A stretch of DNA of 64,000 bases from Blastococcus haudaquaticus (GTDB taxonomy: Bacteria; Actinomycetota; Actinomycetes; Mycobacteriales; Geodermatophilaceae), in contig NZ_OCNK01000003.1 in assembly GCF_900230285.1 (NCBI RefSeq), positions 186,001 through 250,000 of the forward strand, given 5' to 3'. A program made the translations under genes and the position numbers. The notes under the pieces are model-generated. The model ran no database searches. It saw only the letters and a program-made list of their open reading frames with translations, and was not told where the DNA came from. Shown here in pieces: positions 1-64,000 of this stretch (position 1 is the stretch's first letter; the number at the start of each line of letters is the position of its first letter).

Positions 1-383
1 ACGACGTGCCGGCGGAACTGCGCGCCCGTGGCGAGCGCCGCGTCCAGCAGCCGGGCGTCGAGGACGGCGCGGGGGACCACCCGTGCCGGCCGGTGCATCG
101 TCCGCTCGACGGTGGCTCCGCCGGGCGAGCGGAGCCGCAGCCGCGGGATGCTCGCGTAGCCCTCCGTCAGCGCGTCCGGATCGAGCCCCAGCCCGGCCAG
201 GACGTCGAGGGCCTCCGGGGCGATGCCGTCGCCGCAGACCTTGTCGCGGGGGAACTCGGCGCGGTCGAGCACGAGCACGCGCGCGGCCGGGTCGGCCCGG
301 CGGGCGGCCGTGGCGCAGGCCGCGCCGGCGGGCCCGCCGCCCACGACGACGACGTCCCAGTGCTCGGCGCCGGTGGACTGCAT
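1..383 (-). CDS. FAD-dependent oxidoreductase, geranylgeranyl reductase family (N-terminal part)
   Basis: This gene starts at the ATG at 383 and runs off the left edge after about 127 codons. Residues 11-22 read VVVVGGGPAGAA, the dinucleotide-binding GxGxxG loop, and Asp40 ends the second strand where the FAD ribose is held. Residues 47-52 are DKVCGD, a signature of the geranylgeranyl-reductase/halogenase-like flavoproteins that in actinobacteria reduce prenyl side chains of menaquinone or other isoprenoids. The substrate cannot be told from this fragment. It begins 27 bases after the hydrolase stop and is probably the last gene of a leftward operon. Confidence 0.85.
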   Translation of the reverse strand, partial: MQSTGAEHWDVVVVGGGPAGAACATAARRADPAARVLVLDRAEFPRDKVCGDGIAPEALDVLAGLGLDPDALTEGYASIPRLRLRSPGGATVERTMHRPARVVPRAVLDARLLDAALATGAQFRRHV

Positions 384-410
384 GGCAGGAACGCTAGGCA
401 GTGCCGGCGG

Positions 411-1346
411 TCACTGCCCGACCGGCCGCGCGACGCCGTCCCAGTTCTGGGCGAGCAGCCGCCGCCAGCTGTCCAGGTCGTGCGCCGCGGGCTCGGTGCC
501 GCCGATCCAGTCCAGCAGGACGTCGCAGAAGCGGTCGGGGTCGTCGAGGTGCGGCCAGTGGCCGGCGCCGTCGAAGACCTCGATGCGGGCGCTGGGCACC
601 AGTGACCGCACGGTCTCGGCGTGCTGGGCGGGGACGATCGGGTCGCGGCTGCCCCAGATGACGAGCAGCGGGATGGAGTCGGCGAGGTACAGCCGGTCCA
701 GCGCGGTGACCGCCTGGCCGCGGGCGTCCACGACCCCGCGCAGGGTGCGCAGGAAGGCCCGGCGCGCCTCCACGTCCTTCAGGGCCAGCAGGGCGTCGCC
801 GGCCTCGGCGAGATCGCCGACCCGACGCCAGCCCGCCGCCCGGCCGACCTTCTCCACGGCCTGCAGGCCGAACCGCAGGGGGCCGGAGACGCTCGCCAGG
901 GCGGTGACGACCAGCTCGGCGCCGGGCAGGGTGGCGGCACGCAGGCCCGCCGAGAGCTCGGGGCCGAGGCCGCCGCTGCCCACCAGAGCCAGCCGCTGGC
1001 AGCGCTCGGGGAACTGGTAGGCGAACTGCAGTGCGATGCCGCCGCCGAGGGAGTGGCCGACGACCGTCGCCTGCTCGATGTCCAGGACGGAGAGCAGGTC
1101 GCGCATCCCGTTGGCGTAGGCGGCGATGGAGTAGTCGCCGCGGGGCTTGTCGGAGTTGCCGTGGCCCAGGAGGTCCGGCGCGATGACGGTGTAGGTCTCG
1201 GCCAGCCGGTCGATGACCCCGGCCCAGGTCTGGCAGTTGTTCCCGATGCCGTGCAGGAGCAGCAGCGCGGGACCGTCGCCCGCCCGGATGAAGGCTCGTC
1301 TGTGCCCGTGGACCACTCGGGTCTCGGACACCTGGCGGGGCGGCAT
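411..1346 (-). CDS. alpha/beta-fold hydrolase
   Basis: A 311-residue alpha/beta hydrolase. The oxyanion segment LLHGIG lies at 30-35, the nucleophile elbow GHSLGG centres on Ser99, the acid is Asp235 in WGSRDPIVP and the base is His263 in GAGHWPH, so the catalytic triad is complete. There is no signal peptide, so it is probably cytoplasmic. Spacing and sequence resemble C-C bond hydrolases and esterases of aromatic degradation, but the substrate is unknown. It lies between a LOG-like gene and the flavoprotein on the same strand. The second in-frame ATG lies far downstream, so the start at 1346 is well placed. Confidence 0.88.
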   Translation of the reverse strand: MPPRQVSETRVVHGHRRAFIRAGDGPALLLLHGIGNNCQTWAGVIDRLAETYTVIAPDLLGHGNSDKPRGDYSIAAYANGMRDLLSVLDIEQATVVGHSLGGGIALQFAYQFPERCQRLALVGSGGLGPELSAGLRAATLPGAELVVTALASVSGPLRFGLQAVEKVGRAAGWRRVGDLAEAGDALLALKDVEARRAFLRTLRGVVDARGQAVTALDRLYLADSIPLLVIWGSRDPIVPAQHAETVRSLVPSARIEVFDGAGHWPHLDDPDRFCDVLLDWIGGTEPAAHDLDSWRRLLAQNWDGVARPVGQ

Positions 1347-1406
1347 GCCTCCAGTGCACCACGAACCTGTTGCCGACGAGTTACAGGCAACCCCGGCGGA
1401 CGTCGT

Positions 1407-1982
1407 TCAGGCGCGCTTCTGTGGGGCGGTCCACTTGCGCGGCGGGTGCTCGTAGCCCTCGACGAACGTGAGCAGGCCCTGCGCGTCGGACACGACGCCG
1501 AACGCGTCGAGGCGGGCGGCGTCCAGGTACCCGTCGTCGACCATGCGGTGCAACTGCGCGATCAGCGGCTGCCAGAAGCCGTCGACGTCGAACAGCGCGG
1601 TGGGCTTGGCGTGCAGGCCCAGCATCCCCCAGGTCCACGCCTCGAAGAGCTCCTCGAGGGTGCCCGCGGCGCCGGGGAGAGCGACGAAGGCGTCCGCGAG
1701 GTCGGCCATCACCGCCTTGCGCTCGTGCATCGACTGCACGACCTCCAGCCGCGGCAGGCCGGGGTGGGCCACCTCGTCGTCGACCAGGTGCTGGGGGATC
1801 ACGCCGACGACCTCGCCGCCGGCGGCCAGGGCAGCGTCGGCGACGACGCCCATCATCCCGACGTGCCCGCCGCCGTAGACGATGCCGACGCCGGCCTCGG
1901 CGAGCTCACGGGCGAAGGTGGCCGCCGCTTCGGCGTGCGACGGCGGACCGGCGTGTGAACCGGTGAAGACCGCGACGCGCAT
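1407..1982 (-). CDS. LOG family (TIGR00730) nucleoside 5'-monophosphate phosphoribohydrolase
   Basis: A 191-residue Rossmann-fold protein of the LOG (lonely guy) family, which cleaves ribose 5-phosphate from cytokinin nucleotides or related nucleoside monophosphates. The glycine-rich [10 protein letters not shown] lies at 36-45, MHERKA at 85-90, and PGAAGTLEE at 103-111 corresponds to the family motif PGGxGTxxE. The second Gly of that motif is Ala here, a conservative change. Its start lies three bases from the MaoC stop, so the two are almost certainly co-transcribed. The physiological substrate in this organism is not known. Confidence 0.88.
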
Positions 1983-1985
1983 GCG

Positions 1986-2447
1986 TCAGCCGCCGTAGTA
2001 GCGGTAGACCGGCTCGGCGATGCAGACCGGCTTCTCCCCGCCCTCGCGCTCGATGACGGCCGAGAGCGTCAGCTGCAGCCCGCCGGTGACCTCCTCGACC
2101 GACTTCAGGGTCGCCGTCAGCCGCACCTTGGCGCCCACCGGCACCGGCGAGGGGAAGCGCACCTTGTTCAGGCCGTAGTTGACGCCCATGACCGTGTCGG
2201 TGACGACGAGGACCTGCGAGGACAGCGGCGCCAGCAGCGACAACGTCAGGTAGCCGTGGGCGATCGGGCCGCCGAAGGGGCTCTCGGCCTTGGCGCGCTC
2301 GACGTCGACGTGGATCCACTGGTGGTCACCGGTCGCCTCGGCGAACTGGTTCACGTGCTCCTGGGTGACCTCGTGCCAGTCGCTGCTGCCGAGTTCGGTG
2401 CCGACCAGTCCGGGGACCTCGGCCATGGTCGTCGTGGTCGTCGTCAT
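1986..2447 (-). CDS. MaoC-type hot-dog (R)-enoyl-CoA hydratase
   Basis: A 153-residue single hot-dog domain protein. Asp41 and His46 in TGDHQWIHVD, followed by SPFGGPIAHGYLTLSL, form the hydratase-2 active-site region of MaoC-like (R)-specific enoyl-CoA hydratases. The likely role is hydration of a 2-enoyl-CoA in fatty acid or polyketide metabolism. The start chosen is the ATG at 2447, preceded by GGAGGA at a usable distance; a second ATG seven codons in is possible and would remove a run of six threonines. It is the first gene of the leftward operon, and an inverted repeat lies between it and the divergent Nudix gene. Confidence 0.88.
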   Translation of the reverse strand: MTTTTTTMAEVPGLVGTELGSSDWHEVTQEHVNQFAEATGDHQWIHVDVERAKAESPFGGPIAHGYLTLSLLAPLSSQVLVVTDTVMGVNYGLNKVRFPSPVPVGAKVRLTATLKSVEEVTGGLQLTLSAVIEREGGEKPVCIAEPVYRYYGG

Positions 2448-2494
2448 GCGGGAACGGTCCTCCAGGTGGTGCGGGCGGGGGGTCTCCCAGCAAC

Positions 2495-2530
2495 CTAGTG
2501 CTCTGAGTCCCCCGCGACTCAGAGCCCGAG
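2495..2530. repeat. dispersed palindromic element, copy 1 (degenerate)
   Basis: Arms 2495-2509 and 2516-2530 share GTGCTCTGAGTC / GACTCAGAGC around a 6-base loop, with two mismatches in the arms. Flanking GCAACCT on the left and GAGGTTC on the right are also shared with the copy at 9233-9268. It lies between divergent genes, so it is not a transcription terminator. Confidence 0.75.
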
Positions 2531-2586
2531 GTTCCGCAGGACCCCACCGCACCGCGGAGGTTGCGCGGACCGGGTTCACTGGTCGG

Positions 2587-3063
2587 GTGCTCGCCTCCAC
2601 CGACGGCTGGACGTCCTGCGCCCAGGGCCACCGCCACTGGGGTCGCGCCGGGGCGGCCGGCCTGCTCCTGCACCGGGACGGCGCCGACGGGCCGGAGGTG
2701 CTGCTCCAGCACCGTGCCTGGTGGTCCCACCACGGCGGCACCTGGGGAACGCCCGGAGGCGCGCTGCACGACGGCGAATCGGTGGATGACGGCGCGCTGC
2801 GCGAGGTGCGCGAGGAGCTGGGCCTGACCTCCGACGACGTCGTCCTCGGCGCGCGGTCGGTCGACGACCACGGCGGCTGGGCCTACACGACCGTGCTCGC
2901 CCGCCCGGCGCGGCCGATCGAGGCCGGCGACCTGCAGCTGGACGGCGAGAGCACCGGTGTGGCGTGGGTGCCGCTCGCCCGGCTGGACGAGGTGGACCTG
3001 CACCCGGGGCTCGCCGCGTCCCTGACGAGGTTGCGGCAGCTCCTGGGACATCCGGAACGGTAG
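2587..3063 (+). CDS. Nudix hydrolase
   Basis: A 158-residue Nudix-fold protein. The Nudix box GX5EX7REUXEEXGU is intact from GGALHDGESVDD through ALREVREELGL at about residues 57-79, giving the Mg-binding glutamates. The enzyme is expected to hydrolyse a nucleoside diphosphate linked to another moiety; substrate specificity cannot be read from the box. The GTG at 2587 is chosen because it begins the conserved N-terminal strand; an open frame extends further upstream but crosses the palindromic repeat and the divergent promoter region. It is probably monocistronic. Confidence 0.86.
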   Translation: MLASTDGWTSCAQGHRHWGRAGAAGLLLHRDGADGPEVLLQHRAWWSHHGGTWGTPGGALHDGESVDDGALREVREELGLTSDDVVLGARSVDDHGGWAYTTVLARPARPIEAGDLQLDGESTGVAWVPLARLDEVDLHPGLAASLTRLRQLLGHPER

Positions 3064-3146
3064 TTGGGCGTGGCGGGAATGAGGTGGCTCTCCGTGGGTA
3101 GGCGGTCACAGCTTCCCTGCACCACCCGTACGTGAAGGAGCCGGCC

Positions 3147-3893
3147 TTGTCCCGCGTCCACCGGCATCGCGCCCCCGGTTCCGCCACTCGTGGCGCCACC
3201 CGGCTGGCGACCGCACGCACCGCGGTGCAGCGCAGCCGCGCCCGGATCATCCTGGTGCTCGGCATGGCCTGCGCGGCGCTGCTCGTCGCCGCCCCGCTGG
3301 CGCTCTTCCTCTCCGGCGGTCCGGCGAGCGGCGGGAGTTCCCGTGATCCCGAGGGCGTCTTCACGGGCGACCCGAACACCGGCGTCGGCGGCGGCCCCGG
3401 ACCCTCGTCGCCCGGTGTCGTCACCGGCTCCTCGCAGTCGCCGGCGCCCGGGGACCCGCCCGTGGACACGGCGGCCGACGGTTCGTCCGGCGGTGCCGCC
3501 GGCGGCGCGGGCGCTGCTGCCGGGGGTGAGGCAGCGGCTGCTGGGGCGGCTGCCGGTGGGCCCGCGGGCTCTGGTGTCCCCGCGGGCTCCGGGAGCGGCG
3601 GCAGCGCGGTCCAGCCCGGCACGGCCGCGGGGCAGCCGGCCGGTGGTGGCGGCTGGACGGCCCCGGCACAGCAGGGTCAGCAGCCCGCCTCCCAGCAGCC
3701 GGCCCAGCAGCAGCCCACGCAGCAGCAGCCCACCCAGCAGCAGCCCACCCAGCAGCCGGCGCCGCAACAGCCGGAGCCGCAGCCGGCGCCCCCGCCGAGC
3801 ACGGACGCGAACGGCGTCCCGTGCCCGTGCACCGTGATCAACGGCGTCCTGACCAGCCTGTCGAAGCTGCCCGGCGGGCTGCTGGGCCAGTGA
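3147..3893 (+). CDS. membrane-anchored low-complexity protein (Gly/Ala then Gln/Pro repeats)
   Basis: A 248-residue protein not recognised as a known family. A basic N-terminus is followed by one hydrophobic segment at about 32-55, then a Gly/Ala/Ser-rich stretch and a Gln-Pro region built on three copies of a 15-base unit (3705-3752) encoding QQQPT. It ends in a more ordered C-terminus containing CPCTVING and a Leu/Gly-rich tail. TTG at 3147 is preferred because AAGGAG lies 6 bases upstream; a GTG at 3132 is the alternative. It probably spans the cell wall with an extracytoplasmic disordered stalk. Two other proteins of similar style lie at 23612 and 57850. Confidence 0.7.
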   Translation: MSRVHRHRAPGSATRGATRLATARTAVQRSRARIILVLGMACAALLVAAPLALFLSGGPASGGSSRDPEGVFTGDPNTGVGGGPGPSSPGVVTGSSQSPAPGDPPVDTAADGSSGGAAGGAGAAAGGEAAAAGAAAGGPAGSGVPAGSGSGGSAVQPGTAAGQPAGGGGWTAPAQQGQQPASQQPAQQQPTQQQPTQQQPTQQPAPQQPEPQPAPPPSTDANGVPCPCTVINGVLTSLSKLPGGLLGQ

Positions 3894-3899
3894 CCCGGC

Positions 3900-3915
3900 G
3901 GCCCCGTCCGGGGCC
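3900..3915 (+). terminator. GC hairpin after the low-complexity gene
   Basis: GGCCCC, a 4-base loop, then GGGGCC, seven bases after the stop at 3893 and before menB. There is no T-run, as is usual in high-GC actinobacteria, so it is only a candidate terminator. Confidence 0.4.
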
Positions 3916-3932
3916 CGGATAGGTTCGTGGGC

Positions 3933-4820
3933 ATGAGCGCCCGCGACGACGTCTCCGAGATCTTCCACAGCTCCGCCTGGGCGCCGGTCGACGGCTTCGA
4001 CTTCTCCGACATCACCTACCACCGCGCGGTCGACGCGGGCGTCGTCCGCATCGCCTTCGACCGGCCCGAGGTGCGCAATGCGTTCCGGCCGCAGTCGGTC
4101 GACGAGCTGATCACGGCGCTGGAGCACGCCCGGCTGTCCACCGACGTCGGCTGCGTGATCCTCACCGGCAACGGACCCAGCCCCAAGGACGGCGGCTGGG
4201 CGTTCTGCTCCGGCGGCGACCAGCGGGTCCGTGGGAAGTACGGCTACGAGCACGCGCAGGGTTCCAGCGGCCGGCTGCACATCCTCGAGGCGCAGCGGTT
4301 GATCCGCTTCATGCCCAAGGTCGTCATCTGCGTCGTCCCCGGGTGGGCCGCCGGCGGCGGGCACAGCCTGCACGTCGTCTCCGACCTGACGCTCGCGAGC
4401 GCCGAGCACGCCCGGTTCAAGCAGACCGACGCCGACGTCGGCAGCTTCGACGGCGGCTTCGGCTCCGCCTACCTCGCCCGCCAGGTCGGCCAGAAGTTCG
4501 CCCGCGAGATCTTCTTCCTGGGCGACGAGTACACCGCGCAGGACGCCCACGCCATGGGCATGGTCAACCGCGTCGTCCCGCACGCCGAGCTCGAGGCCAC
4601 GGCGCTGGACTGGGGCCGGAAGATCGTGGCCAAGAGCCCGACCGCCCAGCGGATGCTCAAGTACTCGTTCAACCTGATCGACGACGGCCTGGTCGGGCAG
4701 CAGCTCTTCGCGGGGGAGACGACCCGGCTGGCCTACATGGCCGAGGAGGCCGTCGAGGGGCGCGACGCCTTCCTCGAGAAGCGCGCCCCCGACTTCAGCC
4801 GCTTCCCGTGGCATGTGTAA
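3933..4820 (+). CDS. menB: 1,4-dihydroxy-2-naphthoyl-CoA synthase
   Basis: A 295-residue crotonase-fold enzyme that closes the second ring of menaquinone by Dieckmann-type condensation of O-succinylbenzoyl-CoA. It carries MenB-specific segments: GGWAFCSGGDQRVRG near residues 88-102, the oxyanion-hole region VPGWAAGGGHSLH, and QTDADVGSFDGGFGS with the conserved Asp and Gly residues of MenB rather than generic enoyl-CoA hydratases. Length fits the actinobacterial enzymes. ATG at 3933 is used; a GTG two codons upstream is possible. No other men gene is in the window. The flavoprotein at the left edge could act on the same pathway, but that is inference. Confidence 0.93.
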   Translation: MSARDDVSEIFHSSAWAPVDGFDFSDITYHRAVDAGVVRIAFDRPEVRNAFRPQSVDELITALEHARLSTDVGCVILTGNGPSPKDGGWAFCSGGDQRVRGKYGYEHAQGSSGRLHILEAQRLIRFMPKVVICVVPGWAAGGGHSLHVVSDLTLASAEHARFKQTDADVGSFDGGFGSAYLARQVGQKFAREIFFLGDEYTAQDAHAMGMVNRVVPHAELEATALDWGRKIVAKSPTAQRMLKYSFNLIDDGLVGQQLFAGETTRLAYMAEEAVEGRDAFLEKRAPDFSRFPWHV

Positions 4821-4844
4821 GGGCCTTTGTGGCCATAAAGGCCC
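4821..4844 (+). terminator. perfect hairpin directly after menB
   Basis: GGGCCTTT, loop GTGGCCAT, AAAGGCCC: an 8-base perfect stem starting on the base after the menB stop codon. The position suggests a terminator or RNA-stability hairpin. There is no T-run. Confidence 0.6.
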
Positions 4845-4873
4845 GGTAGAGGGCCCATGACGAGGAGGACAAC

Positions 4874-5206
4874 GTGATCGTCGAGGTCGTGACGGGCACC
4901 GAGGAGCGTCCGGAGGCGCGGGTCGTCGACGTCGACGACCTGGGCCGGCTGCACCTGGCCCTCGGCCAGGTGACCGACGAGGAGGCCGCGCAGGTGCTGG
5001 AGCGAGCCGGCCTCGGCCGGATCCAGGACAGCGAGACGGCGTTCCTGGACGTCGCCGCCCTGCACGCCGCCGCGCAGCCCCGCGCCACCGGTCCCGACTG
5101 GCAGGCCGACTGGGACCGGATGATCGCCCATGCCCGCACCCAGGGCTGGCTGTCCGAGGACGGGGCGACCGTCAGGGTGCACGTGGAGAGCGCCGCCGGC
5201 GCCTGA
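4874..5206 (+). CDS. hypothetical acidic 110-residue protein
   Basis: A 110-residue soluble acidic protein with no transmembrane segment and no motif I recognise. A strong GAGGAGG ribosome site precedes the GTG at 4874, and base composition at third codon positions fits a real gene. The N-terminal half is beta-like, the middle (DEEAAQVLERAGL) is predicted helical, and the C-terminus carries WQADWDRMIAHARTQGW, a helical tryptophan-rich stretch. It lies between menB and a TetR gene with its own leader, so no function can be inferred from context. Confidence 0.7.
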   Translation: MIVEVVTGTEERPEARVVDVDDLGRLHLALGQVTDEEAAQVLERAGLGRIQDSETAFLDVAALHAAAQPRATGPDWQADWDRMIAHARTQGWLSEDGATVRVHVESAAGA

Positions 5207-5353
5207 ACGGACTCCCGGAGCGGGATTTCGCGCGGTACGCCAGAATTCAAGTACTCAGGTACCCAACAGTTGTGCCCCGCGGATCATTGTGGTCGGTCCG
5301 CCGACACGCCAGGATGTCGCGGTGCGTATGACGTCGGGACACGGAATCTGGTC

Positions 5354-5965
5354 ATGAGCGGGACGCCCGGGCGCCCGCTCAGCTCGGAGCTGTCCGAGCA
5401 GCTGCTCTCGGTGGCGGTGGACATCCTCGCCGAGGAGGGCTGGGGGCGGCTCAACAGCGACCGGATCGCTGCCCGGGCCCGGGCGGGCAAAGCGGGGATC
5501 TACCGCCGATGGCCCACCATGGCGGCCCTCGCCCGCCACGCCGTGGGTCGGTTCCGGCTGGTCACCGTCCCCGACGACGGCGGGTCGCTTCGGGCGGACC
5601 TCGTCTCGCTGGTCTCCCGGTGGACCCTGCCGCTGGACCGCGAAGAGCGGGCCGTGGCGAGCATCGTCGGAGCGGCGCGGCACGAGGAGCAGCTGCGGGA
5701 GGGTCTCGACGACGCACTCGTCCACCCGCTCGCCGCGGCCGTGGACGAGCTGGCCCGGCGGTCGGCCGCCCGGGGTGAGCCCGTCGATCCCGACCGGTTG
5801 GCCCTGCTGGGATCGGTGCTGCAGGCCTTCTGGTGGCAGCGGTACACCGCCGCCGGCGACGGCGCGATGAGTGGCGAGGCCGTGGAACTGGTGGTCGACG
5901 ACGTCCTGGTGCCGATCGTGGCCCTGACGTCGGGCGCGCGCCGGCCGGAGCCGGCGACCGTCTGA
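5354..5965 (+). CDS. TetR/AcrR-family transcriptional regulator
   Basis: A 203-residue one-component regulator. An N-terminal helix-turn-helix of about 50 residues (AEEGWGRLNSDRIAARA, then KAGIYRRWP) matches the TetR DNA-binding domain in which the conserved Tyr follows the recognition helix; here it reads IYRRW. The remaining 140 residues form the variable all-helical ligand-binding and dimer domain with a C-terminal TetR_C-type tail. ATG at 5354 is used because translation upstream lacks conserved sequence. It converges with the second TetR gene (stops 10 bases apart). Ligand and target are unknown. Confidence 0.88.
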   Translation: MSGTPGRPLSSELSEQLLSVAVDILAEEGWGRLNSDRIAARARAGKAGIYRRWPTMAALARHAVGRFRLVTVPDDGGSLRADLVSLVSRWTLPLDREERAVASIVGAARHEEQLREGLDDALVHPLAAAVDELARRSAARGEPVDPDRLALLGSVLQAFWWQRYTAAGDGAMSGEAVELVVDDVLVPIVALTSGARRPEPATV

Positions 5966-5975
5966 CCCGTGCCGG

Positions 5976-6689
5976 TCAGCCGGCCCGGCGGATCGCGGCC
6001 GGGGGCCAGCCCGTCTCGGAGCCGTCGCCCGCGCCGGTGACGCTGCCGATCTGGGACTGGATGCCGGCGAGCACCCGGTCGATCAGCTGCTCGAGGGCGG
6101 CCACCCGGTCGGGGACGTCGCCGTGGACGGTGTCCTGGCGGCGATGCTCGACGAACACCACCCGGGAGGCGGCCAGCCAGATGGCGGCGGTCAGCGGCGC
6201 GACGATCGCCGACGACGAGAGGTGGGGCGCGCCGGGCTCGGGATCGGTCAGCCACGCCTCGGCCAGCGCAGCGCTCAGGCGGCGCTCGGCCTCCTGGATG
6301 ACCCGCTGCTCGTGCGCGGCCAGGGCCGGGCAGGCGGCCAGCGCGGCCGTGAACGACCGGCCCTCCGCGGACAGGTGCAGGGTGCCGAAGTGCCCGGCAC
6401 CCTCCACGAGGTGCCGGCGCAGGGCGGTCAGCGGTGAGGTCCCGGGCGGCCTGCCGCGGACCGCCTCGGCCGGAGCCTCGACCCAGGGGAGACGGCCGTC
6501 GAAGAACAGGTCTTCCTTGGTCACGAAGTGGTTGAAGACCGTCTGGACGGCGACGTCCGCCTCGCGGGCGATGTCGGCGATCGTGACCGCGTCGAAGCCG
6601 CCGTCGGCGAACATCCGCTGGGCGACGTCGCGGATGTGTCGTCGCGTGTGGGCCTTCTTCGCGGCGCGACGGTCCTGGATCTCACTCAC
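5976..6689 (-). CDS. TetR-family transcriptional regulator
   Basis: A 237-residue regulator. Residues about 10-55 form the TetR helix-turn-helix, with FDAVTIADIAREADVAVQTV as turn and recognition helix and the typical FNHFVTKEDLF following. The C-terminal domain is helical and unassigned. The sequence ends with a short flexible tail rich in Gly and Pro. It is transcribed toward the previous TetR gene, which it does not resemble outside the DNA-binding domain. The 80 bases upstream hold small palindromes that could be its own operator. Confidence 0.87.
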   Translation of the reverse strand: MSEIQDRRAAKKAHTRRHIRDVAQRMFADGGFDAVTIADIAREADVAVQTVFNHFVTKEDLFFDGRLPWVEAPAEAVRGRPPGTSPLTALRRHLVEGAGHFGTLHLSAEGRSFTAALAACPALAAHEQRVIQEAERRLSAALAEAWLTDPEPGAPHLSSSAIVAPLTAAIWLAASRVVFVEHRRQDTVHGDVPDRVAALEQLIDRVLAGIQSQIGSVTGAGDGSETGWPPAAIRRAG

Positions 6690-6751
6690 CGTCGCAGCAT
6701 AGGCACAGAAAGTATCCGCTGCTGGATGGCGACACGGGCGCCGGCCGACAT

Positions 6752-6762
6752 TTCGTTACGAA
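6752..6762. promoter_or_regulatory. candidate operator palindrome
   Basis: TTCGTTACGAA is a perfect 11-base palindrome between the start of the TetR gene at 6689 and the stop of the next leftward gene. TetR proteins commonly bind such sites next to their own gene. This is inference only. Confidence 0.3.
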
Positions 6763-6774
6763 CCGGGGCCGTTA

Positions 6775-7203
6775 TCAGCGGGACGCCGGCTCGGCGGCCC
6801 AGTCGTCGCGCACCGACCGCGCCCAGGACTCGACGAGGGCGGGCAGGTCGATGACGTCGAGGTCGGCGGCGACGTCCGCGATCGTCATCCGCCACACCCG
6901 CGGGCGCCGGGTCGCGTCGACGTCCCCGGCGGCACCGAGACGGTCGAGGGCCGCCCGCAACCGCTCGTCGTCCCCGGGCACGGGGTGCTGGGCGTCGTAG
7001 GCGGCGTCGGCAAGCTCGACGGCCGAGGCCGTCCCCGCGTGCGTGCCGGCCTCCTCCCGGAGGCCGTGCAGGGTCACCTCGAAGAGCCGGGTGCAGGCGG
7101 GGGACCCGCCCGGATGGGACGGGCCGCCGTCGGTCAGCGGGACGAGGACCGCACCGCACCCCGGACAGCTCTGCGTGGGCTGGGGCAGGTGGTCGTCGGG
7201 CAC
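6775..7203 (-). CDS. DUF5946-like zinc-motif protein
   Basis: A 142-residue protein with an N-terminal CPGCG followed by DGGPSHPGGSPAC, the arrangement seen in actinobacterial DUF5946 proteins, where the cysteines and histidine probably bind a metal. The C-terminal region (WRMTIADVAADLDVIDLPAL) is conserved in style but has no known activity. The GTG at 7203 is preferred; an ATG 32 codons upstream would add a Pro/Ala-rich stretch that overlaps the divergent gene's leader. The 117 bases between it and the dehydrogenase would serve as a divergent promoter region. Confidence 0.65.
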   Translation of the reverse strand: MPDDHLPQPTQSCPGCGAVLVPLTDGGPSHPGGSPACTRLFEVTLHGLREEAGTHAGTASAVELADAAYDAQHPVPGDDERLRAALDRLGAAGDVDATRRPRVWRMTIADVAADLDVIDLPALVESWARSVRDDWAAEPASR

Positions 7204-7319
7204 TCGACCGATGGTGCCGCACGCGGACCGGTGTCGCGGGTCCGGGGCTGCCGCGGAGGCCGGTGCGGTGGGGTCGGTGCGGAGGGGTCGGTGCGGCACC
7301 CGGTGCCCGGCCAGGCAGC

Positions 7320-8447
7320 ATGGCGACCGTGCGAACGCGAGCTGCAGTCCTGCGCCGGCCCGAGACCGAGTACGAGATGGTGGAGCTCGAGGTCCTCGAC
7401 CCTGGCCCGGGCGAGGTGCTGGTCGAGATGGCCTACGCCGGTCTGTGCCACTCCGACGAGCACCTGCGGCACTCCAACCCGGGCGGGCGGTACCCGATCG
7501 TCGGCGGGCACGAGGGGTCCGGCGTCGTCCTCGCCGTGGGTCCCGGCGTCCTCTCCGTCGCCCCGGGGGACCACGTCGTCACCAGCTTCCTGCCCGCCTG
7601 CGGGCACTGCCGGTTCTGCGCGCAGGGCCGCTCCAACCTCTGCGACAAGGGCGCGACGATCGCCAAGGGCGAGCTGCCGACCGGCACGTACCCCTTCCGG
7701 CTGGACGGCGAGCCGCTCGGCGGGTTCTGCATGATCGGGGCCTTCGCCCGGCACAGCCTGCTCAGCGAGTTCTCCTGCGTGCGGATCGATCCCTGGATCG
7801 CCCTGGACACCGCGGCCCTGGTCGCGTGCAGCGTGCCGACCGGCTGGGGTTCGGCGGTGTACTCGGGCGGGGTGCGCCCCGGCGACACCGTGGTCGTCGT
7901 GGGGCTCGGCGGGGTCGGGATCAACGCCGTCCAGGGCGCCGTGCACGCGGGCGCGATGAACGTCGTCGGCGTCGACCCGGTGGCGATGAAGCGCGAGTTC
8001 GCCGGGTCGGTGGGTGCCACGCACACGGTGGCCGGCACGGACGAGGCCGCCGGCCTCGCCCGTCAGCTGTCGCGGGGCACCGGTGCCGACGTCGTGATCG
8101 TGACCGTGGGGAAGATGTCCGCCGAGGCCTATGCCGGCGCGTCGTCGTCGCTGGGCAAGGGCGGGACGCTGGTGCTCACGGCCCTGGCGGACCGGCCGGA
8201 GGACGGCAACGTCTCCCTGGGCGGGCAGCTGGCCACCGTCTTCGAGCAGCGCATCCAGGGGTCGCTGTTCGGGTCGTGCAACCCCTTCAAGGACATCCCG
8301 ATGCTGCTGCGCATGCACGAGGAGGGCCGGCTGGAGCTCGACCGGCTGATCACCCGGCGGTACTCGCTGGACCAGCTCAACGAGGGCTACCGCGACCAGG
8401 CGGCGGGCGAGACCATCCGCGGGCTGCTGGACCATTCCCTGACCTGA
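7320..8447 (+). CDS. zinc-dependent alcohol dehydrogenase, NDMA-dependent type
   Basis: A 375-residue medium-chain dehydrogenase/reductase. Catalytic zinc ligands are Cys43 (GLCHSDEH) and His64-Glu65 (GGHEGSG); the structural zinc loop has Cys94, 97, 100 and 108 (CGHCRFCAQGRSNLC). The nucleotide-binding VVGLGGVGINAVQGA follows. The long TYPFRLDGEPLGGFCMIGAFA region is typical of the NDMA-dependent actinobacterial alcohol dehydrogenases that retain tightly bound NAD(H) and serve mycothiol- or mycofactocin-linked alcohol oxidation. The mycofactocin cluster is not in this window. ATG at 7320 is the only start giving the normal N-terminus. Confidence 0.9.
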   Translation: MATVRTRAAVLRRPETEYEMVELEVLDPGPGEVLVEMAYAGLCHSDEHLRHSNPGGRYPIVGGHEGSGVVLAVGPGVLSVAPGDHVVTSFLPACGHCRFCAQGRSNLCDKGATIAKGELPTGTYPFRLDGEPLGGFCMIGAFARHSLLSEFSCVRIDPWIALDTAALVACSVPTGWGSAVYSGGVRPGDTVVVVGLGGVGINAVQGAVHAGAMNVVGVDPVAMKREFAGSVGATHTVAGTDEAAGLARQLSRGTGADVVIVTVGKMSAEAYAGASSSLGKGGTLVLTALADRPEDGNVSLGGQLATVFEQRIQGSLFGSCNPFKDIPMLLRMHEEGRLELDRLITRRYSLDQLNEGYRDQAAGETIRGLLDHSLT

Positions 8448-8486
8448 GCCCGGTTGGACGGCGCGGGGGCTGGGCAGCTCCCGCGC

Positions 8487-9152
8487 ATGAGTGAAGCGCG
8501 CATCGCCGTCCTCGACGTCGACGGCACCCTGGTCGACACCAACTACCAGCACGCGCTGGCCTGGTACCGCGCGCTGCGGTCGCTGGGGGAGACCTACCCC
8601 GTGTGGCGGGTCCACCGGCTGATCGGGATGGGTGGCGATCAGCTGGTCAGCGCGCTCGGTGGCGACGAGGTCGAGGAGCGGATCGGCGACGCCGCCCGCG
8701 AGCGCTGGGTCGAGGAGGTCGACCCGATGATGGGCGAGACCGAGCTGCTGCCCGGCGCGCGCGAGCTGATCGTCGCCCTCAAGGAGCGCGGCCACCGGGT
8801 CGTGCTGGCCAGCTCCGGCAAGCCGCACCACGTCGAGCGCGCCCTGGACCTGCTCGACGCCCGCGAGCTGGCCGACGCGTGGACCACCAGCGAGGACGTG
8901 GAGGCGACGAAGCCGGCGCCGGACCTGCTGCAGGTGGCGCTGAAGAAGCTCGGCGAACCCGTGGACGCGCCGGCCATGGTCATCGGCGACTCGGTCTACG
9001 ACGTCGAGGCGGCCAAGAACGCCGGGATGCCGGCGATCGTCGTCCGGTCCGGCGGGTTCGGCGACGACGAGCTGCGCGACGCCGGCGCCCTGGGCATCTA
9101 CGACACCCCGGCCGACCTCACCGCCGCGCTGGACGAGACCGACCTCTCCTGA
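8487..9152 (+). CDS. HAD-superfamily phosphatase (beta-phosphoglucomutase/Gph-like)
   Basis: A 221-residue HAD hydrolase. Motif I is DVDGTLVDT (nucleophile and acid Asp at about 9 and 11), motif II is the Ser in VVLASSGKP, motif III the Lys in EATKPAPD, and motif IV GDSVYDVEAA. The alpha-helical cap of about 70 residues between motifs I and II marks subclass I, the class with phosphoglycolate phosphatase and beta-phosphoglucomutase. Substrate is not predictable. It starts 39 bases after the alcohol dehydrogenase and may be co-transcribed. Confidence 0.88.
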   Translation: MSEARIAVLDVDGTLVDTNYQHALAWYRALRSLGETYPVWRVHRLIGMGGDQLVSALGGDEVEERIGDAARERWVEEVDPMMGETELLPGARELIVALKERGHRVVLASSGKPHHVERALDLLDARELADAWTTSEDVEATKPAPDLLQVALKKLGEPVDAPAMVIGDSVYDVEAAKNAGMPAIVVRSGGFGDDELRDAGALGIYDTPADLTAALDETDLS

Positions 9153-9232
9153 CCCGGCCTGTGGTCTGCGGTCCGCCGTCGGGGGCCTGCGGGCAAGGGC
9201 CCGCTGCCTCTGGGCGGTGGGGTGCTCGCAAC

Positions 9233-9268
9233 CTCGTGCTCTGAGTCGGTGGTGACTCAGAGCACGAG
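9233..9268. repeat. dispersed palindromic element, copy 2 (perfect)
   Basis: Arms 9233-9247 and 9254-9268 are a perfect 15-base inverted repeat around GGTGGT. It matches the element at 2495-2530 in arms and flanks. It sits between the convergent HAD and GDPD genes, where it could also terminate transcription in both directions. Confidence 0.8.
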
Positions 9269-9350
9269 CTTCGGGAAGGGGCTGCGGGAAGGGGCTCGAA
9301 AATGGGGCTTCGGGAAGGCATCGCGCAGGAGTCGCCGTCCGGAGAGCTGC

Positions 9351-10289
9351 TCAGGAGGCGGCTGAGTTCCGGCCGAGGCGGCGCAGCAGCTCGACCGGGT
9401 CGTCGGTGATGGCCGCGTCCACGCCGAGCCGCTGCACGAGGTCCATGTCGGCGGGCCGGTTGACCGTCCACACGTGCACCTCCTTGCCGGCTGCGTGCGC
9501 GTCGGCGACGAACTGGGGGTCGGAGCGGATCACCGAGATCCCGGGCCCCACCGCCGTCGCGCTCCCGTTCAGCAGCTCCCGGCGCACCGGCCGCAGCCGC
9601 TTGCCGATCAGCTGCACGGTCGGGATCGCCGGCGCCAGCGCGCTCATCCGGCGCACGGCGAGCTGGGAGAAGCTCATCATCCGGACGGCGGGCTTGCCCG
9701 CCCACTCGACCGGCCGCCCGTTGCCCAGCAGGCCGTAGCGGCGCAGGCAGTCCACCAGCGCCTCCTCGACCTTGCCGGTGTGCCGGGTCGGGTGCTTGGT
9801 CTCGATCGCCAGCCGGACGGTGCCCGGGGAGGCGGTGATGTACTCCAGCAGCCGGTCCAGCGTGAGGACCAGGCCGTTCTCGACGTCGGGCTCGTCGGTC
9901 ACCGCGAGGATCTCGTCGTCCGCCCAGCGGTGGACGACCTTCCGGGGCTTCCGCGAGCCGAACTGGTACTGCTCGAGCTCGGCGAGGTGCAGCGCCGACA
10001 CGATGCCCCGCCCGTTGGACGTGTGCCGGATCTGCCGGTCGTGCACGCAGACGAGGACGCCGTCGCGGGTCAGCCGCACGTCGCACTCGACCGCGTCGGC
10101 ACCCACGGCGGCGGCCTGCCGGTAGGCGGCGAGCGTGTGCTCGGGCGCCGCGGACGTGGCGCCGCGGTGGGCGACGACCTCGGGAGCGGTCAACGGAGCG
10201 AGGCGGAGGGAGCGAGCGGCACCGGGTGATCTTCCCCTGTCGGGGACCCGGTCGCGCGTCCGAGCGACGTCCCGATCACGCTCAGCCAC
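9351..10289 (-). CDS. glycerophosphodiester phosphodiesterase family protein
   Basis: A 312-residue GDPD-family TIM barrel. VVAHRG at about 38-43, then PEHTLAAYRQA and GADAVECDVRLTRDG with VCVHD, supply the catalytic His pair and the metal-binding Glu/Asp. LAIETKHP and VHVWTVNRPADM complete the family pattern. The family hydrolyses glycerophosphodiesters to glycerol 3-phosphate and an alcohol. No signal peptide is seen. GTG at 10289 lies 19 bases after the GpgS stop, so the pair is likely an operon; a start a few codons later is possible because the first 35 residues are basic and unconserved. Confidence 0.88.
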   Translation of the reverse strand: MAERDRDVARTRDRVPDRGRSPGAARSLRLAPLTAPEVVAHRGATSAAPEHTLAAYRQAAAVGADAVECDVRLTRDGVLVCVHDRQIRHTSNGRGIVSALHLAELEQYQFGSRKPRKVVHRWADDEILAVTDEPDVENGLVLTLDRLLEYITASPGTVRLAIETKHPTRHTGKVEEALVDCLRRYGLLGNGRPVEWAGKPAVRMMSFSQLAVRRMSALAPAIPTVQLIGKRLRPVRRELLNGSATAVGPGISVIRSDPQFVADAHAAGKEVHVWTVNRPADMDLVQRLGVDAAITDDPVELLRRLGRNSAAS

Positions 10290-10308
10290 GAAGTCGCAGG
10301 TAAGGCGC

Positions 10309-11295
10309 TCAGCCGGCGCGCAGGACCCGGTACTCGGCGACGGTCGCCATGGGCGGCCGCTCGTCGACGGCCACCGCGCGGCTGCGCGGCACGAACCCGG
10401 TGCCGTCGTGCCGGAACTGGGTGAGCAGCCCGCTGGCGGTGAGCGGCTGGTGCCCGGGCCGGCCGCACTCGGCGCGGGCCAGCACCGTGGACACGACCTC
10501 CCCGGCCATGGCGCCGAGCGCCTCCTGCGACTGCGAGGTGTGCCGGCGGACGCCGAGGTCGACCTGGGCGAGCGAGGAGAGCCCGCCCAGCCGGAGCAGG
10601 TCGATGAGCAGTCCCACCTCGACGCCGTAGGCGGACACGAACGGCACCTGCTCCAGGACCGAGCGCCGCCCGGCGTACTCGCCGCCGAGCGGCTGGACGA
10701 AGCCCGCGAGCTCCGGCCAGAGCGCGTTCAGCAGCGGCCGGGCGGTCAGCTCGGTGACCCGGCCCCCGCCTGCCGGCTGCACGTGCCCGTCGACCTCGAG
10801 CGGCCGGGTGTAGCAGCCCTTGACGTAGCTGACCTGCGGGTCGGCCAGCAGCGGTCCGAGCAGGCCCGGCACGTAATGGGCGACGTCGCCGATCAGGTCG
10901 GAGTCCAGGAAGACGACGAGGTCGCCGGTGGTGGCGGCGAGCGACTTCCAGAGCGCCTCGCCCTTGCCCGGCCGGGTGCCGTGATCGGCGAGCACCTCGG
11001 TGGTGGCGACGACGTCCGCGCCGGCGGCCCGGGCGACGGCGGCGGTGGCGTCGGTGGAGTCGGAGTCGACGACCAGGAGCTCGTCGATCAGCGGCAGCCG
11101 GACCATCCAGCGTTCGCGCAGATCGGCCACCAGCCGTCCGACCGAGGCCTCCTCGTTCCGGGCCGGCAGGACGACGCTGACGCGGTGCCCGCCCCGACGC
11201 TTGGCGCGCAGCAGGGCGTCCAGATCGATCTCGGCCAGCGAGGTGGCGGAGGTCGTGCGGCTCTGGAACCAGGCGCGGGCGTCGGGTCTCATCAC
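10309..11295 (-). CDS. gpgS: glucosyl-3-phosphoglycerate synthase
   Basis: A 328-residue GT2-fold (GT81) glycosyltransferase that makes glucosyl-3-phosphoglycerate from NDP-glucose and 3-phosphoglycerate, the first step of methylglucose lipopolysaccharide synthesis in actinobacteria. VVLPARNEEASVG and DSDSTD hold the sugar nucleotide and metal, GKGEALWKS and the second FLDSDL are as in the mycobacterial enzyme, and GGEYAGRRSVLEQVPF with YGVEVGLLIDLL forms the acceptor site. Length is close to the mycobacterial enzyme. Two adjacent ATG codons compete as start. It is followed by the GDPD gene on the same strand. Confidence 0.9.
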   Translation of the reverse strand: MMRPDARAWFQSRTTSATSLAEIDLDALLRAKRRGGHRVSVVLPARNEEASVGRLVADLRERWMVRLPLIDELLVVDSDSTDATAAVARAAGADVVATTEVLADHGTRPGKGEALWKSLAATTGDLVVFLDSDLIGDVAHYVPGLLGPLLADPQVSYVKGCYTRPLEVDGHVQPAGGGRVTELTARPLLNALWPELAGFVQPLGGEYAGRRSVLEQVPFVSAYGVEVGLLIDLLRLGGLSSLAQVDLGVRRHTSQSQEALGAMAGEVVSTVLARAECGRPGHQPLTASGLLTQFRHDGTGFVPRSRAVAVDERPPMATVAEYRVLRAG

Positions 11296-11492
11296 GTCAC
11301 TGTCGACGAGGACACCGGAGCACGCCAGGACGGCGCTCGGGTGTTCACGCGTTCGTCACCGGAAATCGTCCGGCTGGACGCCGACTTCTTGCGGATCCCT
11401 TGCGGTTCCCGAGCGCTGCGCCTGCGGTTGGCCCGGCAAGGTCGTCCCTGCACCACCCAGGGGGAACCGCCGCCCGGACCGAGGAGACCACG

Positions 11493-11684
11493 ATGAACCG
11501 CACCGACGCAGCCCTGTCCCGCCGCGTCACCGGTGCGCGTCTCGCCGTGGCCGCCTCGGTCCTGGGCGGCACTCTCGCCCTCGCGGGCCTCGGCGCCTTC
11601 GGTGACCTGGCCTCCGCGCCGGCCGGCGACGTCGGCCCCGGCATCGCGACGGTGGAGCTGTCGCAGCCGGTCGGCACCCGGTAG
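11493..11684 (+). CDS. small secreted or membrane-anchored protein
   Basis: A 63-residue protein with a basic N-terminus (RRVTGAR) and a hydrophobic segment at about 16-36, followed by an Ala/Gly-rich tail ending VGTR. It resembles a signal peptide plus a very short mature part. GAGGAG lies 6 bases before the ATG. It is not a family I recognise. It is followed after nine bases by the DUF1801 gene, with which it may be co-transcribed. Confidence 0.6.
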   Translation: MNRTDAALSRRVTGARLAVAASVLGGTLALAGLGAFGDLASAPAGDVGPGIATVELSQPVGTR

Positions 11685-11693
11685 GAACACCCC

Positions 11694-12056
11694 ATGACCG
11701 GCCGGTCCGAGGACGTCGACGAGTACGTCGCCGCGCTCCCCGACGACGCCCGGACGGTGATGGAGGACGTGCGCCGCGTCGTCCACCGGCTCGTGCCCGG
11801 CGTCGCCGAGACGATCAGCTACCGGATGCCCACGTTCGTCCTGGACGGCCTGCCGCTCGTGCACGTCGCCGCCTGGAAGAAGCACCTGGGCCTGTACCCG
11901 CTGCCCCCGATGGACGGCGAGCTGGCCGCGCAGGTGGAGCCGTACCGCGGTGCCAAGGACGCGATGCAGCTGCGCTACGACCGGCCGGTGCCCTACGACC
12001 TGGTGGAACGCGTCGTCGCCGTACTCCTGGAGCAGCGGCACCGCGGGAACGACTGA
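11694..12056 (+). CDS. DUF1801 (YdhG-like) protein
   Basis: A 120-residue protein of the DUF1801 family. It shows DVDEYVAALPDDARTVMEDVR at the N-terminus, then ETISYRMPTF and AWKKHLGLYP, which are the recurring blocks of this family. The fold is known but no enzymatic role is established; some homologues are linked to iron or heavy-metal responses. It is cytoplasmic with no membrane segment. The short distance from the preceding small gene suggests a shared transcript. Confidence 0.8.
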   Translation: MTGRSEDVDEYVAALPDDARTVMEDVRRVVHRLVPGVAETISYRMPTFVLDGLPLVHVAAWKKHLGLYPLPPMDGELAAQVEPYRGAKDAMQLRYDRPVPYDLVERVVAVLLEQRHRGND

Positions 12057-12152
12057 CGTCCGCCCACAGCGCACGCACAGCCGCGGTACAGCCGGGAGCC
12101 GGGTCCCCTTCCTAGCGTCGGTATCGAAGCCGACCCACGAGGGAGAACGACC

Positions 12153-13130
12153 ATGGGCACCCCGCCTCCGCACGCCGCCACCCCGACCCTGCCCCCGACC
12201 TACGAGGGCCGGGCGCTGCCCCGACCCGACGAGGAGGTGGTCGACCAGGGGCTGCGCTTCGACGTCGACACGCTGCTCAGCCGCCGCCGGATGCTGGCCT
12301 TCCTGGGCATCGGGAGCGCGACGCTGGGGCTGGCCGCCTGTGGCGCCGGTCCGGGGAGCTCCGCGGCCTCGACGTCGTCGTCCGCCGCGTCGTCGGCCGC
12401 GGCCGGCACCGGGAGCGAGATCCCCGAAGAGACCGCCGGCCCCTACCCCGGGGACGGCTCCAACGGCCCGAACGTGCTCGAGGAGAGCGGCATCGTCCGC
12501 AGCGACATCCGCTCCAGCTTCGGCGAGATGAGCGGCACCGCCGAGGGCGTGCCCATGACGCTGGAGCTGTCGATCGCCGATCTGGCCAACGGGGGTATCC
12601 CCTTCGAGGGCGTGGCCGTGTACGTGTGGCACTGCACCCGCGAGGGCGGCTACTCGCTGTACTCCGACGGCATCACCGACCAGAACTACCTGCGCGGTGT
12701 CCAGGTCGCCGATGCGTCGGGGACGGTGCGCTTCACCAGCGTCTTCCCCGCTTGCTACGACGGCCGCTGGCCGCACATCCACTTCGAGGTCTATCCCGAC
12801 CAGGCCGGCATCACCGACTCGGCCAACGTCATCGCCACCTCGCAGGTCGCGCTGCCGCAGGACGTCTGCGCGACGGTCTACGCGGAGGAGGGCTACGAGG
12901 CCTCGGTGTCGAACCTGTCCGGGGTGAGCCTCAGCGGCGACAACGTCTTCGGGGACGACGGCGGGGCGAGTCAGCTGGCCACGGTGACCGGGAACGTGCG
13001 CTCCGGGTACACGGTGACGCTGCCGGTGCGGATCGACACCACGACGACGCCGACCGGCGGTGGCACGGGCGGCGACGGAGCTCCGTCGGGCGCTCCGGGC
13101 GGCGGCAACCCCGGCGGGCCGCCGAGGTGA
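12153..13130 (+). CDS. Tat-exported intradiol ring-cleavage dioxygenase-like lipoprotein
   Basis: A 325-residue protein. After 43 N-terminal residues comes SRRRMLAFLGIG, a twin-arginine signal (Arg44-46), ending in the lipobox LAAC with Cys63. The C-terminal domain carries the non-heme iron(III) set of intradiol dioxygenases: the Tyr in VWHCTREGGYS, NYLRGVQVADASG, then CYDGRWPHIHFEVY with Tyr and the two His. The mature protein therefore probably binds iron outside the cytoplasm. Substrate is unknown; extracellular members act on aromatics or have structural roles. GGGAGA precedes the ATG, and its stop overlaps the tatA start. The tail is Gly/Pro-rich. Confidence 0.85.
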   Translation: MGTPPPHAATPTLPPTYEGRALPRPDEEVVDQGLRFDVDTLLSRRRMLAFLGIGSATLGLAACGAGPGSSAASTSSSAASSAAAGTGSEIPEETAGPYPGDGSNGPNVLEESGIVRSDIRSSFGEMSGTAEGVPMTLELSIADLANGGIPFEGVAVYVWHCTREGGYSLYSDGITDQNYLRGVQVADASGTVRFTSVFPACYDGRWPHIHFEVYPDQAGITDSANVIATSQVALPQDVCATVYAEEGYEASVSNLSGVSLSGDNVFGDDGGASQLATVTGNVRSGYTVTLPVRIDTTTTPTGGGTGGDGAPSGAPGGGNPGGPPR

Positions 13131-13312
13131 GCCTCGGACCGATGGAGATCGGGCTGATCGTGCTGGCCGTCATGCTGCTGTTCGGCTACCGGAAGCTGCC
13201 GGACGCGTCCCGGTCGCTGGGCCGGTCGGTGCGCATCCTGAGGAGCGAGATCGGCGCTGCTCCGGTGGAGGGTGAGGTGCCTGGGACCACGGGGACGACA
13301 TCGACCGGATGA
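13127..13312 (+). CDS. tatA: Sec-independent protein translocase subunit TatA
   Basis: A 61-residue protein starting at GTG 13127, whose first base pairs overlap the TGA of the preceding gene (GTGA). It has the TatA/E layout: a short N-terminus, one hydrophobic helix (IGLIVLAVMLLFGYRKLP) with the FG hinge, then an amphipathic helix (DASRSLGRSVRILRSE) and an acidic/Thr-rich tail. TatA oligomers form the twin-arginine pore. It is shorter than the housekeeping TatA of most actinobacteria, so it may be a second, dedicated copy. No tatB or tatC is in the window. Confidence 0.85.
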   Translation: MSLGPMEIGLIVLAVMLLFGYRKLPDASRSLGRSVRILRSEIGAAPVEGEVPGTTGTTSTG

Positions 13313-13351
13313 CCTGTGCCACACGCCCGGCGCGGAGTACGGTCCCGCCTC

Positions 13352-14527
13352 ATGACATGGCTGGTCACAGGGGGTGCCGGGTACATCGGCGCCCACGTGG
13401 TCAGGGCCATGCAGGAGGCCGGCGACGACGTGGTCGTGCTCGACGACCTGTCCTCCGGTGAGCAGTGCCGCATCCCCGACGTCCCGCTGGTGGTGGGCAG
13501 CACCCTCGACGCCGAGTTCGTGCAGCGGACCCTGCAGGGGCACCGGGTGCGCGGGATCGTGCACCTGGCGGCGAAGAAGTCCGTCGAGGAGTCGGTCCGG
13601 GAGCCGCTGCGCTACTACCGGGAGAACGTCGAGGGCCTGCGGGTGCTGCTCGAGGCGGCGACGTCGTCCGGTGTCGAGTCGTTCGTCTTCTCCTCGAGCG
13701 CGGCGGTCTACGGCGCCCCCGACGTGGACCTGGTCGCCGAGAGCACGACGTGCGCGCCGGTGAACCCCTACGGACAGACGAAGCTCATCGGTGAGCGCCT
13801 GGTCGCCGACGTGGCTGCTGCGACCGGCCTCCGGTACGCCGCCCTGCGCTACTTCAACGTGGCGGGTTGCGACCTCCCGGAGCTCGTCGACCGCGGGTCG
13901 GCCAACCTCGTCCCGATGGTGTTCGACCGGCTGGCCTCGGGGCGGGCCCCGCTGATCTTCGGCGGCGACTACGCGACCCCCGACGGCAGCTGCATCCGCG
14001 ACTTCGTGCACGTCGCCGACATCGCCTCGGCGCACGTGGCGGCGGCGCGGGCCCTGGCCGAGAGCAGCGTGACCGGGTTGGTGGCCAACATCGGCCGCGG
14101 CGAGGGCATCTCCGTGCGCGAGATGGTGGCGACCATCCGCGAGGTCACCGGCACCGCGGACGACGCGTGGGCCGAGCCGGTGGTGCACCCGCGGCGTCCC
14201 GGCGACCCACCGCGGGTGGTCGCGGCCGCCGACACGATCGAGCGGGTCCTGGGCTGGACGGCCCGGTACGGGGTGCGCGAGATGGTCGAGTCGGCGTGGG
14301 CCGGCCGGCCGGTCTCAGCGGGCGACGGCGTCCCGCGCCAGAGCCGTGGGGCTGTCCTCGCCGACCGCCGCGCCCTCTCCGGTGGGCGCGGGGTGGCCGA
14401 GGTCGGTGAGCCAACCGCGCAGCACGCGGTGGAGCTGCTCGGCGCCGACGATCTCGCCGGGCGCCTGCCAGGCCCGCGGGTAGGCCAGGAGCGCATGCTG
14501 CTGCGGTCCACCCAGCCCGCCGTGTGA
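13352..14527 (+). CDS. galE: UDP-glucose 4-epimerase
   Basis: A 391-residue extended short-chain dehydrogenase. VTGGAGYIGAH at 5-15 binds NAD, DDLSSG follows the second strand, Ser114-116 and the Tyr140-x3-Lys144 pair (YGQTK) form the active site, and RYFNVAGC and RDFVHVADIA match GalE. It interconverts UDP-glucose and UDP-galactose, supplying cell-surface polysaccharides. Homologues end near residue 320-330; here the frame continues for about 70 residues that lie antisense to the last 213 bases of the phosphodiesterase gene and have no family character. The extension looks like read-on after loss of the ancestral stop, or a database-style overextension that is real at sequence level. Confidence 0.85.
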   Translation: MTWLVTGGAGYIGAHVVRAMQEAGDDVVVLDDLSSGEQCRIPDVPLVVGSTLDAEFVQRTLQGHRVRGIVHLAAKKSVEESVREPLRYYRENVEGLRVLLEAATSSGVESFVFSSSAAVYGAPDVDLVAESTTCAPVNPYGQTKLIGERLVADVAAATGLRYAALRYFNVAGCDLPELVDRGSANLVPMVFDRLASGRAPLIFGGDYATPDGSCIRDFVHVADIASAHVAAARALAESSVTGLVANIGRGEGISVREMVATIREVTGTADDAWAEPVVHPRRPGDPPRVVAAADTIERVLGWTARYGVREMVESAWAGRPVSAGDGVPRQSRGAVLADRRALSGGRGVAEVGEPTAQHAVELLGADDLAGRLPGPRVGQERMLLRSTQPAV

Positions 14528-16453
14528 GCCCACGTGCGGCTCGAACGGTGACGCCTCGTCGGTGTCGGGGTCGTAGCGGCTGTTGATCACGACGTCCGCG
14601 CAGTGCGGGAACGTCGAGACGCGGGCGACCAGCGCCGCGGCGTGCTCGCCGTAGGGGAGCAGCGGGTCGGTGCCGATGACGACGCCGGTCGCCAGCCGGT
14701 GCAGGCCGTCGCGGCCGAGCACCACCGGCCCGAACTCCTCGGAGTGCACCAGCGCGAAGCCGACGCCGTCGTGGTCGACCAGGCCGGGCAGCAGGCCGGG
14801 CCAGTGCCGCTCCATCTCCTCCAGCGAGACCCGGCCGGGGATGTCGGGGAAGGACACCATCGCCTGGTGGCCGGAGACGACGCAGACGACGCCGGGGGCC
14901 ACCCGCGGCACCTCCCCGGTCAGCCCGGGCTCGAACGCGTGCTCGTGGTGCACGGCGGAGGCCCGCTCGACCCGGTCGCGCAGCCGGCGGGCGATGAGCC
15001 CACCGCTCTCGCCGAGGGCGGTGGCCACCTGCCAGCTCTCGACGGGGCGGCGGCTGTCGCGGGTCCCGGTGGTCGGCTGGGCGCCCGGTGAGCCGCACAA
15101 CCGTCCGACGAGCTCCTCGATCGACTCCCCGAACCGGTCGGTGAAGGCCCAGCCCTGCGTCTGGCCATGGTCGGAGAGGACGACCAGGTGGTACTCCCGC
15201 GGCGCCACCGACGCGGCGCGGTGCAGGCGCCCGAGCTGCTGGTCGATGGTGCGCAGCACGGCCAGGCTGTCGGCGCGCTCGAGGCCGCCGTGGTGGGCGG
15301 CCTCGTCGTAGCCGAGGAAGTCGGAGTAGACGACGGGGCGGCCGGCGAGCATGTCGTCCAGCAGCGCGAAGACGACGACGTCGCGGGAGATGACCGTGAC
15401 CCCGGGGCGGGCCAGCGGGTAGATGCCGCCGCGGCTGACCCGCGGCCGGACGTCGTCCCGGCGCTCGCGGGCGGCGGCGGCGAGCTCGCGGACGATGTCG
15501 ACCAGCGAGACGCCGATGGTGCGCAGCGCGTTCACCGGGCTGGCGAAGTAGGCGTAGTACCCGGAGCCGACGCGCTCGCGGGTGCGCCGGGTGACGCGCG
15601 ACGACGCCGGGACGACGTGCGACAGCGAGCTCATCGTGAGGCTGACGTGGGCGGCGTCGCCGGTGAACAGGTTGCCGCGGCCGGCGCCGTCCGGGGCGAG
15701 CAGGCCGCGCCCGTCGGAGTGCCGGCGCTCGACCTCCACCGCGTCGGCCGGGTGCGAGACGCGGGTGATGTGGTCCCGGTCCTTCTCGTACCAGCGGAAC
15801 CCGAGGATGTCGTGGTTGGAGCCGTGCAGGATGCCGCTCACCGCCGCGCCGGTCTGCGAGCTCCAGTCGGTGTGCCAGGAGGTCATGGTGTGGCTGCCCG
15901 AGCGGAGCCAGGACGCGAGGTTCGGCATCCAGCCGTCGCGGACGGCGCGGCGCGCGGTGTCGTAGGACAGCGCGTCGATCTGGAGGAACAGCACGCCGGG
16001 CGGGCGATCCGCGGAGGGGACGGCGCCCGCCCGGCGGCGGGCCCGGCGGAAGAAGATCTCGTCCTCGTCGACGGCGAGCAGGCTGCTGACCACGCCGGAC
16101 ACGGCGGCGAGCACGAGGGCCACCCACACCGCGACCTTCAGGTTGTCCATCTGCACGCCGGGGACGGCGTAGGAGACGGCGAGCACCAGGGCGCCGAGGA
16201 GCAGGAAGCTGCCGAGGCCGAGGGTGAAGAAGGCGACGGGCAGGGCCACCCGCATGATCACCGGCCAGGCCACCGCGGACAGGACACCCAGGGTCAGCGC
16301 CATCACCGGCGCCTGCCACGCCGACGACAGCTCGAAGCCGTCCAGCCGGTCGCTGAGCACGACCAGCGTCCCGGTGACCGCCGCCCAGGTGACGACGACG
16401 CGGGCCAGGGTGCGGCCGGTGCGCAGCAGCCGGCCGGGGGTGGGGGCGGTCAT
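14315..16453 (-). CDS. membrane-anchored alkaline-phosphatase-superfamily phosphodiesterase
   Basis: A 712-residue protein. Four hydrophobic helices at about 15-35, 47-68, 70-98 and 108-128 resemble a phage-holin-4-like membrane region, followed by a type I phosphodiesterase/nucleotide pyrophosphatase domain. FLQIDALSYDT gives metal ligand Asp160, HTDWSSQTGA near 194-203 holds the nucleophile, GYDEAAHHGG and VVLSDHGQTQG supply the remaining metal ligands. The catalytic domain probably faces the outside. Its ATG overlaps the DedA stop (ATGA). The function of this fusion class is not established; a role in envelope lipid or polymer turnover is inference. Its 3' end overlaps galE on the other strand. 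Confidence 0.83.
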   Translation of the reverse strand: MTAPTPGRLLRTGRTLARVVVTWAAVTGTLVVLSDRLDGFELSSAWQAPVMALTLGVLSAVAWPVIMRVALPVAFFTLGLGSFLLLGALVLAVSYAVPGVQMDNLKVAVWVALVLAAVSGVVSSLLAVDEDEIFFRRARRRAGAVPSADRPPGVLFLQIDALSYDTARRAVRDGWMPNLASWLRSGSHTMTSWHTDWSSQTGAAVSGILHGSNHDILGFRWYEKDRDHITRVSHPADAVEVERRHSDGRGLLAPDGAGRGNLFTGDAAHVSLTMSSLSHVVPASSRVTRRTRERVGSGYYAYFASPVNALRTIGVSLVDIVRELAAAARERRDDVRPRVSRGGIYPLARPGVTVISRDVVVFALLDDMLAGRPVVYSDFLGYDEAAHHGGLERADSLAVLRTIDQQLGRLHRAASVAPREYHLVVLSDHGQTQGWAFTDRFGESIEELVGRLCGSPGAQPTTGTRDSRRPVESWQVATALGESGGLIARRLRDRVERASAVHHEHAFEPGLTGEVPRVAPGVVCVVSGHQAMVSFPDIPGRVSLEEMERHWPGLLPGLVDHDGVGFALVHSEEFGPVVLGRDGLHRLATGVVIGTDPLLPYGEHAAALVARVSTFPHCADVVINSRYDPDTDEASPFEPHVGSHGGLGGPQQHALLAYPRAWQAPGEIVGAEQLHRVLRGWLTDLGHPAPTGEGAAVGEDSPTALARDAVAR

Positions 16454-17085
16454 GCGGTCTCGCAGCGCTCGGGCTCGCGGGCGGCGACGACCGCTGCCGT
16501 GCGGCGACGCCGCGTGCTCACCTGGTTGGTGATCGCGCTGACGGCGAGCACCAGGACGGTGGCCACCAGCATCGCGATCAGCGGGGAGTCGAAGATGCCG
16601 CCGCTGATCACGCCGAGCAGCGAGTAGGCCAGCGCCCACAGGAAGGCGGCGAGGAGGGACGCCGGCACCAGCCGGCGCCACGGATAGGCCAGGGCGCCGG
16701 CGGCGACCAGCACCGGGATGCGCCCGGCGGGGAGCAGCCGGCCGGCGACGATGATCTGCCAGCCGTGCACCCGGAACTGCTCGCGCACCTCGTCGACCCG
16801 TTCGGCGTGCTGACCGCGGACGAGCCACCGGACCGCCGACGGGCCGCCGAACCGGGCGATCGCGAAGGTGATCAGGTCGCCGGTCAGCGCGCCCAGGGTG
16901 GCCAGGAGCAGCACCAGCGGCAGGCCGAGGCTGCCGGCGGCCATGGCGAACGCGGCCGCGGCGCCGACGACCAGGCCGGTGGGCACCACCGGCACGACGG
17001 AGCCCAGCAGCACCAGCCCGAACAGCAGCGGATAGCCGATCTGGGTGCCCTCGGACCAGGGCGCGGTGAGCAGGTCGACGGTCAT
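16450..17085 (-). CDS. DedA/SNARE-associated family membrane protein
   Basis: A 211-residue polytopic protein with about five hydrophobic helices. ITFAIARFGGPSAVRWLVRG and VAGRLLPAGRIPVLVAAGAL are the two conserved re-entrant-loop blocks of the DedA family, with the essential Arg of the second block (GRLLPAGR) present. DedA proteins act in membrane homeostasis, and several flip phospholipids or undecaprenyl phosphate. The ATG at 17085 overlaps the stop of the MBL gene and its own stop overlaps the next start, so the three genes are translationally coupled. Confidence 0.85.
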   Translation of the reverse strand: MTVDLLTAPWSEGTQIGYPLLFGLVLLGSVVPVVPTGLVVGAAAAFAMAAGSLGLPLVLLLATLGALTGDLITFAIARFGGPSAVRWLVRGQHAERVDEVREQFRVHGWQIIVAGRLLPAGRIPVLVAAGALAYPWRRLVPASLLAAFLWALAYSLLGVISGGIFDSPLIAMLVATVLVLAVSAITNQVSTRRRRTAAVVAAREPERCETA

Positions 17086-17894
17086 GCCGCGGCCCTCGGC
17101 GCGGTCAGGTCGACGGCGGAACCGGGCTCGGTGACCACGACGCGCGTCGGCAGCCCGCGCGCGGCCACCTCGGTGGCGAAGGCGTGGGGCGGATCGACCA
17201 GCAACCGCCGCATACGAGCGCGCAACGGGGACGGGAACGAGGCCATTCCGGCGACGGCGAGCGTGCCCCAGTGGACGGGGACGGCGATCCGCGGCCGGAC
17301 GAGCGCGACGGCGTCGGCGGCGGTCACCGGGTCGAGGTGGCCGGGGCCCAGCGTCGGCCCCCAGCCCCACACGGGCAGGAGCGCGACGTCGACGGCGCGG
17401 CCGCCGAGGACCGCCATGCCGTCGTACAGGCCGGTGTCGCCGCTGACGTAGACGCGTGCGCCGCCGCCCTCGAGCAGGAAGCCGATGGACTCGGTGGCGG
17501 GGCCATGGGTGGAGCGGGGGCCCCAGCGGTGGCCGCTGTGCTCGGCGCGGACGGCGGTGACGCGCAGGCCGCCGTCGGACACCGCCTCGCCGGCCGAGAG
17601 CTCGTCGACGTGGGGGAAGCCGCGGCCGCGCAGCCAGGCGGCGGCGCCCCGCGGCACCACGATGCGGGTGCGCGGGCCGACCGTGCGCAGCGACGGGATG
17701 TGCAGGTGGTCGCCGTGCAGGTGGCTGATCAGGACCAGGTCGACGCCGGCCCAGGTGGCGGGGTCGGGGAGGGGCACCACGCGGCGCAGCGCGCCGACGG
17801 TGGGCGCGAGGAGGGGGTCGGTGAGCACGGTGCGGCCGGCCAGCTCGATCCGGACGGTCGAGTGGCCCAGGAAGTGCAGCTCCGGGCTCGTCAC
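17082..17894 (-). CDS. metallo-beta-lactamase-fold hydrolase (UlaG-like)
   Basis: A 270-residue metallo-hydrolase. HLHGDH with His58, His60, Asp62 and His63 is the metal-binding signature; GHSTVRIELAG at the N-terminus and VYVSGDTGLYD in the second half are typical of the UlaG/UPF0173 group, whose members hydrolyse lactones or phosphodiesters. GTG at 17894 is chosen because the sequence becomes conserved there; 12 more residues could precede it. It is the first gene of the coupled three-gene operon with DedA and the phosphodiesterase. Confidence 0.85.
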   Translation of the reverse strand: MTSPELHFLGHSTVRIELAGRTVLTDPLLAPTVGALRRVVPLPDPATWAGVDLVLISHLHGDHLHIPSLRTVGPRTRIVVPRGAAAWLRGRGFPHVDELSAGEAVSDGGLRVTAVRAEHSGHRWGPRSTHGPATESIGFLLEGGGARVYVSGDTGLYDGMAVLGGRAVDVALLPVWGWGPTLGPGHLDPVTAADAVALVRPRIAVPVHWGTLAVAGMASFPSPLRARMRRLLVDPPHAFATEVAARGLPTRVVVTEPGSAVDLTAPRAAA

Positions 17895-18005
17895 GCGGTC
17901 AGTCTGCTCGCGGGCAGGGACGGTTCCCAAGGCGTTTGCACCCGTCTGGGGGCTGCCGGGCGTGGAAATGGGGGAGAACCCTGAGCCGGCCAGTCGAGGA
18001 TTCGG

Positions 18006-18027
18006 CTGGTCCCCGAGTGGGGACCGG
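18006..18027 (-). terminator. hairpin terminator after the 18033-18494 gene
   Basis: CTGGTCCCC, loop GAGT, GGGGACCGG: a stem of seven perfect pairs extended by a wobble and a G-C pair, starting six bases past the stop at 18033 in the leftward direction. It would also separate this gene from the MBL operon. Confidence 0.6.
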
Positions 18028-18032
18028 TCCGG

Positions 18033-18494
18033 TCACGTGATCGGCGTCGCCTCGCGCAGTGGATGGTCCGCGTCCGCCGACTCGACGCTGACGCGTGCTG
18101 ACGGGAGGGCCGGGGCGTCGCGGCCGCGCCCCCGGCAGCCCGAGGCGTGGACGGCTCGCTCCCACACGACACCGTCGGCTCCGTAGCGGATCAGCGACGT
18201 CCAAGAGCCGTCCCGTCGCCGGACCCAGGCGATGTGGCGGCCCCGGTGCCATGCCCCGTCGGTGTGCCGCACCTCGACGTCGGCGGGCGGGGCGTGCAGG
18301 AACGTGTCGGCCGCGACCGCGAGGTGCACCGCGATCCGCACGTCCTCCCGGGGGAGCTGGGTGGCCGCTGCCGCCAGCGCCACGGCCGTCGCGTGCACGT
18401 CGTTGGGTTCCGGTACCGGCCCGCCGACGGCGAGGGCAGGCAGGTAGACGCTCCAGTTCAGAAGATGTCGCTCGACGATGGCCGCGAACCGCAC
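18033..18494 (-). CDS. hypothetical protein, 153 residues
   Basis: A 153-residue soluble protein I do not recognise. The N-terminal half is helical (FAAIVERHLLNWSVYLPALAV, ATAVALAAAATQLP) and the C-terminal half is beta-like with HRGRHIAWVRRRDGSWTSLI and several tryptophans. AAGGAG eight bases before the GTG at 18494 fixes the start. It is followed by a strong hairpin. The upstream 368 bases hold no other gene, so it has its own promoter. Codon use is normal for the region. Confidence 0.65.
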   Translation of the reverse strand: MRFAAIVERHLLNWSVYLPALAVGGPVPEPNDVHATAVALAAAATQLPREDVRIAVHLAVAADTFLHAPPADVEVRHTDGAWHRGRHIAWVRRRDGSWTSLIRYGADGVVWERAVHASGCRGRGRDAPALPSARVSVESADADHPLREATPIT

Positions 18495-18862
18495 GATGGG
18501 TGCTCCTTGCGAACGGGAGAGGCGTCCGTCCGTGTCGACGGATCGGGGCGCCTCGCTGCGGCTGCGGTCGACAGCTCGGGGCCGACCGGCGCAGTGCATG
18601 GGTCCAGGAGGCACGCGGCGCGTGCCGGCCGGAGGGAAGTCGCTGACGCTCCTGGAGCCCCGAGGGGATGCCCAGCCTGGCGTTGCGGGGGCGGTACTGG
18701 CGGCTGTGACTTCAACCGAGAGGACCTGAGTCCGCGGAGCTTCGCAGCGCGTGAGGACCTGTGACGGACTGTCCTCGGAACTGTGCGGATAAGCAAGACC
18801 CGCCGCCCCTCGGCGAGCCCGGCACTCAGGGACCGGCCGTAACCCCGTTCGTGGCGGCTCGG
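18495..18862. other. intergenic region without a recognised gene
   Basis: About 370 bases between the start of the hypothetical gene and the stop of the cyclic-di-GMP gene. No RNA gene, repeat or convincing short ORF was seen. It should hold the promoter of the 18494 gene and a terminator for the signalling operon. Confidence 0.5.
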
Positions 18863-21442
18863 TCAGCCGACGGCCGGGACGGCGACCAGTGCGGCGACGT
18901 CGTCGATGGTCAGGTCGTGCGGCTGGGTGCGGCCGTTCAGCAGCTCCACGCCGGTGTCGAGGACGGCGGCGTGCAGGGCCGGGGTGCTGATGCCCCCGGC
19001 GATGGCGATCAGGCCGAAGTCCTTCGTCGTCCGCAGGATGGCGCTGAACACCTGCATGGCGCGCCCGGTGTCGTCGCGGGAGGCCAGGGCGGCGACGTCG
19101 ACGCGGACCATGTCGAGGGGGACGCGCGCGAGCAGCGCGAACAGGCTGTGCCCCATGCCGTAGTTGTCGAGGCAGAGCTTGACGCCGCTGCGGCGCACCG
19201 CCTCGAGCTCGGGCACCAGTGCCGCGGACGCGGTCAGCAGCGTCTCCTCGGTGAAGGAGAGCAGCAGCCGGTGCGCCGGGAGACCGGAGGCGTTGAGTGC
19301 GCCGGCGACCTCGCCGGCCAGGCCGTCGGCCGTGGCGAAGCCGGCCGGCAGGCTCACCGCGACGCCGATGTCCTCGGCGGACAGGCCGGCGACCGCGCGG
19401 GTGGCCTCGTGCAGCAGCCAGGTCAGCAGCTCCGCCGCCCGGCCCTGCCGCTCGGCGAAGCCCCACAGCTCGAGGCCGCGCACCTCGGCGTGCTCGGGGT
19501 GGGACCACGTCGGGACGGCGTGCAGCCACTCGATGCGGCCGTCGGGGGTGCAGGCGGCGTCCAGGCGCACGGCGAAGACGCCCTCGGCGACGACGTCGTG
19601 GAAGTCGGGCTGGCTCTCGACGCCCGCGTTGGCGGTCTCGACGCCGGCGAGCCGCACGCAGCCCTTGCCGGCGGCCTTGGCCTCGCGCAGCGCGGCGTCG
19701 GCCTCGCGGAAGGCCACCTGGCCTCCGGCCGCGCCGATCGTCGCGACGCCGACGCTGGCACCGACCGCGAAGGCCCCGTCGCTGGTGCGGTGGGGCATGC
19801 CGAGGGTGTCCACGACGCGCCGGGCGACGTCGTCGGCCTCGGCGAGGGTGCCGGTGACGAGGACGGCGAACTCGTCGCCGCCGAGGCGGGCGACCAGGTC
19901 GTCCTCGCGGACGACGGTGTGCAGCCGGCGGGCCACCTCGACCAGCAGCTGGTCGCCGGCCTCGTGCCCGGCGACGTCGTTGACGGCCTTGAAGCCGTCG
20001 AGGTCCAGGACGAGCAGGCAGCGCTGGTCGTGGGACGGGGTGCCCAGCTCCTTGAAGAGCATGGCGCGGTTGGGCAGCGCGGTCAGGTGGTCGGTGTAGG
20101 CCATGCGCTCGAGCTCGCGCTCGCGGTGGCGGCGGGTGGTGACGTCGCGCAGGTAGAGCACGCGCCGTCCGCTCCCCGGGCGCTCGGTGGCGGTGGCCTC
20201 GATCTCCCGGGACGGGCCGTCGGCGCGGACCACCGAGAAGTGCAGCGGCGGGCCGTCCCCGCCGGGAACGTGGAGGGTGCCCGCTCGGACGGCGTCGCGG
20301 TCGCCGGCGTCGACGAGGTCGAGCAGGCAGACCTCGTCCTCGGCGTCGGCACCGAGACCGAGCAGGCTGCGGGCGGCCGGTGAGGTGAACAGGAGGCGGA
20401 ACTCCCCGTCCATGATGGCGATGCCGTCGGAACTGGCCTCGATCAGCTCGCGGAAGTCCTCCTCGCTGCGGACGAGGTCCTCGGTCATCCGGCCGTCCTC
20501 GCGCATGCGCAGCACGAGGCGGACCGCCATGAGGGTGAGGACGACCGCGATACCGATCTCGGCGGCGGTGGAGTGCGAGTGCTCCCGCCACTCCATCAGC
20601 CCGATGGCGACGGGGAGGGACAGCAGCGCGCCGACGACGAGCGCCATGCCGATCGGGCTGACGACGGGGGCGGAGGCCTTGGCGGTGTGGTCGGCGAACC
20701 GCCGGGGCGCGAAGCTCGCCGCCAGGACGACGGTCTGCAGGCCCATGGCGACCGAGACGTCGGACACCGCCGTCCACAGGGCCGAGGGGTCGACGATGGC
20801 CATGGCCTCGGCGACGCCCGCGGTGGCCTGCCAGGCGACGGCGCCGATGAGGATGCTGGCCGAGCGGCGCAGCGCCGCCGTCGACACGGTGCACAGCGCA
20901 CCGGCGCCACCGAGCATCGCGGCGCCGTAGGCGCCGTACATGAGCACGAGGGAGCGCAGGTCCTCCGGGGCGTCGGCGGGGTTGACCAGCGGAGTCCGGA
21001 GCACCTCGGTGACGACGAGCAGGGCGACGGTGATGACCAGGCCGTCGACGACGAGCGCGAGCCAGCGGGTGCGCCTGACCCGGCGGGCCAGCAGCCCGCA
21101 GATCAGCAGCGGGGCGGTGGCGCCGGCGAAGAGGAGGACGTCGTCGAAGCCGAAGCCGTCCAGCTCCGGGCCCGGGAAGCCCGCGGCGAGCCACTGGGCG
21201 GTCATGAAGAGGAGCGAGGCGTACCCGAGGATGCGCCACGGGCGGCCGGCGTCGCGGGCCATGGGCCGGGCGATGCGGAAGGCCTCCCACGACGAGGAGG
21301 CGGCGACGGCGCCGAGGACGATCTCGTCCCACTGCATGCCGGTGCCGTCGGGCGCGCTGAACGGGACGGTGAGCGCGAGGCCGAGGAGGCCCAGCGGCAC
21401 CGTCCAGCGGACGCTCCGGGGGATGTCGCGCAGGCCGATCAC
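18863..21442 (-). CDS. membrane diguanylate cyclase with degenerate EAL domain
   Basis: An 859-residue protein. About eight or nine hydrophobic helices occupy residues 12-310, a PAS sensor follows at about 325-440, then a GGDEF domain (445-600) and an EAL-like domain (610-855). The cyclase signature GGDEF is intact at 521-525, and the product-inhibition I-site RxxD is present at 512-515. The EAL motif is replaced by HAV at 641-643, and the usual DDFGTGYSSL reads DNYGMGHSLF, so phosphodiesterase activity is unlikely. It should make cyclic-di-GMP under control of the membrane and PAS parts. GTG at 21442 overlaps the stop of the upstream partner. Confidence 0.88.
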   Translation of the reverse strand: MIGLRDIPRSVRWTVPLGLLGLALTVPFSAPDGTGMQWDEIVLGAVAASSSWEAFRIARPMARDAGRPWRILGYASLLFMTAQWLAAGFPGPELDGFGFDDVLLFAGATAPLLICGLLARRVRRTRWLALVVDGLVITVALLVVTEVLRTPLVNPADAPEDLRSLVLMYGAYGAAMLGGAGALCTVSTAALRRSASILIGAVAWQATAGVAEAMAIVDPSALWTAVSDVSVAMGLQTVVLAASFAPRRFADHTAKASAPVVSPIGMALVVGALLSLPVAIGLMEWREHSHSTAAEIGIAVVLTLMAVRLVLRMREDGRMTEDLVRSEEDFRELIEASSDGIAIMDGEFRLLFTSPAARSLLGLGADAEDEVCLLDLVDAGDRDAVRAGTLHVPGGDGPPLHFSVVRADGPSREIEATATERPGSGRRVLYLRDVTTRRHRERELERMAYTDHLTALPNRAMLFKELGTPSHDQRCLLVLDLDGFKAVNDVAGHEAGDQLLVEVARRLHTVVREDDLVARLGGDEFAVLVTGTLAEADDVARRVVDTLGMPHRTSDGAFAVGASVGVATIGAAGGQVAFREADAALREAKAAGKGCVRLAGVETANAGVESQPDFHDVVAEGVFAVRLDAACTPDGRIEWLHAVPTWSHPEHAEVRGLELWGFAERQGRAAELLTWLLHEATRAVAGLSAEDIGVAVSLPAGFATADGLAGEVAGALNASGLPAHRLLLSFTEETLLTASAALVPELEAVRRSGVKLCLDNYGMGHSLFALLARVPLDMVRVDVAALASRDDTGRAMQVFSAILRTTKDFGLIAIAGGISTPALHAAVLDTGVELLNGRTQPHDLTIDDVAALVAVPAVG

Positions 21443-23364
21443 GGCGTCACCGCCGGGAGGGCGGCGACGTCGGGGAGGGCGGGGACGTCCGGTACGTCCC
21501 ACGCGCCGGCGGCCAGCTGGGCGGCCTCGAGCGGGCGGGCGAAGACGTAGCCCTGCAGGTAGCGGTGCCCCATGTCGCGCAGCAGGGTCAGGACGGCGGC
21601 GTTGGTGACCCCCTCGACGATGACGGGCAGGTCGAGGCTGGAGCCGAGCTGGAGGACCGCGCGGCACATGGCGCGGCGGGCGGGGTCGTGCTCGACGTTG
21701 GACAGGAAGTACTGGTCCATCTTGAGCACGTCGATCGGCATACCGACCAGGTAGGCCAGCGACGACCAGCCGGTGCCGAAGTCGTCGACGGCGACGCGGA
21801 CGCCGAGCCGGCGGAGGGCGGTGAGGTCCTCGATGACGTGCGAGTCGTCGAGCAGCACCGACTCGGTGATCTCGACGATCAGCCGCGAGGCGGGCAGGGC
21901 GCTGACCTCCAGGGCGGCGAGGACGTCGGGGACGAGCTCGCCGCTGCGCACCTGGTGGGCCGACACGTTGACCGCGACGCCCAGGTCGGTCCCGTCGAGC
22001 GCGGCGACCGTGCTGCACGCCTCGCGGAGCACCCACCGGCCGACCTCGGTGATCAGCGGCGACTCCTCGGCGAGCGGCACGAACTCGGTGGGGGAGACGT
22101 CGCCGTAGAGCGGGTGGCGCCAGCGCAGCAGCGCCTCCACCGACACGGTGCGGTGCAGGACGACGTCGACGACGGGCTGGAAGACCAGGCGCAGTTCGCC
22201 GCGTCCGAGGGCGTGTTCGAGGTCCGCGCGCAGGACGGCGCGCCGGTCCTCCTCGACGCGCAGGGCATCGTCGTACCGGTGGACGCAGCCCGGGCCGGCG
22301 GTGGCGGCACTGCGCAGGGCGAGCTCGCCGCGGCGCAGCGCCTCGCCGGTGTCGATCCCGGCGCTGAGGGTGGTCACACCCGCGACGGCGGACAGGCGGA
22401 GGGAGCCGCCCGGGACGGGGACCGGCCCGACGGCGTCCACCAGGCGGGCGCCCACGGTCTCGGCGTCGGCGATCGTGCCCTCGACGAGGACGACGAAGTC
22501 GCCGTCCTTGCCGCGGGCCAGCCAGTCCTCCCCGCGCAGCGCGCGGGTGAGCCGGGCGGTGAGCGCGCGCAGGACGGCGGTCTCGGTGTCGGGCGCGAGG
22601 ACCTCGGTGGCCAGGCCGCTGATGCGGACGAGGGCGAGGCTGGTCGGCCGGCTCTGCGCGTCGCGGTGCACCGCGCCCAGGCGGCGGACGAGGGCGGCGC
22701 GGTTGGGCAGGCCGGTGACGGGGTCGGTGAGGGAGAACTCGGACAGGTCCGCGTCGAGCCCGGTCACGGGCCCGCGCGGGCTGATGTCGCGGCAGTAGAG
22801 CACCAGCGCGCCGACGTCGGGGTCGTCGCGCAGGTCGCGGACGGTGGCCTGGATGAGGCGCCATCGCCCGTCGGCGTGCCGGACCCGGGCGGTGCGGACG
22901 GCCAGCTCCTCCGGGCGGCTGCGGTCGGCGTTCAGGGCGCCGACCAGGGCGGCGCGGTCGTCGGGGTGCACGACGGAGGCGACGGGCCGGCCGTGGACCG
23001 CCGCCGGGTCGAAGCCCAGCAGGTCGGCGATGCCCTGGGACGCGAACGTGATGCGGAGCCGGTCGTCGAGGATGACCACCGGGTCGACGCTGCTCTTCAC
23101 GAGCGTGCGGAAGGAGGACTGGCTGCGCTGCAGGGCGCCGGTCAGGCGTCGCTGGCGGGTCCAGAGCGTGGCCTGGAAGCCGACCAGGACGGCCAGCCCG
23201 GCGGCGGCCAGGACGGCGCCGAGACCGGTGGGCACGGCCACGAGGCCGCCGACGACGAGGGAGACGGCGACCACGGCCGCGGGAACGGCGACGAGCCCGG
23301 TGCGCCCCGAGGGGGACGCCGGGAGCACAGGCCCTGGCTGCCCCAGGACGGGGGCGGTGGTCAC
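21439..23364 (-). CDS. PAS-GGDEF(degenerate)-EAL cyclic-di-GMP phosphodiesterase
   Basis: A 641-residue protein. Two hydrophobic helices lie at about 22-63, a PAS domain at 80-195, a GGDEF-like domain at 210-365 and an EAL domain at 375-620. The GGDEF signature is reduced to KDGDF (286-290), so cyclase activity is unlikely. The EAL domain is intact: EAL at 410-412, VNVSAHQ, EITESVLL, DDFGTGWSSL at 527-536, LKMDQYFL and LQGYVFARPL. It should hydrolyse cyclic-di-GMP to pGpG. The degenerate GGDEF may bind GTP as a regulator, as known in other proteins. The start at GTG 23364 is the first with the membrane segment in place; its stop overlaps the next gene. Confidence 0.88.
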   Translation of the reverse strand: MTTAPVLGQPGPVLPASPSGRTGLVAVPAAVVAVSLVVGGLVAVPTGLGAVLAAAGLAVLVGFQATLWTRQRRLTGALQRSQSSFRTLVKSSVDPVVILDDRLRITFASQGIADLLGFDPAAVHGRPVASVVHPDDRAALVGALNADRSRPEELAVRTARVRHADGRWRLIQATVRDLRDDPDVGALVLYCRDISPRGPVTGLDADLSEFSLTDPVTGLPNRAALVRRLGAVHRDAQSRPTSLALVRISGLATEVLAPDTETAVLRALTARLTRALRGEDWLARGKDGDFVVLVEGTIADAETVGARLVDAVGPVPVPGGSLRLSAVAGVTTLSAGIDTGEALRRGELALRSAATAGPGCVHRYDDALRVEEDRRAVLRADLEHALGRGELRLVFQPVVDVVLHRTVSVEALLRWRHPLYGDVSPTEFVPLAEESPLITEVGRWVLREACSTVAALDGTDLGVAVNVSAHQVRSGELVPDVLAALEVSALPASRLIVEITESVLLDDSHVIEDLTALRRLGVRVAVDDFGTGWSSLAYLVGMPIDVLKMDQYFLSNVEHDPARRAMCRAVLQLGSSLDLPVIVEGVTNAAVLTLLRDMGHRYLQGYVFARPLEAAQLAAGAWDVPDVPALPDVAALPAVTP

Positions 23365-23611
23365 ACGGCTCTGATCGGGAACTGTGGAGGTCCGCTGCAG
23401 CGTCGTTACCGATTCGTCACCCGGGTGGGTGACGCCGCGTTCGCCGTCTTCTCCGGAAGTTGCGGGTGTGTGTGGCCCGGGTGAGGGGTACGAGGGGGTT
23501 TCGTTCCGCCCGTCCGGCGATGCCTCGTTCCTGGGTCGTCGGAGGACGAGCGTCGGGGAGCAGTGAAGGTCGTGCTGCTGTCGGCGAGCGGCAGCGGTGG
23601 GGGAGGGAATC

Positions 23612-24499
23612 ATGAGCCAGCACCAGGGGCGACACCGCATCCGCCGCGAGGAGCCCACTCGCGAAGGCGTCCGGGAGCGGGTGGTCCCCGCGCTCTGGGG
23701 CGCCAACGGCACGCTGGTCGCCGCCGCGGTCGTGACCCTCCTCGTCGGGGGCGCGGAGCCGAGGGACGTGCTGGCGGATCCGCCGACGTTCGGGCCGTCG
23801 GAGACGGGGCCCAGGGGCTCGGGCGGGGACTCGGGCGGGGACGCGGGCGGGGACGCGGGAATCGTCCCGGTGGCGAGCGAGGTGCCGGAAGGTGGCGGCA
23901 TGGGCCGCAGCTGGCCCGGTGCCGGCTGGTCCGCGCTGTGGGCGGACAGCTCGACGCCCGGCAGTTTCGCGGCGCTGTGCGACGGGCTGACGTCCGTGCG
24001 GCTGCAGCCGGCATCGGCGGCCACGGCGGCCTGGGTGGCCGGTCCGGTGAGCGGGCAGCCGGCGTCGGGTGTCCCCGCTCCGGCCGGTGCGCCGCCGGCT
24101 ACGGGCGCCGCTCCCGCCGGTGCACCGCCGGCGTCATCCGGCGGGTCGACCGGGTCGACCGGGTCGTCACCGACCGCACCGACGGTTCCCCAGAGCGGGA
24201 CGCCGGTGGTGACCGCGCCGGAGCCGGTGACGTCGACCATCGACCCCGTGGTCGACGCGGCGGAGCCGGTCGTCGAGACCGTCACGGACCCGGTGGTCGA
24301 GGTGGCGCAGCCGGTGGTCGAGGCTGCCCAGCCGGTCGTCGAGGCGGCGGAGCCGGTCGTCGAGACCGTCACGGAACCGGTGGTCGACGCCGTCGAGCCG
24401 GTGACGGAGCCGGTGACGGCTCCGGTCGAGAAGGTGCTGCCCGCCCCGGTCACCCAGACCGTCGAGGAGCTGCCGGTGGTCGGCGGGCTGGTGGGCTGA
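23612..24499 (+). CDS. repeat-rich membrane-anchored or secreted protein
   Basis: A 295-residue protein not assigned to a family. A basic N-terminus is followed by one hydrophobic stretch at about 35-47, a Gly/Asp-rich segment, a short ordered part (GWSALWADSSTPGSFAALCDGL) and a Pro/Ala/Gly linker. The C-terminal 100 residues repeat EPVVE-type units (AEPVVETVT, AQPVVEAA and variants), giving an extended valine/proline rod. GGGAGG precedes the ATG at 23612. It diverges from the cyclic-di-GMP operon with 247 bases between, so a shared regulatory region is possible. Confidence 0.65.
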   Translation: MSQHQGRHRIRREEPTREGVRERVVPALWGANGTLVAAAVVTLLVGGAEPRDVLADPPTFGPSETGPRGSGGDSGGDAGGDAGIVPVASEVPEGGGMGRSWPGAGWSALWADSSTPGSFAALCDGLTSVRLQPASAATAAWVAGPVSGQPASGVPAPAGAPPATGAAPAGAPPASSGGSTGSTGSSPTAPTVPQSGTPVVTAPEPVTSTIDPVVDAAEPVVETVTDPVVEVAQPVVEAAQPVVEAAEPVVETVTEPVVDAVEPVTEPVTAPVEKVLPAPVTQTVEELPVVGGLVG

Positions 24500-24560
24500 C
24501 GCGACCGCGGAGCCTCGCGGGTCGCGCGCCGGAAAGCCTCGGTGTGACACCCTCCCGCGC

Positions 24561-24746
24561 ATGGGGAAGCTCGCCGCGGTTCTCCTGACGGTGCTCGTGA
24601 TCGTGGAGCTGATCCTGATCGTGGGCATCGCCGGAGCGCTCTTCTGGGTCGGTGCGACGGGGACGATCGTCGCCGCCGCAGCCATGCTGGTCGTCGCTCT
24701 GGTGGCCGGGGTCGTCGCGCTGCGTGCGATGCGCGCCAGGCAGTGA
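24561..24746 (+). CDS. small two-helix membrane protein
   Basis: A 61-residue hydrophobic protein with helices at about 4-29 and 34-53 and a basic end (RAMRARQ). It is nearly all Val, Ala, Leu and Gly. ATG at 24561 is the only start. No family is recognised. It stands 62 bases after the repeat-rich gene and may share its transcript. Confidence 0.6.
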   Translation: MGKLAAVLLTVLVIVELILIVGIAGALFWVGATGTIVAAAAMLVVALVAGVVALRAMRARQ

Positions 24747-24907
24747 CGAAGATTTCGCTGGCGCCCAGCCGAATCCGCCGTCCGGGTGCTTGCCGGACGA
24801 CCTCCGGGGGCGGAAGCTCCCCTCGTGATCGGTGACGCGGAGGTCCTGGACCCGGTTCAGCGCGACGCGGACCGCGTCGTCTTCTGCCGCTGCGGCGGTG
24901 CGGGGCG

Positions 24908-25027
24908 GTGGTCCACGTGCCGGTCAACCAGCCCGGGGAACCCGAAATCTACGTGCGCTCCACCTTCACGTGCACCTGGGACCGGCCCGGACCCCACGAG
25001 CCGCTGCTGCCCCCGCGTCGTCGCTGA
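24908..25027 (+). CDS. possible short ORF or decayed gene end
   Basis: This 39-residue frame from GTG 24908 (VNQPGEPEIYVRSTFTCTW and a basic end) has natural-looking composition and ends nine bases before a strong palindrome. A second frame from GTG 24826 carries VVFCRCGG just upstream. The two together look like one small gene broken by a frameshift, but a genuine short ORF cannot be excluded. Confidence 0.25.
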   Translation: MVHVPVNQPGEPEIYVRSTFTCTWDRPGPHEPLLPPRRR

Positions 25028-25035
25028 CGGAGTGA

Positions 25036-25059
25036 ACCGGCCGGGAGCTCCCGGCCGGT
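25036..25059. terminator. 24-base perfect palindrome
   Basis: ACCGGCCGGGAG followed directly by its reverse complement. As RNA it would fold to a 10-pair stem with loop AGCT. It lies just after the stop at 25027, the position of a terminator. Confidence 0.55.
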
Positions 25060-25181
25060 CCAGCCGAGCACATAACGGATGCCGGACGTCGCGCACCGCT
25101 GGTCACAACCGCCACATCCGTCGGTCTCCGGACACCGCTCGCCGCTAGGTTTCCTGGCCTACGACGACGGGAGCGGGAGCC

Positions 25182-25319
25182 ATGACGACGACGAGCCGGC
25201 GCGCTGAGCACCATCACGTGGACGTCGTCCGCAAGTGCTGCACCGTCGCCTTCTGGCTGCTCGCCGCAGGCGCCTCCGCCGTCCTCGGCCTCGACCTGGA
25301 GTCCGACGCCGGGTTCTAG
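25182..25319 (+). CDS. 45-residue small membrane protein
   Basis: ATG at 25182 is preceded by GGGAGC. The 45 residues comprise a polar, His-rich N-terminus (RRAEHHHVDVVRKCC), one hydrophobic helix (VAFWLLAAGASAVLGL) and an acidic tail ending at TAG 25319. No family is recognised. Short hydrophobic ORFs of this kind can be chance, but ribosome site and codon bias favour a gene. Confidence 0.5.
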   Translation: MTTTSRRAEHHHVDVVRKCCTVAFWLLAAGASAVLGLDLESDAGF

Positions 25320-25475
25320 CCCGGGCGGTCCGACGACCGCCGCTCTCGCTCGCCGATTCCCGGTGGCGCGGCGCAGGTGCTGACAGCACCCCCACGGGGT
25401 GAGGCGCGCTCACGGAGCGTTGTCATCACCCGTCCCGATCGGCCACCGTTCACCGGATCGGGGGTGGTGTGGGCC

Positions 25476-25628
25476 ATGGCGTGGTGGCAGTGGGTGATGG
25501 TGGGCTGGCTGGCCCTGGCCGTCGTGGTGCCGCTGTTCCTGCTGACTGTGGCGGCACGCGACTGGCTGCGCGCAGGACGCACCCGCGAGAAGAGACGAGG
25601 CAGCAGGCGGCTCCGACGCCAGGCTTAG
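25476..25628 (+). CDS. 50-residue small single-helix membrane protein
   Basis: A protein of 50 residues: MAWWQW start, one hydrophobic helix to about residue 27, then DWLRAGRTREKRR and a strongly basic tail. It resembles the other short proteins with a Trp-rich start and an amphipathic basic end at 43591, 46169, 53700 (first 40 residues) and 54658. Its stop overlaps the stop of the convergent SGNH gene by four bases. Start at ATG 25476 is preferred; longer versions add unconserved sequence. Confidence 0.55.
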   Translation: MAWWQWVMVGWLALAVVVPLFLLTVAARDWLRAGRTREKRRGSRRLRRQA

Positions 25629-26455
25629 CCCGTCGGTCCAACCGTCTCGCTGGACGGGCTCGTCGCGTTCTCCTCCAGCACTTGCCGCACGAACGGTTCG
25701 ATGCGATCGGCGAGGTACCGGTGGCCCTCGTCGGTCGGGCTGATGACATCCGCGCCGATGAGCTCCGGGTTGTCGAAGAACCACCGCTCCTCGAGCGGGT
25801 CGACGAACGTCGCTCCGACGGCGGCTGCTGCCTGCCGCACCGCGTCGGTCACCGGCGGAAGCTCGGGTGGCACGTCGGCATCGGTCCAGGCCGGGCCGAT
25901 CACGAGGAGTTCCGTCTCCGGGGCCGTGGCCCGGATGGTCTCGAGCGTGCGGGTGGCAGCTGCGGTGATCTCGGCCGGCGCGGCCGAGTAGTCGTTCCGG
26001 CTGCCGAAGACGACCGTGACGTCGGCCCTGGGCTCCGGGAAGTTCTCGGCGAGGCTCAGGAAGGTGTCGCCCGTCCGGTCGGACGCCGCGACGTACCCGG
26101 CATCCGTGACGGCGTGCGGCTCGGTGGCCTGGGCGCCAAGGCGCTGGCTCACGATCGCGGGCCAGCCGGCCGGTCCTGCGCCGCCCAGTGCCGTGCCGGA
26201 CACGTACCAGTCGCCGTAGACGGCGAGGCCGGGCGGCTCATCGTTCGGCGGGGTGGCCGTCGGGGGCGGAGCGCCGGCCTCCGCGGCGTCGTCCGGGGAG
26301 TCGAAGGCCGGGGTCGTCCGGGTGCCGGCGTACCAGGCAGCTGCTCCGACGGCGATCGCCGTGACCAGGAGGACGACGAGGATGACGATGCCCTCGGTGC
26401 GGCCCGGGAGGGGTAGCCGGGCGAACGGTCCTGGCCGGCCCGGACCCCTCGCCAT
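25625..26455 (-). CDS. membrane-anchored SGNH/GDSL-type hydrolase
   Basis: A 276-residue protein with one N-terminal transmembrane helix (about 23-45) and an extracytoplasmic SGNH-like domain. GDWYVSGTALGG corresponds to block I, where the family nucleophile Ser is expected but the block reads GDWYVSG, so the match is loose. GSRNDYSAAP holds the block III Asn, and PTDEGHRYLADRIE at the end matches block V with the Asp and His of the dyad. It could be an acyl-esterase or O-acetylation-related enzyme of the envelope. ATG at 26455 is used; an ATG 23 codons upstream is possible. Confidence 0.78.
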   Translation of the reverse strand: MARGPGRPGPFARLPLPGRTEGIVILVVLLVTAIAVGAAAWYAGTRTTPAFDSPDDAAEAGAPPPTATPPNDEPPGLAVYGDWYVSGTALGGAGPAGWPAIVSQRLGAQATEPHAVTDAGYVAASDRTGDTFLSLAENFPEPRADVTVVFGSRNDYSAAPAEITAAATRTLETIRATAPETELLVIGPAWTDADVPPELPPVTDAVRQAAAAVGATFVDPLEERWFFDNPELIGADVISPTDEGHRYLADRIEPFVRQVLEENATSPSSETVGPTG

Positions 26456-26577
26456 GGGCGAACGGTACGGCCCATTCCGGTACCCCGCCGGTCGTGCGGC
26501 CAGGGCCGACGGTGTGTGCGACACCGCGCTCAGGACACGCCGATCGGGCTACCGCGCCGTCACTCTGTGCTGCCAAC

Positions 26578-26799
26578 ATGAGGGCCATGGAGGTGCGGCA
26601 ACGACGGGCGACGCAAATCGGACCCAGCCACCGGCCCTGCGGGGTCTGCGGCAGTGTCAACGTGGTCGCGATGGAGTCCCGTGCCGTGCGTACGGGCGCC
26701 GCGCGGCTGAACCCGTTGTTCGACGCGGCGCCCAGAACGCACGATCTCTGCCGCGACTGCGGCGCGAAGCACCGTACGGAGAACGGCCTGCGCATCTGA
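26578..26799 (+). CDS. small zinc-ribbon protein
   Basis: A 73-residue protein with two CxxC pairs, CGVC near residue 21 and CRDC near residue 59, followed by GAKHR, the pattern of a zinc ribbon. The rest is basic. ATG at 26578 or the one nine bases on is the start. It lies 73 bases upstream of fdhA but there is no evidence that it belongs to the formate dehydrogenase operon. Many such small ribbons are unassigned. Confidence 0.6.
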   Translation: MRAMEVRQRRATQIGPSHRPCGVCGSVNVVAMESRAVRTGAARLNPLFDAAPRTHDLCRDCGAKHRTENGLRI

Positions 26800-26872
26800 G
26801 TCAGCCTGTCGAGGTGGACACGCGCGCAACTCCGTCGTGCCGGACCCGGTTTCGGGTGGCAGAGTTCCGCCT

Positions 26873-29800
26873 GTGAAGACGTGGCTCGACGCCTGGCCGG
26901 TGTACCGGCAGCTGACCGGCTCTGATCCCTTGGGGCGCGGCAAGGCTGCGCGCAGCAAGGCGACCGATGCGGTGGTGTCGCGCACCGCGACCGCCGACAA
27001 GGTGGTCAAGAGCGTGTGCCCGTACTGCGCGGTGGGTTGCGCGCAGAACGTCTACGTGAAGGACGAGAAGATCGTCCAGATCGAGGGCGACCCGAACTCG
27101 CCGATCAACCGCGGCCGGCTGTGCCCCAAGGGCAGCGCCAGCAAGCAGCTGGTCACCAGCCCGACCCGCGTCACCACGGTCAAGTACCGCCGTCCGTACG
27201 GGACGGAGTGGGAGGACCTCGACCTCGACACGGCGATGGAGATGATCGCCGACCGCGTCCTGGAGGCCCGCCGCAAGGGCTGGCAGGACGAGGACGGTCC
27301 GGCGGACAACCGGCACCGGGTCAACCGCACGATGGGCATCGCGAGCCTCGGAGGGGCGACCCTCGACAACGAGGAGAACTACCTCATGAAGAAGCTGTAC
27401 AGCGCGATGGGCGCTGTGCAGATCGAGAACCAGGCCCGCATATAGCACTCTGCGACGGTGCCCGGTCTGGGTGCCTCGTTCGGCCGTGGTGGCGCAACCA
27501 ACTTCCTGGAAGACCTCGCGAACTCCGACTGCATCGTCATCGAGGGTTCGAACATGGCCGAGTGCCATCCCGTCGGTTTCCAGTGGGTGACCGAGGCGAA
27601 GGCCCGCGGCGCCAAGGTCATCCACATCGACCCGCGCTTCACCCGCACCAGCGCGATCGCCGACCTGCACGTTCCGCTGCGCATCGGCACCGACATCGCG
27701 TTCCTCGGCGGCCTGATCAAGTACGTGCTCGACAACGAGCTGTACTTCAAGGACTACGTCGTCGCCTACACGAACGCGGCCGCGCTGGTCGGTGAGGACT
27801 TCGTCGACGCGGAGGACATGGACGGCCTGTTCTCCGGCTTCGACGCCGAGAACCGCATGTACGACGAGGACAGCTGGCAGTACGAGCCCGAGGAGGCGGA
27901 GCACTCGGGCGCCGAGCAGCCGGCGGAGGCCGCCGAGCAGGAGCAGAGCGACGACCACCCGGACGTCAAGAAGTCCGACCGTGCGCAGGCGGCCGGCAGC
28001 GGCGGCCCGACGATCCCGTCGAAGCCCAAGCGCGACGAGACGCTGCAGCACCCGCGCTCTGTTTTCCAGGTGCTCAAGCGGCACTTCGCCCGCTACACGC
28101 CGGAGATGGTGTCCGAGGTCTGCGGCGTCGAGCCGGAGGTCTTCGAGCAGGTCGCGAAGTGGGTCACGTCCAATAGCGGCCGCGACCGGACGACGGCCTG
28201 GGTGTACTCGGTGGGCTGGACGCAGCACAGCGTCGGCGCGCAGTACATCCGCACCTGCTCGATCCTGCAGACGCTGCTCGGCAACATCGGCCGTCCCGGC
28301 GGCGGGATCATGGCCCTGCGCGGGCACGCCAGCATCCAGGGCTCGACCGACGTCCCGACGCTGTACAACCTGCTGCCCGGCTACCTGCCGATGCCGCACG
28401 CCATGCAGCACTCGACCCTCGACGAGTACGTGGCCGACGCCGCCGGCAAGGCCGGCTTCTGGGGCAACAAGCGGTCGTACATGACCAGCCTGCTCAAGGC
28501 ATGGTGGGGCGAGCACGCGACGGCGGAGAACGACTTTGCCTTCGACTACCTGCCGAAGATCAACGGCGACCACAGCTCGTACCGCACGATCGCCGACATG
28601 ATCCAGGGCAAGGTGTCGGGCTACTTCCTGGTCGGGGAGAACCCGACGGTGGGGCACCCCAACAGCCGGATGAACCGGTTCGGGCTGGCCAACCTCGACT
28701 GGCTGGTCGTTCGCGACCTGCAGATGATCGAGTCGGCGACCTTCTGGAAGGAAGGCCCGGAGATCGAGACGGGAGAGCTGGCCCCCGAGACGATCGGCAC
28801 CGAGATCTTCTTCATGCCGGCGGCGACGCACGTGGAGAAGGAAGGCACCTTCACGCAGACCCAGCGGGTGCTGCAGTGGCGGCACAAGGCGGTCGAGCCG
28901 CCGAACGACGCCCGGAGCGACCTGTGGTTCTTCTTCCACCTGGGCCGGATGCTGCGCGAGCGGCTGAAGGACTCGACCGACCCGCGGGACCGTCCGCTGC
29001 TCGAGCTCACCTGGGACTACCCGGTCGAGGGCGAGACGCAGGACCCGAGTGCCGATGCGGTGCTCCGCGAGATCAACGGCTTCGGTGCTGACGGCGAGCT
29101 GCTGAACTCCTACATGCAGATGAAGGACGACGGCTCGACCACCGGCGGGTGCTGGATCTACACCGGCGTCTACGCCGACGGGGTCAACCAGGCCGCGCGG
29201 CGCAAGCCGGCCAAGGAGCAGGGCGCCGTCGCCTCGGAGTGGGGCTGGGCCTGGCCGCTGAACCGCCGCATGCTCTACAACCGCGCCTCGGCCGACCCGG
29301 ACGGCAAGCCGTGGAGCGAGCGCAAGAAGTACGTGTGGTGGGACGAGGCCAACGGCGAGTGGACCGGCCTGGACATCCCGGACTTCGAGAAGAACAAGCG
29401 CCCGGACTACGTGCCGCCCGAGGGTGCCAAGGCGCAGGACGCGCTCGCCGGCAACGACCCGTTCGTCATGCAGGGCGACGGCAAGGCGTGGCTGTTCGCG
29501 CCGGCCGGTGTCGTCGACGGTCCGCTGCCGACGCACTACGAGCCGGCCGAGTCGGTGGTCGAGAACGGTCTCTACAAGCAGCAGGCGAACCCGACCCTGG
29601 AGATGATCGAGGGGCCGTGGAACCGGGCGAACCCGGCGCACAGCGACGTCTTCCCGTTCCAGGTGACCACCTACCGGCTCACCGAGCACCACACGGCCGG
29701 GGCGATGAGCCGCACGCTGCCCTATCTCGCCGAGCTGCAGCCGGAGTTCTTCGTCGAGGTGAGCCCGGAGCTGGCGCAGCTGCGCGGGCTGACGCACAAC

Positions 29801-30175
29801 GACTACGCGACGCTGGTCAGCTCCCGGACAGCGATCGAGGCGAAGGTGCTGGTGACCGAGCGGGTGCGGCCGATCAAGCTGCGCGACGGCACCGTCGTCC
29901 ACCAGATCGGCATGCCCTACCACTGGTCCTACAGCGGCATCTCCACCGGAGACGCGGCCAACGACCTGCTGGGCATCGTCATGGACCCCAACACCCACAT
30001 CCAGGAATCGAAGGTCTCCTCCTGCGACATCGTCGCCGGGCGGCGGCCGCGCGGACCGGAGATGCTCGAGCTGGTGGAGTCCTACCGCCGGCGGGCGGGC
30101 GTGGACTCCGGCCGGGTCGGGGTGAACGGCCGCGATCCGGTGGCCGCTGACGCAGGAGAGGGCTCGACGCTGTGA
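26873..30175 (+). CDS. fdhA: formate dehydrogenase alpha subunit, selenocysteine encoded by UAG
   Basis: A 1100-residue molybdopterin enzyme oxidising formate to CO2. Translation from GTG 26873 (KTWLDAWPVYRQLTG) has the [4Fe-4S] ligands Cys49, 52, 56 and 84, then at codon 191 meets TAG (27443-27445) in the context NQARI-x-HSATVP. In homologues this residue is Sec or Cys, the Mo ligand. The frame continues without interruption (GLGASFGRGGATN, NMAECHPVGFQW) for 909 residues. An acidic low-complexity insert spans about 335-393. Sec insertion at UAG, not termination, is the reading supported by the downstream SECIS. There is no Tat signal, so the subunit should face the cytoplasm. Its stop overlaps fdhB. 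Confidence 0.93.
27443..27475 (+). promoter_or_regulatory. UAG selenocysteine codon and bacterial SECIS hairpin
   Basis: The TAG at 27443-27445 is followed, after exactly 11 bases, by GGTGCCC (27457-27463), loop GGTCT (27464-27468) and GGGTGCC (27469-27475). All seven pairs form, two as G-U wobbles. The 11-base spacing and the GGUCU apical loop match the Escherichia coli fdhF SECIS recognised by SelB. Confidence 0.9.
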
Positions 30176-31242
30176 CGACGATCAGTTCGGCGAGCGCGGC
30201 CTTCACGGGCAACGACCCCGGGAACCGGCTGTACGGGCCGGTGCCCGACGTGTCGGAGCAGGCCGGCTACGTGGACGAGCACCCGAAGCGGGTCGGGTTC
30301 TTCACCGACACGTCGGTCTGCATCGGCTGCAAGGCCTGCGAGGTGGCGTGCAAGGAGTGGAACACGCTCCCGATGGACGACGCCCACGGCAAGCGGGACG
30401 CCATCGGCATGTCGGGCATGTCCTACGACAACACCGGGATGCTCGGCGCCAACTCGTGGCGGCACGTCGCCTTCATCGAGCAGACCCGCACGGTGGACCT
30501 GCCGATGCCGTCGATCGGCCTGCCGGGGGAGAAGAACCGGCCCGAACTGGCCGACCTGCCGGCCCCGGACACCGGCGACCTGGACACCACCGCCAAGGCG
30601 CAGGCCAGCGTGCTCAACGCCGAGGCGCTGAGCGAGTTCGACCCGCAGACCGGTCAGACCGGGGCGGACAAGCAGATCCGCTGGCTGATGAGCTCCGACG
30701 TCTGCAAACACTGCACCCACGCCGGTTGCCTCGACGTCTGCCCGACCGGTGCGCTGTTCCGCACCGAGTTCGGCACGGTGGTCGTGCAGCAGGACATCTG
30801 CAACGGCTGCGGCTACTGCGTGCCCTCCTGCCCGTACGGGGTCATCGACCAGCGCAAGGACGACGGCCGGGTCTTCAAGTGCACGATGTGCTACGACCGG
30901 CTGACCGACGGGCTTCAGCCGGCGTGTGCCTCCGCGTGCCCCACCCAGTCGATCCAGTTCGGCGACCTCGACGAACTCCAGGCGCGGGCCGACGCCCGGC
31001 TGGCGACGCTCCAGGAGCAGGGCGTGGAGACGGCGCGGCTCTACGGGCGCGACGAGAACGACGGCGTCGGGGGAGCGGGAGCGTTCTTCCTGTTGCTCGA
31101 CGAGCCGGAGGTCTACGGCCTGCCGCCGGACCCGATCGTCACCACCCGCGACCTGCCGGCCATGTGGAAGGCGGCCGGCAAGGCGACGCTGATGATGATC
31201 GGTGTCGCGGCGACGGCGATCCTCGGTTCGCGGAGGCGATGA
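30172..31242 (+). CDS. fdhB: formate dehydrogenase iron-sulfur beta subunit
   Basis: A 356-residue electron-transfer subunit with four [4Fe-4S] sites: CIGCKACEVAC near residue 44, CKHCTHAGCLDVC near 180, CNGCGYCVPSC near 207 and CTMCYDRLTDGLQPACASAC near 235. It carries electrons from the molybdenum subunit toward the membrane. A hydrophobic stretch near the C-terminus (TLMMIGVAATAILG) with a basic end anchors it to the membrane, as in FdnH/FdoH. GTG at 30172 overlaps the fdhA stop (GTGA), so translation is coupled. Confidence 0.92.
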   Translation: MTTISSASAAFTGNDPGNRLYGPVPDVSEQAGYVDEHPKRVGFFTDTSVCIGCKACEVACKEWNTLPMDDAHGKRDAIGMSGMSYDNTGMLGANSWRHVAFIEQTRTVDLPMPSIGLPGEKNRPELADLPAPDTGDLDTTAKAQASVLNAEALSEFDPQTGQTGADKQIRWLMSSDVCKHCTHAGCLDVCPTGALFRTEFGTVVVQQDICNGCGYCVPSCPYGVIDQRKDDGRVFKCTMCYDRLTDGLQPACASACPTQSIQFGDLDELQARADARLATLQEQGVETARLYGRDENDGVGGAGAFFLLLDEPEVYGLPPDPIVTTRDLPAMWKAAGKATLMMIGVAATAILGSRRR

Positions 31243-32315
31243 CGGCGATGACGCAGGGGATCACGACGCCCGGGGCGGGCTGGCGGCGGGCGGACGGACC
31301 GCCGGCGCAGAAGACGCAGAAGCGGCGCCGCAAGGGCGGCGGGCGGCGCGGCCGCAACGCCGAGATCGCGATGGTCGACGAGGTCGAGTTCACCTCGTAC
31401 TACGGCCGGCCGATTATCAAACCGCCGGTGTGGAAGACGCCGGACGTGCCGCTGTACCTGTTCCTCGGGGGAGCGGCCGGCTCGTCGTCGATCCTCGCCG
31501 CGATGGCGGACCTGACGGATCGTCCGGCGCTGACGCGGGTCGCCCGGGTGACCGCCGGCGCGGGGTCGATCCTCTCGGTCGTGGCGCTGGTGCACGACCT
31601 GGGGCGGCCCGAGCGCTTCCTGCACATGCTGCGCGTGTTCAAGGTGACCTCGCCCCTGTCGGTGGGGACGTACATCCTGTCGCCGTTCAGCGCGGCGGCC
31701 GGCGCGACGGCGGCGGTGGAGCTGCTCGGCTGGTTCCCGCGGCTGAAGCGCTTCGGGGGAGTGGTCTCGGCACTGTTCGGCGGGCCGCTGGCCACCTACA
31801 CCGGCGTGCTGCTGGCCAACACCGCGGTGCCGTCGTGGCACCACTTCCACACGAAGCTGCCGTTCGTGTTCGGCGGCTCGGGCATGGCCGCGGGTGGCGG
31901 CATCTGCATGGCGTTCACGCCTGTCGACCAGGCCGGGCCCGCACGAAAGATGGCGGTGACCGGCGCGGTGATCGAGCTGGCCGTGGTGCACCAGGTGGAG
32001 AACGACATGAGCATCGTCTCGGAGCCATACCACGAGGGGCGGGCCGGCAAGCTGATGCGGGCCGCGAAGGCGTGCACCGCCGCGGGCGCCGGGCTGACCG
32101 TGCTGGCAGGACGCACCCGGGCCGGGGCAGTTGCGTCGGGGACCCTTCTGGCGGCCGGCTCGCTGCTCACCCGCTTCGGCGTCTTCGACGCCGGCATGGC
32201 CAGCGCGCGGGACCCGAAGTACACGGTCATCCCCCAGCGCGAGCGGGTCAAGGGTGCTGGCGACGGCAGCCTTCCAACAGGTACGAGCGTGCCAGCGCCC
32301 GACGTTGTCCTGTAG
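31239..32315 (+). CDS. NrfD-type membrane subunit of formate dehydrogenase
   Basis: A 358-residue polytopic protein of the NrfD/PsrC family, which passes electrons to quinone without heme b. A basic N-terminal 40 residues is followed by KTPDVPLYLFLGGAAGSSSI, the conserved first loop and helix, and about eight to nine hydrophobic helices, including VALVHDLGRPERFLHMLRVF and the FGSGMAAGG region. The ATG at 31239 overlaps the fdhB stop (ATGA). Together the three genes would form a quinone-reducing formate dehydrogenase. It is the last gene before the A/T-richer island. Confidence 0.87.
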   Translation: MTAMTQGITTPGAGWRRADGPPAQKTQKRRRKGGGRRGRNAEIAMVDEVEFTSYYGRPIIKPPVWKTPDVPLYLFLGGAAGSSSILAAMADLTDRPALTRVARVTAGAGSILSVVALVHDLGRPERFLHMLRVFKVTSPLSVGTYILSPFSAAAGATAAVELLGWFPRLKRFGGVVSALFGGPLATYTGVLLANTAVPSWHHFHTKLPFVFGGSGMAAGGGICMAFTPVDQAGPARKMAVTGAVIELAVVHQVENDMSIVSEPYHEGRAGKLMRAAKACTAAGAGLTVLAGRTRAGAVASGTLLAAGSLLTRFGVFDAGMASARDPKYTVIPQRERVKGAGDGSLPTGTSVPAPDVVL

Positions 32316-32690
32316 TTCCACTCAAATCGTCGTCGCGCCCCCCACTACGCGAATGCCGACGATGCTCGGGAAGAACGCCTTTGCGGACGTCCGCAAACGA
32401 CTAAGGACATCCACCGGCGGATGCTGTAGCCAACAAACCCGACACGCAGGCATCCCAATTCGCCTGCCGTGTAAGCATCCTGTGCGAAGCCGCGCTCGTG
32501 ACCGCGCTAGCGTCTTGGTCACGCGCGACGCGCGGAGCCGCTTTCGCAGCAGCCGAGCGCATGGACGTCGGCGCAACAACCGACGCTTCGCCACCTGGAC
32601 GAGTCGGGGAACAGACAGTGCTCTAGGTTTGTAGTTGTAGATACAGTCGAATCCCACGAGCCGCTCGAAGAAGCGACCCAGGTAGGAGCA
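32316..32690. other. intergenic boundary of the polysaccharide island
   Basis: 375 bases with a clear rise in A/T. It contains a 10-pair stem with one bulge (32442-32451 with 32462-32472), which could terminate the formate dehydrogenase operon, and a small GTGACC/GGTCAC repeat (32498-32522). I searched for a tRNA-Sec by eye on both strands and found no convincing cloverleaf. No ORF is supported. Confidence 0.5.
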
Positions 32691-33791
32691 ATGGAAGCAG
32701 GCACGAAACGACGCCTCCGAGTGTGGGACGAGCTCCGCACCGCGTACATCGAGCAGCTTCCCTACATGGACCCGGGCACGCTCCTTTATCGCCGGCGAAA
32801 CTACAGCTTTGACGAGAATCAGGCTCGCCAAGTCGGAGCCAAGCGAGCGGGAATACTTAGAAGCGTCTGGGCCATCTTGGCGCAGGACTACGATATCCTT
32901 GAGTTGAACGAGCCACTATGGGTGCGCCGGTGGACTGCACTTCTGCCCTATGTTTTGGCCGTGCGAGTGCGACGCCTGTTGTTCAGGCGCCCCATAACCG
33001 TCGTGGCATACGCAATGGAGAATAACGACATCCCAGCGGCCATTGGCAGAATGCTGCCCTACGCTGGGGCCATAGCATCGCGCATCGCGCGGTTGCTCTT
33101 CCCCATCATCGCGGGCCAGTATTCACGGATCGCTTTCGCCACTAGAGAGGCGCAAGAGAATTACGAGCTTCTCGGCCTACCAAGTCGAGTCGAGAGGACC
33201 ACTATATGGCCCATCCCAACAAGATGCGATTGCCTTGGGGCCCTAGAAAAGCAGCCGGAAGTGTTGTTCTTGTCCACCCTGGAGCCGCATAAAGGCATCG
33301 ATCTGATGTTCGAATTATGGCGAAGTTCGGAGCAGGTGCGGGGCGCATACGGGTACAAGTTGCGCGTTGTAGGCAAGGGTGGTTTGGAAGAGCGCGTTGT
33401 GAACTTGGCCGCCGAAATTGGCGATGTCATTGTGGAGATAGATCCTCCGCGAGCGCGCGTGCATGAGCTTCTGCGGCGAGCGAAGATTGTTCTACTGCTG
33501 TCGCAGCCGCACCGCTATTGGAAGGAGCAAGTCGGGCTCTCCCTCACGGAAGGGCTTGCTCATGGATGCACCATCATTGCCACCGGCGAGACAGGACTAG
33601 CGCCATGGCTGGCCGACCATGGTCATGCCATTGTCGACGCGTCCTCGCCGCCATCGAAACTCGCAGAGACCTTACGGGCTCGATGCGAAACCCCAGTCGA
33701 TCCCCACGCCGTTCTCAGTTCCCTGTCCGGGATCGACGGCCGGCTTGTGGCCGACCGCTGGATGGCTAACGGAATAATCGTCGGCAACTAG
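32691..33791 (+). CDS. glycosyltransferase family 4-like protein
   Basis: A 366-residue GT-B fold transferase. The N-terminal domain holds YDILELNEPLWVRRW, and the C-terminal domain has VLFLSTLEPHKGIDLMFELW, LRVVGKGG and EQVGLSLTEGLAHGCTIIATGETG, the last corresponding to the nucleotide-sugar-binding Glu region of GT4 enzymes. It adds a sugar to a lipid-linked oligosaccharide inside the cell. Codon use departs from the flanks: it contains TTA codons (for example at 33315-33317) and ATA, and is visibly A/T-rich. A short AGGAG sits close to the ATG. It heads the rightward part of the island with the flippase. Confidence 0.83.
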   Translation: MEAGTKRRLRVWDELRTAYIEQLPYMDPGTLLYRRRNYSFDENQARQVGAKRAGILRSVWAILAQDYDILELNEPLWVRRWTALLPYVLAVRVRRLLFRRPITVVAYAMENNDIPAAIGRMLPYAGAIASRIARLLFPIIAGQYSRIAFATREAQENYELLGLPSRVERTTIWPIPTRCDCLGALEKQPEVLFLSTLEPHKGIDLMFELWRSSEQVRGAYGYKLRVVGKGGLEERVVNLAAEIGDVIVEIDPPRARVHELLRRAKIVLLLSQPHRYWKEQVGLSLTEGLAHGCTIIATGETGLAPWLADHGHAIVDASSPPSKLAETLRARCETPVDPHAVLSSLSGIDGRLVADRWMANGIIVGN

Positions 33792-33835
33792 CGGCGCGAC
33801 CTTCCGATCCTCACAACCGCTACCGTGTCCCCATC

Positions 33836-35095
33836 ATGATTTCCATTCTGCGCGAACGATCCGTGGACAGACTGCGCCGCTACGGACCGACAGTGTTGGG
33901 GAGCCTCGCATCTCAGGCATTCTCAGTGCTCGCCATCGCCGCGACGGTCAGCCTCGGTCTGGATACATCGGACGCGTACTCCATCGGCATGCAGATCGGC
34001 AACACCGCTCTCACGACTATCGTGCTGAGTGTCTTGTACCTGGCGGTCATCGGCCGACCCTCGTTCCGAGCGTGGGGCGCGGCTAGCGCAGCTACGTTCT
34101 CTGTTTCGATGATCCTCGGGTTGATAGTTGTCTTTGCAGTGAGCTCGGCAGCCTCCAGTTCTAACGCCGAGGAGAGTCACTACGGGATTCACTTGATCTT
34201 CGCAGCTGGGGGAGCAGCCCTCGCCCTCGCCGGCGTTCACGGTGTTCGCTTGGCGTGCCACGGGCGGCCATTCCTGCTCAGCCTTGTTACTGTGATACCT
34301 AACGCTGCCCTGCTGTTGGGCGTCCTTACGACCAGGGTTCTTTCTGGGGGCGACGGCAATGCCTCACTCGTTCTCCCAGCAGTGTGCTGGGCATTGGGGG
34401 CGTGCGTTGCAGCGGCGATTTACTGGGTGCTCGCGACTCGGCTTCCCCATGTCGCGGCAATTCCACAATTCAACGAGTCGCTTAAGAGTAAGTCCCTGCA
34501 TGTCTCAGCGTTGGCATGGTCGGCAGGGAACATCGGTCTAGCGAGCGTTGTCCTCCTTGCATCCACGAGCCAGCTCGACCCCGGCACAACTACGGCGCTA
34601 TTCCTGATATCGCGTGCAGGGACGTCCATCGTTACCACAGGCGTTAACGCCATCCTTGCGGTTCGCTACAACTGGGTGAGCGCAGCGAACGTGCCGGCAC
34701 ATAGGGTGAGTCGGACACTTTGGCTTCTCGTTGGACTCTTGGCCGTAACCATTGGCGTCATACTAGTGGGAGGAGAGTCGGGCGTTGCCTTGTTCCCGAT
34801 CGCCATCTTATGGCTCTATGCGATCGTCGTAACACCTATTGCATCTCGGGAAGCGAATGCCCGTAGAAGGGGTGGACGCTTGATCGCGAAAGCTGCTCTG
34901 GAGACAATCGTCGGCGGGTTCGCTGTCTTGTGGGTTTACCTAAACCCAACGCCTAGTGGCTTCTTCGCTGCCTGGACCGTAATCTCCCTTGCAGGCCTTG
35001 CGGCACTCACGTGGAGGGCGCGCGATCGCTCCCTCGCAGTCATGGCTCTCTTGCCCCTACCTATGGCGGTTGCGTGCTTGCTTCTCGCCACGTGA
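33836..35095 (+). CDS. polysaccharide flippase-like membrane protein (Wzx/MOP superfamily candidate)
   Basis: A 419-residue protein with about 12-13 hydrophobic helices and short loops, fitting the MOP exporters that flip lipid-linked saccharide units. No residue motif identifies the family beyond topology and context. It lies 44 bases after a glycosyltransferase and in a block with a polymerase and other transferases. It is A/T-rich. Its last 39 bases overlap the convergent glycosyltransferase. A lipid II flippase of MurJ type is a less likely alternative. Confidence 0.7.
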   Translation: MISILRERSVDRLRRYGPTVLGSLASQAFSVLAIAATVSLGLDTSDAYSIGMQIGNTALTTIVLSVLYLAVIGRPSFRAWGAASAATFSVSMILGLIVVFAVSSAASSSNAEESHYGIHLIFAAGGAALALAGVHGVRLACHGRPFLLSLVTVIPNAALLLGVLTTRVLSGGDGNASLVLPAVCWALGACVAAAIYWVLATRLPHVAAIPQFNESLKSKSLHVSALAWSAGNIGLASVVLLASTSQLDPGTTTALFLISRAGTSIVTTGVNAILAVRYNWVSAANVPAHRVSRTLWLLVGLLAVTIGVILVGGESGVALFPIAILWLYAIVVTPIASREANARRRGGRLIAKAALETIVGGFAVLWVYLNPTPSGFFAAWTVISLAGLAALTWRARDRSLAVMALLPLPMAVACLLLAT

Positions 35096-35866
35096 TGACG
35101 CAGAAACCGGAGCGGTACTCAAACCGCTCGGACGCCGTCCAACGAGCAATCCGGGGTGGCGAAGGAAGAACCGCACGGCGGACCTTAGATGCAGGCGGAA
35201 AGCGACAGATCTCCAACTATGAGATTGTCTTGCCCAGGCATGAATCCAGCGAACTTCTTCGTTCAGCAGAACGGGCACGCCATGCTTCCAAGCCCGCATA
35301 CAAAGTTCCGCGTCTTCGTAGTAGAGAAAGAACTCCTTCGGCCAGCCGCCCAATCCGGTAATAGTTTCACGTTCGCATGCGATGGCGGCACCGAGAACCC
35401 AGGGAACCTCTCCCGCGGGCCCGAGCGGGGGCCAATTATATGCCTCATTTGACCGATGCGATAGGCGGTTCCGCACCTGCTTGGCTAAGAACGGCAATCC
35501 GCGCCCATTCGCCTGGGGCTCCCCATCCGGCCCAACAAGTCGAGGCGCAACAAGAGATCGATGCTGCCGGAGAGTGCTCTCCAGAGTGCGAAGGCCGTCG
35601 CGGGTGAGCCGAACATCTGGATTCAAGAAGAGCACAAAGCGGGCGGATGTGTTCCTCAGCCCCAGGTTGTTTCCTCGAGAGAGACCTCCATTGTCGGTGC
35701 GAATGACGCGACCGAATAACTTCCTCGCCAACGGATAACTATTGTCTGTGCTGGCGTTGTCAACGGCGCACACCCTTTCACGAACTTCCGCGGGTATCTC
35801 TGGCCAGATAGTGCCAAGTTCCAACTCGCTGTTATGCAGTACGACGATTACGTCCCAGTCTTGCAT
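35057..35866 (-). CDS. GT2 glycosyltransferase (rhamnosyltransferase-like)
   Basis: A 269-residue GT-A fold transferase. VIVVLHNS opens the fold, CAVDNASTD binds the nucleotide, NGGLSRGNNLGL and LFLNPDVRL hold the DxD-equivalent (NPD), and LGGWPKEFFLYYEDAELCMR contains the catalytic EDxEL motif typical of WbbL-like rhamnosyltransferases. The donor may be dTDP-rhamnose, for which rfbB and rfbD exist at 51-53 kb, but this is inference. It overlaps the polymerase gene upstream by 35 bases and the flippase on the other strand. Confidence 0.85.
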   Translation of the reverse strand: MQDWDVIVVLHNSELELGTIWPEIPAEVRERVCAVDNASTDNSYPLARKLFGRVIRTDNGGLSRGNNLGLRNTSARFVLFLNPDVRLTRDGLRTLESTLRQHRSLVAPRLVGPDGEPQANGRGLPFLAKQVRNRLSHRSNEAYNWPPLGPAGEVPWVLGAAIACERETITGLGGWPKEFFLYYEDAELCMRAWKHGVPVLLNEEVRWIHAWARQSHSWRSVAFRLHLRSAVRFFLRHPGLLVGRRPSGLSTAPVSASSRGEKQARNRHR

Positions 35867-37235
35867 TGTTCTCCTCCTGGTTAAACGCTTCGCTGCCGAC
35901 AGCGGCGTCGGCTGCCGGTCCCGACCGGCCTGTTCTGATCGAGTCCGAGACGGCGGGGTAGACCGACAGGAGGGCCATATAGGGAAGTACCTCTATGGAT
36001 TGGTAGAAGACACTTTCCACCGCTGCAGCTATGAGGCCCGAGATGAGCCAGGCGTGCGAACGATCAATGCGCCTCGTTCCCGAGAGAAGTACCAAATAGA
36101 ATAGACCAGCACCAAGGAGGCCGAAATTCAGCATCTGTTGAAGAAGCCCGGACTCGACGATGATTCCGGACCCGCCACCGAGATTGCTAGCCGCATTGGT
36201 CACAACCCCGACATATCCGCCAACGAGGAGTGGTGAGTCCAGCCACATCTCCCAGCCTTGCTGCCACAGAGCTACTCGGCCGGTGTTCCCTGACGCCGAC
36301 AAACTGCCGGCATCGAGCACTCGTTCCAAATAGGCATTCTGCGACCAGGTGACAGGAAGTAGCGCTAGGACGGCGAAGAAGAGGCTCAGCGTCGCAAAGG
36401 GGACCCATGCGCGTCGAACAAGTAGCCAGACGAGACATCCTCCAATTAGAATTAGGAGCCCGGATCGGCTCAGCGACAGTACGAGCGCCACCGTGCCGAT
36501 TGCGCCGACTAGGAAGGATATGGTGCTCCGACGAGCGCTGTACTGGAATAGCGGAAACAGAAGAACCGCTAGCGCTAGGGGGTAGTGGAGGTAACTCCCG
36601 GTTATCGATGCGGGACGAATGTAACCGGCAACGCTGAAGGTGTCATTCCCCGGCAGGTAGCCGAACAGGCTCGTGTACTGCTGGAAGAGGGCGACGATAA
36701 CTATCGTGATCGTGATGGCGGCCAGAGTGGAGGAGTTGATCCAATAGCCTATGTGTGCAAATCGAAAACTGGAGAAGGCCCAGAAGAGGCCGAGGTAGAA
36801 CGTCATGACGATGACGTAGACGAGTCCACTGGACCCTGTCGGCCCCATAGCGGTCACGATCGATGATGTCACGAAGACAATAATTGCCGCATAAGCTACG
36901 GCGCTGGTCCCCCGACGTGGTTGCCGACGCTCGGGTCTGCCCACGGCGAAGAGAACGACTAGCGCGGCACCAAGGAGCGCAAACTGCACAGCGTAAGCAA
37001 CAAGTTTCGGGCCAAAGCTCTCAAGAACGCCGCGGCCCGTGGCGGCAAACAAGAACGCAGTGCCCGCGATGCACAGGGCCAGTCGCGTGGAGAGTGGGGG
37101 AGTGTCCACGCTGCCGTAGCGCCAGTCTGGGCTGGGCGGAAGGGGATGGACGGGACGGACTGGGCGGGCTTGTCGGGCGTCCGTCGCGACGGCGAGCGTT
37201 CTCCCAGTGGGCTTCACAGTCTCGTGCTCTGTCAT
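35832..37235 (-). CDS. Wzy/O-antigen ligase-like polysaccharide polymerase
   Basis: A 467-residue membrane protein with about 12 hydrophobic helices. The large extracellular loop contains the charged YLERVLDAGSLSASGNTGRVALWQQGWEMW block, with the RxxLWxxG pattern of O-antigen polymerases and ligases, followed by GGSGIIVESGLLQQML. It would join repeat units on the outer face of the membrane. A proline-rich cytoplasmic N-terminus of about 45 residues precedes the first helix. It overlaps the GT2 gene by 35 bases and is in the same leftward transcription unit. Confidence 0.8.
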   Translation of the reverse strand: MTEHETVKPTGRTLAVATDARQARPVRPVHPLPPSPDWRYGSVDTPPLSTRLALCIAGTAFLFAATGRGVLESFGPKLVAYAVQFALLGAALVVLFAVGRPERRQPRRGTSAVAYAAIIVFVTSSIVTAMGPTGSSGLVYVIVMTFYLGLFWAFSSFRFAHIGYWINSSTLAAITITIVIVALFQQYTSLFGYLPGNDTFSVAGYIRPASITGSYLHYPLALAVLLFPLFQYSARRSTISFLVGAIGTVALVLSLSRSGLLILIGGCLVWLLVRRAWVPFATLSLFFAVLALLPVTWSQNAYLERVLDAGSLSASGNTGRVALWQQGWEMWLDSPLLVGGYVGVVTNAASNLGGGSGIIVESGLLQQMLNFGLLGAGLFYLVLLSGTRRIDRSHAWLISGLIAAAVESVFYQSIEVLPYMALLSVYPAVSDSIRTGRSGPAADAAVGSEAFNQEENNARLGRNRRTA

Positions 37236-37255
37236 GTTGGGACGAATTCCCGACC

Positions 37256-38212
37256 TCAGCGTTGGGGTGTCCGGCGCACATTATGCGCCTGCCCCTTGGC
37301 ATACCCGACCATCTTGCTGTAGTCGCCTACGACCTGTACCACTATGGCTGACCCGAGCTTCCGAGCGAAGCTCCAACTGGCGGTGCTCGGGTGCTCTGCT
37401 AGGCGTCGCAGGGGTCGACGAAGCAATGCTCCCCAGGCCATTATGGACAGACAGCGACCAAGCCCGCCGTGTGTGCAGACTGCGGCAGTGGCGAGGTAGA
37501 ACGTAGGACGACCCAAGTTCCTCACGGCATATAGGCCAGCCATCGCGTCACCGCGGGCGTAGTTCTGGTACTGCTTGGAGTAGTGGCGAAGGCTTGGGCG
37601 GGCATCCCATGTGATGGCGGGATCATCTACTCGGTGGGGCGGACCATTTAGGTCCCGGAGCCGCTTGAAGAAGACGACATCCTCGGTGTGATCGAGATCG
37701 GTCGGAAACTTGCCAACTGAGAGAAAATCATCGCGTCGGAAGGCCGAGCCGCGGGCGCTCGGAAGGACTTTGTCCGCAGCGAACTCTCCAGCCGAGGGAG
37801 TGATGACCGAACTTATGGCAGCATGCCAGCCGTCAGCGTGCAACTGCGGACGGTATCGGGCGCGACAGGAACGAGCCTCGCCCTCCAGGAGCGGGGCAGC
37901 CATCGCGTGCACCCAGTTGGGAGGCAGTCGGACGCCTGCGTCGGTTGTGACGATGAGTTCGGCATTTGACAGTTCTATGGCCGCGTTCCTCCCCACCGAG
38001 ATGTTTCCCGCGACTTGATTCACAGTCATACGACCATCGAACTCGTGCGCTCTGTCCCTAAGTAGTTCGTAGGTACCGTCGGTGGAGTGAGCGTCTACGG
38101 CACTGATGAGAAAGTCTTGCCAGTCTTGTCCGCGGAGGTCGTCCAGTAAGGCACTCGTCTCGTGTAATGCGTTCCTGACGGTGAAGCAGACTGCCGTCCT
38201 CGCGTCTGACAC
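37256..38212 (-). CDS. GT2-type glycosyltransferase
   Basis: A 318-residue GT-A fold protein. VCFTVRNALHE, SAVDAHSTDGT and NISVGRNAAIEL, with TTDAGVRLPP as the DxD-equivalent, are the GT2 nucleotide-sugar-binding blocks. HTEDVVFFKRLRD supplies the catalytic Glu-Asp. A hydrophobic C-terminal segment (about 240-260) may hold it at the membrane. It starts the leftward unit GT2, polymerase, GT2. Donor and acceptor are unknown. It lies 20 bases before the polymerase start. Confidence 0.82.
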   Translation of the reverse strand: MSDARTAVCFTVRNALHETSALLDDLRGQDWQDFLISAVDAHSTDGTYELLRDRAHEFDGRMTVNQVAGNISVGRNAAIELSNAELIVTTDAGVRLPPNWVHAMAAPLLEGEARSCRARYRPQLHADGWHAAISSVITPSAGEFAADKVLPSARGSAFRRDDFLSVGKFPTDLDHTEDVVFFKRLRDLNGPPHRVDDPAITWDARPSLRHYSKQYQNYARGDAMAGLYAVRNLGRPTFYLATAAVCTHGGLGRCLSIMAWGALLRRPLRRLAEHPSTASWSFARKLGSAIVVQVVGDYSKMVGYAKGQAHNVRRTPQR

Positions 38213-38280
38213 TTCATGTCCTCCAAGAAGCTCTGCACTTTGAATGCATCAAGTCCTAGTAGCTATCGAGCGACAGGCGC

Positions 38281-38853
38281 CTAGACAGTAGGTAGGGTGC
38301 GTTCGCCGTGCGTGTACCGATGAACCGCGCCGAGGGGCTTAAGTGTTGCGGGCGCGCCTACGGCCAAGTGGCGCGGCGGGACGTCCCGAACGACGAGTGA
38401 GTGGGCAGCTACGACAGCACCATCGCCGATGCTAACCGGCCCGAGAATGCTGGCGTTCGCGAAGACGGTTACGTCGTCGCCGAGGGTCGGTTGCAGGCCT
38501 TCCTCCCCGCGCCGGCCGTTATCGCCGAGAGTGACCCCCTGGTACAGACGCAGGTTCTTGCCTGCGCGTACTCCGTCGCCGACAACTATGCCGGAACTGT
38601 GAACGATGCACAGGCCCGGCCCGATCCGGGATCGGACCCCCAACTCGGCGCCAGAGATGCGTAGCGCGCGGCCAGTGGCCCAAAGAGCGAGCGGTTTCAG
38701 CTTCAGTCTGAGGAGCAACTGTGCCGCCCGATACAACAGTAGGGTCTGGACACGTGGCACAAGCAGCACGTTCATGATCATTCGCCCGAGCGAGTACTTG
38801 GGCACCGTGGCCATGAGGTCGCTTCGCAGGACATGCACGCCGGTAGTAAACAC
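38281..38853 (-). CDS. hexapeptide-repeat acyltransferase, serine acetyltransferase-like
   Basis: A 190-residue protein with a left-handed parallel beta-helix. Residues 78-180 show repeated hexapeptide turns (IGPGLCIVHSSGIVVGDGV, VTVFANASILGPVSIGDGA). The His in IVHSSG and the helical N-terminus resemble CysE-type serine acetyltransferases, but the setting among glycosyltransferases suggests O-acetylation of a sugar. It is the first gene of the leftward half of the island. Confidence 0.82.
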   Translation of the reverse strand: MFTTGVHVLRSDLMATVPKYSLGRMIMNVLLVPRVQTLLLYRAAQLLLRLKLKPLALWATGRALRISGAELGVRSRIGPGLCIVHSSGIVVGDGVRAGKNLRLYQGVTLGDNGRRGEEGLQPTLGDDVTVFANASILGPVSIGDGAVVAAHSLVVRDVPPRHLAVGAPATLKPLGAVHRYTHGERTLPTV

Positions 38854-39248
38854 TCGTGCCTGGTTCCAGCACTCGGCCAGTTGCCCCCCGTCCCTCGGAA
38901 GTGGTCCTGGCAGACGGTCGGTCGAGGCGCCGCCGAAGCTTCCGCCTGTGTTCGGCAGCGCATGCCCCTCAGGGTGGCAATGACGCCATTCGAGCGGCTC
39001 GAGGCCACGGCGACGGGGTGTGACCGCGCGCGCCAGCCGTCCGCTGGCACGCCCCGGCTGGCGGGGAGGGCCGGCCCACGGTCCATCCCTCCCTCGGGCT
39101 GATTCGAGCTGTGCGACGTGCAGCTTGCGCGGGTTTCATGATGATGTACGGGGCGGCAAGCCTGTAGGCGCTTGTCGAGATCTCTATCCTTGCCGCACTG
39201 AGCCGGTGGCTGGGTTGACGTAGCGACGGGAAGCGAGCGCACCATACC
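38854..39248. other. divergent intergenic region
   Basis: 395 bases between the acyltransferase start and the Wzc-type kinase start, reading away from each other. It must hold both promoters. No RNA gene, clear inverted repeat or supported ORF was seen. Confidence 0.5.
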
Positions 39249-40631
39249 GTGGAAATGAGCGATATCGTCAAGCCTCTCCGCGCTGCGTGGTGGTTGCCAC
39301 TCCTGGGCCTGTTGGTGGGCGGGGCATGCGCTTTAGCCATTAGCCTGCTGCAGACTCCCCTCTATACTGCTTCGACGCAGTTGTTTGTTTCACCTCGCGA
39401 ATCCGTGTCGACGTCTGATGCTTTTCAAGGAAGCCAGCTTTCACAGCAGCGCGTCACCTCGTACGCCAGGCTCCTTTCGGGGGATGAAATGGCCCGCCGA
39501 GTCATCGAGCGCCTGGATCTCGACGACTCGACATCTGACCTGCGCGGCAGGATCACGGCTACGGCCGTCGCCGACACCGTGTTGATCGACGTGTCGGTCA
39601 GAGACGAGTCGCCGCGTCAAGCGCAAGGCCTGGCGGAAACCGTCGGGAGTGAGTTCATTGCTTTTGTTGCAGAGCTTGAATCCCCCGAAGGAGGGGGGGC
39701 TCCTCCCGTTACTGTCACGGTCGCAGATCAACCCGAAGTGCCGGACTCTCCGAGTTCCCCGCAGGTGAGCCGGAATACAGCCCTGGGACTCCTGCTGGGC
39801 CTCCTGGTGGGTGCAGGTCTCGCCGTGCTGCGAACCAGTCTGGACCGATCAGTCACCGATCCGAACGCGGCCTCAACCCTTGCGGGCGCTCCGGTGATCG
39901 GCACCATCCTTCGGGACGGGCTGCTTGAGAAGCGGCACCTAGTGGTTCGCAGCGGCCCCGGTCGCGCTGCCGAAGACTATAGGCAATTGCGGACCAATCT
40001 ACAGTTTTTGAGCGTGGATAATCCGCCTCGCGTGATAATGGTCTCCAGTGCCGTTCCGTCCGAAGGCAAAACAACAGTTGTCGTAAACCTTGGGCTAGCT
40101 CTCGTTGACGCCGGTCACCGGGTCACGATCATCGAGGCGGACCTGCGCAAGCCGAAGGTCACCCGATACCTGGGCATGGTGGGTGGGGCTGGCCTGACGA
40201 ACATCTTGGCTGGAACCGCGGAAGTTGAGGATGTGGTGCAGCACTACGGCTCTGGTGAGTTGAAGGTGATCGCGGCGGGACCCACGCCACCGAATCCAGG
40301 GGAACTGCTTTCGTCCAGTCACATGACTGGGCTGGTGGAGCGTCTGCGGTCGGACAGCGACTTCGTCCTCGTTGATGCCCCGCCACTCTTGCCCGTCGCG
40401 GATTCTTCGGGGCTCGCGGTGATCATGGACGGCGTACTGCTATCTGTCCGCTACGGGAGCACCAGGCAAGATCAGCTTCGCCAGGCAGCATCTACGTTGG
40501 AACGGGTCGGCGCAAAGACTCTGGGCGTGATCCTCAACATCGTGCCGCCGAAAGCCGAAGTGGCTTCTGCTTACGGCTACGGGTACACCTACGAGGCGGT
40601 CACGCCCGACGGAAAGCACAAGAGCCCCTAA
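39249..40631 (+). CDS. Wzc-type chain-length regulator fused to tyrosine autokinase
   Basis: A 460-residue membrane protein with an N-terminal Wzz domain between helices at about 13-33 and 178-194 and a cytoplasmic BY-kinase. Walker A is SSAVPSEGKTT (266-276), Walker A' is EADLRKP near 296-302, and Walker B is VLVDAPPLLPVADS. The C-terminal YGYGYTYEA holds the clustered tyrosines that are autophosphorylated. It controls polysaccharide polymerisation and export. GTG at 39249 or ATG at 39255 is the start; the latter removes two residues. A close paralogue is at 60078, and a phosphatase that could reverse it is at 50365. Confidence 0.9.
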   Translation: MEMSDIVKPLRAAWWLPLLGLLVGGACALAISLLQTPLYTASTQLFVSPRESVSTSDAFQGSQLSQQRVTSYARLLSGDEMARRVIERLDLDDSTSDLRGRITATAVADTVLIDVSVRDESPRQAQGLAETVGSEFIAFVAELESPEGGGAPPVTVTVADQPEVPDSPSSPQVSRNTALGLLLGLLVGAGLAVLRTSLDRSVTDPNAASTLAGAPVIGTILRDGLLEKRHLVVRSGPGRAAEDYRQLRTNLQFLSVDNPPRVIMVSSAVPSEGKTTVVVNLGLALVDAGHRVTIIEADLRKPKVTRYLGMVGGAGLTNILAGTAEVEDVVQHYGSGELKVIAAGPTPPNPGELLSSSHMTGLVERLRSDSDFVLVDAPPLLPVADSSGLAVIMDGVLLSVRYGSTRQDQLRQAASTLERVGAKTLGVILNIVPPKAEVASAYGYGYTYEAVTPDGKHKSP

Positions 40632-40761
40632 GCGTCGGCCGCAGACTTCCGGTGGGCCTAAGTGTTTCGCAGGCGCCCCGGGTGGTGCGACGTGTCACAG
40701 ATGTCTTCGGCCCCTCCCGCGACCGCTAACGAGCCTGTACGGTCCCCTTGCCGGTTGAACG

Positions 40762-42339
40762 ATGAAGTTCCCAGTTGTCCGGGGGGATCAGGGGCGCTCG
40801 CGCCCAGTAGGTGCACGGGGGTGCCCTGTTTCGATGCTCGACGTTCGCGGCGGCCTACCCAAGCACGACCAGCGGTCGGTGACGCGCGGCTGGTACTCCT
40901 ACGCCGCCCGCTTCCGCGGTGAAGGCACCGAGGCCCGACGCGCTTGGCGGCATACTTACGTCCTGCGCATCCTGATCGGTGACGTCGTCTCCGCAGCGCT
41001 CGCCGGACTGGCCGGCTACCTCGTTCGGTTCGGTGCTGAGACGACGGCCACGCACGCGTCCACTTGGGCCGCTGCCGCGCTCCCGGTGATTTGGGTCGGC
41101 TCCATGCTGATCGCCCGGAGCTACGAGGAGCGCTTCCTCTGGGTCGGGGCGGAGGAGTTCCGGCGGGTCTTCTTCGCGGCCATGATGCTGCTCGCCACGC
41201 TGGGCACCGTCTCCTGGGCGTTCCGTCTCGACGTCGCCCGCGGGTTCGTCATCCTCGCTGTTCCTCTGGCCCTTCTGCTGACTTTGGCGCAGCGCTACGC
41301 CCATCGGCAGAGGCTGCACCAGGCGCGCGGCCGTGGACAGCACCTGCAGACCACGCTCCTAGTCGGGCATCGCAACGCCGTGGCTGCCCTCGACGAGCAG
41401 CTCGACCGGGAGGCCTTCCACGGCTACCGCGTCATCGGTTGCTGCCTGCCGACCCGTCAGTTTGACCCGGCGGCCGACGCCTTCAATGGCCTGCCCGTGC
41501 TCGGTGGGATCGACGAGGTCGCCGACGTCGTCAAGCGCTACGAGGTCGACACGGTTGCAGTCCTGCCCTGCCCCGAACTCGACGGGCCAGCGCTCCGCCG
41601 GCTCGGCTGGGACCTCGAGAAGACCCGGGCGGAGTTGCTGTTGGCCCCGGCCATCACGGAGATCGTCGGCACGCGGGTGCGCATCCGCCCGGTGTGCGGG
41701 CTGCCGCTTATGCACATGGAGCGTCCGGAGTTGACCGGTCACCGCCGGCTCACCAAGGAGCTGTTCGACAAAACCGCGGCAGGCCTGGGCGTGTTGTTCC
41801 TGCTTCCCGTCCTGCTCGGCATCGCCCTGGCCGTCAAGGTCACCAGCGCCGGCCCAGTCTTCTTCCGGCAGGAGCGCGTCGGCCGCGATGGGCGGACCTT
41901 TCCCATGCTGAAGTTCCGCAGCATGGTGCCCGGCGCCGATCGCATGGTCGAGGAGCTCTCCGACGACAGCGACGGTAACGGCGTCCTGTTCAAGAAGAGG
42001 GACGACCCACGCATTACCCGGGTCGGCAAGCTCCTGCGCCGGTACTCCCTCGACGAGCTGCCTCAGCTCCTCAATGTGATCCGCGGCGACATGTCCCTCG
42101 TCGGCCCGCGCCCGCCGCTGCCGACCGAGGTCGAGAAGTACGGCTTCGACATGCACCGCCGATTCCTGGTGAAGCCGGGCCTCACTGGCCTGTGGCAGGT
42201 CAGTGGTCGGTCGGACCTCTCCTGGGACGACTCGGTGCGCATCGACGTCCGGTACGTCGAGAACTGGTCGCTCACCTTCGACTTCATGATTCTTTGGAAG
42301 ACCGTCGGCGCGGTGATCCGCGGCTCCGGAGCCTACTGA
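40762..42339 (+). CDS. polyprenyl-phosphate sugar-phosphate transferase (WbaP/CpsE type)
   Basis: A 525-residue initiating enzyme that transfers a hexose-1-phosphate to undecaprenyl phosphate. Hydrophobic helices near 70-90, 100-118, 135-150 and 160-177 are followed by a CoA-binding-like Rossmann region (LLVGHRNAVAAL) and the catalytic domain: a re-entrant helix (FLLPVLLGIALAVKVTSAGP), FFRQERVGRDGRTF, KFRSMV, RVGKLLRRYSLDELPQL and GDMSLVGPRPPL. These are the hallmarks of the family. ATG at 40762 is used, but ATG 40834 is equally plausible because the first 25 residues are unlike the family. It converges with the LCP gene. A paralogue lies at 56187. Confidence 0.9.
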   Translation: MKFPVVRGDQGRSRPVGARGCPVSMLDVRGGLPKHDQRSVTRGWYSYAARFRGEGTEARRAWRHTYVLRILIGDVVSAALAGLAGYLVRFGAETTATHASTWAAAALPVIWVGSMLIARSYEERFLWVGAEEFRRVFFAAMMLLATLGTVSWAFRLDVARGFVILAVPLALLLTLAQRYAHRQRLHQARGRGQHLQTTLLVGHRNAVAALDEQLDREAFHGYRVIGCCLPTRQFDPAADAFNGLPVLGGIDEVADVVKRYEVDTVAVLPCPELDGPALRRLGWDLEKTRAELLLAPAITEIVGTRVRIRPVCGLPLMHMERPELTGHRRLTKELFDKTAAGLGVLFLLPVLLGIALAVKVTSAGPVFFRQERVGRDGRTFPMLKFRSMVPGADRMVEELSDDSDGNGVLFKKRDDPRITRVGKLLRRYSLDELPQLLNVIRGDMSLVGPRPPLPTEVEKYGFDMHRRFLVKPGLTGLWQVSGRSDLSWDDSVRIDVRYVENWSLTFDFMILWKTVGAVIRGSGAY

Positions 42340-42347
42340 GCCGTTGG

Positions 42348-42371
42348 CTTGGCCGGGGCGGCTCGGCCGAG
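42348..42371. terminator. hairpin between convergent genes
   Basis: CTTGGCCG, loop GGGCGGCT, CGGCCGAG: eight pairs with one wobble between the stops at 42339 and 42373. It probably terminates transcription from both sides. Confidence 0.6.
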
Positions 42372-42372
42372 A

Positions 42373-43503
42373 TCAGCGCGGGACGTCGGGCAGCGCGTCG
42401 TCGGCGAACTCGGCAGCGTTCGGGGCAAGAGAGTCGCTCCGCAGGTACGTCCACATCCGCTCGCCGGCGACGGCGTCCAGGTAGACCACGGAGGCGGGGC
42501 CCTCCATGCCTGTCCCCAGGACGGGCGCGGTGAAGAAGTTGATGCTGTCCGGTGTGACGTTGCGGAGCGAGTAAGCCAGCGCCAGCAGGTCGCCATTGCC
42601 GAGCGTGTCGTCCACCGTAACGGCACTCGTGACGGCGAGCAGGGCCGAGTCGAGCCGGCCAGGGTCGGTAAAGGTCCCCGAGCTGAACAGCTTGCCGAAC
42701 ATCGACTGCAGATACTGCTGCTGGCGCTTCACGCGGTCGAAGTCGCCGCCGGGCAGGTCGTAGCGCTGGCCGAGGTACCAACGGGCCTGGTCGCCGTTGA
42801 GGTGGTTGGTGCCGGCCGGGAACGTGTACGGCCCGTTGCTGGTCGTCTCCGCCACCACAACATCGACCCCGCCGAGGTCGTCGGTCACCTGGATGAGGCC
42901 GTCGAAGTCGATAGTCACGTAGTGATCGACGCGCACCTTGGTCAGCTGCTCGACCGTCTGGATGAGCAGCGTCGGGCCACCGAAGGCGTAGCTGGCATTG
43001 ATCTTGTTCCGGCCGTGGCCCGGGATGTCCACCCAGGAGTCGCGGGGGATGGATATCAGCTGTGCGTGCTGCCGGTCGGCGGTGAAGCGGGCCAGCATGA
43101 TGGCGTCCGACCGGCCGTCCGGCGTCTCCCCGGGCTGGAGCTCCGCGCGGGTATCGGAGCCGACCAGGAGGAAGGTGACCGGCTCCTCGCCGGCCGGAGC
43201 CTCCGGGGTGGCCGGTGCCGGGCGCGCTTCCTCGTCGAGCCCCTCGAAGACGTCACCGACGCGGTCGATGTTGCCGGCGTAGCGCTCGGTCAGGAACCAG
43301 AGGCCGCCGCCGCCCACGAGGGCGAGGACGAGCGCGAGGACGCCCAAGCTGACCAGCACGCGACGCATCGGCCGGCGCGGCTCGTCCTGCTCGTCGTCGT
43401 CCCAGTCGAGGGCATCTGCCTGTGCCGACCGCTCGACGTACTCCTGCGAAGCATCGAAGCGGTGTGCGCTCCGGCCCGAACCGATCGGTTCGTCGGCGCT
43501 CAT
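42373..43503 (-). CDS. LytR-CpsA-Psr (LCP) family glycopolymer ligase
   Basis: A 376-residue type II membrane protein: charged cytoplasmic N-terminus, one helix at about 48-70 and an extracytoplasmic LCP domain. LLVGSDTRAELQPG, GRSDAIMLARF, ISIPRDSWVDI and KINASYAFGG carry the conserved Asp and Arg residues that bind the pyrophosphate of the lipid-linked donor. LCP proteins attach teichoic acid, arabinogalactan or capsule to peptidoglycan. Its place beside the initiating transferase suggests it anchors the polysaccharide made here. Confidence 0.9.
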   Translation of the reverse strand: MSADEPIGSGRSAHRFDASQEYVERSAQADALDWDDDEQDEPRRPMRRVLVSLGVLALVLALVGGGGLWFLTERYAGNIDRVGDVFEGLDEEARPAPATPEAPAGEEPVTFLLVGSDTRAELQPGETPDGRSDAIMLARFTADRQHAQLISIPRDSWVDIPGHGRNKINASYAFGGPTLLIQTVEQLTKVRVDHYVTIDFDGLIQVTDDLGGVDVVVAETTSNGPYTFPAGTNHLNGDQARWYLGQRYDLPGGDFDRVKRQQQYLQSMFGKLFSSGTFTDPGRLDSALLAVTSAVTVDDTLGNGDLLALAYSLRNVTPDSINFFTAPVLGTGMEGPASVVYLDAVAGERMWTYLRSDSLAPNAAEFADDALPDVPR

Positions 43504-43590
43504 GGGACCCCCCCGTCCGTTCGACTGCGAAATCGAGCGTACGGGCGGTCACGCGACAGCGGCCGTCACCTCACTCGGGCGAGCGAGGCG

Positions 43591-43764
43591 TCAGCGAGGC
43601 TCGGCTGCCGACGCCACCCAGTGAGCGGGGACGAAGTCTGGGATCGTCGGGTGGGGGGATGAGGGCGCGGGCTCGTCCGCACGACGGATCGACGATCCGA
43701 TCAGCAGCGCCAGGGGCACGGCGACCGAGACCCAGACGATCGCGACAACCAGCAACCAGCTCAT
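43591..43764 (-). CDS. 57-residue small membrane protein with RR-A-D motif
   Basis: A protein of 57 residues from ATG 43764 to TGA 43591. It starts MSWLL, has one hydrophobic helix to about residue 22, then the basic motif LLIGSSIRRADEP and a Pro/Ser tail. The helix-plus-IRRAD arrangement recurs at 54658 (LLIGRAIRRAG) and 53700 (VVVGRSIRLADAR). AAGAAGGTCT precedes the start. No function is known. Confidence 0.65.
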   Translation of the reverse strand: MSWLLVVAIVWVSVAVPLALLIGSSIRRADEPAPSSPHPTIPDFVPAHWVASAAEPR

Positions 43765-43783
43765 GAGACCTTCTTAAGGGGAA

Positions 43784-43807
43784 GGCGGACCGCTCTTCCT
43801 GTCCGCC
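43784..43807. promoter_or_regulatory. inverted repeat in the divergent region before ugd
   Basis: GGCGGAC, ten-base loop, GTCCGCC, 20 bases upstream of the 43764 start. It could be an operator or an upstream terminator. A weaker GTGACC/GGTCAC repeat lies at 43912-43934. Confidence 0.35.
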
Positions 43808-44040
43808 GCAGGCAGAACGTGCCGAATCAAGGCCCTCGGTTGTGTCGGCGCTTTTGCACTGTCACATGAGTGCGCAGGCGTCCCACCTCGGACGGCCCCG
43901 TTCTAGCTGGGGTGACCTCACCTTCGGGGGTCACTCGCCGCCCTGGGTGGCCTCGCGGTTGAGGAACGATCTAACGTCCGGAGCGATCAACGGCGCGGTC
44001 GGACATGCGCCGTCGCTGTCCTCGGATGGGAGCAGGACAC

Positions 44041-45360
44041 ATGAGGATCTCGGTCATCGGCTGCGGCTACTTGGGAGCCGTGCACGCAGCCTCGATGGCG
44101 GAGCTCGGCCATAACGTCGTCGGTATCGACGTCGACCAGCCCAAGATTCAGCTGCTGTCCGAAGCGAAGGCGCCGTTCTACGAGCCGGGCTTCGAGGAGT
44201 TGCTCGCCCGTACCCTCGCGACGGGGCGGCTGCGCTTCTCCACCGACTTCGCCGACGCCGCCGGCTCGGCCGTCCACTTCGTCTGCGTCGGCACCCCGCA
44301 GAAGCGCGGTGAGTACGCCGCCGACATGCGCTACGTGCAGGGCGCCGTCGAGTCGCTGCTGGGAGTTCTGTCGCCCGGCGAGCTGGTCGTGGGGAAGTCG
44401 ACAGTCCCGGTCGGTACCGCCGCTGGGCTCGCTGAGCTTGTGGCCTCGAAGGTGCCCGGCGCTCTGCTGGCGTGGAACCCGGAATTCCTCCGCGAGGGCT
44501 TCGCCGTACAGGACACGCTGCACCCTGACCGCCTGGTGTACGGCCTGCCCGCGGGAGACGACGCGCAGACCGCCCGGGCGCTGCTCGACGAGGTCTACGC
44601 GCCGATCGTCGAGCGCGGGACCCCCAAGGTCGAAAGCGACTACGCCACCGCCGAGATGGTCAAGACCGCGGCGAACTCCTTCCTCGCCACGAAGATCTCC
44701 TTCATCAACGCCATGGCCGAACTGTGCGAGGCCACCGGAGCGGACGTGAAGCTGCTCGCCGACGCCATCGGCTACGACGACCGCATCGGCCGCAAGTTCC
44801 TCAACGCCGGCCTCGGCTTCGGTGGTGGGTGCCTGCCCAAGGACATCCGCGCCTTCATGGCTCGTGCCGGCGAGCTCGGTGCCGACCAGGCGCTGACTTT
44901 CTTGCGCGAGGTCGACAACATCAACATGCGTCGCCGCATCCGCATGGTCGAGCTGGCCCGCGAGGTCTGCGACGGCTCGCTCCTGGGGAAGCGGGTCGCC
45001 GTCCTGGGCGCCGCCTTCAAGCCCGACAGTGACGACATCCGCGACTCCCCGGCCCTCAACGTCGCTGCTCAGCTGCAGTTGCAGGGCGCGGTAGTGCAGG
45101 TGACCGACCCGGCGGCGGGCGACAACATCCGCCGAAGCTGGCCACAGCTTGACGTTGTCGACACCGCTGAGCTGGCTGCAGACCGGGCCGACGCGGTGCT
45201 GCTGCTCACCGAGTGGAAGCAGTACCGGGAGCTCGACCCGGTCGCCTTCGGCCGCATCGTCAGGCAGAAGCGTGTGCTCGATGGGCGCAACGCCCTCGAC
45301 CGCGAGGCTTGGACGGCCGCAGGGTGGAGCTACCGCGCCCTAGGTCGCCGGGCCGGCTGA
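44041..45360 (+). CDS. ugd: UDP-glucose 6-dehydrogenase
   Basis: A 439-residue enzyme oxidising UDP-glucose to UDP-glucuronate with two NAD. ISVIGCGYLGAVHA is the NAD-binding loop, the catalytic Cys lies in GFGGGCLPKDIRA, and GKSTVPVGT, NPEFLREG and FKPDSDDIRDSPAL are family signatures. Length is normal. GGGAGCAGGA precedes the ATG. UDP-glucuronate would feed the surface polysaccharides encoded here and in the second cluster. Six bases separate it from cysQ, so both are probably on one transcript. No gene for a glucuronate epimerase is in the window. Confidence 0.94.
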   Translation: MRISVIGCGYLGAVHAASMAELGHNVVGIDVDQPKIQLLSEAKAPFYEPGFEELLARTLATGRLRFSTDFADAAGSAVHFVCVGTPQKRGEYAADMRYVQGAVESLLGVLSPGELVVGKSTVPVGTAAGLAELVASKVPGALLAWNPEFLREGFAVQDTLHPDRLVYGLPAGDDAQTARALLDEVYAPIVERGTPKVESDYATAEMVKTAANSFLATKISFINAMAELCEATGADVKLLADAIGYDDRIGRKFLNAGLGFGGGCLPKDIRAFMARAGELGADQALTFLREVDNINMRRRIRMVELAREVCDGSLLGKRVAVLGAAFKPDSDDIRDSPALNVAAQLQLQGAVVQVTDPAAGDNIRRSWPQLDVVDTAELAADRADAVLLLTEWKQYRELDPVAFGRIVRQKRVLDGRNALDREAWTAAGWSYRALGRRAG

Positions 45361-45366
45361 GTACGA

Positions 45367-46155
45367 GTGCCGCCCCGCAACGATCACGAGCTGGCTCGCG
45401 ACTTCGCCGAGTCCGCCGGCGCCCTGCTCGTCCAGGTGCGCGGCAGAACTTTTGCCGACGCCTCGGCCCGCAAGGGCGCCGGGGACGCGGAGTCGCACCG
45501 GTTTCTCAGCGAGCGCCTGGGAGAGCTCTGCCCCGACGACGCCGTCCTCTCCGAGGAGGGCGCCGACGACGCCGCCCGCCTGGACGCCGACCGGGTGTGG
45601 ATCGTCGACCCGCTAGACGGCACCCGGGAGTTCTCCGAGCCCTACCGCACCGACTGGGCCGTCCACGTCGCCCTCTGGGAGCGCGGCGAGCTGGCCGCCG
45701 GCGCCGTCGCCATCCCCGCCGAAGGGCTGACGCTGCACACCGGCGAAGCGCCGGCCCTCCCGGCCGCCGTGGACGCGCCCGTCCGGTTGGCCGTGAGCCG
45801 CAGCCGCCCGCCGGCGCTCGTGCAGGACCTCGCCGCCCAACTGGGCGGCGAACTGGTGCCCATGGGCTCGGCAGGCGTCAAAGCGATGGCCGTCGTCCGC
45901 GGTCAGGCCGATGCATACGTGCACGGCGGCGGCCAGTACGAGTGGGACTCCGCCGCGCCCGTCGCCGTCGCCCGCGCCGCGGGACTGCACACCAGCCGGC
46001 TCGACGGCACACCGCTGCGCTACAACCAGCCTGATCCGTGGCTGCCCGACCTGCTGATCTGCCGCCCCGAGCTGGCCGACCGCCTGCTGGCGGCGATCGC
46101 CGAGATGCCCCGAGAGGCGGCACCGTCGCGTCCCAGCCACGGCGGCGCGCACTGA
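45367..46155 (+). CDS. cysQ: 3'(2'),5'-bisphosphate nucleotidase
   Basis: A 262-residue inositol-monophosphatase-fold enzyme that removes the 3'-phosphate of PAP, the by-product of sulfate activation. The metal site is LSEEG with VDPLDGTREF, and WDSAAPVAVARAAG is the second IMPase motif. GTG at 45367 follows ugd by six bases. PAP is produced when PAPS donates sulfate, so the gene fits with cysC at 49111 and suggests sulfated glycans or active sulfate assimilation. The enzyme might alternatively act on inositol phosphate, but CysQ is the better fit by motif spacing. Confidence 0.85.
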   Translation: MPPRNDHELARDFAESAGALLVQVRGRTFADASARKGAGDAESHRFLSERLGELCPDDAVLSEEGADDAARLDADRVWIVDPLDGTREFSEPYRTDWAVHVALWERGELAAGAVAIPAEGLTLHTGEAPALPAAVDAPVRLAVSRSRPPALVQDLAAQLGGELVPMGSAGVKAMAVVRGQADAYVHGGGQYEWDSAAPVAVARAAGLHTSRLDGTPLRYNQPDPWLPDLLICRPELADRLLAAIAEMPREAAPSRPSHGGAH

Positions 46156-46168
46156 CCGGAAGGACGGG

Positions 46169-46366
46169 CTAGCGGCGGAGGCCGGCCGCTCGTCGTCCTC
46201 GCATGCTCGGCTCAGGCTCCTGGACCCGAGGGTGCTTCCGGCGGTCCACCCCGCCGCGGCGCAGCCATTCACGATCTTCGGCCAGCCGGATCGCGAGGGC
46301 GAGCCACAGGGCGACGGCGCAGGCGATCACCGTCCATGCCGCGAGCAGCCAACCCCACCACGCCAT
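46169..46366 (-). CDS. 65-residue small membrane protein
   Basis: A protein of 65 residues starting MAWWGW at ATG 46366, with AAGGA upstream. One hydrophobic helix runs to about residue 26, followed by LAEDREWLRRGGVDRRKH and a basic tail. It is like the short proteins at 25476 and 43591, all with one Trp-rich N-terminal helix and a charged end. Function unknown. It is convergent with cysQ. Confidence 0.55.
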   Translation of the reverse strand: MAWWGWLLAAWTVIACAVALWLALAIRLAEDREWLRRGGVDRRKHPRVQEPEPSMRGRRAAGLRR

Positions 46367-46485
46367 CGGATCGTCCTTGATCCTCGATTCCTGTGCGTCA
46401 TGGACGATCCTCCGCAGGTGCGTTGCCCGCAAGGAGGTCGCGCGTCGTACGTGCAGCCCACCCGCTCGTCGCGTCGGAAGCCGGG

Positions 46486-46575
46486 TCAGCGGCCCGCGAG
46501 CGCCTGGAGCACCTGGCGGGCGCACTCGTCCACGCTGCGGCCGGCGGGCTCCACGGCCGTAGTCGGCTGCGTCGG
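46486..46575 (-). pseudogene. C-terminal remnant of a cysC-like gene
   Basis: This stretch translates to 29 residues ending at TGA, of which AGRSVDECARQVL and ALAGR match the C-terminus of the CysC at 49111 almost exactly, while the upstream part (PTQPTTAVEP) has diverged. No kinase domain precedes it, so it is a relic of a duplicated or recombined adenylylsulfate kinase gene. Confidence 0.7.
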
Positions 46576-46660
46576 TGTAGGGCGCTGACACCGCGGTCAT
46601 CCCCCGTGGGGCCGCAGTGTCGCCGGGGGACGGCTCCGGCGAGGCTTCGCGCCCGAGGGG

Positions 46661-47002
46661 CTACGGGGTGGGGCCCGGCGGGGAGAACACCGCCACGACA
46701 CGGAGGTCCTCACTGATCTCCATGAAGCGGTGCGGTTCACCGGCCGGCAGGTAGGCGATGGAGCCGGCGGCCACCGGCGTCCGGGTTCCCCCGATCTCGA
46801 GCACTGCCCGGCCGGCCACCACGAGATACACCTCGTCCTGCTCGTGCGGCTGCTGTGTGTCCACGTGCCCGGGGGCGGGTGCGAACAGCCCCAACGACAT
46901 CACCGGCACACGCAGGAACTCCCGGTACGCCCGGACCCCCTGCTCGGCCAAGAGCGCGTCGACGGTCGTGACCAGGGGCCGCTCGCTGCTGGGGGTGCTC
47001 AC
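46661..47002 (-). CDS. single-domain cupin protein
   Basis: A 113-residue cupin. Motif 1 is the PHEQDEVYLVVAG stretch with the His and Glu metal ligands, and motif 2 is LPAGEPHRFMEI with the second His. Length is that of the small conserved-barrel cupins that bind a metal and may act as isomerase, dioxygenase or sensor. The substrate is unknown. It is transcribed leftward with the EamA transporter upstream, separated by about 140 bases. Confidence 0.82.
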   Translation of the reverse strand: MSTPSSERPLVTTVDALLAEQGVRAYREFLRVPVMSLGLFAPAPGHVDTQQPHEQDEVYLVVAGRAVLEIGGTRTPVAAGSIAYLPAGEPHRFMEISEDLRVVAVFSPPGPTP

Positions 47003-47145
47003 GGGCGGAACATGTCATGAGACAGCGCGCCTGTCGCCTCAGCCGTCCACTCCGTGGGCCGCGAAGTGTCAGCCGTCATTCGCCGAGCCGGCAAGGCGCA
47101 GACCGTCCACTCGGTCCAGCTCGGGACTGCCGCAGGAATCCGACG

Positions 47146-47973
47146 TCATCCACTCACGATCAGCAGCACGCCCGCGAAAGCCAGTGAGGCGCCGGCCCAT
47201 TGGGATGGGCGAAGGCGCTCGTGCAGCACGAAGCGAGCGAACGCGACGGTGACGGCCGGGTAGACGCTGGCGAGCACACCGGCCAATGACAGCAGCGAGC
47301 GGGCGCTGGCGAAGGTGTAGGCCAGGTTGGCACCGGTGTCCAGCAAGCCGACCATCGCGGCGGCCGGAAGGTCCCGCGCCGGCGCGGAAGCTCGGCTGAG
47401 CATCAGCACGATCACGAGCACCGCGACGCTCATGGCGCGACTGGCCGCCACCCCGGTCAACGCGTCGACCGCACCGGCCCGCTGCAGCGCCACCAGCTGC
47501 GCACCAGCGAAGACCGCCGCGACCACAGCCAGGACGACGCTGAGGCGGTGATTCTCCGGCGGCTCGTGCGCCATCTGCCTACTGACGAGCACGATCCCGG
47601 TCAGAGCCACCGCAATGCCGGCCGCGGCCACGGTTCCCGGCCGCTCACCTTCGACGACGCCCGCCAACACGGGCACCGCGGCAGACGTAGCCACCAGGGG
47701 CGCGACAACGCTCATCGTTCCCACAGCCAACGCTCGGTAGAAGCACGTGACGCTGCCCAGCGAGAGCAGCCCGGCCACGACGCCCCAACCGACCGCCCCG
47801 ACAGCTGGGTGCCCGCGCACGAGCAGCACGATCGTCAACGCCACCAGTCCCGCGCCCTGACTGCAGGTGACCACGATCAGCAATGGCAGGCGCCGACTCA
47901 ACCGCCCCCCGGCGAAGTCGGCGCTTCCCCAGAGAATCCCGGCAGACAGCGCCATGAGCAGGCCGGCCATCAC
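47146..47973 (-). CDS. EamA-family (DMT) transporter
   Basis: A 275-residue membrane protein with ten hydrophobic helices in two repeated EamA units of about 130 residues. WGSADFAGGRLSRRLPLL and SLGSVTCFYRALAVGTMSVV in the first half, and AYTFASARSLLSLAGVLASVYP in the second, are typical. Members export amino acids, metabolites or nucleotide sugars. ATG at 47973 or the next one two codons on is the start. Nothing in the neighbourhood identifies the substrate. Confidence 0.87.
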   Translation of the reverse strand: MMAGLLMALSAGILWGSADFAGGRLSRRLPLLIVVTCSQGAGLVALTIVLLVRGHPAVGAVGWGVVAGLLSLGSVTCFYRALAVGTMSVVAPLVATSAAVPVLAGVVEGERPGTVAAAGIAVALTGIVLVSRQMAHEPPENHRLSVVLAVVAAVFAGAQLVALQRAGAVDALTGVAASRAMSVAVLVIVLMLSRASAPARDLPAAAMVGLLDTGANLAYTFASARSLLSLAGVLASVYPAVTVAFARFVLHERLRPSQWAGASLAFAGVLLIVSG

Positions 47974-48169
47974 CCCGACACCGTGCGCGACAGGCCCGGC
48001 AGCGGGAAGTCGCTGGCGCTACTGGTGCTGGTACTACCACGGCCTGCTCGACATGCCAGGCGTGCGCCGGCGACCGGCCAGTGCCGCCCGGGACCGAGGT
48101 GACGCGGAGCATCGGCACGGCAGCGACGTCGCCGACCGGAATCCCTCGACAGGATCTGCCGAGTGAGCG

Positions 48170-48919
48170 TCAGCGGCTGAGGGTGCCGCTGTGGGTCAGG
48201 TCGGCGGCGACGACGTACAGCTTGCGGTTGGTCTGCTGGCTGGCCGTGACGAGCAGGTGGAACGCCTCGTCGGCGGTGATCTTGAAGCGCTCCATGAGGA
48301 TCCCCTTGGCCTGACCGATGATGTCCCGGTTGGCCAGTGCCGATCTGACGTTCTCCAACTCCTGCGCGTCGGCGAGCGCGATGGCTGCGTGGGTGGCGAA
48401 CAGCAGCCCCACGCGCTCGGACTCGTCGCTGAATGTGCCCGGGTCGGTGGCCAGGACGTCCAGAGAGCCGAGGGTGTTGCCGGTGACGAACAGCTGGAAG
48501 CACACCATGCTGCGCGCGCCCAGTTCCTCGGCTCGGGCGGCCAGGTCCGGCCACCGCTCCTCGGTGGACAGGTCGTCCACCCGCACCGTCTCCTGCTCGA
48601 ACAACGCGTCCAGGCACGGGCCCTGGCTGGTCTCGGACTGGAGGACGTCGAACAAGCGCGCCCGGTCGCTGCTGGCCGCCGCCGACCGCGCGGTCTTCCG
48701 CTGCTGCGCGACGGTGATCGTGGCGTCCTGAGCGCCGGGCACCATCTCCACGACCGTGGACACGATGTGGTCCAGCACCTCCTGCGAGGAGGAGAACCGC
48801 TGCAGGTCCCGGGCCAGCACCGTCAGTCGCTGGGCCAGGTCGTCCGCATGCGAGCTCGTGCCGGTGTCGTGCGCCGAAGGCCGGCCCGCTGTGGCCGAGA
48901 TCGTGTCGTTGTGTGCCAT
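48170..48919 (-). CDS. GAF-ANTAR transcription antitermination regulator
   Basis: A 249-residue cytoplasmic regulator. A GAF sensor domain spans about 40-175, including VLQSETSQGPCLDALFEQETVRV, followed by an ANTAR RNA-binding domain at about 185-245 (LANRDIIGQAKGILMERFKI, AFHLLVTASQQTNRKL). ANTAR proteins bind paired hexanucleotide hairpins in leader RNA and prevent termination. This GAF-ANTAR arrangement is common in actinobacteria. The start at ATG 48919 gives the full GAF domain. Confidence 0.9.
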   Translation of the reverse strand: MAHNDTISATAGRPSAHDTGTSSHADDLAQRLTVLARDLQRFSSSQEVLDHIVSTVVEMVPGAQDATITVAQQRKTARSAAASSDRARLFDVLQSETSQGPCLDALFEQETVRVDDLSTEERWPDLAARAEELGARSMVCFQLFVTGNTLGSLDVLATDPGTFSDESERVGLLFATHAAIALADAQELENVRSALANRDIIGQAKGILMERFKITADEAFHLLVTASQQTNRKLYVVAADLTHSGTLSR

Positions 48920-49110
48920 GGGGAACGCTTTCGTGCGATGGCGTACTGGGGACTGGTGGAGCTGGGGCGGCCCTGCGGGCGCCGTGCCGGACACGCAGGC
49001 CAAGGCCTGGTCGCGCCATGGTCCGCGACGGGCTGCTCGATCCCACCACACCGTCAGCAGCGTCTCGCCGGAGCAGGCGCCGGATGGCAGCACCGGCCCC
49101 AGCTGACCGG

Positions 49111-50139
49111 TCAGCGGCCCGCGAGCGCCTCGAGCACCTGGCGGGCGCACTCGTCGACGCTCCGGCCGGCGGTCTCCACCGTGACCTCCGCGTCGGTCGG
49201 CACCTCGTACGGGTCGCTGATCCCGGTGAACGTCGGGATCTCCCCGCGCCGGGCCTTGGCGTACAGGCCCTTGCGGTCGCGGGCCTCGCAGTCGGCCAGC
49301 GAGGTCGCGACGTGCACCAGCACGAAGCTCTCCGGCCCCGCCTGCGTCTCCACCTCCCGGCGTACGGCGTCGCGCACCTCGGCGTAGGGCGCGATCGGCG
49401 CGCACACCGCGATCCCGCCGTGCTTGGCGATCTGCGCAGCCACCCAGCCGATCCGCAGCACGTTGGTGTCGCGGTCGGCGCGCGAGAAGCCCAGCCCGGC
49501 CGACAGGTGGTGCCGCACCTCGTCGCCGTCCAGCAGCGTGACCGTGCGCCCTTCCTCCACCAGCAGCTCCACCACGCGCGCGGCGATGGTCGACTTCCCG
49601 GCCCCCGACAGCCCGGTGAAGAGCAGCACCCGGCCCCCGGTCCGGTGCGGCGACACCCCGAGTCCGCTACCGGCCAGACTCGCCCCGTACGCGGCGGCCA
49701 GCTCGGCGACCGGGATCTCCGGGAAGTACGGGGACAGGGGCACCGGCACGACGACGACCTCGCGGCCTCCGGTCCGTGCTCCGTTCCACGCGCCGGCCCG
49801 GGCCGACAGCTCCGCCGAGTCGGGCGGCGTGCCTCCGGCCGTGAGCAGGACGACGAGTCGCTCGGGCAGCACCGACACGTCGTCCGGCGGGGCGTCCACC
49901 CAGGCGGTGGGGAAGGTCCAGCCCTGCTCGCGCAGCCGGGCAGCCACCGCCGCCGGCGCCTCCCAGCGCGGCACCTCCACCACGGTGAGGCTCTCGCCGT
50001 CCGACGTCGCCACCAGGACGCCCTGCGTGTCCTCGTACTCCTCGGCGGGCGGCAGCTCCGGCAGGCCGGCGAGGCCGAACGCGTACCGGGCCACCTCGGC
50101 CACCTGCGCATCGCTGAGACGTATCCGGGCGGTCGGCAT
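49111..50139 (-). CDS. cysC: adenylylsulfate kinase with an N-terminal extension
   Basis: A 342-residue protein. The C-terminal 175 residues are APS kinase: FTGLSGAGKST (P-loop near 174-184), DGDEVRHHLSAGLGFSRADRD, and the final ARQVLEALAGR. It makes PAPS from APS and ATP. The first 165 residues are not kinase. They contain a segment resembling the N-terminal region of ATP sulfurylase (PVPLSPYFPEIP, followed by a proline-rich stretch), but the sulfurylase catalytic motifs are absent, so the extension is of unknown function. PAPS is the donor for sulfation; PAP is removed by CysQ. Confidence 0.87.
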   Translation of the reverse strand: MPTARIRLSDAQVAEVARYAFGLAGLPELPPAEEYEDTQGVLVATSDGESLTVVEVPRWEAPAAVAARLREQGWTFPTAWVDAPPDDVSVLPERLVVLLTAGGTPPDSAELSARAGAWNGARTGGREVVVVPVPLSPYFPEIPVAELAAAYGASLAGSGLGVSPHRTGGRVLLFTGLSGAGKSTIAARVVELLVEEGRTVTLLDGDEVRHHLSAGLGFSRADRDTNVLRIGWVAAQIAKHGGIAVCAPIAPYAEVRDAVRREVETQAGPESFVLVHVATSLADCEARDRKGLYAKARRGEIPTFTGISDPYEVPTDAEVTVETAGRSVDECARQVLEALAGR

Positions 50140-50364
50140 GCCGCCATCCTGCCGGGGCGGTGCAGCGCGACCGCACCGGACGGTCGGTCGGCGGCGTCCC
50201 TCCGAGGGAGGAGGGATGATTGCGGGGACCGCGAGCGCCGATCAGCCTGGACCGTGCTCCGGCGTGCCGCCGGGAAGATCCAGGCGAACTCGGAGGTGTC
50301 CTGCGTGGGTGCAGTCAGCCTGTGCGGGCCCGGCCGTGCCGGGTCACCCGAGGCGGAGCCTCCC

Positions 50365-52878
<2,514 letters not shown>

Positions 52879-52900
52879 CGTCGGGCCGACTGGAGACGCT

Positions 52901-53116
52901 GTGGACGCCGACCGGTACCGCCCCCCGGTGGACGCCGGTCGCCCACCCGGCGTTCACGTGCGCGACAGCTCCGGCCGCTACGCAGGACCCATGGCGGTCA
53001 TGACCGAGGTTGCTCGACACGTGCGGCGGCACATCCACCGGTTCCGGTGGGCCGAGGACGGCCCCTTCGGCAGCCTCTATGCCTGCCGCTGCGGAGAGGT
53101 GCGCCCCGGCCTCTGA
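52901..53116 (+). CDS. small actinobacterial protein with CxC motif
   Basis: A protein of 71 residues from GTG 52901, preceded by GGAG. The C-terminal half (ARHVRRHIHRFRWAEDGPFG, then YACRCGEVRPGL) is compact and conserved in style with small actinobacterial proteins of unknown role; the CRCG may bind metal. A shorter version from ATG 52991 (41 residues) is possible. It follows rfbD by 22 bases. Confidence 0.55.
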   Translation: MDADRYRPPVDAGRPPGVHVRDSSGRYAGPMAVMTEVARHVRRHIHRFRWAEDGPFGSLYACRCGEVRPGL

Positions 53117-53225
53117 CGCCGCCGGCCGGCCCGCGGAGTGCGGCGGACGCGCTCTCCGTTCCGACCGATGAGTTGTCGCAGGGCGTGCGGTCAACCGTTC
53201 GGCAAGCGCGGCCCGACGGGCCGCC

Positions 53226-53612
53226 ATGACGATCCCGGAGGATCCCGTGACGCAGTACCTGCTCTCCCTGCCGCACGACTCGGCGGAGGAACCCACGATG
53301 GCGACGATGGAACCCGCCGAGCTCGAGGCCGCTATGGCGGCCGCCGGCGCGTTCATGGAAGAACTGGTGTCGTCCGGCGCGCTGGTCTTCGCGGGCGGAC
53401 TGCACCCGCCGTCGACGGCGGTCACCGTCGACCACACCGGCGACGAACTCGTCCTCGCCGACGAGCCGTTCACCGTGGCCCCGGAGTACCTCGGCGGCCT
53501 CTGGGTGATCGAGGCGCCCGACCAGGATGCTGCCGTCGCCTGGGCCGCGAAGGCGTCCAAGGGGCTCGGTGGCCGGATCGAGGTCCGGGCCTTCCAAGAG
53601 GTCCCGGCGTAG
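53226..53612 (+). CDS. YCII-related protein
   Basis: A 128-residue alpha-beta barrel protein of the YCII/DGPF group. QYLLSLPHD opens the fold, FMEELVSSGALVFAGGLHPP is the conserved helix-strand block, and EYLGGLWVIEAPDQDAAVAWAAK ends with the family pattern followed by EVRAF. Members bind small substrates and some are regulatory or lyase-like; the best-known actinobacterial copies sit near sigma factors, but none is next to this one. ATG at 53226 is the start. Confidence 0.85.
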   Translation: MTIPEDPVTQYLLSLPHDSAEEPTMATMEPAELEAAMAAAGAFMEELVSSGALVFAGGLHPPSTAVTVDHTGDELVLADEPFTVAPEYLGGLWVIEAPDQDAAVAWAAKASKGLGGRIEVRAFQEVPA

Positions 53613-53699
53613 CGCGGCGAGTGCCCCCGGCGTTCACACGATCGGGGGATCTGTGACACAGCGGTCACGTTCGTCCGCGCGGCTGCCGATGACCAGTTC

Positions 53700-54611
53700 G
53701 TGTGGTGGCTCTGGGTCGTGGGTGTGCTGGTCGCGTGGCTCGTCGTGGCCTCGGTTTTCGGGGTCGTCGTCGGCCGGAGCATCCGGCTGGCCGACGCGCG
53801 CCGTCCCGGCGTCGCGCGGGACGTCACCGCCGCCGACCTGACGCCGGAGCTCGCCACCAGCCTGGCCCGTGCCGCCACCGCCCCCCGCGCCCGCCGCCGC
53901 GCCCTCCCGCTGCCGCCGCTGGGCATCGCCCTCGCCGCGATCGCCGTCGCCCTGGAGACCGGCGGGTACCTCGTCCGGCTCACCGGCGGCACCGGTGACG
54001 TCGCCCAGGTGATGTCCATGGACGCCCCCTTCTCCCTGCCCCGGCTGTACGTCGCCGCACTGTTCGCCGCCGCGGCGATGGCGGCGCTCGCCGGAGCCTC
54101 CAACATCCCCGGACGCCGGACCTGGTGGACCGCCGTCGGCGTGGTCGCCGCCGGCGTGGCCGTGGTCAAGACCGGCAGCACCGTGCACTCCGACGCGATG
54201 ACGATCCTCGAGGACGCCGTCGGGGGAGTGGGCGCCGTCCTCGTGAGCGTCGCTGTCGCTGCCGCCGTGGTCGGCGGGCTGTGGTTCCTCAGCCGCACCG
54301 AGCGCCGTGACCGGCGGCGGGTGCTCGGGGTGCTGGCCCTCTATGCCGTTGCCTCGGTCGGCCTGTCGGCCTTGTCCGTCGTAGCCGGCCAGAACTTCGG
54401 CGGTGCCAGCAACCTGACCGCCGCCGTCACCTTCCTCGAGGAGTCCGGCGAGGCGCTCGCCGGGGTCGCGTTCCTCGTCGCCGTCCTCGTCGGTGTCGCG
54501 CCCCGCCTGGTGCTGCCCGCCGAATGGGCACTGCGCCGGCAGGCCGACGCGCAGACCCTGGACCTGCCCGAGCTCGTTCCCGGCCGGAGCGAGGGCACCG
54601 CTCGCGGCTGA
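53700..54611 (+). CDS. polytopic membrane protein with IRLAD N-terminus
   Basis: A 303-residue protein. The first 35 residues (MWWLWVVGVLVAWLVVASVF, then VVVGRSIRLADARR) match the short membrane proteins of this region. The remaining 260 residues contain six or seven further hydrophobic helices, with ARRRALPLPPLGIALAAIAV and GRRTWWTAVGVVAAGVAVVK. No family is recognised. GTG at 53700 is the start. It reads toward the 54658 gene, with a small hairpin between them. Confidence 0.7.
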   Translation: MWWLWVVGVLVAWLVVASVFGVVVGRSIRLADARRPGVARDVTAADLTPELATSLARAATAPRARRRALPLPPLGIALAAIAVALETGGYLVRLTGGTGDVAQVMSMDAPFSLPRLYVAALFAAAAMAALAGASNIPGRRTWWTAVGVVAAGVAVVKTGSTVHSDAMTILEDAVGGVGAVLVSVAVAAAVVGGLWFLSRTERRDRRRVLGVLALYAVASVGLSALSVVAGQNFGGASNLTAAVTFLEESGEALAGVAFLVAVLVGVAPRLVLPAEWALRRQADAQTLDLPELVPGRSEGTARG

Positions 54612-54634
54612 GATGGCCCGCATCTGAGGGCACG

Positions 54635-54656
54635 GCCCGCGACTGGATCCGCGGGC
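54635..54656. terminator. small hairpin between convergent genes
   Basis: GCCCGC, ten-base loop, GCGGGC. Six pairs only, between two convergent stops at 54611 and 54658. A weak candidate terminator. Confidence 0.35.
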
Positions 54657-54657
54657 G

Positions 54658-54996
54658 TCAGGCGACCCTCGGCACCTGACTGGGACGCGTGTCGTCGGAC
54701 CCCGCGAGCGGCCGCTGCTCGGGGCGGGCGGTCGGAACCGCTTGACCCGACGGGTCGCTCATCGGCCGTGCCGTCCCGGGCGGGACCGCCGGCACCTCGG
54801 CGTCCGGCGACACGGCGTCCGGAGACACGGCGTCTCGCGCCATGTCGGCGAGCGCGGCCATGTCGGCGAGCGCGGCGTCGTCGAGCATGGGGTCGTCCGG
54901 ATCCAGTCCGGCCCGACGGATGGCTCGGCCGATCAGGAGGCCGGCGCACAGGGCGAGGGCGAGCCACACCGACGCGACGGCGAGCACCGTGTCCAT
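54658..54996 (-). CDS. small membrane protein with IRRAG motif
   Basis: A protein of 112 residues from ATG 54996. It has one hydrophobic helix (VLAVASVWLALALCAGLLIG), then RAIRRAGLDPDDPMLDD, a repetitive ALADMA stretch and a polar Ser/Pro/Arg tail. The helix plus IRRA arrangement is shared with 43591 and 53700. It probably has a single helix with a cytoplasmic tail. No function is known. It is followed by a hairpin and then by the 53700 gene in opposite direction. Confidence 0.65.
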   Translation of the reverse strand: MDTVLAVASVWLALALCAGLLIGRAIRRAGLDPDDPMLDDAALADMAALADMARDAVSPDAVSPDAEVPAVPPGTARPMSDPSGQAVPTARPEQRPLAGSDDTRPSQVPRVA

Positions 54997-55110
54997 CAGT
55001 CACTCCAGCGAGCGCGGTGGGAGCACCTACCATCCCGTGGCTGGAGTGAGATCCCCGCCCACCGCGACGTCCGCGCTCACTGTCCCCCGCGAAAGGCGTT
55101 CAGACCAGAG

Positions 55111-56190
55111 TCATCCGGCGTTCGTTCCGGGGGAGTACGACGCGAGCAGCCCGGCCCGCTGGTCCTCGCGGGTGTTCCGGGCGAGCACCTGGGCCCAGGC
55201 CGCCACGTTGTCCGCCGCCACCGCGTCGTCGTCCAGGAGCGACACGGCCGCGTCCACCTGTGGATCCGCGGTCAGGGTGAGGGCGGCCGGGACGCCGGCG
55301 AAGCACGGAAGCCGGCGGACGAGCGTGGGAACACCCAGGGCGGCGGCCTCGGCCACCATCAAGGGGAAGCCCTCCCAGCGCGCGGAGTGCAGGTACAGGT
55401 CCGCTGCGCCCAGGACCTCCGTCACGGCGTCGCGGGGCAACCATCCCGACACCTCCACGCCGTCGTCCTCCAGCGACGCCCGCCACGACGGATCGCCGTC
55501 ACCCAGCCAGACCGCCCGCACCCCGGGACGGGCCTCCCGGAGCTGGTGCACGACCCGGAGGAAGTACGCCGGGTCCTTCTGGGGTGAGAGGCGGCCGCCG
55601 CCGACCACCAGGCGCGTCGTCCCCCGCTCGTCGGGTCGGGAAGGGCGGTGCAGCGGCGCGATGTTGGGCACCAGGTGCCGAGGTGCGCCGTGCGTGAGCC
55701 AGCGGGCGAGCTGCCACTCGCGGGGCGAGCAGGCCGCGACCGCGGAGGTGTTGAGCGCCAGCAACGCCTCCAGCCCCCAGAAGCCGGCACGGACGGGCCC
55801 CGAGACGTCGCGGCGCTCGAAGGCGTAGCAGTGCGGTGTGTAGACCAGGTGCGCGCGACGGCGCGAGACTGCGAGCCGCGCGTAGGCACCTCCGTGGCTG
55901 GAGTGCGCATGCACGACGTCGGGCCGCAGCTCGTCGATCACCTCCCGGACCCGTCGGATCCGGGCGACATGCCCGCCGTCCATCCGGTGCACGGACGCGA
56001 AGTCGCCCTGCTGCGCCAGGTCCCCCTCGGCGTCCACGGGCGTGCCGGAGAGCAGGTGGTGCTCCACCTCGGACACCGTGTGCGTGTACTGGGCGATGGC
56101 CGAGCCCACCCCGCTGCTGAACTTCTGCACCACGTGCAGCACCCGGGTGCCGGCGAGGTCGACGCGGTCGTCCGGTGACTCGGAGGTCAC
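55111..56190 (-). CDS. GT4 glycosyltransferase
   Basis: A 359-residue GT-B transferase. VLHVVQKFSSGVGSAI opens the N-domain; PHCYAFERRD is the acceptor loop. The C-terminal domain has LVVGGGRLSPQKDP and LGDGDP, and LHSARWEGFPLMVAEAAALG with the EGFP-x7-E signature of GT4. It adds a sugar to the lipid-linked product of the partner transferase. GTG at 56190 overlaps the stop of the initiating transferase (GTGA), so the two are coupled. The substrate is unknown. Confidence 0.87.
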   Translation of the reverse strand: MTSESPDDRVDLAGTRVLHVVQKFSSGVGSAIAQYTHTVSEVEHHLLSGTPVDAEGDLAQQGDFASVHRMDGGHVARIRRVREVIDELRPDVVHAHSSHGGAYARLAVSRRRAHLVYTPHCYAFERRDVSGPVRAGFWGLEALLALNTSAVAACSPREWQLARWLTHGAPRHLVPNIAPLHRPSRPDERGTTRLVVGGGRLSPQKDPAYFLRVVHQLREARPGVRAVWLGDGDPSWRASLEDDGVEVSGWLPRDAVTEVLGAADLYLHSARWEGFPLMVAEAAALGVPTLVRRLPCFAGVPAALTLTADPQVDAAVSLLDDDAVAADNVAAWAQVLARNTREDQRAGLLASYSPGTNAG

Positions 56191-57713
56191 CGACCGGCGC
56201 CCCGGAGCACCGAGCTGAACGTGCGCAGGATGATCTTCATGTCGAGCCACAGGGACCAGTTCTCGATGTAGTAGTTGTCGAAGCGGGCGCGGTCGGCGAT
56301 GGAGGTGTCCCCTCGCAGCCCGTGCACCTGCGCCCACCCGGTGAGGCCCGACGGCACCCGGTGGCGCGCGTCGTAGCTCGGGTAGAGGCTCTGGAACTGG
56401 CTGACGAAGTGCGGCCGCTCGGGGCGCGGCCCGACGAGGCTCATGTCACCGCGCAGGATGTTGTACAGCTGCGGCAGCTCGTCCAGCGACGTCGACCGCA
56501 GGAATCGGCCCACCCGGGTGACCCGCGGGTCGTCGCCGATGTTCCACTTCGTCTGGGACTCCATCTCCGTCGCGGGCCGCAGCGATCGGAACTTCAGCAG
56601 CTGGAAGTGGTGCCCGTCGACGCCGACCCGCTCCTGCCGGAAGAGGATGTCGCCCTTGCCGTCGAGGCGGACCGCCAGCGAGATCAGGGCGAGCACCGGC
56701 GCGAGCAGCACGATCGTGAAGCCGGAGACCAGGATGTCCATGGCCCGCTTCATCGCCCACGCCTGGCTGCGGTAGGTCGCCCGGCGCAGCCGCACCAGCG
56801 GGAAGCCCCAGGCGTTGTCCATGGAGCTCTCCACCTGGTGCAGCTCGAAGAGCCGCGGCACGACGAACAGCTCGCAGCTGAGCCGGTCACAGGTCCGGAT
56901 GAGGCTGACCATCTGCGACTCCTTCATCGAGGAGAACGCCACGACCACGGTGCGGACGCCGCCCTGCAGCAGGACGCGGGAGAAGGCCTCCGGCCCGCCG
57001 AGCACCGGCAGGATGCGCGGCTGCTCGGTCTCCGGCGGGTCGGCGTCCAGGAAGCCGATCGGGTGCAGTCCGTACTCGGGATGCGCGCGCAGGACCTCGG
57101 CCACCTGGTTGCCGACGCGACCCGCGCCGAGGATGAGGGTGCGGTGGGCGACCATCCGGTGCGCGCGCATCCGGCGGACGACGGAGTACCCGACGGCCCG
57201 GAAGAGGATGACGGCGACGGTCACGATCGTCGCGCCGCCGAGGTAGGACCAGTTGACGTCGTAGACCGTCGAGGTCAGCTCCGCCCAGGCGATCTGCGCG
57301 ACGGCGGACAGCGCGGCGGCGGCGAGCGCACGGCCGGCGAGCGCGGGCAGGTCGTCGAGGGCCGACAGCGACAGCCGCGACCGGTAGAGGCCACCGGACC
57401 ACAGGCCGATGAGGAAGAAGGCACCGAAGGACAGCGTCTTGACCGTCGGGCTGTCGAACCCGAGGCCGCCGACGACGAGCTCGAGGACCACGATGCCGAC
57501 CGCGATCGCGGCGACGTCGAGCGCCACCAGGAGGGGCCGGACGCTGAAGCGGGTGAACCGCGCCCAGCGAGCGGGCGTGGTTGGGGCGGGCTCCGTCATC
57601 TCCGCCCAGTCGAGCGGCGTGACGGACGGGTGGGCGGCGCCGGGCGAAGCGCCCGGTGCGGTTGAAGGGGAGGACTCCGCGCCAGGTTTGACGGAGTGCA
57701 GGCTCTTGGTCAT
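56187..57713 (-). CDS. polyprenyl-phosphate sugar-phosphate transferase, second copy
   Basis: A 508-residue initiating transferase. About five hydrophobic helices, then a Rossmann-like region (LILGAGRVGNQVAEVL) and the catalytic domain: FTIVLLAPVLALISLAVRLD, LFRQERVGVDGHHF, KFRSLRP, RVGRFLRSTSLDELPQL and GDMSLVGPRPERPHF. The 60 N-terminal residues are unstructured. ATG at 57713 has GAGGAAAA upstream. It resembles the enzyme at 40762 in the catalytic half only, so it is a paralogue and not a recent duplication. Its partner genes lie to the left and right on the same strand. Confidence 0.9.
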   Translation of the reverse strand: MTKSLHSVKPGAESSPSTAPGASPGAAHPSVTPLDWAEMTEPAPTTPARWARFTRFSVRPLLVALDVAAIAVGIVVLELVVGGLGFDSPTVKTLSFGAFFLIGLWSGGLYRSRLSLSALDDLPALAGRALAAAALSAVAQIAWAELTSTVYDVNWSYLGGATIVTVAVILFRAVGYSVVRRMRAHRMVAHRTLILGAGRVGNQVAEVLRAHPEYGLHPIGFLDADPPETEQPRILPVLGGPEAFSRVLLQGGVRTVVVAFSSMKESQMVSLIRTCDRLSCELFVVPRLFELHQVESSMDNAWGFPLVRLRRATYRSQAWAMKRAMDILVSGFTIVLLAPVLALISLAVRLDGKGDILFRQERVGVDGHHFQLLKFRSLRPATEMESQTKWNIGDDPRVTRVGRFLRSTSLDELPQLYNILRGDMSLVGPRPERPHFVSQFQSLYPSYDARHRVPSGLTGWAQVHGLRGDTSIADRARFDNYYIENWSLWLDMKIILRTFSSVLRGAGR

Positions 57714-57849
57714 TTGAGGTTTTCCTCGGCATATCGCTGGACGTGCTTGAGCGCGGACACGGCGGTCCGGGGGAAGGCACGCGGCGGCGTACCTCTGGTG
57801 GCGCGGAGGGTCCGGCGCCGTCGAGGCGTCGGTCAGAGGGGTGCCGAGG

Positions 57850-58980
57850 TCAATCGGGGCTGTCGCCCGGGTCGTCGGCGCCGCCGACGACATGGCCTGC
57901 GGCGCTCGAGGCGGCGCGGGCCGACTCGCGGGCGAGCGAGGCGGTCACCGCGTCGCCGAGCACCGCGAGGGGGGAGTGGATCTCGTCGTGCGCGCCGCCG
58001 GCCGACGAGGCGCCGGAGGGGGCTGCTGTGCACGGTCCGGACGGCGCGGGGGCCGGTGCGGGCGCGGCCGGAGGCGGGGGTGCCGGCGGAGCCGGCTCAG
58101 GCGCATCCGCAGGTGTCGAGGGGAGGAGGACCGGAGCCTTCTCCTCGAGCTGGGAGACGTCGCGGGGCGTCGGGTCGGACTCCACCCGGCCATCGGTGCC
58201 GGACGCGAGCCGGTCCTTGCTGCACCCTGAGTCCCCGACCTCGGCCGGCGCGGGGGCGGGCTCCGTCACGGGCGGCTTCGTCGCGGGGGCCGTCGCGGCA
58301 GTCATCGCGGTAGCAGGCGTCGCAGCGCCGGCCTCGACGCCGGTTCCCTCGACCGACGGGCCGGCCGCCGGCTGGCGTGCGGGCGGCTTCGTGGTCGACC
58401 CGGCTTGCGCGGGCTGGCCGAGTGCCTCGCTCGGCGGATCCCCGCCGTCGCTCGGCGGCTGGCCGGCGTCATCGTCCGTCCCCGTCGCGGGAGGAAGCGG
58501 CATCGGCGGAGCGGGGTCGACCCCGACCGGGTCCCTCCCGGTGCCGTTGCCCTGGTCGGTGCCGTTGCCCTGGTCGGTGCCGTTGCCCTGGCCGTTGCCC
58601 GGGTCGTTGCCCGGGTCGGTGCCGGTGCCCTGGCCAGTGCCGTTGTCCTGGTCGGTGCCGGTGCCGGTGCCGGTGCCGGTGCCGGTGCCCTGGCCGGTGC
58701 CGGTTGCCGTGCCGTTGCCGGGTGGACCGCTGGGTGCGGGATCCGGCGGCGGGACGTCGACCACCGACTCGACCGCCGGCGCCACCCTGCCCGGAGCGCT
58801 CGCGGACCGGCCGCGGTCGTCGTTCCCGGCGTGGGCGTGCGGGGACAGGGCGGCCAGCAGCACCCCGAACCCGACCACGGCGAGGAGGACGACTACGAGG
58901 CGCAACCGGCGGGATCGTGTCCGGAGGTCACCGTCGAAGGGGTCGGCGAGGTGCGAACGTGTGGTGGGGCCACAGGGCAT
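57850..58980 (-). CDS. secreted low-complexity Gly-Thr/Pro repeat protein
   Basis: A 376-residue protein with one hydrophobic segment at about 27-44, an AHA signal-like end, then a long disordered region. The middle is built on GTGQGTGTDQGN-type units encoded by an 18-base minisatellite (58541-58700). Pro-rich stretches follow (PEPAPPAPPPPAAPAPAP), and a short helical C-terminus (LAVLGDAVTASLARESARAASS) ends it. No enzyme motif is seen. It is likely anchored and extends through the cell wall, like the protein at 3147. Confidence 0.65.
   Translation of the reverse strand: MPCGPTTRSHLADPFDGDLRTRSRRLRLVVVLLAVVGFGVLLAALSPHAHAGNDDRGRSASAPGRVAPAVESVVDVPPPDPAPSGPPGNGTATGTGQGTGTGTGTGTGTDQDNGTGQGTGTDPGNDPGNGQGNGTDQGNGTDQGNGTGRDPVGVDPAPPMPLPPATGTDDDAGQPPSDGGDPPSEALGQPAQAGSTTKPPARQPAAGPSVEGTGVEAGAATPATAMTAATAPATKPPVTEPAPAPAEVGDSGCSKDRLASGTDGRVESDPTPRDVSQLEEKAPVLLPSTPADAPEPAPPAPPPPAAPAPAPAPSGPCTAAPSGASSAGGAHDEIHSPLAVLGDAVTASLARESARAASSAAGHVVGGADDPGDSPD
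58541..58700 (+). repeat. 18-base and 6-base tandem repeats inside a coding region
   Basis: Three tandem copies of an 18-base unit (GTGCCGTTGCCCTGGTCG, last copy with one change) run from 58541, followed by shorter degenerate GGTGCC units. On the coding strand they give Gly-Thr-Asp/Gln-Gly-Asn repeats. All lengths are multiples of three, so copy number could vary without loss of frame. Confidence 0.8.
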
Positions 58981-59252
58981 CGCGCGTCACTCCCCCCTAG
59001 GTGTCCCCCGCGCGTCGCTGAGCTGGAGTTATCGCCATGATGCTGCATCAGGTGCGTGTGCCGGTCGTCTTCCACGATCGAGTGGTCGCCCACCACGGTG
59101 ATGACAGCCGGAGAGTCGGCCCGGCGTCACCCTCTGTGAGAGAACGATCGATGAACCTTCATGCTCGTCGCCGTGCCGGACGAGAGTTCGTCCGCGCCGC
59201 AGGAAGAGGTTCACCCCGTTGCGTCGTGGGACGACGAGCGTGATCGAGCGGG

Positions 59253-59993
59253 TCAGCTCACACCGGTCGGCGGGTGGGCCACTGACGTTTCGGGCCGTCC
59301 CCTGCGCTCGGCCAACTCGACTCCGGCAGGCCGGGTAGGCGCCTGCCGCGACAGGACGTCAGCCCGCTCCGTCGGAGGTCGGACCTCGAACAGGACGCTG
59401 CTCAGTGGCTGCACCAGCCGCGCGATCTGCTCCACTGACCTCGCATAGGCCCTCCGCCGCCGGCCGGACGGTTCCGGCAGGTCGTAGGAGTCGGCCGGCA
59501 TGCGGAGGGGGCGCGCCGCGTCCAGCAGCCGGGCCAGCTCGCGGGCACGGTCGGGCAGGTCGAGCGTCGCGAGGCCGTCCGTCGGCACGCCGGTCAGCAG
59601 CTCGGTCGCCTCGACCAGTGTGAACGTGCGCCGCAGCAGTCGCGGGCGCGCTTCCAGGACCCGGCGCCGCTGTTCGCCGGTCATGCAGAGGACGAGGTCG
59701 GCCGACTCGGCCAACTCCACGCTGAAGGGCCGCGAGCGTGGATCGCCGACCTGGATGCGCCGTCGTGCCAGTGCCGCCAGCATCCGCTGGTCGACGGGCT
59801 CGCCCACCGTGGCGGTCAGTCCGGCGCTGGACACCTGCACCTGCCCGCTGCCCACGGCCACGCGCTGGGCTCGCTCCAGGCACAGCAGTTCCGCGGCCGG
59901 GGAGCGGCGGACGTTGCCGTCGCCGACGAACAGGAGGTGCACGCGGCGCACCCTAGGGCTCCCCGCGGGCGCGGCGAGGAGCAACAGCTCCAC
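59253..59993 (-). CDS. catalytically dead low-molecular-weight phosphatase paralogue
   Basis: A 246-residue protein of the LMW-PTP fold. The P-loop that should read CX5RS is FVGDGNVRRSP: the nucleophilic Cys is Gly, while the following Arg and Ser remain. The general acid Asp of the family DP motif is Glu in DLPEPSG. Other blocks (VLCMTGEQRRRVLE, LLRRTFTLVEATELL) match the active paralogue at 50365 closely, showing common ancestry. It may bind phosphotyrosine on the kinase encoded next to it without hydrolysis. The start is GTG 59993; GTG 59942 would remove 17 residues. Confidence 0.82.
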   Translation of the reverse strand: MELLLLAAPAGSPRVRRVHLLFVGDGNVRRSPAAELLCLERAQRVAVGSGQVQVSSAGLTATVGEPVDQRMLAALARRRIQVGDPRSRPFSVELAESADLVLCMTGEQRRRVLEARPRLLRRTFTLVEATELLTGVPTDGLATLDLPDRARELARLLDAARPLRMPADSYDLPEPSGRRRRAYARSVEQIARLVQPLSSVLFEVRPPTERADVLSRQAPTRPAGVELAERRGRPETSVAHPPTGVS

Positions 59994-60077
59994 ACAGCCG
60001 CTTCCCTGGTGCGTTGCCGCGCACCGTGAGGATCTGGTGTCAGCGCGTGCTCGCGGGACTGGGTAGGACCAACCCGG

Positions 60078-61469
60078 TCAGCGGTTGTTGCGCCGCCCGC
60101 GGCCGGCGAACGTGCGCCGGAACCAACCGGTCGAGGCGTCGTCGCCGTCGTAGTAGTAGTTCCGCGCCGTCCGGCGCGGGGCGAAGGTGAGCACCGCACC
60201 GAGCACCGCCACGCCGGCCCGGTCGAGCAGCTCGCGGCACCGGCGCAAGCGGTCGACCGGCGTGCTTCCCCAACGGACGGTGAGGATCACCCCGTCGACG
60301 AGCGCTGCCAGTCCGGCCGAGTCGGCGACCGGCAGCAGCGGGGCCGCGTCGACCAGGACCACGTCGTAGGACTCCGCCAGCTTGCCGAGGAGGGTGGCCA
60401 TCGCGTCGGAGGCCAGCAGCTCACCGGGGTTCGGCGGTGTCGCTCCGGCCGCGAGCACGGTCAGACCGGCGGTGCCCTGCGGCTGGAGGACGTCCTCGAC
60501 GTCCGCGGTCTCCGTGAGGACGCTGGTCAACCCGGCGCCCGCGACCAGGCCCAGCTGCCGGGTCAGCCGCGGACGGCGCAGGTCGGCCTCGATCAGCAGG
60601 ACGTTCTGCCCCGCCTGGGCGAGCGCCATGCCCAGCTGGATCGTGGTCGTGGTCTTGCCCTCGGACTGGTCCGCGCTCGTGACCATGAGGACGCGCGGGC
60701 GGGCGTCGACGGAGACGAACTTCAGATTGGTGCGCACGAGCCGGTAGGCCTCGGCGACGGGTCCGGTGGTGACCTCGGCGATGCGCACGTCGCGGGACAC
60801 CAGGTCCGGGATCGCACCCAGCACCGGCACCCGTGCGGCGTCCGTGACCTCGGACTCCTCGCGGACGCTCGTGTCCAGCCTGTCACGGGCGACCGCACCC
60901 AGGCCACCGAGCAGCAGGCCCGCGAACATCCCGGCGGCGAGGATCCGGACGGGGTCGGGTGATGCGGGTTCCGACGGCAGCAGCGGTGCAGCCACCACGC
61001 TGACCTGGACCGGCGCGACAGCGGCGCCCCGGGGCGTCTCGAGCCGCTCCACCAGTGCGCTGAACTGCTCACCCACGGACCGGGCGATCGCCAGGGCCCG
61101 CTCGGGCGACTCGTCGGTCACCGTGACGTCGAGGATGACGGTCTCGGGCAGGACCTGGGCGCTGATCTGGCTCGGGAGCTGGTCCGGCGTCGTCTCGAGA
61201 CCGAGGTCCGCGATCACGAGAGCAGCGAGGTCGCGGCCGATGAGGAGCTGGGCGTAGGAGGCTGCGCGCTGCTGGGAGAACTGCTCGCCCTGCGCGACGG
61301 CGCTCAGATCGGTCGCGCCCGCGGTCGAGACGAACAGCTGGGTGTTCGATGCGTACTGCGGGGTCATCAACTGGAGGACGCCCGCCGCCGCGGCCGCGCC
61401 CAGCGCCAGGCCGATCACGAGGTAGTACCACCGGCGCAGCAAACTGCCCGCGTACCGCGATATGCCCAC
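60078..61469 (-). CDS. Wzc-type chain-length regulator and tyrosine autokinase, second copy
   Basis: A 463-residue protein with Wzz-like N-terminal domain between helices at about 15-35 and 175-193 and a BY-kinase domain. Walker A is SADQSEGKTT (265-274), Walker A' is IEADLRRP, Walker B is VLVDAAPLLPVADS. The C-terminal tyrosine cluster is NYYYDGDD, followed by a basic tail. It is a paralogue of the kinase at 39249, sharing ATPPNPGELL and DSAGLA blocks. It lies beside the dead phosphatase and in the second exopolysaccharide set. ATG at 61469 is the start. Confidence 0.9.
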   Translation of the reverse strand: MGISRYAGSLLRRWYYLVIGLALGAAAAAGVLQLMTPQYASNTQLFVSTAGATDLSAVAQGEQFSQQRAASYAQLLIGRDLAALVIADLGLETTPDQLPSQISAQVLPETVILDVTVTDESPERALAIARSVGEQFSALVERLETPRGAAVAPVQVSVVAAPLLPSEPASPDPVRILAAGMFAGLLLGGLGAVARDRLDTSVREESEVTDAARVPVLGAIPDLVSRDVRIAEVTTGPVAEAYRLVRTNLKFVSVDARPRVLMVTSADQSEGKTTTTIQLGMALAQAGQNVLLIEADLRRPRLTRQLGLVAGAGLTSVLTETADVEDVLQPQGTAGLTVLAAGATPPNPGELLASDAMATLLGKLAESYDVVLVDAAPLLPVADSAGLAALVDGVILTVRWGSTPVDRLRRCRELLDRAGVAVLGAVLTFAPRRTARNYYYDGDDASTGWFRRTFAGRGRRNNR

Positions 61470-61567
61470 CGGTGCCTCCCCCCGCCGAACGTCGTTCGCG
61501 ACGCTCTGTCACGCCCAAGACTGCCAGGCCTGCGGCCCGTTGAGCTCATCCCATCCCTCGGAAGGGG

Positions 61568-62725
61568 TTACTCCCGGGCGCTGCCCACACTCCCCGGTGC
61601 CGGTCGAGCGGCCTCCGCGCGTGCGTCGGCGGCCGGTCGGGACGCGGACCGGAGCGCCACCGCGATGAGCAACGGCATGACCGGGGTCAGATGCTTGAGG
61701 TAGGAGCCGTAGTCCGGTTCGAAGAGGCACTGTGTCGTCAGGACGGCGATGGCGAACAGTGCTGCGCGCAGCAGCTTGGGGTCGGCGTCGCGGGCCGGCC
61801 CGCCGTCCAGCAGCCGGCCGGGACCCCACACCGCCGACCGGGCGAACAGGGCCCACATGGCCACGATCACGACGGCGAAGACGAGGTACTGCGGCGAGCC
61901 GAGGGCCGCCAGTGGCACCGGAACGGCCAGCTCGACGAGCGCGACGACGTTCTCGATGCTGTCGGCGATGGGGTTGGCTCCCAGTTCCGGCGGGGCGATC
62001 AGGGTCGTCGCGTCCGGGTTGAGCACGCGGTCGAGGTTCACGGATTGCCGGTAGGTCTGGATGGACTCGCCGAGCGCGACGGGCGCCAGGACGGTCACGC
62101 CCACGACGACTCCCACCACCGACCCGACCACCCGCCTGCGCCGGAGCGCGGAGGACGTGACGATCCGCAGGCCCACGTAGACGACCAGGATGAGCGCCCA
62201 GTAGGTGCGGAAGAAGTAGGCGTAGGTCAGCGCAGCGGCAACGATCGCGAGTTCTCCCCGCAGGCCACGACCGGCGACCAGCACCACGAACACGACCGGG
62301 AGGACCCACACCTCCTTGGAGTACTGCCCCAGGTACGCGCTGACGGTGACGACGTAGAGCCCCACCAGGAAGCCGGCGCGCAGGGTCACCGGGCCGCGGG
62401 CGCCGAGCAACGCCGGATAGAGGGCCATCGCGGCGAACGAACTGCCGATCAGCGCGGCGAGCCAGGGCCGGTCGGCCGCGCCCAGGAACTCGTACAGCCG
62501 CCCGACGTAGAGGTAGGAGGTGTCCTCGAAGGGGTGGTACTCACGGCGGGCGATCGACGCGATGGTGTTGCTGTCGTAGGAGTACCGGTCGGGTAGCAGC
62601 GCGCGTGCCACCACGATCATCGGGAGCAGCGCGACCACCGCTGCGACGTAGAGGTCGCCGAGCCCCTCGACGGGCCCGGACGGGGTCCGACGCAGGCGGT
62701 CCAGCGACGCGGAGAGACGGTTCAC
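61568..62725 (-). CDS. polytopic membrane protein, possible polysaccharide polymerase
   Basis: A 385-residue protein with about ten hydrophobic helices. The extracytoplasmic loop near residues 45-75 carries YDSNTIASIARREYHPFED and YLYVGRLYEFL, and another long loop around 220-250 holds ESIQTYRQSVNLDRVLNP. No family signature is certain; topology and location beside a Wzc-type kinase suggest a Wzy-type polymerase or a glycosyltransferase. The tail is rich in Ala, Arg and Pro. Its start is divergent from the beta-helix gene with 175 bases between. Confidence 0.65.
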   Translation of the reverse strand: MNRLSASLDRLRRTPSGPVEGLGDLYVAAVVALLPMIVVARALLPDRYSYDSNTIASIARREYHPFEDTSYLYVGRLYEFLGAADRPWLAALIGSSFAAMALYPALLGARGPVTLRAGFLVGLYVVTVSAYLGQYSKEVWVLPVVFVVLVAGRGLRGELAIVAAALTYAYFFRTYWALILVVYVGLRIVTSSALRRRRVVGSVVGVVVGVTVLAPVALGESIQTYRQSVNLDRVLNPDATTLIAPPELGANPIADSIENVVALVELAVPVPLAALGSPQYLVFAVVIVAMWALFARSAVWGPGRLLDGGPARDADPKLLRAALFAIAVLTTQCLFEPDYGSYLKHLTPVMPLLIAVALRSASRPAADARAEAARPAPGSVGSARE

Positions 62726-62900
62726 CCGCGTTCGCTCCCCTTCTCGGTCGGTTCGTGCACACGTCGATCATCGCCTGCCGCGGCCCGGACGACGAGCCTT
62801 CCCACCCCACCGGGGCGGTGCGGACCCGCCGCGGGGCACCCGCCCCTCGTACGATCGGCGACGGCTGGGCCGGGCATCCAGCAGCGGAGGAGGCGGCACG

Positions 62901-64000
62901 GTGGATCGCACGGCCGGGCTGTCGCGCCGCGCCTTCGGCCTCGGCGTCGTCGGCACCGCCGCGGTGACCGCGGCCGCCGTGGCCACCGGCACCGTCGTCC
63001 TGCTCGACGGGGACGACGTCGACCCCACCGGGGCGGCCGACTCCTCCGGCGGCATCCAGCGTCGGATCGACGACGCCCCCGACGGTGCGGTCATCGCGAT
63101 CCCTGCCGGCGCCGTGCTCCGGTGCACCTCCACCATCACCCTCGGCGGCACCGGGAAGAGCCTCGTCGGCCCGGGCGAGCTGCGCTTCACCGAGGGGGTG
63201 GACGACGCAGCGGCGCTGCTCGTGACCGGGAACGGCAGCCGCATCGCCCAGGTCACGGTGACCAACCCGAACGAGCTCATCGGCACCCCCGACGGCCGGC
63301 GCAGCTCGGGCATCGACATCAACGCCCACGACGTGACGGTGACCGACTGCCGGGTCGACCGGTTCAACCACGGCATCGTCGTGGCGGCCGACGGGGAGTG
63401 GCTCGGGGCCCAGATCCTGGGCAACCGGGTGACCAACGTCGTCGGCGCCGGGGGAGGCCGGGGCAGCGACTCGCCGGAGGGCGAGGACCGGGGGGACGGG
63501 ATCACCGTCTGGGGCGCGCAGGCCACCGTCGTGGGGAACGTCGTCTCGGCGCTGCCCGGCACGGACGCGCGCATCGGCATCCATGCCGAGGCGCTCGGCG
63601 ACGGCGCGGAGGAGCGGCCGCCGCACAGCGACGCGATGGTGACCATCAGCGGCAACGTCGTGACCGGGCCGTTCCGGCGCTCCATCGTCCTCGAGGAGAT
63701 CGATTCCGGCACGGTCGTGGGCAACACCTGCGCGGACGCGACATGGTGGTCCATCGCGCTGATCTCGGGGTCGGCCTGTCTCGTCGCCGACAACACCATC
63801 CGCTACTCGCGGACCGCCGACGACGACCAGGGGTACGCCTACAGCCCGGTGCGCGCGGCGGTCCAGGTCTACGGCGGCCGAGGCCACGTGGTCCGCGGCA
63901 ACACCGTGACCGTCACCGGGGACGCCGACGCGTTCGTCGTCCTGACCGAGCTGGGATCCCCGCCGGAGGACGCGCTGGTGTCCGGCAACTCGTGCCAGGT
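62901..64000 (+). CDS. Tat-exported right-handed beta-helix protein (C-terminus beyond the window)
   Basis: At least 366 residues from GTG 62901 with no stop before the edge. The N-terminus LSRRAFGLGVVGTAAVTAAA is a twin-arginine signal. The mature part opens with DSSGGIQRRIDDAPDGAVIAIPAG, the pectate-lyase/polysaccharide-lyase beta-helix entry, then shows coils with repeated turns such as VTVTNPNE, VTVTDCRVDRFNHGIVV and VVGNVVSALPG. Proteins of this shape depolymerise or modify extracellular polysaccharides. Location at the end of the exopolysaccharide cluster supports that. GGAGGAGG lies just upstream. Confidence 0.8.
   Translation, partial: MDRTAGLSRRAFGLGVVGTAAVTAAAVATGTVVLLDGDDVDPTGAADSSGGIQRRIDDAPDGAVIAIPAGAVLRCTSTITLGGTGKSLVGPGELRFTEGVDDAAALLVTGNGSRIAQVTVTNPNELIGTPDGRRSSGIDINAHDVTVTDCRVDRFNHGIVVAADGEWLGAQILGNRVTNVVGAGGGRGSDSPEGEDRGDGITVWGAQATVVGNVVSALPGTDARIGIHAEALGDGAEERPPHSDAMVTISGNVVTGPFRRSIVLEEIDSGTVVGNTCADATWWSIALISGSACLVADNTIRYSRTADDDQGYAYSPVRAAVQVYGGRGHVVRGNTVTVTGDADAFVVLTELGSPPEDALVSGNSCQ

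Follow-up and report, generated by a model that had tools for sequence, protein, structure and literature searches.

The usual codon for selenocysteine (Sec) is UGA. Another assignment, UAG as Sec, was reportedly described by Mukai and colleagues in Angew Chem in 2016 for Geodermatophilus and Blastococcus. That work is cited for UAG-Sec in excerpts of PMC5330540 and PMC5133445; the excerpts of the former (2017) also describe tRNA-Sec with a CUA anticodon in Geodermatophilaceae, count three such genomes and give formate dehydrogenase, UGSC and AhpC as the genes with UAG in those three genomes.

Here we analyse a stretch of 64,000 nucleotides from Blastococcus haudaquaticus (the window), in which a formate dehydrogenase gene, fdhA, carries an in-frame TAG. 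The system resembles that of Mukai et al. (2016) in family, codon, CUA tRNA-Sec and enzyme, and only the individual genome differs; a CUA tRNA-Sec and a UAG formate dehydrogenase are likewise common to the host and to the Geodermatophilaceae treated in the excerpts of PMC5330540. Canonical UGA-Sec formate dehydrogenase is the same enzyme with the same SelA/SelB/SelD logic, and the place and loop of the hairpin behind the Sec codon in the host are shared with 11 related loci that have TGA. The host differs from the canonical system in having UAG instead of UGA and the anticodon CUA instead of UCA, and the competitor for the codon would be release factor 1 rather than release factor 2. UAG-Sec is already known for the Geodermatophilaceae and the host is a further member; what comes from the present analysis, with a possible overlap with Mukai et al. 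(2016), is the family-wide count, the genera with a UCA tRNA-Sec, the change in the anticodon stem and the invariant ATA codon in front of the Sec codon.

Results

The fdhA gene and its in-frame TAG

The features of the fdh region are listed in Table 1. The fdhA frame is open from position 26837, has a putative GTG start and ends with TGA; with TAG taken as a residue it is uninterrupted, with a single recoded codon in the context NQARI-x-H and 909 open codons downstream, which are retained in the full-length Geodermatophilaceae matches. FdhA scores 1922.7 bits against NF041513 (formate_DH_Act, actinobacterial; cut-off 1400) over almost its whole length, and its Pfam domains are Molybdop_Fe4S4, Molybdopterin and Molydop_binding. 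In this gene, which belongs to a known selenoprotein family, the Sec position is taken by an in-frame UAG; residue 191 is what we take to be the position of the Mo-ligating Sec or Cys. The fdhB-like subunit encoded next reaches 179.6 bits against TIGR01582 (FDH-beta), under the curated cut-off of 334.7. Elsewhere in the window, two long ORFs (18863-24927, minus strand) contain GGDEF/EAL-like sequence as judged by eye.

Table 1. Features of the fdh region, in window coordinates
Feature	Position	Strand	Evidence
fdhA, formate dehydrogenase catalytic subunit, 1100 residues	26873..30175	+	ORF, NCBIfam NF041513, Pfam domains
TAG, codon 191 of fdhA	27443..27445	+	read-through frame, 80 related loci
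bacterial SECIS hairpin, 7-pair stem, loop GGUCU	27457..27475	+	11 bases after TAG; covariation
fdhB-like iron-sulphur subunit	30172..31242	+	overlaps fdhA end; TIGR01582
NrfD-like membrane subunit of fdh operon, putative start	31251..32315	+	PF03916 NrfD, 3.8e-11

A scan of contigs with FdhA gave 499 related loci, of which the best 80 were analysed; the closest named relative among these is from Blastococcus tunisiensis (92% identity). The codon at the Sec position is TAG in 69 of the 80 and TGA in the other 11. Loci with TAG belong to Blastococcus, Geodermatophilus, Modestobacter, Klenkia, Goekera, Trujillonella and Geodermatophilaceae without a genus name, the exceptions being one metagenome-assembled genome labelled Frankiales bacterium and one UNVERIFIED_ORG Bacillus sp. 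AZ43; the loci with TGA are from other families, namely Amycolatopsis (four), Kibdelosporangium (two) and five other Actinobacteria. Within the family, 110 of 112 Geodermatophilaceae genomes have an fdhA match, and among the matches listed every one of at least 62% identity that spans residue 191 includes a TAG. G004, G005, G007, G008, G009, G012, G019, G020 and G024 each have a further formate dehydrogenase match, which is 70-73% identical and also carries TAG.

Four of the family genomes (G009, G024, G028 and G107) appeared to have a second recoded codon in fdhA, a TGA besides the TAG, and this candidate was rejected. All four have TAG at residue 191. The additional TGA of G009 and G028 corresponds to query residue 1094, where the gene ends; that of G024 and G107 is probably the gene end as well, since the main alignment stops before any TGA.

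A hairpin downstream of the TAG

The sequence GGUGCCC-GGUCU-GGGUGCC can form the hairpin listed in Table 1. Its folding energy is unexceptional (z = 0.79; of 200 shuffles, 159 are as stable or more so), and in this window of 71% GC energy alone is uninformative. Covariation was examined in 81 sequences (the window and the 80 loci), which make up 51 distinct rows that are related to each other. Across these, 99.2% of cells pair, and at three of the seven pairs one or more rows have both bases changed; the covariation score was attained by none of 500 shuffles, and pairing falls to 29-62% when the partner is shifted by one to three columns. The double changes are concentrated at one pair (columns 18 and 30; 26 of 28 cells), two further pairs have one double-changed row each and three pairs never vary, and the loop is invariant in all 81 sequences. 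Covariation alone, mainly at one pair, and not folding energy, thus supports the hairpin as a probable real structure. An earlier note on the window, made from its letters, had described the 1100-codon frame with TAG at codon 191 in the NQARI-x-H context, as well as the hairpin with its seven pairs, spacing and loop; the ORF translation confirms the former and the sequence bears out every detail of the latter, coordinates included.

tRNA-Sec and sel genes of the host

The tRNA-Sec model finds seven matches in the host genome (G000), an assembly of 4.51 Mb in 11 contigs that is 99.97% complete; one of them is a true tRNA-Sec (65.6 bits, cut-off 47) that fits the model over all 91 positions and has a long variable arm; ARAGORN identifies the remaining six as tRNA-Ser (three), Tyr, Leu and Met. 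The anticodon of the tRNA-Sec is CUA, and the genome is without a UCA tRNA-Sec. selA (421 bits) starts directly downstream on the same strand and is followed by selB (287 bits), with selD (388.7 bits; L018:9617-10624) 1.4 kb from the tRNA gene on the side opposite selA; all three exceed their curated cut-offs.

Anticodons across the Geodermatophilaceae

Anticodons were read for 111 tRNA-Sec loci from the 112 Geodermatophilaceae genomes. A CUA tRNA-Sec is present in 101 of these genomes, only a UCA tRNA-Sec in seven, and none was found in four; G058 is the single genome of the 101 with a UCA gene as well. The four in which none was found (G067, G071, G097 and G098) are 72-82% complete and in 300-630 contigs; the best leftover matches in G071 and G097 are tRNA-Ser, and those in G067 and G098 are weak. 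The seven UCA-only genomes fall in three genera (g5, g6 and g7). In two of them, G070 and G072, no more than about 0.7 kb separates the tRNA-Sec from selA and the two genes share a strand, which is also the arrangement of the host; SelA identity to the host protein is 63-65% for these two and 82% for G058. The position of the tRNA beside selA and these identities fit an anticodon switch that would have happened in place, within the Geodermatophilaceae.

The two classes of tRNA differ next to the anticodon loop as well: every CUA tRNA-Sec listed has C-G as the pair closing the loop (GGC CTCTAAA GCC) and every UCA tRNA-Sec listed has U-A (GGT CTTCAAA ACC). In the mRNA, the codon preceding the Sec TAG is the rare isoleucine codon ATA in all 69 loci (27440-27442 in the window), compared with 51 of the 2,749 other Ile codons in these frames; before the Sec TGA it is ATT in 11 of 11 loci, compared with 13 of 442 elsewhere. 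We read the fixed ATA or ATT and the anticodon-stem pair as putative constraints on the decoding site; descent is a further reason why related genes have them in common.

UAG is rare as a terminator. By a crude GC3 rule the window has 32 gene-like ORFs, which end with TGA (27), TAA (three) or TAG (two), and one of the two that end with TAG is the fdhA Sec site itself; in 19 kb around selC, TGA ends 12 of 12 gene-like ORFs.

Searches for further genes and for CUA tRNA-Sec outside the family

Searches for AhpC-TSA and for UGSC, the latter with a narrow DNA-level pattern that allows TCN serine codons only, revealed no second UAG-Sec gene in the host genome: none of the five AhpC-TSA matches has an in-frame stop, and neither of the two UGSC pattern matches is a plausible gene. 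The host differs in this respect, as far as the narrow UGSC pattern reaches, from the genomes for which the excerpts of PMC5330540 give AhpC and UGSC genes with UAG.

A pattern for class-II amber tRNAs, which would overlook any CUA tRNA-Sec whose loop or T-arm departs from it, matched 77 of 397 genomes of the order. Of these, 75 are Geodermatophilaceae, and outside the family only G230 and G236 matched. Both were rejected. The G230 tRNA (L341, G230:C194), a CUA tRNA-Sec in a genome of another family, is probably on a misbinned Geodermatophilaceae contig, as this is 4.8 kb long and carries a SelA fragment 80% identical to that of the host; in the matching stretch of G236 ARAGORN finds no tRNA. 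Among 60 viral matches to the amber class-II pattern (IMG/VR stretches L281-L340), ARAGORN finds 25 CUA tRNAs.

A relative with two Sec tRNAs

G058 is a draft assembly, probably of Geodermatophilus sp. LHW52908. Its CUA tRNA-Sec adjoins its only selA match and its fdhA carries TAG. The second tRNA-Sec has the anticodon UCA (81.8 bits; contig C17, L188:1173-1263, minus strand), and about 0.3 kb from it lies a divergent AhpD-like ORF (L188:1579-2157, plus strand). This ORF is of the CMD/AhpD class (Pfam CMD, 2e-6; TIGR01926, 1.7e-32, over the cut-off), with a match below the cut-off to NF041238, AhpD-related (seleno)protein (7.4e-14), and it has a TGA at residue 98, the site of the redox cysteine, in the second position of a CxxC-like motif.

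The AhpD-like protein was matched in 116 of 396 genomes of the phylum. Of the 30 best-placed loci, 25 align at residue 98, 15 with TGA and 10 with TGC or TGT, and five do not align there; in a selenoprotein one would expect just such an exchange of Sec (TGA) and Cys (TGC or TGT). AhpD and CMD selenoproteins with a CxxU motif are known from excerpts of PMC13188914. A hairpin after the TGA is unexceptional in energy (z = -0.47). One of the 30 loci, L346 (G540:C1, another member of the Actinobacteriota), has a TGA-bearing AhpD-like gene with a tRNA-Sec(UCA) in its flank.

The part of C17 that surrounds the pair (1000-5500) is 61% GC, and its tetranucleotide correlation with the selA contig is 0.768, compared with 0.944-0.991 for the rest of C17 (60 of 69 kb examined). 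Transposase-type ORFs flank the island: one side has a DDE_Tnp_1-associated domain (271-834), the other IS110 and integrase-core ORFs (6089-9184). Among the matches listed from the 112 Geodermatophilaceae genomes, a full-length homologue with the TGA occurs only in G058; G074 has a weak partial match (30% identity) with two TGA codons, and the other matches, of at least 31% identity, are without TGA. In a tblastn search of plasmids the AhpD-like protein matched 327 records, none of which reaches 60% identity, and a viral scan with it found no relative.

Discussion

The frame, the codon, the covarying hairpin, the CUA tRNA-Sec, selA, selB and selD, and the match of codon and anticodon across the family can all be read in the sequence. 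We conclude that UAG in host fdhA is very probably decoded as Sec by the CUA tRNA-Sec with SelA, SelB, SelD and the SECIS hairpin, with a probability of about 0.96. The earlier note had come to the same reading, naming a CUA tRNA-Sec and the presence of selA, selB and selD as what should be looked for and a tRNA-Sec with UCA only, or the absence of the sel genes, as what would speak against it; the genome and profile searches gave the first outcome on both counts, and TAG in 69 of the best 80 loci is further support. Its reference to Mukai et al. (2016) was also right, the work being cited in PMC5330540, in excerpts that report CUA tRNA-Sec.

From this set of genes we infer the charging of the tRNA, the binding of SelB and the presence of Sec in the protein. 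The fdhA mRNA would present UAG followed by the bacterial SECIS hairpin. The ordinary seryl-tRNA synthetase would presumably load the CUA tRNA-Sec with serine, and SelA would then turn the product into Sec-tRNA, using selenophosphate supplied by SelD; SelB would bind the hairpin and deliver Sec at the UAG in competition with release factor 1, and UAG codons without a hairpin would still terminate translation. As to its origin, an ancestor in the family, after the split from the UCA genera, may have switched anticodon and codon together, and the tRNA gene and selA would have stayed side by side through the switch.

Three other explanations of the in-frame TAG were weighed. Suppression of the codon might insert an ordinary amino acid, such as serine or cysteine, and give an enzyme without selenium. 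tRNA-Sec is first charged with serine, so that serine could be inserted if selenium were short; the complete set of selA, selB and selD beside the tRNA, together with the conserved, covarying SECIS hairpin, argues against this, and we regard it as very unlikely. Still less credible is that the CUA tRNA reads UAG as pyrrolysine, although ARAGORN does name the host gene tRNA-Pyl. The program puts the same label on each of the 102 CUA loci surveyed in the family, so that the label appears to follow the anticodon. The tRNA itself matches the tRNA-Sec model over its full length with a long variable arm and does not fit the structure of tRNA-Pyl, which presumably has a short variable loop; selA and selB follow it directly, other families have TGA at the same codon (11 loci), and residue 191 is the one that we take to be the Sec or Cys ligand of Mo. 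It is just as improbable that the TAG is a sequencing error or that the gene has decayed and ends at codon 191, even though decay is what an internal stop usually indicates: 69 loci from other genomes share the TAG at this position, which excludes chance and sequencing error, and the downstream frame is open in the host and kept in the full-length matches of the family.

Sec insertion at UAG would be the background of G058 too, and the simplest reading of its second tRNA is that this strain may have acquired a cassette of tRNA-Sec(UCA) and a UGA-selenoprotein gene, the latter for an AhpD-like peroxidase. A dual Sec code, in which the strain's own UAG system and the horizontally gained UCA/UGA-AhpD cassette would share its single SelA, and presumably SelB and SelD, is a tentative proposal from gene content, to which we give a little under even odds; the cassette could also be silent or decaying. 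We found no report of a genome with both CUA and UCA tRNA-Sec in a search of mainly open-licence literature; excerpts of PMC10778597, PMC8124441 and PMC7609411 mention Sec at UAG or sense codons and, in those excerpts, no such genome. If the proposal is true, the tRNA-Sec and the selenoprotein gene that travels with it would make up a portable Sec code, superimposed on another, and, if the cassette is expressed, a Sec codon could be gained with a mobile pair of tRNA and gene, and two such codons could coexist in a cell.

For the Geodermatophilaceae as a whole, a natural change of the Sec codon runs through most of a bacterial family. It came with a two-base change of the anticodon, a compensating pair where the anticodon loop closes and a rare codon that is fixed ahead of Sec, and, since relatives are found on both sides of the change, the joint switch of codon and tRNA can be studied directly.
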